Below are positions 1 to 21,458 of a stretch of DNA of 21,458 nt, piece by piece. Location: the IMG/VR virus record IMGVR_UViG_3300030943_000189, positions 1 through 21,458 of that record. One strand, 5' to 3'. The translations under genes and the position numbers were made by a program. The notes beneath the pieces are model-generated. The model saw only the letters and a list, made by a program, of their open reading frames with translations, was not told the origin of the DNA and made no database searches. Origin of the DNA: a virus. The stretch's first letter is position 1; every line of letters starts with the position of its first letter.

Positions 1-2028
1 AACGTATGCTGATGTAATGTAACTACTTGTGATTGTATTAGGTGTTCCAGATGCAGTAGTAGTCTTAGGAATGACACTACCAACATCTATCTTTCCTAAC
101 TTACCCATACTCTTGAAGAGTTCAATTATACTAGCTATGCCCTTAACTGCCGCTAGTCCTTTTATGAATTCTATGAATGCCATACCACCAGTAACTACTA
201 ATGATACACCCTTCAAGATAACAAGTGTTGCTACTATATTAGAAAGTGATCCTGCAAAGTCTGGATTTTTCACTAGGAAGTCACCAACATCTGCGAACCA
301 TGTAGCAACAGTAGGAAGAGCAGTAGTAACAGTCCATGTGGCTATTGGTTCAAAGAAACTATCCCATGCTTTTTTCAGACCATCTGCTACTACGTCAATG
401 ACTGGATCAATACCAGTCATAAAGATAGCAATAGCATCAAGTGTGCCGGGCACTCCTGTATCCACTACCCAGTTACCAATAGGCTTGAGGAATCCAGTCC
501 AAAAGTCTCCTAGACTTCCTACTATATCGTCTACATTAGGTTGTATCTTAGTAAGGAAGTTACCAAAATCAGTGAATAGAGAAGGAAGTGCAGTACCTAG
601 AGTCCACTCTCCAATAGGTTGTAGGAATTCAGTATTAAACTTACCAAGTGTAGGCATATATTTACTTAATGCAGGTACTACAGTCAAATTGAATGTGGTC
701 ATGGCGTCAAAGAATAATGGTATACCAGTTCCGATAGACCATGATGCGAAAGGTTGTAATACATAACTGTAGAAGTCTTTACCTAATTGCGTAACGTTAC
801 CTAGTGAAAACTTAAAGTCAAAGAAGGATGTTATCAGTCTACTAAAATCAATAGCCATGAAAGCATCTTGAATATCCTTAGCCATTGCAATAGCACGCAT
901 GGTAGTCTGTTCCATACTATTATCAACTTCGGGAATCTTAATAGTATAATCGCTACCAGTTCCACCACTTCCAGAACCACTACTAGCTGTAGGTAAGGCA
1001 ATCTTGTGTAATTCATCCATACCAGTCATAAGATTGTCAACTTCTTTAGCTACTTTACCAACACCAGTAGCGGCAGAATCAGCTTCGTCACCAAAGTCTG
1101 CCATGCCATTCGAAAGATCAGCATTAGCGATAGCTGAGTCTTCAAGACCAGTGTACCCTGCAAATACTGCTAAGGCTTTTAGTGCTGTGTTAAGTACCAT
1201 AGCAAAAGCATTCAAGTAAGGAAGAACAGCCGCTACAGTAGGTAAGAAGATATCTCCAATATGACGAGACACCATATCCATCTGCTCTCCGAGTATTCTT
1301 GACTGGTTAGCAGGTTGTTCGATTGTTCTTGAGAAGTCACCAATAGCCGCATTAGCTTGTCTTACGATAGCGGCATAACGCAATTGCATCTTAGTGGCTT
1401 GTGACATGGTATTTATATTAGCAGTAATCCCCTGACTTTGAGCCTCGAATTTAAGTGCATTAACAGATACATCAATACCAACGTCTCTAAGTGCTCTTGA
1501 GTAACCTACCATACCAGAAGCTAGTTTACCCATTGCTACATCAACATCAATGTTCCATAATGAAGCAATATCAACACCAACCTTAGTAAGACCTTCTGAC
1601 ATTTTGCTAGAAGTCTCTGTTACAACTCCCATTGATCCAGTAAGAAGATTAAACTCTGCTTGTGCTTTCATTAGTACTTGAGGATCAAGACCAAACTTTT
1701 CTGACATAGTATCCTGAAATTCTTGTGCAACACCAATGGTGTCCTTCATAGATACTTGAAACATATTAATAGTTTCAATGAAGTTCATGCTCTTGTTTAT
1801 AGCCGAACCTAGGAATGCTCCAGAGGCAAATACCCCTGTAAGCACTCTAGCGGTCATAAGAAGACCATTCATAGCAGACGAAATTTTATTAACGCCTATA
1901 CCCAACATACTGGTCGATCTGTTTGTACTGTTAGTTAAATCAGTGAACATCTTCTGTGATCTCAGTACTGAGGAATCAAGAGATGTAGTGTTGCCTGTAA
2001 ACACATAGTTAATATATTGTGTTGACAC
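1..2028 (-). CDS. Phage tail tape measure protein, N-terminal 676 residues (runs off the window)
   Basis: This is the protein that sets tail length and occupies the tail tube. The reading frame is open from a GTG at 2028 to base 1, exactly 676 codons with no stop. An AGGGGAG site lies 8 bases before the GTG. The N-terminal part (about residues 1-290) is helical and Ala/Ser/Met-rich, including an IGDIFLPTVAAVLPYL stretch of a kind frequent in Firmicutes phage tape measures. A Gly/Ser linker follows near 349-359. Residues 426-572 contain four tryptophan/proline motifs spaced exactly 45 residues apart (W430, W475, W520, W565). A hydrophobic segment at about 597-622 could be membrane-inserting. 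The start overlaps the end of the frameshifted chaperone by 20 bases, which is the classical tail gene order. The C-terminus is missing, so enzymatic domains cannot be judged. Confidence 0.93.
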   Translation of the reverse strand, partial: MSTQYINYVFTGNTTSLDSSVLRSQKMFTDLTNSTNRSTSMLGIGVNKISSAMNGLLMTARVLTGVFASGAFLGSAINKSMNFIETINMFQVSMKDTIGVAQEFQDTMSEKFGLDPQVLMKAQAEFNLLTGSMGVVTETSSKMSEGLTKVGVDIASLWNIDVDVAMGKLASGMVGYSRALRDVGIDVSVNALKFEAQSQGITANINTMSQATKMQLRYAAIVRQANAAIGDFSRTIEQPANQSRILGEQMDMVSRHIGDIFLPTVAAVLPYLNAFAMVLNTALKALAVFAGYTGLEDSAIANADLSNGMADFGDEADSAATGVGKVAKEVDNLMTGMDELHKIALPTASSGSGSGGTGSDYTIKIPEVDNSMEQTTMRAIAMAKDIQDAFMAIDFSRLITSFFDFKFSLGNVTQLGKDFYSYVLQPFASWSIGTGIPLFFDAMTTFNLTVVPALSKYMPTLGKFNTEFLQPIGEWTLGTALPSLFTDFGNFLTKIQPNVDDIVGSLGDFWTGFLKPIGNWVVDTGVPGTLDAIAIFMTGIDPVIDVVADGLKKAWDSFFEPIATWTVTTALPTVATWFADVGDFLVKNPDFAGSLSNIVATLVILKGVSLVVTGGMAFIEFIKGLAAVKGIASIIELFKSMGKLGKIDVGSVIPKTTTASGTPNTITSSYITSAYV

Positions 2029-2353
2029 TATGTTCACTCCCCTCAAATAGTTGAGTCCTAGCGACAAACTGATTTATGTCGGGTTGAACGTCCTTTTCTT
2101 CTGCTATTTCGTTTGGATGTGTATAGGAACGTATTACTTCTTGCAGAGTCTTTGCATCAGGATTCATATTCCAGTAGCAACTCCAATACCCTGATTGTAC
2201 TGCGATAACGGTCTGATCAAGTATACTCTCTTGATATCCATCAACTACTGCGTTGAATTGCCATAGATCAAGGTCTAACACTTGATCAGGTAGTAGACCA
2301 ATTTGAGCACCTTGCTTGAACAGACCGTACCACGTCAAAGGAGTTGCTGTTAG
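2009..2353 (-). CDS. Tail assembly chaperone, -1 frameshift extension (gpT-like part)
   Basis: This frame encodes the second part of a fused tail assembly chaperone. Alone it could only start at a TTG at 2338, and no ribosome binding site precedes that codon. Read in the -1 frame from the slippery heptamer at 2353-2359 it adds 114 residues to the upstream product, giving a fusion of about 226 residues. The extension is rich in Trp, Gln and acidic residues (for example SGYWSCYWNMNPDAKT). In lambda and many siphoviruses the longer G-T product recruits the tail tube protein to the tape measure. Its position directly before the tape measure gene fits that role. Confidence 0.85.
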   Translation of the reverse strand, partial: LTATPLTWYGLFKQGAQIGLLPDQVLDLDLWQFNAVVDGYQESILDQTVIAVQSGYWSCYWNMNPDAKTLQEVIRSYTHPNEIAEEKDVQPDINQFVARTQLFEGSEHSVNTIY

Positions 2354-2688
2354 TTTTTTCCGTCTGCTTTCGCCTGTATCTTCTCAATCTGCTCAGGTGT
2401 CATACCATTAAATGTGATACCCTCAATGAGATCATTGATTAAAGCCATAACATCATGAAGTGCCCAGTTGTCAAGCAGTTCATCAAGGAACTCCTTGTAT
2501 GTGACAACTCCCTTGTTCTTCGACCGGAAAGAGGCATAGAGTACACGTACCTGATCTTCGATCTTACTGGTATTGATACCTGCAAAGATCTCCTGATACG
2601 GCTTGTGATTGAAGTCAGCCTGAACTTCATACGCGACTCTGAGGTTAGTACCCATGTCATACTCAGTACCCTTAAATGTAATTTTCAT
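2350..2688 (-). CDS. Tail assembly chaperone, short form (gpG-like)
   Basis: This 112-residue protein sits between the major tail protein and tape measure genes, the normal place of the tail assembly chaperone that keeps the tape measure soluble while the tube polymerises. The start chosen is the ATG at 2688, preceded by GGAGG with 8 bases spacing; an in-frame TTG ten codons upstream has no such site. The protein begins with a short beta-rich part (MKITFKGTEYDMG), followed by helices and an acidic, helical C-terminus ending AKADGKN. Its last two sense codons are the frameshift site. I see no catalytic motif; assignment rests on position, size and the frameshift. Confidence 0.87.
   Translation of the reverse strand: MKITFKGTEYDMGTNLRVAYEVQADFNHKPYQEIFAGINTSKIEDQVRVLYASFRSKNKGVVTYKEFLDELLDNWALHDVMALINDLIEGITFNGMTPEQIEKIQAKADGKN
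2353..2359 (-). promoter_or_regulatory. Slippery heptamer A AAA AAC for programmed -1 frameshifting
   Basis: The minus strand reads GGA AAA AAC TAA at the end of the first chaperone frame. The heptamer A AAA AAC fits the X XXY YYZ rule exactly, and the zero-frame stop follows at once. Slippage by one base enters the frame that stays open to 2009. I did not find a convincing downstream stem-loop or pseudoknot, so efficiency may depend on the heptamer and nearby stop. Confidence 0.85.
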
Positions 2689-2722
2689 AATATTGCCCTC
2701 CGATGTTATATTTTTCAAAGTA

Positions 2723-2754
2723 GAGTAGGAGCGTCCTACTCAGAACGCCCCTAC
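2723..2754 (-). promoter_or_regulatory. Two mutually exclusive hairpins between tail tube and chaperone genes
   Basis: In the minus-strand RNA, GAGTAGGA and TCCTACTC (2723-2730 and 2734-2741) form a perfect 8-base-pair hairpin with a 3-base loop. A second stem of ten pairs, one of them G-U, can form between 2745-2754 and 2725-2734. It uses the same bases, so only one structure can exist at a time. No U-run follows, so this is not a standard terminator. It may act in mRNA processing, attenuation or stability, lowering chaperone output relative to the tube protein just upstream. Confidence 0.5.
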
Positions 2755-2762
2755 CAGATGAA

Positions 2763-3452
2763 TTAGGTTATGACTGCAATAGCCTGACCGCGCTTAACAA
2801 CAACATCACCAGTAGAGACCTCAGCAAGCGATACACGAGCACCATTTACACAAGGTATTGGTGATAAGAGAGCATAGGATGCCCATCCTGCTACACCAGT
2901 GAGTTTAGTGCCAACAGCAGGTAATCCGCCATTGATACAGTACATGTAGCTGTTTCCACCAGTCAGAGTAGGAGCGACTGTAGCAATGCTTGTTGCTCCT
3001 GCTGTAGCGTGATCAACACATGCAAATGTAAGATCAGCCGCAGTGCCGGGGATATTCAGGATGATAGCACCAGAACCTTCAAGTGAACCACTCAGAGAGA
3101 TCTTATCATCCGGCTTTGCACTGATCTTGAGATCCTTAATGAATGCTGTACCCTCAAAGTACGTAGTATCATCAAGGAAGATACCAAAGACGAGTGATGT
3201 GGAATTCTTGAAAGCGTTGTAGATAGTCTCCTGACTGCCACCAACTGCGAAAGCACATGTGCCATCGAATGATGCAGACCAGTTCTTGACAGACGGTAAC
3301 TTCTCTTTGTACTGCATACCAAACGAGAGAATCTCGATGATAGCAGTTTCAAGAGTAAGATCAACGCCACTGATGTATCCAATGGTAACACCAGTAGGAT
3401 ACGCGCCTGTCTTCATAGCGGCTGTTAAACCAGTAAATGCTTTTTCTGCCAT
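2763..3452 (-). CDS. Major tail (tube) protein
   Basis: This 229-residue protein is the likely building block of the non-contractile tail tube. It starts MAEKAFTGLT, has a beta-rich core with a central SFDGTCAF stretch followed by a helical AFKN segment, and a FEGTAFIKDLKISAKPDDKISLSGSLEGSG segment typical in style of the TP901-1/phi13 major tail protein family. The last 80 or so residues are Gly/Thr/Val-rich and beta-like and may be a surface-displayed Ig-like domain. GGAGGAG lies 9 bases before the ATG. Neighbours are a tail terminator candidate upstream and the chaperone downstream, as in many siphoviruses. Confidence 0.9.
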   Translation of the reverse strand: MAEKAFTGLTAAMKTGAYPTGVTIGYISGVDLTLETAIIEILSFGMQYKEKLPSVKNWSASFDGTCAFAVGGSQETIYNAFKNSTSLVFGIFLDDTTYFEGTAFIKDLKISAKPDDKISLSGSLEGSGAIILNIPGTAADLTFACVDHATAGATSIATVAPTLTGGNSYMYCINGGLPAVGTKLTGVAGWASYALLSPIPCVNGARVSLAEVSTGDVVVKRGQAIAVIT

Positions 3453-3458
3453 AGTATT

Positions 3459-3818
3459 TTACTCCTCCGTAATTAATTTTAACTCAAGGACAAATGTTCT
3501 TCTGTTATTATCATCATCCCCTAGATCCTCAATGTCACCGATTACTATGCATCCTAGTACAGCAGAATCGCGGTAAGTCTTGAAGATCTCTCTCATGGCA
3601 ATGATGGTGGTTCGCGAGGTCTCATATGTTGAGGCTCTGACAAGCACCTTGATCTTCGGATACGCTATGACAGTAGGCATCCCAAAGTACTTTACAGAAG
3701 ACTCTCCGTTTGATAGAATCATGCACACACAATCATCAGGCTTGTCAGGCATTGCACCCTGCTTGATAGTCAACGATAGAGCAGATACGGCTGTAGTAAG
3801 ATTATCAAGTAGATTCAT
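3459..3818 (-). CDS. Probable tail terminator / minor capsid-type protein
   Basis: This 119-residue protein ends six bases before the major tail protein start region and overlaps the preceding gene by four bases (ATGA). It has an N-terminal helix (LLDNLTTAVSAL), beta strands such as KIKVLVRAST, a helix around TIIAMREIFKTY, and a C-terminal FVLELKLI strand. This alternating pattern fits tail terminator or tail completion proteins that cap the finished tail tube and dock it to the head. Recognition is by order and fold pattern rather than by a motif. A generic minor capsid label used for Firmicutes phages would also fit. Confidence 0.72.
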   Translation of the reverse strand: MNLLDNLTTAVSALSLTIKQGAMPDKPDDCVCMILSNGESSVKYFGMPTVIAYPKIKVLVRASTYETSRTTIIAMREIFKTYRDSAVLGCIVIGDIEDLGDDDNNRRTFVLELKLITEE

Positions 3819-4198
3819 AGTTTAATGTACCTCTCTAACGTTGATGTTAACCAAGGTGTATTCACTCGTATAGGATCAGATAAGTAGTGTGCTTTTCTTC
3901 CAATAAGATGCTTGTACTTGATATTCTCATGTTGATCTAATGCATAATTGTTTCCCGTCTTAGGATTAACTGCACTAGACCTAAATTGAACCTCTACACT
4001 ACCACGATGCTTACGAGTAACAAATTCAGTACCCTTCATTAACCTACCAGTATCATATGGCACTTCACGATGTGCTTGTGCTATTACAATTTTGCCAAAG
4101 CGTGCATAGATGTTAGCAGGTGCAGTCTTCAACTTCTTATCAAAGGCTACTAGTTTACGCTGTGCGAGTCCAATGTTAGAACTGATAGTTACCTTCAT
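3815..4198 (-). CDS. HK97 gp10-like / minor capsid head-tail joining protein
   Basis: This 127-residue protein carries the VPYDTGRLMKG motif near residue 46. PYDTG.L-type motifs mark tail completion or joining proteins of the HK97 gp10/minor capsid families. Residues after about 85 (YALDQHENIKYKHLIGRKAHYLSDPI) match the usual second half, where an aromatic-His-Glu segment is followed by a Gly-Arg-Ala-x-Tyr-Leu segment. The protein is basic, as expected for one near DNA at the connector. It overlaps both neighbours by four bases (ATGA), so translation is coupled within the connector block. Confidence 0.8.
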   Translation of the reverse strand: MKVTISSNIGLAQRKLVAFDKKLKTAPANIYARFGKIVIAQAHREVPYDTGRLMKGTEFVTRKHRGSVEVQFRSSAVNPKTGNNYALDQHENIKYKHLIGRKAHYLSDPIRVNTPWLTSTLERYIKL

Positions 4199-4482
4199 GC
4201 TAACACCTTCTTGCCAACGACTATTCCACCTGCACTAACATAGTCTGATACACCTACTACAGGTCTGCCGTTTATACGATCACCTGCTTTTACGATAGCA
4301 CTAGTAGTGATAACCCATCCTGTTGTGACAATGTTTCCATCTGGCGAGATAACATTCTGCAATTTCTGCTTGCTTCTACACGCTATAGAAACTGGACTCT
4401 CAAAGATAGTGTTACCATTAACGTCTGTACTATCAGTAGATACTTCCAATGAAGCTGTCTGATGGTAGTAATCTGGTATCAT
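4195..4482 (-). CDS. Head closure / head-tail stopper-like minor capsid protein
   Basis: This 95-residue, mainly beta-stranded protein lies between the connector adaptor and the gp10-like gene, the usual place of the head-tail stopper that closes the portal channel. It begins MIPDYYHQTASLEV and has the layout of this group: an N-terminal strand, a Cys-Arg-Ser-Lys-Gln-Lys segment around residue 35, then a KAGDRINGRPVVGVSDYV part that looks like a small barrel. Start and stop overlap neighbours by four bases on both sides. The assignment relies on order and length. Confidence 0.7.
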   Translation of the reverse strand: MIPDYYHQTASLEVSTDSTDVNGNTIFESPVSIACRSKQKLQNVISPDGNIVTTGWVITTSAIVKAGDRINGRPVVGVSDYVSAGGIVVGKKVLA

Positions 4483-4937
4483 ATGATATCAAAGCCTCCG
4501 CTAGTCCACACCCACATCATTCTACGAGCCTCACTACTAGTTACTAGCAATGTAACCTCAGCGCCTTTTGCGAACGTCTCCGATAGATCATCAATGCTAT
4601 ATGAAGACACTCCACGAGATACAGGACTTCCAGTTACGCTACTAGCTGTAGTAAGAATGGCAAGAGCGTTAACTACCTGCGCTTCTTTCACGAGGTCAGG
4701 TACTACAGTGTTAGCATTTCTAGGAAAGGCGAGCACTTGTGTAATGTCTGTCTTACAGCCAGTGACTCTCAATCGTTCAAGTTCTTTAAGACTGCGAACA
4801 AGGAGTACACCCTTATCCGCGTCTTCAAGAGCATTCCACGCTACTCTGGATGGATCAGTAGAAATATAAAGTGAAGCAACAAGAGCATCAGCCTCCAGTA
4901 CAGTTATATAACTATTCGTGTTAACAATAATACTCAT
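4479..4937 (-). CDS. Head-tail connector adaptor (DnaT-like annotation family)
   Basis: This 152-residue protein opens with a YITVLEADALVASLY segment followed by VAWNALEDADKGVLLVRSLKELERL. That pattern is typical of phage proteins often labelled putative DnaT-like ssDNA-binding protein, but which stand directly after the coat gene and act as portal adaptors. The next segment (TQVLAFPRN) is also usual for the family. It is preceded by an AGGAGAGGAG site and is the first gene after the major capsid protein. I infer an adaptor that binds under the portal; DNA replication function is unlikely in this context. Confidence 0.78.
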   Translation of the reverse strand: MSIIVNTNSYITVLEADALVASLYISTDPSRVAWNALEDADKGVLLVRSLKELERLRVTGCKTDITQVLAFPRNANTVVPDLVKEAQVVNALAILTTASSVTGSPVSRGVSSYSIDDLSETFAKGAEVTLLVTSSEARRMMWVWTSGGFDII

Positions 4938-4958
4938 GTTGCTTCTCCTCTCCTTCTA

Positions 4959-6071
4959 TTAACCCAGTACGATCGTAGCGAGTTCGGGGAATACAGTCTT
5001 CATGCCATACAGGATGTCGATGGAGATTGTATTCTTCTTGTACTTCTGGTCGTAGCCTTCTACGACTCTGAGTCCGATACCGTTGTAAGAGGTGAAGTAG
5101 GCACTCTTATCAGACGGTAACTGCATAGGACGTGTTACGAATGCAAAGGCATTCTTGTTGAATACCATGTTCGCAACATGACTTGCGATTACAGTAATCA
5201 GTGCATCGTTGAGAACGATGGCAGGAAGGGGAGGATAAATGCCGATGTCCTGATCCGCTGTAGAGAGCGCGGATGCAGATGTTACAACGAAAGAAGTGGA
5301 GGTGATACCTGCGATGGTAAAGAGATCACCGACCTTGAATGCCGCTGTAAGACCGTCAACATGGAGTGACATAGCACCAACAGCGTAGTTAGCAACGAGG
5401 TCAACAGCAGGAACACCTGCCGCGCCAGTTGTGTGTGTAGGAACGGTCTGAGTAGTGTAGTTGGTGATACCAAACACACGACCGATCTCACCATCACGAA
5501 GGGCAGTAGCAGTACCGGCATCGGATACCTTGACGAGACCGTCAAGTACAACGAACTTAGCATCAGCGTTCTCGTCCCATACTGCAACACGTCCTGCCAG
5601 AGGCACTTTGTGATGAGTCAGCATCTTACGAGCATCGGCGAAGTCAGTGAGAGAGTCAGGAGTAGTTCCTGCTGTACCAACGAAGTACGGAATGTCTTTG
5701 TAGAGTGCCATGCACTCTGCATTGATCTTCTCAGCAAGTGCAATAGCCATACCATCAAGGATAGCGGCTCTGCGAGTTGCGCTGACGTTTGTTACCATTT
5801 CCTCAGCGGTCATTTCAACTGTAACGTCGGCAATCTTGTCGAGTGTTACAGGAACTGTACCGAGGGCGATATTCTGGATCTCAACACCGTTTGCTCTGTT
5901 GAAGGTCTTGCCTTCAAATACAGGTGGCACTTCGACCTGAATTGTATTACCCTCTTTTGCAAACTCAGCAGAGTAATCACGGTACATCAGGTTAGGCATG
6001 ATCAAGTTGTTTATCAGTCGAGGAAGAAGTTCTCTTGCAATCAACTGAATGTTATTGAATGTGTTTGCCAT
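4959..6071 (-). CDS. Major capsid protein, P22 coat-like with insertion domain
   Basis: This 370-residue protein forms the head shell. The N-terminus runs from a helical arm (IARELLPRLINNLIMPNLMYRD) into IQVEVPPVFEGK, a pattern found in the P22 gp5-like coat family. Helical spine residues about 85-130 and the C-terminal FVTRPMQLP and IDILYGMKTVFPELATIVLG parts fit the HK97 fold. Residues about 205-290 form a Thr/Ala/Val-rich beta segment between two parts of the core and correspond in position to the P22-type insertion domain. GGGAG lies upstream of the ATG. The scaffold gene precedes it, as expected. Confidence 0.9.
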   Translation of the reverse strand: MANTFNNIQLIARELLPRLINNLIMPNLMYRDYSAEFAKEGNTIQVEVPPVFEGKTFNRANGVEIQNIALGTVPVTLDKIADVTVEMTAEEMVTNVSATRRAAILDGMAIALAEKINAECMALYKDIPYFVGTAGTTPDSLTDFADARKMLTHHKVPLAGRVAVWDENADAKFVVLDGLVKVSDAGTATALRDGEIGRVFGITNYTTQTVPTHTTGAAGVPAVDLVANYAVGAMSLHVDGLTAAFKVGDLFTIAGITSTSFVVTSASALSTADQDIGIYPPLPAIVLNDALITVIASHVANMVFNKNAFAFVTRPMQLPSDKSAYFTSYNGIGLRVVEGYDQKYKKNTISIDILYGMKTVFPELATIVLG

Positions 6072-6089
6072 TGTTATTGTCTCCCTTCA

Positions 6090-6620
6090 TCATTTAGGCA
6101 TAATAGACTTGTAGTAGTCCTCGTCACTCATGGTAGAATCCGGTAATGCCGGTTTACCACCATCTTTTCCTGTGCCAGCAGGTGGTTCAGCAGGTGTCGT
6201 AATGTCGAACATGTACGGATCACTCAACTTCCATGCGGCTACTTGTTCGTCAATATCCTTAGTCAAATCCAGTTCCTTTAGGAGTAACTTCGGATTCCTG
6301 ACCTTTGCTTCGCGCAATTTTTCGGTAACTGCGTACCGCTGTTCCACCTTTGCTACTTCCGCGTCAACCTTTGCCTGAATCTCTTCAGGAGTAAGTCCTT
6401 TGACTTTTGCTGTCTTAGGAGTAGCAGGTGCTTTGTCCTCATCACCTTCACCATCATCGTCGGGATTAAGCTGTTCACGGAGTTCGTTACGCTGTTTGAT
6501 TACATCACTCAAACGTTTCTGAGGAACATAAGCTACGTCGTAGTCTTCTCCGAGTTCCAACTCAACCTGTGCGAATAGTTCAGGAGTTAAGGCTTTCTTT
6601 AAGATTTTTCTAATAGACAT
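6090..6620 (-). CDS. Capsid scaffolding protein
   Basis: This 176-residue highly charged protein sits directly before the coat gene. It starts with a short helical region (MSIRKILKKALTPELFAQVE), then has a Glu/Lys/Gln-rich, coiled-coil-like part with an acidic DDDGEGDEDK break near residue 55, a helical middle (EEIQAKVDAEVAKVEQRYAV), and a Pro/Gly-rich tail before a conserved-looking MSDEDYYKSIMPK end. Such low-complexity helical proteins are internal scaffolds removed during head maturation. GGAGGG stands before the ATG. No protease motif is visible in it. Confidence 0.83.
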   Translation of the reverse strand: MSIRKILKKALTPELFAQVELELGEDYDVAYVPQKRLSDVIKQRNELREQLNPDDDGEGDEDKAPATPKTAKVKGLTPEEIQAKVDAEVAKVEQRYAVTEKLREAKVRNPKLLLKELDLTKDIDEQVAAWKLSDPYMFDITTPAEPPAGTGKDGGKPALPDSTMSDEDYYKSIMPK

Positions 6621-6651
6621 ATTGACCCTCCTCAGTATTTAGTGTTACTGT

Positions 6652-8178
6652 TCACTGATCGTCCTTCGCGGGCGTTGCGGATTGTTCTTTAGGTTTACTG
6701 ACATCCGAGAAACCAAGTTCACTTCCCCTCTTCCTAGGATTCACTGTAGTAACTGCATTGGTCATTGGTTTAATAGGAGGTTCTTCTGCTACTAATTCCA
6801 ACCACTTATCAGCTTCTTCCAGTGTCTTATCGAAGAACTTAACGATCGCTTCTCTTGAAGGCATCAACTGTCTACCCTTAGTAGCCAGATTAGCATTCTC
6901 AAGTGTTTCTTTAGGATCGTCAGGTAAACCATCTTTCCATTCGACACTTATCGTGTCAGCGTCAATTCCTGTAAGTTGTTCGAAGAGTGTAATAACAGCA
7001 CTTGTCATGCTATTACTAACTCTCCGAACTTTAGCAAGGGGATTGACCATCTTAAACCGCATTGCTGTACCACTGATTGCCTGTCCAGTGCTACCTTCTC
7101 CACTGCCTAGTAATGCCGCACCCATTTCACTGAGTATGTACAGATGGTTAACTAGCATTTCACATTCCTTGAATGCAGAATCTATTTTACCATCCCATGT
7201 AAGGTACTCAGGTGGGAGGTCATTAGGGTTAAGTGCGTAATACTTACCCTTCTTGAAGCATAACTTGCCAGTCTTCTCATCCATCTCTAATAGTGTAGAA
7301 GGACCGTATAGCGATGGATCAGCATGTTGGTCTAAGATGTTACTTATCTGTGCTACTCTTACCATCAGTTCAACTAGTATACTGTCAATCTGATCGTAAT
7401 CGTCATAGCCGAATATATGACTGCTAGTACCAAACGCCTTGATGTTCTGAACTGCATTATCTTCATAACCAGTTGGTACTACAGTCGGTCCTGATATCTG
7501 TTTACCTAGTGTACCATCGCCACTACCATTGTTACTACCATTATACTCAAATACATATTCAGAGTAACTGCCATCAATGTGTACCTGAGCCTTGAGATAG
7601 AATATACCATCTTTAGATGTCTCTACCCATGCAAGAACTTGATGAGTAATAGTGTTAGTACCGTCGTTTGATACAATAGGAAACCACTCCATAGGAGACC
7701 ACACAGTAAAGTTCTTTTTCTTAGTCTTCGCATCAATGAACCAACGCCATATGGAGTCACCCATTCTGGAAAGATCAATAGCAGTACTGTACAGCTTCTC
7801 GTCAAAGTTACTCTTACGTCTTGCTGTGTTAATTAACTTCTGATTCTCATCAGTTGTAGTACTGATACTAGGATGTTCACCACACACGAGATCGGCAGTC
7901 TTCAATGACATCAAGCGCTGATAGTTAAGGAGCACAGGAAAGGATATCATGCTCTCAAAGTTCCCTATTACTCTTGTGATCCTTGTAGCCGCTTGCTGAT
8001 ATAGAGTTTCCTGAATACCAAAGTGGTTTCCTTCGAAGAGCATTTCATTCTCTTTGTAGCGCTTTATGCGTTCTCTTTGTGAGGCAGGAGGAAATGCCTG
8101 ACCATCCTTCAACCAGTCTAAGTCATGCAACATGCAATCGTACTTTTCATTCAGACTTCCGATACTATATGGATACAT
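6652..8178 (-). CDS. Portal protein (SPP1 gp6-like)
   Basis: This 508-residue protein is the dodecameric ring at the head vertex through which DNA is packaged. It shows the family layout: an N-terminal RIKRYKENEMLFEGNHF segment, a MSLKTADLVCGEHPSI segment near residue 110, a beta-rich wing with the WRWFIDAKTK part, the YDDYDQIDSILVELMVRVAQISNILDQHADPSLYGP helix near the middle, and the stem/crown region with TGQAISGTAMRFKMVNPLAKVRR. The C-terminus is Pro/Lys-rich. AAAGGAGG precedes the ATG, which overlaps the large terminase stop by one base (TAATG). Confidence 0.93.
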   Translation of the reverse strand: MYPYSIGSLNEKYDCMLHDLDWLKDGQAFPPASQRERIKRYKENEMLFEGNHFGIQETLYQQAATRITRVIGNFESMISFPVLLNYQRLMSLKTADLVCGEHPSISTTTDENQKLINTARRKSNFDEKLYSTAIDLSRMGDSIWRWFIDAKTKKKNFTVWSPMEWFPIVSNDGTNTITHQVLAWVETSKDGIFYLKAQVHIDGSYSEYVFEYNGSNNGSGDGTLGKQISGPTVVPTGYEDNAVQNIKAFGTSSHIFGYDDYDQIDSILVELMVRVAQISNILDQHADPSLYGPSTLLEMDEKTGKLCFKKGKYYALNPNDLPPEYLTWDGKIDSAFKECEMLVNHLYILSEMGAALLGSGEGSTGQAISGTAMRFKMVNPLAKVRRVSNSMTSAVITLFEQLTGIDADTISVEWKDGLPDDPKETLENANLATKGRQLMPSREAIVKFFDKTLEEADKWLELVAEEPPIKPMTNAVTTVNPRKRGSELGFSDVSKPKEQSATPAKDDQ

Positions 8179-9404
8179 TAGTAAGTTCCTCCTTTACTAT
8201 TCTGTCCGTATGTGTATATTGCATATCGATCGCTATCACAGGCATGATCATTAGTTTTTATAGGCTTGTCAATACCCATGACTTGTGCTTTCTCATCCCA
8301 ACAGTAGTTGCTATACTCTCTTCTTGAATTAACACAGGAGAGATCCATAGTGTAGTTCGTCTTTCCCAGTTCACTACCCATGAATCGAATACCATTTATG
8401 ACGTCATTATCGGCATCCTGTACCCTATACTGTCTTGATCGTAGTTCAGCTTTCCATGAGGATGCTGATGGATCGCAATAGATAGCGTGTAGTCTACCAT
8501 ATGGTATGTCTTTAATGAATAGATCGAAATCGTCACCGAATTCTTTATCAGTCTTCTGACGTCTGCTCTCTACTGCATCGTAATAGTACTCTTGCACCTT
8601 ATGATATGAACCATCAAGCATAATTGCTATCTTACTCCATGACATTACAGTAGATGTACCATAATCGCAACCGATAATGTACCTTGCTACATGCAATTGT
8701 TCATCAGGTGACAAGACTTTGACATGCCGCTTTTCGTCGAACATGTCGTAGATCATTCCATCAGCTACACACCACTCACCTAGTATAAACCTTCGATAGA
8801 AAACACCAGTGTACATCTGTTTGAGTGTCTTCACGTACTCAGGATCAAGATTAGGATTGTCGTCCATAGTGAAATGCCATACCTTCTTGTTGATGATCTC
8901 ATCGTTCATCAAGTAGTTGGTATAGAACCAGTGGTAAGGGCTGTCTGGATTGAGTGTTATGAAACACTTAGCATCTGCGATAGACATACGTGCCATTAGC
9001 TGACTAAAGAAGACTTCTGGATAGAGGTTTGCCTCATCACAGTACGCACCTGCTATTGTAGCACCACGTATCTTGCTTTCAGATTCTTCGTTGTTAGCAC
9101 CAATCACGTATATCCTACGATGAAAGAGTCTAAGTTCTCCTTTTTGTTTGTCAATCCATTTGTAGTTCTTCGGTCCTGCTAGGTCAAAGATGTCATTCAG
9201 TACGTTACGTTGTAGTGTAGCGACCGTCTTGCCTATCATGAACAGATCACCAGGAGGGCCATCTAGCAGATATGTTAACCAACGAACATCGACGTTGACT
9301 GTCTTCGACGATCGCACACTACCATGAAGAATGTTTAGTCTTGCATTACTGTTCTGGATAAAATCAAGTGCTTTAGCAGAAAACTTGCCCCATACGATTG
9401 CCAT
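8178..9404 (-). CDS. terL: Terminase large subunit
   Basis: This 408-residue packaging motor and DNA-cutting enzyme has all key elements. Walker A is GSVRSSKT at residues 28-35. A Walker B-like strand ends at Asp123-Glu124 (AGAYCDEAN), and a coupling-motif candidate TLNPDSP lies at 150-156. The C-terminal RNase H-like nuclease has acidic residues in IIGCDYGT (Asp247), IYCDPSAS (Asp311) and NDHACDSDRY (Asp386/390). The family is the PBSX/SPP1-type large terminase. A weak GGTGAG site stands before the ATG, two bases after the small subunit stop. The small subunit lies just upstream and the portal just downstream. Confidence 0.96.
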   Translation of the reverse strand: MAIVWGKFSAKALDFIQNSNARLNILHGSVRSSKTVNVDVRWLTYLLDGPPGDLFMIGKTVATLQRNVLNDIFDLAGPKNYKWIDKQKGELRLFHRRIYVIGANNEESESKIRGATIAGAYCDEANLYPEVFFSQLMARMSIADAKCFITLNPDSPYHWFYTNYLMNDEIINKKVWHFTMDDNPNLDPEYVKTLKQMYTGVFYRRFILGEWCVADGMIYDMFDEKRHVKVLSPDEQLHVARYIIGCDYGTSTVMSWSKIAIMLDGSYHKVQEYYYDAVESRRQKTDKEFGDDFDLFIKDIPYGRLHAIYCDPSASSWKAELRSRQYRVQDADNDVINGIRFMGSELGKTNYTMDLSCVNSRREYSNYCWDEKAQVMGIDKPIKTNDHACDSDRYAIYTYGQNSKGGTY

Positions 9405-9406
9405 AA

Positions 9407-9925
9407 TTACTCACCGTCGGGTATGGTATCATCATCATTATCTTTAGGTGGATTACGGAAGTTGGATACCAATTGTGCTAAAGCATTCAGACCAGTATTG
9501 GCTTCACCATTTGCAGACTGGTTGAGTTTAATAAGACCTTCGACTGATTCTCTGATCTTACTACCACAACCTAAGTATAATTCCACTAGGGGAGTTTTCA
9601 ATTGTACTGACATACTCGGATCATTGCTGTTAACAATGTTGTTGACCTTCTGCCCTACATTACGCAGAGTAATGAAGTACTCACTGGCTACCTGTCTGAG
9701 AATCTCTGCTTCATTGAGTTTGATCTTCTCAGTGATGCTTTCTGTACCACCAGTGACGTTCTGTACAGGAAGGTGCATTACACTGTGTACCTGTAGGGAG
9801 CGTACATCAACGTGATACTCTTCAGCAATGCTTTCGAGTGTGATCTTACTATCTCCCCAGTTACGGCACAGTAACGCTTCTTCAATTTCCGCTACCTTTT
9901 CGTGATTGCATATGATACACTGCAT
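9407..9925 (-). CDS. Probable terminase small subunit with CxxC-HxxxH zinc motif
   Basis: This 172-residue protein is first in the late operon, directly before the large terminase. It likely recognises the packaging site. The N-terminus has Cys3-x2-Cys6, then an IEEALL helix, a SIAEEYHVDVRSLQVH helix-turn-helix-like part, and His47-x3-His51. The pairs Cys3/Cys6 and His47/His51 could bind one zinc around a small DNA-binding fold, a layout known from other phage small terminases. The C-terminal half is helical and the last residues are acidic. AAAGGAG lies before the ATG. No annotated homologue is recalled by name, so the assignment rests on position and motif. Confidence 0.8.
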   Translation of the reverse strand: MQCIICNHEKVAEIEEALLCRNWGDSKITLESIAEEYHVDVRSLQVHSVMHLPVQNVTGGTESITEKIKLNEAEILRQVASEYFITLRNVGQKVNNIVNSNDPSMSVQLKTPLVELYLGCGSKIRESVEGLIKLNQSANGEANTGLNALAQLVSNFRNPPKDNDDDTIPDGE

Positions 9926-9952
9926 ACTAGTTACGCTCCTTTACATTAAAAT

Positions 9953-10001
9953 AAGTATTTAGTTCTGGAACTAACTGAATCAGTTTCAAAAAATAATACT
10001 T
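9953..10001 (-). promoter_or_regulatory. Nested dyads in the leader of the late transcript
   Basis: Between the leftward promoter and the small terminase gene are two adjoining inverted repeats: TTAGTTC-TG-GAACTAA (9959-9974) and AACTGA-A-TCAGTT (9973-9985). AAGTAT (9953-9958) and ATACTT (9996-10001) can pair around both. In RNA only one of the two inner hairpins, which share bases, can form fully. They could be operator sites for a repressor or a folded leader that controls late expression. Confidence 0.45.
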
Positions 10002-10011
10002 TTTATATCTA

Positions 10012-10040
10012 TTGACATTCTCTTACCCATAGTATATACT
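10012..10040 (+). promoter_or_regulatory. Rightward sigma70/sigmaA-type promoter
   Basis: TTGACA (10012-10017) and TATACT (10035-10040) are separated by exactly 17 bases. Transcription would begin near 10047 and run into the gene at 10101. The -10 box overlaps the -10 box of the leftward promoter. Confidence 0.85.
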
Positions 10041-10059
10041 AGATGGGGGAGTATGTCAA
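10031..10059 (-). promoter_or_regulatory. Leftward sigma70/sigmaA-type promoter for the late operon
   Basis: On the minus strand TTGACA (10059-10054) and TATACT (10036-10031) are separated by exactly 17 bases. Transcription would begin near 10024, about 100 bases before the small terminase start. Its elements are the mirror image of the rightward promoter. Confidence 0.85.
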
Positions 10060-10100
10060 CACTTTTAGAAGAATAAGGTAAAGAAAGTTGGTGTGTTTAT

Positions 10101-10436
10101 GTGGAAGTAGAACGTATCATACTAAGTAAGCACTGTGAAGCACTGTTGTTACTAGGAAAGTGGGTGTATAGAGTACTGATTCTTCGGGGTATTGAAGACA
10201 GGGATATCCTGTCTGCGCTTGCGGGAATGGGGTACTCTGGTACATTGAAAGAGTTGAAGGCTTCACTAATCGAGTATCTTAGTAGGAGTCCTATATACCT
10301 TGATATGATGACTCTAGGGCGTACATGGGAAAAGTGTGGTAATGGTCTAGCAGATGAGGATGGCGTGTACCATACTAAGACAGCCTGTTTGTACATCAGC
10401 GTTGGTGACTATATTTTCAAAATGGTCTCTCAGTAA
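10101..10436 (+). CDS. Small protein of unknown function, possible regulator at the promoter hinge
   Basis: This 111-residue protein is the first gene rightward of the shared promoter. The only in-frame start is GTG at 10101, with a weak AAGG/AAAG site upstream. The protein is basic to neutral, with a helical first part (CEALLLLGKWVYRVLILRG) and a segment around residues 30-55 (DRDILSALAGMGYSGTLKELKASL) that has the spacing of a helix-turn-helix. No family is recognised. Its stop codon lies within the loop of its own terminator, so it is made from a short single-gene mRNA next to the switch region. A regulator of that region is a reasonable inference, but not shown. Confidence 0.72.
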   Translation: MEVERIILSKHCEALLLLGKWVYRVLILRGIEDRDILSALAGMGYSGTLKELKASLIEYLSRSPIYLDMMTLGRTWEKCGNGLADEDGVYHTKTACLYISVGDYIFKMVSQ

Positions 10437-10456
10437 TGGGAGGCTATTTTTTTTTT
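10421..10456 (+). terminator. Rho-independent terminator overlapping the gene end
   Basis: AATGGTCTCTC and GGGAGGCTATT form an 11-pair stem (four G-U pairs) with a 6-base loop, followed by a run of ten T at 10447-10456. The stop codon of the preceding gene (10434-10436) is in the loop. Confidence 0.82.
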
Positions 10457-10543
10457 ATGCTCGATGCATCTTCTACTACTAGGACTAAATAGGTTACGAA
10501 CTGAAAAAAATTTCTCAGTGCGATGTGCAGGCATAGCGCTCAT

Positions 10544-10592
10544 CACCTCATATCACTCATTGGATGAGTGCATTATGCACAAAAAAGAGGTG
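10544..10592 (+). promoter_or_regulatory. Structured RNA leader that can mask a ribosome binding site
   Basis: CACCTC (10544-10549) can pair with GAGGTG (10587-10592), which contains the ribosome binding site of a 14-codon frame. Inside this stem lie a 7-pair hairpin (10554-10570, 3-base loop) and a GTGCATTATGCAC palindrome (10568-10580) that share three bases and cannot both form. This is the layout of a translational switch. The region 10457-10765 contains no larger gene. Confidence 0.45.
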
Positions 10593-10596
10593 TAAA

Positions 10597-10641
10597 ATGA
10601 CCGTCGATTTGGCTACACTAATGGATGCACTTGTAGTATAA
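10597..10641 (+). CDS. Possible 14-residue leader peptide
   Basis: ATG at 10597 is preceded by GAGG with 6 bases spacing and gives the 14-residue peptide MTVDLATLMDALVV. The binding site can be hidden by the upstream CACCTC. Such short frames in folded leaders are often regulatory, but chance occurrence cannot be excluded. Confidence 0.35.
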   Translation: MTVDLATLMDALVV

Positions 10642-10650
10642 TATAGGTAG

Positions 10651-10679
10651 TTGATAGTACATGGTAAATAGAGTATAGA
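10651..10679 (+). promoter_or_regulatory. Candidate promoter for the small-gene array
   Basis: TTGATA (10651-10656) and TATAGA (10674-10679) are 17 bases apart. The -35 matches 5 of 6 and the -10 matches 4 of 6 consensus bases. It would start transcripts near 10686, about 80 bases before the gene at 10766 and past the terminator at 10456. Confidence 0.4.
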
Positions 10680-10720
10680 AAGGATAGAGTATAGAATAGG
10701 TACAGGATAGGAATGGTACA
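10668..10720 (+). repeat. A/G-rich 16-base tandem repeats
   Basis: ATAGAGTATAGAA occurs at 10668-10680 and 10684-10696, a 16-base period. GGTACA then occurs at 10699 and 10715, also 16 apart. The tract is strongly purine-biased on the plus strand. Confidence 0.55.
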
Positions 10721-10765
10721 CAGTATGTCGGGCATTGCTATGAGCAATGAGAAAGTAGGTATGGT

Positions 10766-11248
10766 ATGAAGAACGTTTATGTATGTGAAAAGTGTGGTAT
10801 TCAATTTGATGGTGACAATGCATATAGTGAATGCAGTGAGCACGAAAACACCCATCAGAATTTGAACTATTTCCCTGACTGGTCAAACAAACTGAATGAA
10901 CACAGCACGTTTACACCTGATGGGCGCGTCCCGTCAATGATTAACATTGGAACTACTGATAACAACTACACCGATGGTGTACGCGTCACTGATATTCACA
11001 TTTACACTTACAAACTAGTACGTGAAAACACTGAGTTGTCCAAACAGTACACAGAGACGGCACGCGTTGAACAAATAGAATCAGACAGAGCACAAGCTGT
11101 ACAGGACGCAAAGAAAGCCGAAATGATATCGTTCCTCACTGAGCACGGTCAGGACGTCAAGCCAAATGCATACTTCTATACAGTACGTGACCAGTATGAT
11201 GCATACATGGCAATTGGTATTGATCCCGTAGTCAAAACCGAAGAGTAA
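10766..11248 (+). CDS. Zinc-finger-type protein with helical C-terminus, unknown function
   Basis: This 160-residue protein opens with YVCEKCGIQFDG (Cys7-x2-Cys10), and a Cys-Ser-Glu-His-x3-His arrangement near residues 23-29 completes a possible zinc site. A long helical Glu/Gln/Ala-rich segment follows at about 85-125 and could form a coiled coil. It begins the long plus-strand gene array. An imperfect AGTAGG lies before the ATG, and a CATTGCT/AGCAATG hairpin (10733-10749) is just upstream. Codon choice is richer in G/C-ending codons than most neighbours. No family is recognised; a nucleic-acid or protein-binding adaptor is possible. Confidence 0.8.
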   Translation: MKNVYVCEKCGIQFDGDNAYSECSEHENTHQNLNYFPDWSNKLNEHSTFTPDGRVPSMINIGTTDNNYTDGVRVTDIHIYTYKLVRENTELSKQYTETARVEQIESDRAQAVQDAKKAEMISFLTEHGQDVKPNAYFYTVRDQYDAYMAIGIDPVVKTEE

Positions 11249-11250
11249 TT

Positions 11251-11529
11251 ATGACATGCGAGTGTAAGCGCACGGTCTTACACAGTAAAGGATGGTACAG
11301 GATGAATAGAAAGATAGTCTCATATAAGACTGCCGTAGAAATGTTATCACTAGGATATAGAATCATGCATAATGAGATCAGTGAGACTATTCTGATATAC
11401 CGTGATCCAGATAACGATTGTTATTCACTGCGGCATGATACACTTCACAAGCTAGGAACTACTGGTATGATACAGGAACATAACTATCAGCCATGGTCTT
11501 ATTTTCACAACTATCAAAAGAAAGTATGA
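11251..11529 (+). CDS. Small protein of unknown function
   Basis: This 92-residue protein begins two bases after the preceding stop; GAAGAG five bases before the ATG is a weak site. A second in-frame ATG at 11302 follows an AAAGGA element and could be the true start, giving about 75 residues (MNRKIVSYKTAVEML). The product has an amphipathic helix (AVEMLSLGYRIM) followed by strands and a DPDNDCYSLRHDTLHKL segment. No catalytic motif or family is recognised. Confidence 0.68.
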   Translation: MTCECKRTVLHSKGWYRMNRKIVSYKTAVEMLSLGYRIMHNEISETILIYRDPDNDCYSLRHDTLHKLGTTGMIQEHNYQPWSYFHNYQKKV

Positions 11530-11538
11530 GGTAGAAAC

Positions 11539-11823
11539 ATGACTATTACCAAACAGAAAAAAAATGCTATTGAGAAAATTCCTATGTGGAAAAAATCTAC
11601 TGCTACATCCCTGAATCAGGTGTACGGCAAACACAGTAAAGCGAAAGATGAAACATTCAGCTACTGTCGTAACTTGTGCTATGATCATAAGGGTACAGAT
11701 CTCAAGATAGTCACTCATAACGTGAATATCTTCACGGCAGGATTTCAGTATACAGACACTGATACAGGCGTCCTGATGTTTATGCTTATTACACCATCAT
11801 ATAACTGCTCTGTTGAAATGTAA
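11539..11823 (+). CDS. Small conserved-type phage protein of unknown function
   Basis: This 94-residue basic protein is preceded by GAGG with 7 bases spacing. It has a Lys-rich start (MTITKQKKNAIEKIPMWKK), then TSLNQVYGKHSKAKDETFSYCRNLC and strands ending with FMLITPSY. The SLNQVYGKxSxAKxxxFxYC arrangement resembles a recurrent small phage protein type, as far as I recall, without a known role. It follows the 11251 gene with a short gap, indicating a shared transcript. Confidence 0.78.
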   Translation: MTITKQKKNAIEKIPMWKKSTATSLNQVYGKHSKAKDETFSYCRNLCYDHKGTDLKIVTHNVNIFTAGFQYTDTDTGVLMFMLITPSYNCSVEM

Positions 11824-11905
11824 TAGTATCAACAACTGGTACAGTGCTCATAGTACTGTATCAGTGATTGGTAATATTAATATAGAAAGTGAGGATAATA
11901 CACTC

Positions 11906-12043
11906 ATGAAGACACTGGTAGAATGTCACAACTACGGATGCACGTATAACAAGATGGCAGAATGTAAAGCATCGTTTGTACGTATGGATGAACATGGTCT
12001 TTGTACCACTGATACACAGAAAATTGATGAGGTGTTCAAATGA
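11906..12043 (+). CDS. Small Cys-rich protein, DUF1540-like
   Basis: This 45-residue protein starts at the ATG at 11906, with GAGG 11 bases before it; a longer in-frame extension back to 11813 lacks a binding site and overlaps the previous gene. The sequence shows Cys-x4-Cys-x7-Cys followed by a fourth Cys (CHNYGCTYNKMAEC ... LC). That layout fits DUF1540-type mini-proteins, thought to bind metal. It overlaps the next gene by four bases (ATGA). Role unknown. Confidence 0.72.
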   Translation: MKTLVECHNYGCTYNKMAECKASFVRMDEHGLCTTDTQKIDEVFK

Positions 12044-12243
12044 AGTATTTTCAAGTGAGACCTGAATTTGACCAGAGAAGAACATGCCCTAAACATTTTC
12101 TGGTAGCAAATGAATTGTATACAACGCGTGAAATGAAACGGTTAACAGTGCCTCTGTACTGTGTTACTGAAATACACATACCAGAGACGAAAGTATATTG
12201 GTGTTTCGGTGTACGGTTTGCATTTGATGAGGTGAAGACATGA
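12040..12243 (+). CDS. Small conserved-type phage protein
   Basis: This 67-residue protein starts in an ATGA overlap, with GAGG at the usual distance. It reads MKYFQVRPEFDQRR and carries FLVANELYTTREMKRL, then short strands with IPETKVYWCFGVRF. The layout ELYT-x-x-E followed by IP-x-x-K-x-Y/F-x-F-G-x-R-F recurs in small phage early proteins that I recall from other Firmicutes phages. No biochemical function is known to me. The next gene also overlaps by four bases. Confidence 0.78.
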   Translation: MKYFQVRPEFDQRRTCPKHFLVANELYTTREMKRLTVPLYCVTEIHIPETKVYWCFGVRFAFDEVKT

Positions 12244-12335
12244 ACGGGTTCACATTGCTACTATTGATGTCCTTAGTGTTCCTAGCAGTATGGTATCTAC
12301 TCAAGATACTTGATAAACTCAATCGGAGGCGTTAA
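12240..12335 (+). CDS. 31-residue single-span membrane peptide
   Basis: ATG at 12240 overlaps the previous stop (ATGA) and follows GAGG. The product has a hydrophobic stretch (TLLLLMSLVFLAVWYLL) and a basic end (KILDKLNRRR), which predicts one membrane span with the C-terminus inside. The next gene's GGAGG lies in its last codons. Function unknown; possibilities include a membrane anchor or a modulator of host envelope proteins. Confidence 0.65.
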   Translation: MNGFTLLLLMSLVFLAVWYLLKILDKLNRRR

Positions 12336-12336
12336 C

Positions 12337-12609
12337 ATGCATAACTATGAGATCCATCACAACGGTAAAGAATACACACGTATCAGTAAAGCACAGGCAA
12401 AACAACTGCACAGTATCCTAGTGCCTGTATACATGGATGGATGTAAAATGATGCCGTTTAACATGTTTGGTACTACACATGAACTAACAGGGTACAATGA
12501 TCTTATTGCTCAAGGTGGATCATTTGAGACATACGTACAATCGTTTACATACTACAACTGTAGTTATGAGCAAGGCTACTACCCTGCATTCTACACGGAG
12601 GTGAAATAA
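12337..12609 (+). CDS. Small protein of unknown function
   Basis: This 90-residue protein starts at an ATG with GGAGG 7 bases upstream; an earlier in-frame TTG at 12310 has no site. It reads MHNYEIHHNGKEYTRISKAQAKQLHSI, then a middle with YMDGCKMMPFNMFG, then an aromatic-rich end (FTYYNCSYEQGYYPAFY). The beta-rich, aromatic character suggests a small folded domain. No family is recognised. It is the last gene before the internal promoter at 12637. Confidence 0.78.
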   Translation: MHNYEIHHNGKEYTRISKAQAKQLHSILVPVYMDGCKMMPFNMFGTTHELTGYNDLIAQGGSFETYVQSFTYYNCSYEQGYYPAFYTEVK

Positions 12610-12636
12610 AAATTATGTGAATTGATTGAAAAAGGC

Positions 12637-12665
12637 TTGTACTTCCCTACATTGTATGATATAAT
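12637..12665 (+). promoter_or_regulatory. Strong internal promoter with extended -10
   Basis: TTGTAC (12637-12642), 17 bases, and TATAAT (12660-12665) preceded by TGA (TGn extended -10). Transcripts would begin near 12672 and carry a GTTGCA/TGCAAC hairpin (12685-12701) close to the 5' end, which may stabilise the mRNA. Confidence 0.82.
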
Positions 12666-12725
12666 TGTCTTAGATGAAAAGAGAGTTGCACTCTATGCAA
12701 CACACATTATCAGGAGGATAAAAAC

Positions 12726-13202
12726 ATGAACAGAGACACTATTTCTACTGCACTTGCCAACGAGACACTTAGTCTCAAGAAACTTTCTCAGGAAACCAAA
12801 ACACCCTATTCTACCTTGCTCAGAGCGATTCATGCACCCGTCGCAGGTCAGGCATATGATCCTGATGCAGTCAACATGGACGCCATTGAGACAGCACTCA
12901 AGCTGAAAATGGGCGCTGAGGCTTTCGCTATGTACGACTTCGAAGCACTCATCGAAGAGAATTCCGGTTCTGCTACACTCGATCTGACCATCGGTAACAA
13001 GATCACCATTAAGCGTGGTGGTGGACTCAGAGACGTTGCCAGTATCTACACAATCGTGTTCGTTACTGCTACACACGTCGTACTTGATTCCGATACATCC
13101 ACTGAGCCGCGTGTTGTTGGTATCAAGACACTGAAACTCTTCGGAGCACAGCCTGTCGAAGTCGAAGCCGCAGACGTTCCTCAGACACCCGACGCTGAGT
13201 AA
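12726..13202 (+). CDS. Putative nucleic-acid-binding protein, paralogue of the 19757 gene product
   Basis: This 158-residue protein has its own promoter and an AGGAGG site, so it is probably well expressed. Codons are also more G/C-ending than in the surrounding genes. Residues about 15-35 (LSLKKLSQETKTPYSTLLRA) resemble a helix-turn-helix. A P-x-x-G-x-x-Y-D-x-x-x-x-N motif follows at 39-50, and a C-terminal beta-rich part (residues about 88-140) contains FVTATHVVLD and PRVVGIKTL. The same order appears in the product of 19757-20377. I infer a DNA- or RNA-binding regulator or packaging-type protein; no named family is recognised. Confidence 0.82.
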   Translation: MNRDTISTALANETLSLKKLSQETKTPYSTLLRAIHAPVAGQAYDPDAVNMDAIETALKLKMGAEAFAMYDFEALIEENSGSATLDLTIGNKITIKRGGGLRDVASIYTIVFVTATHVVLDSDTSTEPRVVGIKTLKLFGAQPVEVEAADVPQTPDAE

Positions 13203-13214
13203 TTGAAGATGTTA

Positions 13215-13254
13215 TGATAGTGGCGTGCTCCATGAAGGGCACGTCACTTAATCA
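13215..13254 (+). promoter_or_regulatory. Strong RNA hairpin without U-run
   Basis: AGTGGCGTGCTC (13219-13230) pairs with GGGCACGTCACT (13237-13248) over 12 base pairs with a 6-base loop. TGAT and ATCA extend it past a 2-base bulge. No T-run follows, so it may protect the 3' end of the 12726 message or mark a processing site rather than end transcription. Confidence 0.6.
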
Positions 13255-13277
13255 TATCAGGTGAAGGAGTAGAACAC

Positions 13278-13361
13278 ATGATTAGACTCATCATAGCTTT
13301 ACTATCAGGATTCCTATTCGGATTCAAGAAGCAAGGGAAGGCGAAGGGTAGATACAAATGA
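13278..13361 (+). CDS. 27-residue hydrophobic/basic peptide
   Basis: ATG at 13278 is preceded by AAGGAG with 8 bases spacing. The peptide has a hydrophobic start (IRLIIALLSGFLFGF) and a Lys/Arg-rich end, like a small membrane peptide. It overlaps the next start by four bases (ATGA). Function is unknown; toxin-like or membrane-modulating peptides have this profile, but nothing proves it. Confidence 0.58.
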   Translation: MIRLIIALLSGFLFGFKKQGKAKGRYK

Positions 13362-13510
13362 GATGTGAACAGTGTAATGAACACATACAGCACAATGATC
13401 TACAGTACACATACACGGATGAGACAGGGGAAGTACACAATTTTGATTCCAGTGATTGTCTCATCGAGTACTTACAGGAAATTCAAGTAGTCGAAGTGTT
13501 TCGCCCATAA
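13358..13510 (+). CDS. 50-residue zinc-binding-type protein
   Basis: The frame from 13358 starts in an ATGA overlap. The protein opens MRCEQCNEHIQHND (Cys3-x2-Cys6) and has His27 and Cys34 (FDSSDCLIEYL), in the manner of small treble-clef or MYM/TRASH-like zinc modules, where a CxxC is followed by a strand and a C-terminal Cys at a helix start. The helix LIEYLQEI follows. Function unknown; it closes the transcription unit before an A/T-rich gap. Confidence 0.65.
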   Translation: MRCEQCNEHIQHNDLQYTYTDETGEVHNFDSSDCLIEYLQEIQVVEVFRP

Positions 13511-13515
13511 TGTAC

Positions 13516-13565
13516 TGATCGTAGATCACACAATTTTTTTACTCTAAAAAGAAAAAGTCTTTTTT
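13516..13565 (+). terminator. Probable weak terminator pair in an A/T-rich gap
   Basis: TGATC-GTA-GATCA (13516-13528) is followed by seven T (13534-13540). Just beyond, AAAAAGA and TCTTTTT (13546-13552, 13558-13564) form a second A/U-rich hairpin with a T-run. Both stems are weak. The rest of the gap (13566-13796) holds no supported gene. Confidence 0.45.
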
Positions 13566-13675
13566 AATAACGCACACACTCATAACTTCCTCTATATAGA
13601 AAGCTGAAAATCACCTTATTAAAGTAACTGAATGAATCTGTACATTCTCTATTAGTTAGTACATTATGGTTTTTT

Positions 13676-13704
13676 TTGACTAGTTACACATATAGCTTTA
13701 CGTT
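13676..13704 (+). promoter_or_regulatory. Weak candidate promoter
   Basis: TTGACT (13676-13681), preceded by a T-run, and TACGTT (13699-13704) are 17 bases apart. The -10 has only three consensus bases, so this is tentative. It would serve the genes from 13797. Confidence 0.3.
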
Positions 13705-13796
13705 AACACACAGTGAAAGAGGATGTGGATGCGCTAGGCAATCAGTTTTGCGTTTTTTGTACAAACTATCCGCGTACTGAAAGGAGGATCACAATA

Positions 13797-14036
13797 ATGC
13801 TCTACTACAAACTACTAGTACGACTCAAATCAGGTTATGCTTCTCGCTACTTTGTTACTGACACCAACGAAGCAATGCTCCGTTACATCGACCATTACTA
13901 TCCTATTCCTAAATTCCACTACAATCTCACTCTGATTCAACCATTCCAATTATCTGATCCATTCTATCTCGTGAACGATATCAAATTCAAGCTGATAGAA
14001 TCCATATCGCACAAAGAGCACGCTGATAAAGCCTGA
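13797..14036 (+). CDS. Small protein of unknown function
   Basis: This 79-residue protein starts at an ATG with AAAGGAGG and 9 bases spacing. In-frame codons back to a GTG at 13713 lack a site and are excluded. It reads MLYYKLLVRLKSGYASRYFVTDTNEAMLRYIDHYYP, a strand-strand-helix pattern with many Tyr/Phe. This resembles small ferredoxin-like folded phage proteins. No motif allows a function to be named. It opens the second part of the small-gene array after the 13511-13796 gap. Confidence 0.78.
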   Translation: MLYYKLLVRLKSGYASRYFVTDTNEAMLRYIDHYYPIPKFHYNLTLIQPFQLSDPFYLVNDIKFKLIESISHKEHADKA

Positions 14037-14068
14037 TCTTCAATATACTACAGGAGGGCAATAATCAA

Positions 14069-14440
14069 ATGGACTACAAGCATCTTACACCAACTGAGGC
14101 ACGTATCATAACCATAGACCACGAACAGTGCATTAACAAGCACGGATGTACTCCATGTGTCCTAGCTACCAGACAGGAAGGACAGAGACTACCATGTTGG
14201 AAGGTCACGAATATAGCCGCGAAAGTATTGTTATCAGTCGGAGAATTCGCCGCTATTAGAAACGTGTATGTAGGCTATGATAGAGACGATAATAGAATCT
14301 ATAAGGTGACGTACAGGGACATGTGCATCAAACCTTCGTACATCAGAGACACTTTTCTACAGGCTATTCTGGAAAGAGATCCACCTGTCAAGCTGATAAA
14401 TTGTGGTAGTCTTCATGCCCTGTACAGAAAGAAGGTGTAA
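14069..14440 (+). CDS. Four-cysteine EAR-family protein, long form
   Basis: This 123-residue protein follows AGGAGGG. Residues 8-50 hold a motif shared with the next gene and with that at 20377: E-A-R, eight residues, Cys, a short gap, Cys-x2-Cys, about 12 residues, Cys, then a helix with Val/Ala. The four cysteines probably bind zinc. The remaining about 65 residues (SVGEFAAIRNVYVGYDRDD ...) are extra and unlike the shorter paralogues. No known family is recognised. Tandem arrangement with 14443 suggests local duplication. Confidence 0.82.
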   Translation: MDYKHLTPTEARIITIDHEQCINKHGCTPCVLATRQEGQRLPCWKVTNIAAKVLLSVGEFAAIRNVYVGYDRDDNRIYKVTYRDMCIKPSYIRDTFLQAILERDPPVKLINCGSLHALYRKKV

Positions 14441-14442
14441 TA

Positions 14443-14613
14443 GTGAAACGAGACCTAAAGAGCATGACACCTGATGAAGCACGGAAGATCATAGCAGATA
14501 GTATACGGTGTCATGATCCCGAACGACACTGTAATGCGTGTTCCAACTTCTTACTGTTTCCAGAGTACCTATGTGACAATGTTGTAAAACATGCGGAAGG
14601 AGTAGTACAATGA
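14443..14613 (+). CDS. Four-cysteine EAR-family protein, short form
   Basis: This 56-residue protein starts at GTG 14443, two bases after the preceding stop, with GAAGGTG as binding site. It reads MKRDLKSMTPDEARKII, then Cys23, Cys30-x2-Cys33 and Cys44, followed by DNVVKHAEGVV. Both the TP-x-EAR start and the cysteine pattern match the preceding gene, and the pattern recurs at 20377. It overlaps the next gene by four bases (ATGA). Probably a mini zinc-binding protein; target unknown. Confidence 0.75.
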   Translation: MKRDLKSMTPDEARKIIADSIRCHDPERHCNACSNFLLFPEYLCDNVVKHAEGVVQ

Positions 14614-15002
14614 GTGTATCATTTATTGGTGAGAGACACATGATTAAGCCTAGGGGATCAGAAGAGGAAACGTACATACCTATACTGTACATGCCACAAG
14701 ATATCAAGAAGGATGCATTTGAAGAGAGCACCAACAAGGGGCAATGGAGGAAGTTGTGCATAGAAGCATCCGTTAACCTCTTAGAGGACACAGCCGGACA
14801 CATGTATGCACTACCTAATCAGCCAGACAATGACATCACAGACTTTAACATACAGGAAGTTCAATTGAATATCATCCATATGTTAGCAAGTATACTACAG
14901 TACTTAGTTAACAGTACATCATGGCATACTAAGCACATGCAGGTGTTCGACAAACAAGAACTAAGGAATAGACTCGAAAGAGTTATGATGATTCTGAGGT
15001 AG
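14610..15002 (+). CDS. Protein of unknown function
   Basis: This 130-residue protein begins in an ATGA overlap with AAGGAG at 7 bases. The N-terminal part is charged and beta-like (GSEEETYIPILYMPQDIKK); the C-terminal part is helical, with a long IQEVQLNIIHMLASILQYLVN helix and a basic ELRNRLERVMMILR end. That combination suggests oligomerisation. No motif or family is recognised. The next gene follows after four bases. Confidence 0.77.
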   Translation: MSVSFIGERHMIKPRGSEEETYIPILYMPQDIKKDAFEESTNKGQWRKLCIEASVNLLEDTAGHMYALPNQPDNDITDFNIQEVQLNIIHMLASILQYLVNSTSWHTKHMQVFDKQELRNRLERVMMILR

Positions 15003-15006
15003 TACA

Positions 15007-15318
15007 ATGAGCAAAAATCTGAAACTGAAATGGTACGTTATAGAATTACTGATACTTAGAGCACTGTTGAAGAAAGCATCTAAGGCAGTAGACCACACCA
15101 CTGACACGGTAATTGAACTGATGAGCACTATATATTCTGAACATCTGGAACTTCTTGATCACTCGATTACTCTCAAACCGAGCACGACCACTCCTGTCTT
15201 CAATCATACCGCTTTTAAGAAAGACTATCCATATCTGTATGATCAATACATGCAGAAACGTAATAGAGCATCATACTTGACCATCAGACTGCTTGACAGT
15301 AGAAAGAAGAGGAAGTAA
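15007..15318 (+). CDS. Small helical basic phage protein
   Basis: This 103-residue protein is preceded by GAGG with 7 bases spacing. It is mainly helical, with an LKKASKAVDHTTDTVIEL segment and a C-terminal FNHTAFKKDYPYLYDQYM part followed by a basic RASYLTIRLLDSRKKRK end. A C-terminal F-x-x-x-x-FK-x-x-x-P-x-LY-x-x-Y pattern recurs, as I recall, in small Firmicutes phage proteins that accompany recombination or replication genes. No function is known. The next gene follows directly. Confidence 0.78.
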   Translation: MSKNLKLKWYVIELLILRALLKKASKAVDHTTDTVIELMSTIYSEHLELLDHSITLKPSTTTPVFNHTAFKKDYPYLYDQYMQKRNRASYLTIRLLDSRKKRK

Positions 15319-15320
15319 TT

Positions 15321-15557
15321 ATGGATTTACTACTGTATGTAGAAGGTATACCAGAGGATGAAGAGAATGGTGGTATCTACTTTAATCCGAATGAATTGCA
15401 TGTGATCTTTCATAATGTAGAGAACTGTCTCACAATGGAGATCGGTAATAACACATGGAAGGTAGAAGCAGGATCGTTCTCACTAGCATATGCTAGGACA
15501 ACTGAGATATCAGCCAAAGGTCAGATACTAGTACAGTCACTGAATCTAATCAAGTAA
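15321..15557 (+). CDS. Small beta-rich protein of unknown function
   Basis: This 78-residue acidic protein starts two bases after the previous stop, with GAGGAAG upstream. It has an acidic start (LYVEGIPEDEENGGIYF), then alternating strands (LHVIFHNVENCLTMEIG, WKVEAGSF) and a C-terminal strand (QILVQSLNLI). It is probably a single beta domain. No catalytic or metal motif is seen. The gene belongs to the co-transcribed array. Confidence 0.75.
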   Translation: MDLLLYVEGIPEDEENGGIYFNPNELHVIFHNVENCLTMEIGNNTWKVEAGSFSLAYARTTEISAKGQILVQSLNLIK

Positions 15558-15566
15558 GGAGTGCAT

Positions 15567-15707
15567 ATGATACTGAGTGCATTAGATAAAGCTGAGAGAG
15601 AATTTCATAAACAGTACATGCAGGAGCAGACTCCATGTATTGTGGCATTCAATAAGAGAAGGGAGAAAGGGTATGGCGATCATTCTGAAAAAGTACAAGT
15701 GTCGTGA
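15567..15707 (+). CDS. 46-residue protein of unknown function
   Basis: ATG at 15567 has AAGGAG five bases upstream, one of the better sites in the array. The product starts MILSALDKAEREFHKQYMQE, a helix, and has a basic NKRREKG stretch. Its end overlaps the next gene by 35 bases in another frame. The tight fit between neighbours and strong site support it as a real gene. Confidence 0.6.
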   Translation: MILSALDKAEREFHKQYMQEQTPCIVAFNKRREKGYGDHSEKVQVS

Positions 15708-15876
15708 GTGTGGTGATGTATTTGAAGTAGCAGTATCATCTACTACACTAGAACCGAAGTATATCCACACAGCTACAGACCATTTTTTTACTAAGCACTA
15801 TCATGAGTATCCTGAGTGCTACGGTCTAGCTGATTTAATAGGAATGGGGTATCCGAACGATGGTAATAAGCGTTGA
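15673..15876 (+). CDS. Small zinc-ribbon-type protein
   Basis: This 67-residue protein starts at the ATG at 15673 (GGGAG upstream); an in-frame TTG extension at 15640 has no such site. It shows YKCRECGDVFEVA (Cys-x2-Cys), and downstream His residues in HTATDHFFTKHYHEYPEC with a Cys at the end. The latter could complete a zinc site of the Cys2His2 type. It overlaps the preceding gene by 35 and the next by 17 bases. Target and role are unknown. Confidence 0.7.
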   Translation: MAIILKKYKCRECGDVFEVAVSSTTLEPKYIHTATDHFFTKHYHEYPECYGLADLIGMGYPNDGNKR

Positions 15877-16150
15877 ACAAGCTACTACTATACTGCCACT
15901 GATCACTAACACAGAACGTATGACCATGCGGTATGCATACTGGGCACGATTCGGAAGTAATAATGATGATGAGATCATGCTACAGTGGTACGTGAACAAT
16001 CAGCTTAAAGCAATAGAGAGCACCAGATATATCGCAGGACTTCTCAGTACAGCAGGTGCTATCACAGAAGAACAGACCTTAGCATATCTTGAAGAACAGG
16101 GGATAGACAGTAATGGAGGACAAGGATCTCAAGAGACTGATCACGAGTAA
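15860..16150 (+). CDS. Helical protein, paralogue of the 16252 product
   Basis: This 96-residue protein begins at ATG 15860 inside the end of the previous gene, with a GGGG element ten bases before. It reads MVISVEQATTILPLITNTERM, has Tyr27 and Gln42-Trp43-Tyr44, and an acidic end. The spacing of Gln7, Ile11, Asn17, Met21, Tyr27 and QWY matches the product of 16252-16554. Probably helical; function unknown. Confidence 0.72.
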   Translation: MVISVEQATTILPLITNTERMTMRYAYWARFGSNNDDEIMLQWYVNNQLKAIESTRYIAGLLSTAGAITEEQTLAYLEEQGIDSNGGQGSQETDHE

Positions 16151-16262
16151 CCTAGGTTACTGGAAGGAAAAGCAGAGAGTATCAAAATTCGTATCAAAGC
16201 ACTGTGTAGATCAAATAGACCTTTGGGAAGAAATCTATAGGAGGATATACGATGGAACTTGA
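16113..16262 (+). CDS. 49-residue basic protein filling an overlap
   Basis: ATG at 16113 follows AGGGGA at nine bases. The product reads MEDKDLKRLITSNLGYWKEKQ and continues with a helix containing WEEIYRRI. It overlaps the preceding gene by 38 bases and the next by 11. It covers the only stretch (16151-16251) otherwise free of coding sequence in this part, which supports it. Function unknown. Confidence 0.6.
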   Translation: MEDKDLKRLITSNLGYWKEKQRVSKFVSKHCVDQIDLWEEIYRRIYDGT

Positions 16263-16554
16263 TCTTGATCAAGTAGCTAGTATCAGTACAGTACTAGACA
16301 ACTCACAGATTATGTACGTAAAACAGCAGTATACATTACTTAATAAGAAGGAGAAGACGGAAGACTTATTGGTAATGATTCAGTGGTATTTCAAGAAGTA
16401 CCCTAAGTACGACAGCTATGTGATCCACCTACTTCATGAGACACCACAAGTACCCGTAGACAACTGTTGTCCTGATTGTTATGAGCCAGTAGACTATACA
16501 ATGTTGAATTGCAAAGCGTGCGGACAGCACCTAGATTGGAGTACTACACCATGA
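16252..16554 (+). CDS. Helical domain plus zinc ribbon protein
   Basis: This 100-residue protein is preceded by AGGAGG. Its first 65 residues resemble the product at 15860 (MELDLDQVASISTVLDNS, Tyr27, QWY at 44-46). The C-terminal 35 residues add a zinc ribbon, Cys-Pro-x-Cys ... Cys-x2-Cys-Gly (CCPDCYEPVDYTMLNCKACG). It looks like a fusion of the shared helical part with a ribbon. Stop overlaps the next ATG by four bases. Role unknown. Confidence 0.75.
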   Translation: MELDLDQVASISTVLDNSQIMYVKQQYTLLNKKEKTEDLLVMIQWYFKKYPKYDSYVIHLLHETPQVPVDNCCPDCYEPVDYTMLNCKACGQHLDWSTTP

Positions 16555-16802
16555 GGCATAAATACCCTATTAGGAAATTGGTTAGAGTTGTGAAGTACTG
16601 GTCTGATACAGAAGTATCTGATTACAGTATAACAAAGGAGAGTGGCGTCTCTTATGATAACGTAGTAAGGATTGACTATCATGAGCCTCAGTGTTCAGGT
16701 GATGCACACTACGTAGAGATCATTAGACGTAGTGGAGCAAGAGAACGGTTGTTCAATCCTGATAGAATGTTCTTTGAGGAATATGGGGAGGATGGAGAAT
16801 GA
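16551..16802 (+). CDS. Small basic protein of unknown function
   Basis: This 83-residue protein starts in an ATGA overlap; an in-frame TTG at 16509 is ignored because it lies within the previous gene without a site. TTGGAG stands nine bases upstream. It opens with a basic start MRHKYPIRKLVRVVKYW, then has strands with VVRIDYHEPQCSGDAHYVEII and an acidic FFEEYGEDGE end. No family is recognised. The next start again overlaps by four bases. Confidence 0.73.
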   Translation: MRHKYPIRKLVRVVKYWSDTEVSDYSITKESGVSYDNVVRIDYHEPQCSGDAHYVEIIRRSGARERLFNPDRMFFEEYGEDGE

Positions 16803-16990
16803 AGTTAACAGCAAAGGTCGTACTCGAATACCAGAAGAAGTGGAGGACGTCAGATTTCACAGCAGGTACTTTTAAGAGCATAGGGAATGAACTAGTGGAA
16901 AAGTATGATCTGACTCCTAGACAGGCGATTGACATAATTAACAATCAGGATGTACTGAGTATACTAGCAAGCAAGGAGGATGAAGCATGA
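16799..16990 (+). CDS. Small helical protein of unknown function
   Basis: This 63-residue protein starts in an ATGA overlap with GGGGAGG upstream. It has two helices: KVVLEYQKKW and a C-terminal LTPRQAIDIINNQDVLSIL, separated by a linker. The layout resembles small helical adaptors or anti-type proteins, but no motif allows a call. Translation is coupled both ways by four-base overlaps. Confidence 0.73.
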   Translation: MKLTAKVVLEYQKKWRTSDFTAGTFKSIGNELVEKYDLTPRQAIDIINNQDVLSILASKEDEA

Positions 16991-17190
16991 AGACATATTA
17001 CGTTACACTAGTACATGCACTGTCAGGTTACTACATGGTATTTGAAGCACCGAGTGAGAATGCCGTGAGGACATACTGTCATGATAACTTAGGACACCTT
17101 TGGTGCTCAGTGTATATTAACACAGAGCGCATGACTGAGAAGAGACTGGGGCACATTACATATCTTGATGAGAGTGGAAGGAGAAGCTAA
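16987..17190 (+). CDS. Small protein of unknown function
   Basis: This 67-residue protein has AAGGAGG before its ATG and overlaps its neighbours (ATGA before, TAATG after). It reads MKTYYVTLVHALSGYYMVFEAPSENAVRTY, a strand-helix-strand pattern with VRTYCHDNLGHLWCSVY in the middle. This strand-helix pattern is common in small phage proteins of ferredoxin-like shape. No function is recognised. Confidence 0.73.
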   Translation: MKTYYVTLVHALSGYYMVFEAPSENAVRTYCHDNLGHLWCSVYINTERMTEKRLGHITYLDESGRRS

Positions 17191-17414
17191 TGAGAAAAGA
17201 ATTTGAATTGAGTGACGAGGACTATGCATATCTTATAGCCGCTTGTCAGCCTGTACCGTACATGATCATAGGAGGTGTAGAGCCTGCATCACCACAAGAG
17301 AATGCTAACAGAGCATGGCAGGTTATCGGTAGCCGAATGGGGTTCAAGAGCATGACTGTACAGCCTGTAAGTGGCAAGGGCAGTAAGTTCTTCACAGCAG
17401 AGGTGGTAGAGTAA
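17190..17414 (+). CDS. Conserved-type small phage protein (PQENAN motif)
   Basis: This 74-residue protein overlaps both neighbours by one base (TAATG) and follows GAAGGAG. It contains a pattern I recall from a widespread small phage protein: PVPYMIIGGVEPASPQENAN followed by Ala-Trp, Met-Gly-Phe, Met-Thr-Val and a Phe-Phe-Thr-Ala-Glu end. No experimental function is known to me for that protein. Its intact length and all motif parts suggest it is functional. Confidence 0.82.
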   Translation: MRKEFELSDEDYAYLIAACQPVPYMIIGGVEPASPQENANRAWQVIGSRMGFKSMTVQPVSGKGSKFFTAEVVE

Positions 17415-17791
17415 TGATAAAGTATGCAAATTTTGAACATTTCACTCTCATGCCTTGTGGAATGGCGCACATGTACCAGTGGATGAACAAAGATGAGTTC
17501 CCCATGACGAGTATCATCATCTATGCCCCCTACCATAAACATTCAGTAGTATTCAAAGGTTTGATCAGCCATGATACACTTACGTATAAGAAGGTTGATC
17601 TGACGAATGAGGAACAGCAGGAAATGTGTAAGCTACTAGGAGAAGTACCTACTACTTTGGACTTCATGGAGTTTACAGATTACGCGGAGTTGACCACTAT
17701 TCCTCCCACTATATATAAAGAAGTGGAAGTATTTGAGGTCAACTGGGAGGAGAAATTGAAATGGAAGAAGTTAAGACACCTAGACAGTTAA
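17414..17791 (+). CDS. Protein of unknown function
   Basis: This 125-residue protein starts in a TAATG overlap with GAGG upstream. It is aromatic-rich, with MIKYANFEHFTLMPCGMAHMYQW near the start, a central SIIIYAPYHKHSVVFKG strand region, and an acidic VDLTNEEQQEMCKLLG helix. The C-terminus is basic and overlaps the next gene by 31 bases. No family is recognised. Confidence 0.76.
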   Translation: MIKYANFEHFTLMPCGMAHMYQWMNKDEFPMTSIIIYAPYHKHSVVFKGLISHDTLTYKKVDLTNEEQQEMCKLLGEVPTTLDFMEFTDYAELTTIPPTIYKEVEVFEVNWEEKLKWKKLRHLDS

Positions 17792-18060
17792 CAGAAGAAG
17801 CGATACTGGAACACCTGAAAGCAATCTACAAGTTGTCAACAGAATATGGTACTAGATGCTACACCTCTTGTGCTATCATTGATTACGGACATGAGGATGG
17901 TGTCTACTTCAACTGTAACAACTCTTACTTCTCTCATGATGGTGATCATCCACTGAATTTCATGCATTATGAGCACATGGAAGGTGAGAATACGGCAGAC
18001 AGTGAGAATGCTATTATATACAATAAGGAGTACAGCTATGAACAAGACACTGATAAATGA
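17761..18060 (+). CDS. Acidic protein of unknown function
   Basis: This 99-residue protein is preceded by GGGAGG and begins MEEVKTPRQLTEEAILEHLKAIYKL, a helix. It continues with strands containing YTSCAIIDYG and YFNCNNSYFSHDGDHPLNFMHYEH, and ends very acidic. The His/Asp-rich middle could bind metal, but no known motif is formed. Both ends overlap neighbours in other frames, indicating strong compaction. Confidence 0.74.
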   Translation: MEEVKTPRQLTEEAILEHLKAIYKLSTEYGTRCYTSCAIIDYGHEDGVYFNCNNSYFSHDGDHPLNFMHYEHMEGENTADSENAIIYNKEYSYEQDTDK

Positions 18061-18334
18061 ATACTGCGACAGGCAACTCAGATCAATCTCCCTTACTAAA
18101 CACAGGGAGCGTGAGTTTCTTAACGCAGTGAAACTGATGATCGCAGAAGTTAACACACCATGCAAGTACTGTGAAGACTATGGGAAGAAGTATGGTCCAT
18201 TCTTCAAGATTGAGTTCTTCAAGCAGGTAGCAATAGATGAGGAATTCAATTGTGACCTACCTGCTAGGTTCTGTCCTAATTGTGGAAGGAGGTTACCTGA
18301 TGCAGAAACCAGTAGCACATGTACAGATAACTGA
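18038..18334 (+). CDS. Zinc-ribbon-type protein
   Basis: This 98-residue protein starts at ATG 18038 with AAGGAG and seven bases spacing. It overlaps the preceding gene. The first 40 residues are helical; then CKYCEDYG and, about 30 residues later, FCPNCGRRL give two Cys-x2-Cys knuckles, a standard zinc ribbon, with a KIEFFKQVAIDEEFN part between. The ribbon end is typical of phage proteins with F-C-P-x-C-G-R-x-L ends. Target unknown. Confidence 0.8.
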   Translation: MNKTLINEYCDRQLRSISLTKHREREFLNAVKLMIAEVNTPCKYCEDYGKKYGPFFKIEFFKQVAIDEEFNCDLPARFCPNCGRRLPDAETSSTCTDN

Positions 18335-18518
18335 TATGACGGATCATCTGGTACGGAAGTGTCCTATATGCGGAGTAAGGATGCACGTAGTAATGTATTC
18401 CTACTATGATAACAAGGAGTTTACTGGAAGAGAGGTTATGACGCCATTATTTGCGAAAGCATGTTATGCGTGTGGTACACAGTTACAGACGCATGATAGA
18501 ATAGAGGACGTTACATGA
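18300..18518 (+). CDS. Zinc-ribbon-type protein
   Basis: This 72-residue protein starts at ATG 18300 with AAGGAGG upstream; a longer frame back to 18237 has no site. It shows VRKCPICGVRM and, about 35 residues later, ACYACGTQL, a two-knuckle zinc ribbon. It is the third ribbon-type product within 2.3 kb. It overlaps the previous gene by 35 bases and the next by four (ATGA). Function unknown. Confidence 0.8.
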   Translation: MQKPVAHVQITDMTDHLVRKCPICGVRMHVVMYSYYDNKEFTGREVMTPLFAKACYACGTQLQTHDRIEDVT

Positions 18519-18733
18519 AGAAGTATGCAGAGAGTACACGCTTCGGAGTGTACAACAGAATTACACATAAGTGGAGAAGAGGTATCTACGGTGTATCACA
18601 AGAAGATGCAGTCAATCAACTAATAGAAGCAGTAGGAAGAAAAGATGCGTACAAGTGGAGGTATGAGATCAGACCACTTCCACTAGGAACAAAGGGGTGT
18701 CCATACATCCCATTCGGAAGGAGGGTGCAGTAA
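18515..18733 (+). CDS. Small basic conserved-type phage protein
   Basis: This 72-residue basic protein starts in an ATGA overlap. It contains FGVYNRITHKWRRGIYGVSQ, AVNQLIEAVG and KDAYKWRYEIRPLP. An FxVYN, then helix with Gly, then WRxEIR layout is one I recall in small phage early proteins with no known role. High Arg/Lys content would suit nucleic acid or ribosome contact, as inference only. Confidence 0.78.
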   Translation: MKKYAESTRFGVYNRITHKWRRGIYGVSQEDAVNQLIEAVGRKDAYKWRYEIRPLPLGTKGCPYIPFGRRVQ

Positions 18734-19044
18734 TGAGTCAGGAAAGTAAAAAAGAGTTTGATTCACAGTTTGACATCAAAGGAGTACAGAAGACAGCAGA
18801 GGAAGCGATTAATGGAAAAGTAATCTTCTCCATTACAGACAATGGTGAAGGGCACATGATGAACTACTCTGATGGAGAGGCAGGAGAAATCCTACAAGGT
18901 ATCTGCCACTTCCTGAATGACTTGTGTAAGGAGACTTCTACAGGCAGAGCATCATTGCTCAATCATTTGAGTATAATTATGTTAGTCCAGAAACTCGAAG
19001 AGGGAGGTGGTATGAATGAACGAGAAGATTTACATAAACAGTGA
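18733..19044 (+). CDS. Protein of unknown function
   Basis: This 103-residue protein starts at ATG 18733 in a TAATG overlap with GGAGGG upstream; an in-frame TTG/extension from 18697 lies in the previous gene. Residues 27-50 form strands (NGKVIFSITDNGEG), followed by a long helical part (EILQGICHFLNDLC ... LNHLSIIMLVQKL). The C-terminus overlaps the next start by 29 bases. No family is recognised. Confidence 0.76.
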   Translation: MSQESKKEFDSQFDIKGVQKTAEEAINGKVIFSITDNGEGHMMNYSDGEAGEILQGICHFLNDLCKETSTGRASLLNHLSIIMLVQKLEEGGGMNEREDLHKQ

Positions 19045-19213
19045 ACAGCCGCCTACCGAAGAGGATGCAAACTATCTTGAAGAGGTATTAGCATTCGACT
19101 ATGTACATTGTTATGGTGGTAGAAACTTTCAATCAGTACGAGACTATCCTGATATCTACGTGTTCTGGATGCACTACCCTGTAATGCCTGAGAAAAAAAT
19201 AACGGAGGAATAA
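19016..19213 (+). CDS. Small protein of unknown function
   Basis: This 65-residue protein starts at ATG 19016 within the end of the previous gene, with GGAGG about 7 bases before. It reads MNEKIYINSEQPPTEEDANYLEEVLAFD, then aromatic-rich strands with DYPDIYVFWMHYP. It probably folds as a small strand-helix unit. No motif is recognised. The stop is two bases before the next start. Confidence 0.7.
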   Translation: MNEKIYINSEQPPTEEDANYLEEVLAFDYVHCYGGRNFQSVRDYPDIYVFWMHYPVMPEKKITEE

Positions 19214-19214
19214 G

Positions 19215-19679
19215 ATGATGGATGCACGATCTGAGAGAGTGGCAAAAACACTAAGGCGAGTTATTGTGGATCGTGCATCCACACCTGCTGAGAAGATAGC
19301 CGCACAAGAGGCACTGGATCGTATCATGAATAAGAAGCCAGAGCCAAAGGTATACGCTACTACCAGTAGACAGGAGAGACCAGACTACAGTTATGCTAAA
19401 GTGTCATGGGATCACGGATTATGGCGTACTCGTACTGTAATAAGAACAGGACAGTCAACAGAGAACAGAGTATTCAAAGGTATACACCTTAATTTTTCTG
19501 AGATACCAGAGCCACCATGTACAGTAGCGCAGTTTAATTTTATATGTGGAATATGCAATTCTTTTGGATGGCGGAGACCTATATCACAAAACGATCTAAC
19601 AGTAGATGAAGCTAGTCAATGGCTTTCACACTATGAACCTATATGGCGTAATCGACATAAGGATTACCACGAGTATTAA
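19215..19679 (+). CDS. DUF2786-like N-terminus with Cys motif, unknown function
   Basis: This 154-residue protein begins at one of two adjacent ATGs after GGAGG. The first 35 residues (MMDARSERVAKTLRRVIVDR then ASTPAEKIAAQEALDRIM) resemble the DUF2786-type helical pair, in which a STPxE motif joins two helices. A beta middle part follows, then FICGICNSFGWRRP (a Cys-x2-Cys) and a basic, Trp-rich end. The Cys pair is alone, so metal binding is uncertain. The preceding genes share its transcript; the promoter for the next gene follows its stop. Confidence 0.77.
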   Translation: MMDARSERVAKTLRRVIVDRASTPAEKIAAQEALDRIMNKKPEPKVYATTSRQERPDYSYAKVSWDHGLWRTRTVIRTGQSTENRVFKGIHLNFSEIPEPPCTVAQFNFICGICNSFGWRRPISQNDLTVDEASQWLSHYEPIWRNRHKDYHEY

Positions 19680-19700
19680 AAAAAGTAATCAGAAAAGGTA

Positions 19701-19729
19701 TTGACTTTGCTACAATGTTATGTTACAAT
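19701..19729 (+). promoter_or_regulatory. Internal promoter before the 19757 gene
   Basis: TTGACT (19701-19706), 17 bases, TACAAT (19724-19729). A second TACAAT-like box lies ten bases after the -35 and is too close to serve. The start would be near 19736, about 20 bases before the ATG. Confidence 0.8.
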
Positions 19730-19756
19730 GAAATTAAAAAGTGGAGGATGTAGATA

Positions 19757-20377
19757 ATGCTTAGATACTATTCAGGTGACTACCACAATGACCTGACTGA
19801 CGCTATAGATGCTCTGATAGATGAAGGTGTGATTGATTCACCACCTACGCTTAAAGCATACGCACAAGTCATGGGGATCAATCCGGTGAGAGTATATACA
19901 GTAGCAAAACAGCCGCGTGAAGGTGAGATATATGATGCACGCGTGTTTAACTACGAGTCAGTAGGGTTCTTCTTTCAGAGACGTCTTGACGTGGACATGG
20001 GTTATGGTAACATGCGTGATCTGACACTCAAAGCTATAGAAGCTGATAAGGTTTCTATCAAGTCAGATCGTAGACGCAACAAGGTGAGACAGGATAAAGT
20101 AACACTCTCTACTGGTAGTAAGATACCAATGAGAAGGGAACAGTTCGTAATGGGAGAGCATGTTACGCTGAAAGGTGAAGAGCACACGATGGAAGTAGTG
20201 TACATTACAGATTCTCATGTGTGCTTTCTTGTTGATGGTGGTCCTGATCTCAGAGTACTGAGCAACTGGACGATCAATTCAAATGAAGTAGTAAGGATTA
20301 TCCTTGAAGTATCAGAAGATGTTACTCTCCCTGTACCAGAGGTGGAGATAGACGCTAGACTGGTGGAGGTAGAGTAA
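19757..20377 (+). CDS. Putative nucleic-acid-binding protein, paralogue of the 12726 gene product
   Basis: This 206-residue protein has its own promoter and a GGAGG site. Residues 30-52 (PTLKAYAQVMGINPVRVYTV) resemble a helix-turn-helix. A P-x-x-G-x-x-YD-x-x-x-x-N motif follows. A Lys/Arg-rich central part (RRRNKVRQDK, then IPMRREQF) is extra relative to the 12726 product. The C-terminal beta-rich part holds VYITDSHVCFLVDGG and LRVLSNWTI, matching the other protein. The acidic last residues are also similar. DNA or RNA binding is inferred from the basic centre and the N-terminal helices; no named family is recognised. Confidence 0.82.
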   Translation: MLRYYSGDYHNDLTDAIDALIDEGVIDSPPTLKAYAQVMGINPVRVYTVAKQPREGEIYDARVFNYESVGFFFQRRLDVDMGYGNMRDLTLKAIEADKVSIKSDRRRNKVRQDKVTLSTGSKIPMRREQFVMGEHVTLKGEEHTMEVVYITDSHVCFLVDGGPDLRVLSNWTINSNEVVRIILEVSEDVTLPVPEVEIDARLVEVE

Positions 20378-20559
20378 TGGAGGACAAAGAAGCAAGAGTT
20401 ATTCTAAATGCTTTCTGCGAGTGTGAGTTTACGCACTGTAGAAACTGCGCTATACATAAGAGTGGCGTGACAATGAATAACACATGTCAGAACGTGGTAA
20501 GAGACGCAGTAAGGGTGGTGCTGAAGATTGAGAGTGATAGTACGTCTGATAGGGTGTGA
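20377..20559 (+). CDS. Four-cysteine EAR-family protein
   Basis: This 60-residue protein starts in a TAATG overlap with AGGTAGAG upstream. E-A-R is followed by eight residues, Cys, four residues, Cys-x2-Cys, about 12 residues, Cys, then QNVVRDAVRVVL. This matches the products at 14069 and 14443. The four cysteines likely bind zinc; an extra Cys lies two residues before the first. It is about 6 kb from its relatives, so the family is dispersed. Function unknown. Confidence 0.76.
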   Translation: MEDKEARVILNAFCECEFTHCRNCAIHKSGVTMNNTCQNVVRDAVRVVLKIESDSTSDRV

Positions 20560-20695
20560 TGATGAAAATATCTTTCCAATGACACTAGACAGTGATGCCG
20601 TAGCTTTACTAGAACTAGTATCAGAAAAGTCAATTAACACTTCCACTAATTCCTGTATGCTAATAATGAGAGTGGTGATATCGGATGACAGTTAA
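20534..20695 (+). CDS. Small acidic conserved-type phage protein
   Basis: The frame from GTG 20534 gives 53 residues; the site before it is poor, so an internal ATG at 20579 is possible. It reads MIVRLIGCDDENIFPMTLDS, then a helix (AVALLELVSEKS) and ends SCMLIMRVVISDDS. The helix-then-Ser-x-x-x-S-x-x-x-C-M arrangement resembles a small acidic phage protein I recall from other genomes. It overlaps the preceding gene by 26 and the next by 11 bases. Confidence 0.55.
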   Translation: MIVRLIGCDDENIFPMTLDSDAVALLELVSEKSINTSTNSCMLIMRVVISDDS

Positions 20696-20828
20696 CTGGG
20701 TATGGGTGAACAAAGCTATAGAGACTATTGAGAGTGGTCTGGTAAAGCGTCTTGATAGTCCTGATGGTAAGATCAAAGTCTATGAATGCGGTACAATTAT
20801 AAGAGTCGATATAAAGAAGGGAGAGTAA
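20685..20828 (+). CDS. 47-residue protein of unknown function
   Basis: ATG at 20685 overlaps the previous frame by 11 bases. The product reads MTVNWVWVNKAIETIESGLV, then KRLDSPDGKIKVYECG and a short strand. The site upstream is weak (GTGGTGA), so translation may depend on coupling. It ends five bases before the next start, filling the space fully. No function is recognised. Confidence 0.6.
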   Translation: MTVNWVWVNKAIETIESGLVKRLDSPDGKIKVYECGTIIRVDIKKGE

Positions 20829-20832
20829 AATA

Positions 20833-21060
20833 ATGCTGAGGAACTACGAAATCTATTCTACTGAGAGTTCCACTAAGCCAGTACTGGTACTTGAGGCAAA
20901 GAATGGTTACGCGGCACTCAAGGATGCACGTTACTTATTGAAACATGAGAGATCATGTGAGATCACGAAGAGTACAGATGGCTACTGGTATCTCGATACA
21001 CCATTTGTTAAGTATGTTGCCATACCAGAGCAGAAGGAGAAGTTGCATGGACATGGGTGA
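20833..21060 (+). CDS. Small protein of unknown function
   Basis: This 75-residue protein follows GGGAG. It begins with a strand (LRNYEIYSTES), continues with a helix around YAALKDARYLLKHE, and a second strand with DGYWYLDTPFVKYVAIP. The compact alpha-beta pattern suggests one small domain. Its end overlaps the next gene by 14 bases. No motif is seen that would name it. Confidence 0.72.
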   Translation: MLRNYEIYSTESSTKPVLVLEAKNGYAALKDARYLLKHERSCEITKSTDGYWYLDTPFVKYVAIPEQKEKLHGHG

Positions 21061-21238
21061 AGAACTAATCAGTGCAGTAACAAAGTACAAGGAAGAGGAA
21101 GTGCCAGTGCATTTAATCTACAGCATGATCTGTGCTAAGTACTTCAACAATGATAACCTTCCTAGAAAGACTGCGATGGAAAGGGCAAAGCACACTGTTG
21201 ATACTGTGCTGAGGAACATTGAAGATGTCAGACAGTGA
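21047..21238 (+). CDS. Small helical protein of unknown function
   Basis: This 63-residue protein starts at ATG 21047 (AAGGAG seven bases before); an in-frame upstream extension to 20945 lacks a site and overlaps the previous gene. It is helical throughout: MDMGEELISAVTKYKEE, then VHLIYSMICAKYF, then a basic helix (PRKTAMERAKHTVDTVLRNI). The layout resembles small helix-turn-helix-like proteins, but this cannot be confirmed. It overlaps the next gene by 14 bases. Confidence 0.7.
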   Translation: MDMGEELISAVTKYKEEEVPVHLIYSMICAKYFNNDNLPRKTAMERAKHTVDTVLRNIEDVRQ

Positions 21239-21395
21239 GATCCTTTATGACTACAAGCATGGTGCTCCGATCAAGAGTATAGTCGGGAAATATTATAGAT
21301 CTAAGAAGTATCAAGGATATCATACAGCGGCAGATTGCAGAGCAGAAGTTTATCAGGTTATTCTTAATTATGTGCTCTATGTGGAGGTATTCTAA
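21225..21395 (+). CDS. 56-residue protein of unknown function
   Basis: ATG at 21225 lies inside the end of the previous gene. The product reads MSDSEILYDYKHGAPIKSIVG, then a Tyr/Lys-rich part and a C-terminal helix (CRAEVYQVILNYVLYVEVF). A DYKHGAP-x-x-x-I pattern hints at a short helix-turn-helix start. The upstream site is weak (GAGGAA further away). It fills the gap to the last gene. No function is known. Confidence 0.6.
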   Translation: MSDSEILYDYKHGAPIKSIVGKYYRSKKYQGYHTAADCRAEVYQVILNYVLYVEVF

Positions 21396-21396
21396 C

Positions 21397-21458
21397 ATGG
21401 CGAAGAAGAAGAAGGTTAAAGATTGCTTCACTTGTCCTAATGGTCAGTACATTGGTGA
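21397..21458 (+). CDS. N-terminus of a small Cys-containing protein (partial)
   Basis: ATG at 21397 is preceded by GGAGG with 9 bases spacing. The 20 codons present begin MAKKKKVKDCFTCPNGQYIG, a Lys-rich start followed by Cys-x2-Cys. It is probably another zinc-binding mini-protein of this array. The rest is outside the window. Confidence 0.65.
   Translation, partial: MAKKKKVKDCFTCPNGQYIG

Follow-up and report, generated by a model that had tools for sequence, protein, structure and literature searches.

The stretch of DNA analyzed here (the window) is a virus record of 21,458 bp, in which the late genes (terS, terL, portal, capsid, and further genes) run leftward from position 9925 on the minus strand, and small genes run rightward from position 10101 on the plus strand. 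The principal late genes are as follows:

9407 to 9925, minus strand: terS-like small terminase, the first late gene, assigned by position (32–46% identity with the same gene of relatives; no match in family searches)
8178 to 9404, minus strand: large terminase subunit, terL (family search)
6652 to 8178, minus strand: portal protein, late operon (family search)
4959 to 6071, minus strand: major capsid protein, late operon (family search)

A second contig of 35,885 bp (G001) overlaps both ends of the window, the first overlap being identical where compared and the second having two differences in 2,950 bp, and these overlaps imply a circularly permuted genome of approximately 41.2 kb when the two are joined. 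The late-strand genes span some 18 kb, from the hinge between the two gene blocks as far as a gene of lysis-like type, the product of which has an NlpC/P60 and a PG-binding domain. The opposite strand of the remaining 23 kb or so encodes a primase-helicase, a Sak4-like annealing protein, an exonuclease, an SNF2 helicase, and a dGTP/dATP pyrophosphohydrolase, and, given the gene content of each strand, the labels “late” and “early/replication” are fair. The proteins searched included no recognizable RNA polymerase or sigma factor of the phage, and transcription by the host polymerase is therefore assumed.

A pattern search of the whole window found the sequence TTGACA-N17-TATACT twice, at 10012–10040 on the plus strand and at 10031–10059 on the minus strand, with the center of symmetry lying between 10035 and 10036. 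The features of the hinge are:

10012 to 10040, plus strand: predicted early-direction promoter, −35 TTGACA at 10012–10017, 17 bp spacer, −10 TATACT at 10035–10040 (start at about 10047, from the spacing)
10031 to 10059, minus strand: predicted late-direction promoter, −35 TTGACA at 10059–10054, 17 bp spacer, −10 TATACT at 10036–10031 (start at about 10024, from the spacing)
10031 to 10040, unstranded: perfect palindrome AGTATATACT, which contains both −10 boxes, overlapping at 10035–10036
10009 to 10062, unstranded: 48 bp dyad, with arms TTGACATwCTC flanking the palindrome (single-stranded DNA fold −10.7 kcal/mol, z −4.4)
9987 to 10011, plus strand: A/T-rich stretch directly 5' of the early −35 (88% A+T versus 72% 5' of the late −35)

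The first-pass annotation had described precisely this arrangement, with the same boxes and spacing on both strands about one exact center and a 2 bp overlap of the −10 boxes, and the search reproduced it exactly. Its reading of the locus as a symmetric divergent promoter, with starts predicted from the spacing at about 10047 (plus) and 10024 (minus), is also supported. The A/T-rich stretch may be an UP element, which might bias the hinge toward the early direction; in the relatives L160 and L165, introduced below, the A+T content upstream of the two halves is approximately equal. The promoter scans gave no second late-strand promoter of comparable quality, which makes the late half, the only strong one found on that strand, likely to be essential. 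A terminator was searched for in the late leader, as a possible attenuator, and none was found.

Promoters were scored by the sigma-70/A consensus, on the assumption that the host uses it. By this measure, the hinge pair were the only sites to match 11 of the 12 bases in a consensus scan of positions 1500–21458 (approximately 20 kb), in which promoter-like sites overall barely exceeded chance (63 found versus 50.9 ± 7.1 expected), and the two halves, at 14.52 each, had the highest weighted score on either strand of the window. Two copies of TTGACA-N17-TATACT contrast with none in 100 dinucleotide shuffles. The symmetry continues beyond the boxes, where the dyad matches at 18 of 27 positions, a value reached by 41 of 10,000 shuffled versions of the 420 bp junction.

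The orthologous junction was compared in relatives whose TerL is 57–66% identical, and which have the same divergent layout as the phage of the window. Three of them carry mirror promoters of 48–50 bp at the terS/early junction, as in the window. These are L160 (TTGCATTCCTCCTACATTTATTATATAATAAGAATAGAAGGAATGCAA), with TTGCAT-17-TATAAT on both strands and a dyad of 20/27 (0 of 10,000 shuffles), L165 (TTGCTTTTTCCCTAAATATATTATATAATATAAGTAGAAAAAAAGCAA), with TTGCTT-17-TATAAT on both strands and a dyad of 22/27 (0 of 10,000 shuffles), and L179, with a 50 bp version of TTGCTT-17-TATAAT on both strands, a −10 overlap of 4, and a dyad of 19/27 (5 of 10,000 shuffles). Their −35 boxes match TTGACA at only three of six positions, this being the E. 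coli consensus, which may not be that of the host, and the strength of these promoters is thus a guess. A weaker mirror promoter, with 18 bp spacing, is present at the same junction in L162. When mirror promoters were sought blindly across 1.1 Mb of terL loci, these junction elements and the window's own took four of the top five places by arm identity, and none exceeded 11/20 in the reversed-sequence control. The arms differ across phages and match within each of them, the true pairing of the eight arms ranking first of the 105 possible ones when 22 columns are compared, and among the best 3 to 7 for sub-regions. The near-perfect promoter sequence in each direction and the retention of the mirror layout by distant relatives, in different letters, make the hinge element probably a genuine two-way promoter, with both directions predicted.

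The alignment with related phages that the first-pass annotation had proposed gave a divided answer, as the symmetry is kept in L160, L165, and L179, and is not kept elsewhere. The palindromic −10 is retained in L166–L168 with the late −35 only, the early −35 being absent, while L018, L019, and L020 have a late promoter only. In L158 (1905–2004), TTGACA-17-TACAAT on the plus strand and TTGACA-17-TATACT on the minus strand stand face to face at the same junction, about 47 bp apart, so that the transcripts would overlap by some 30 nt at their 5' ends. Each of the four mirror phages belongs to a different sublineage of the TerL tree, which implies either an old feature that was lost repeatedly or one that was gained repeatedly, two histories that the tree does not separate. 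The close relatives found in IMG/VR were only 100% identical copies (L007, L010, and L011), which are for that reason uninformative on conservation. Bacterial genomes yielded no useful prophage relatives, only one distant match in Streptomyces, and among annotated phages there was no DNA match, a TerL identity of at most approximately 38%, and no match to the early protein encoded at 12726–13202 (see below).

Two good promoters may simply have come to overlap in an A/T-rich gap, given that palindromic −10 boxes are common and that ten IMG/VR contigs match the general mirror pattern, among them three copies of this phage and three others with one start-codon coincidence in common. The shuffles of both the window and the junction speak against such an accident, and the recurrence at the orthologous junction of L160, L165, and L179 already disfavors it; we consider it very improbable. 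Counts of the mirror pattern over viral contigs were dropped as proof of function, as the artefact was large in the control scan. The reversed −35 box, TGTCAA, is often an ATG-TCA-A gene start behind a ribosome binding site, with a peak at the wrong spacings of 27–37, and the mirror matches L003–L005 are partly of this start-codon type. By hand count of clean offsets among the viral-contig matches listed, TTGACA mirror sites with 16–18 bp spacing are enriched approximately threefold, by lineage, relative to wrong spacings. The start-codon artefact is to be expected in any mirrored-TTGACA search.

Two further contigs have mirror patterns. Contig L307 fits a TTGCNT mirror pattern, but is not homologous to any of the phage proteins tested, and was judged to be a chance match. 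Contig L309, a viral contig likewise without homology to the phage proteins tested, contains a near-perfect 50 bp palindrome between divergent ORFs (2041–2090; TTGACACTTGACTATAGGTAAATTATAATATGCCTATAGTCAAGTGTCAA), with TTGACA-17-TATAAT on both strands and a spacer symmetry of 13/15.

The transcript that the early half would produce is defined by two features, and other early genes have promoters of their own:

10101 to 10436, plus strand: first early gene, encoding 111 aa from a GTG start codon, no family match (ORF list and family searches)
10419 to 10450, plus strand: strong intrinsic terminator, a 14 bp stem of −16 kcal/mol (−16.8, with z −5.7, for the fragment), followed by a T run
12637 to 12665, plus strand: separate predicted early promoter TTGTAC-17-TATAAT with an extended −10 (TG), just 5' of the gene at 12726 (weighted scan)
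19701 to 19729, plus strand: separate predicted early promoter TTGACT-17-TACAAT with TG, 5' of the paralogue at 19757–20377

The terminator begins inside the 3' end of the first early gene, the stop codon of which lies within the hairpin, and an early-direction transcript from the hinge is predicted to end mostly there, after some 0.4 kb. A comparable terminator lies right behind the first early gene of L165, and L160 has a hairpin in this place, the T run of which is poorer. A 12/12 extended −10 promoter (TGNTATAAT) is found directly 5' of the Sak4-like gene (L300, 7429–7401, minus strand), and a similar 12/12 extended −10 promoter precedes an ORF of similar size on the early strand of the genome of L179 (L302, 14811–14783, minus strand). 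The claim that each initiation at the hinge selects either the structural operon or the early genes is not supported by this layout, because the early transcript would meet the terminator and further early genes are preceded by predicted promoters of their own. As read from the DNA, the alternatives are instead the structural operon on one side and, on the other, a short early transcript with any read-through.

The shortness of this product, the gene of which is not recognizably conserved (homology among the first early genes of different phages is in general not demonstrable), raises the question of whether the late half alone is functional. The early half would then be a by-product of a self-complementary −10 and of templated mutation, in which one arm is copied from the other through a quasi-palindrome or hairpin. 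Template switching can homogenize quasi-palindromes, and could in this way have homogenized the two arms, and L166–L168 and L018, L019, and L020 do with a late promoter alone. The mirror −35 stands at exactly 17 bp in four sublineages, however, and is lost in others, which argues that these boxes are not mere inherited junk. An early-direction ORF, moreover, lies 3' of the element in each mirrored relative, that of the window having its own terminator. A late half functioning alone is quite unlikely.

A two-way promoter of this geometry has precedents in bacteria. The divergent starts of bacterial bidirectional promoters are spaced by 18, 10, or 23 bp, the 23 bp spacing being a common class, and two polymerases cannot occupy such a promoter in both orientations together (PMC12825309). 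The hinge resembles the promoters of Warman and Grainger (PMC12825309, PMC10268837) in its overlapping −10 boxes on opposite strands, in steric exclusion, and in the frequent position of this class between divergent genes. Its starts are predicted, from the box positions, to lie 23 bp apart, and its two TATACT boxes have 2 bp in common. By geometry, the element is a variant of the 23 bp class, the novel parts being its two consensus −35 boxes and the mirrored junction of the relatives. It differs from the E. coli bidirectional promoters in its location at a phage late/early junction and in extended dyad arms that co-vary in relatives. The basal activity of the five natural E. coli cases tested was too low for competition, and strengthening one −35 of a bidirectional promoter represses the divergent RNA (PMC12825309). 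Unlike these five, the hinge has a perfect −35 box and a 17 bp spacer in each half, and its two TTGACA boxes predict, by analogy with the “up” mutants, the opposite of low activity. As both −35 boxes are consensus, and by the published rules above the threshold, polymerase competition may be expected as the default.

In the A2c/A2b-A3 region of phi29, promoters of both phases share a single intergenic region and settle, with the host polymerase, whether transcription is early or late, and inverted repeats lie over the −35 boxes (PMC3100819); the hinge is similar in these respects. The phi29 promoters have no common −10, and the −35 of A3 is poor and dependent on p4 (PMC3100819), whereas both halves of the hinge look strong unaided; where a phi29-type late promoter has a poor −35 and depends on an activator, the late half here reads TTGACA-17-TATACT. 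No homologue of p4 or p6 was identified, and the conserved early protein that might stand in for a p4-like regulator has no family or fold match. The divergent or face-to-face switches of the lambda type share with the hinge the mutual interference of opposed promoters, but their −10 boxes are not shared. Lambda PR/PRM, P2 Pc/Pe, and 186 pR/pL serve as switches for lysogeny, in which the repressor gene lies at the site and the promoters are separated by tens of bp. The neighbors of the hinge are terS and the 111 aa ORF without a family match, and no integrase or repressor was recognized among approximately 25 proteins searched, which are part of the ORFs of the genome.

The conserved early protein is encoded close to the hinge:

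12726 to 13202, plus strand: early protein, candidate hinge regulator, present in most relatives, the helical N-terminal part of which resembles a DNA-binding domain

In L165, L162, L020, L166, and L179 it is again encoded near the hinge, in every case on the early strand. The proteins of 12726–13202 and 19757–20377 (plus strand) are paralogues, with a helical N-terminal part and a small beta C-terminal part. At about position 17636 of L302 (minus strand), the promoter 5' of a second 12726-like gene repeats the late half of the hinge, including the downstream TATAATATAATCAATAAAA, and looks duplicated.

It is possible, though on balance unlikely, that the dyad is primarily an operator, on the two identical arms of which a dimeric phage regulator would control both directions, the symmetry of the promoters following from that of the operator. 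Each arm would cover one −35 together with the region in which the opposite transcript starts. The arm identity does not stop at the hexamers but reaches into the spacer (6, 9, 9, and 6 of 13), and co-varies in each phage, the candidate protein recurs near the hinge of the five relatives named above, and a second 12726-like copy in the genome of L179 sits behind a promoter repeating the CTTGCTTTTTT arm of the hinge. Protein p4 of phi29, in addition, binds inverted repeats over the early −35 boxes of the early/late region (PMC3100819). The spacer symmetry, however, is only modestly above the similarity between phages, with 6 of 105 pairings equally good, and near-copies of the arm elsewhere in the phage of the window look unconnected with promoters. 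The protein received no DNA-binding family assignment, and the fold search, with a model of medium confidence (pLDDT 70), returned only insignificant matches; having no confident family or fold, it is a lead only.

We thus favor, as the probable reading, a 23 bp two-way promoter of the housekeeping sigma factor, the near-consensus halves of which compete, so that the early half brakes, or sets the ratio of, the sole strong late promoter. The host RNA polymerase would load either way round on the overlapping −10 boxes. Leftward initiation at about 10024 would lead into the terminase-capsid-tail operon of approximately 18 kb, and rightward initiation at about 10047 would yield a short RNA from the first small early gene, usually terminated at 10419–10450. 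As both halves are near consensus, a polymerase in one orientation should block the other. The first-pass annotation had proposed mutual exclusion and a built-in either/or control, and the exclusion holds as a steric effect at each initiation, as argued for this class (PMC12825309), but provides no stable either/or state without a regulator. Exclusion lasts for one initiation, so that the hinge on its own would set a ratio rather than a latched state. A strong, unregulated late promoter would be odd at time zero of a lytic program, and a regulator is therefore probably needed, with only a candidate at hand; a phage or host factor would eventually tip the balance between early and late. A further reading, which we hold to be rather unlikely, is that the orientation of the host polymerase is itself the regulated quantity, with co-evolving arms, early-facing occupancy that throttles the late promoter, and one early regulator that reads both arms and flips the orientation.

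According to published work, polymerases do not as a rule compete at natural bidirectional promoters, which are too weak, and the hinge is an apparent natural case in which both directions lie beyond the competition threshold. Competition at this site would set the amount of the structural transcript in the phage. The relatives offer a ready series (mirror, half-mirror, separated, and late-only) for probing the role of the symmetry, and the hinge may provide a natural test case of RNA polymerases competing for one site.
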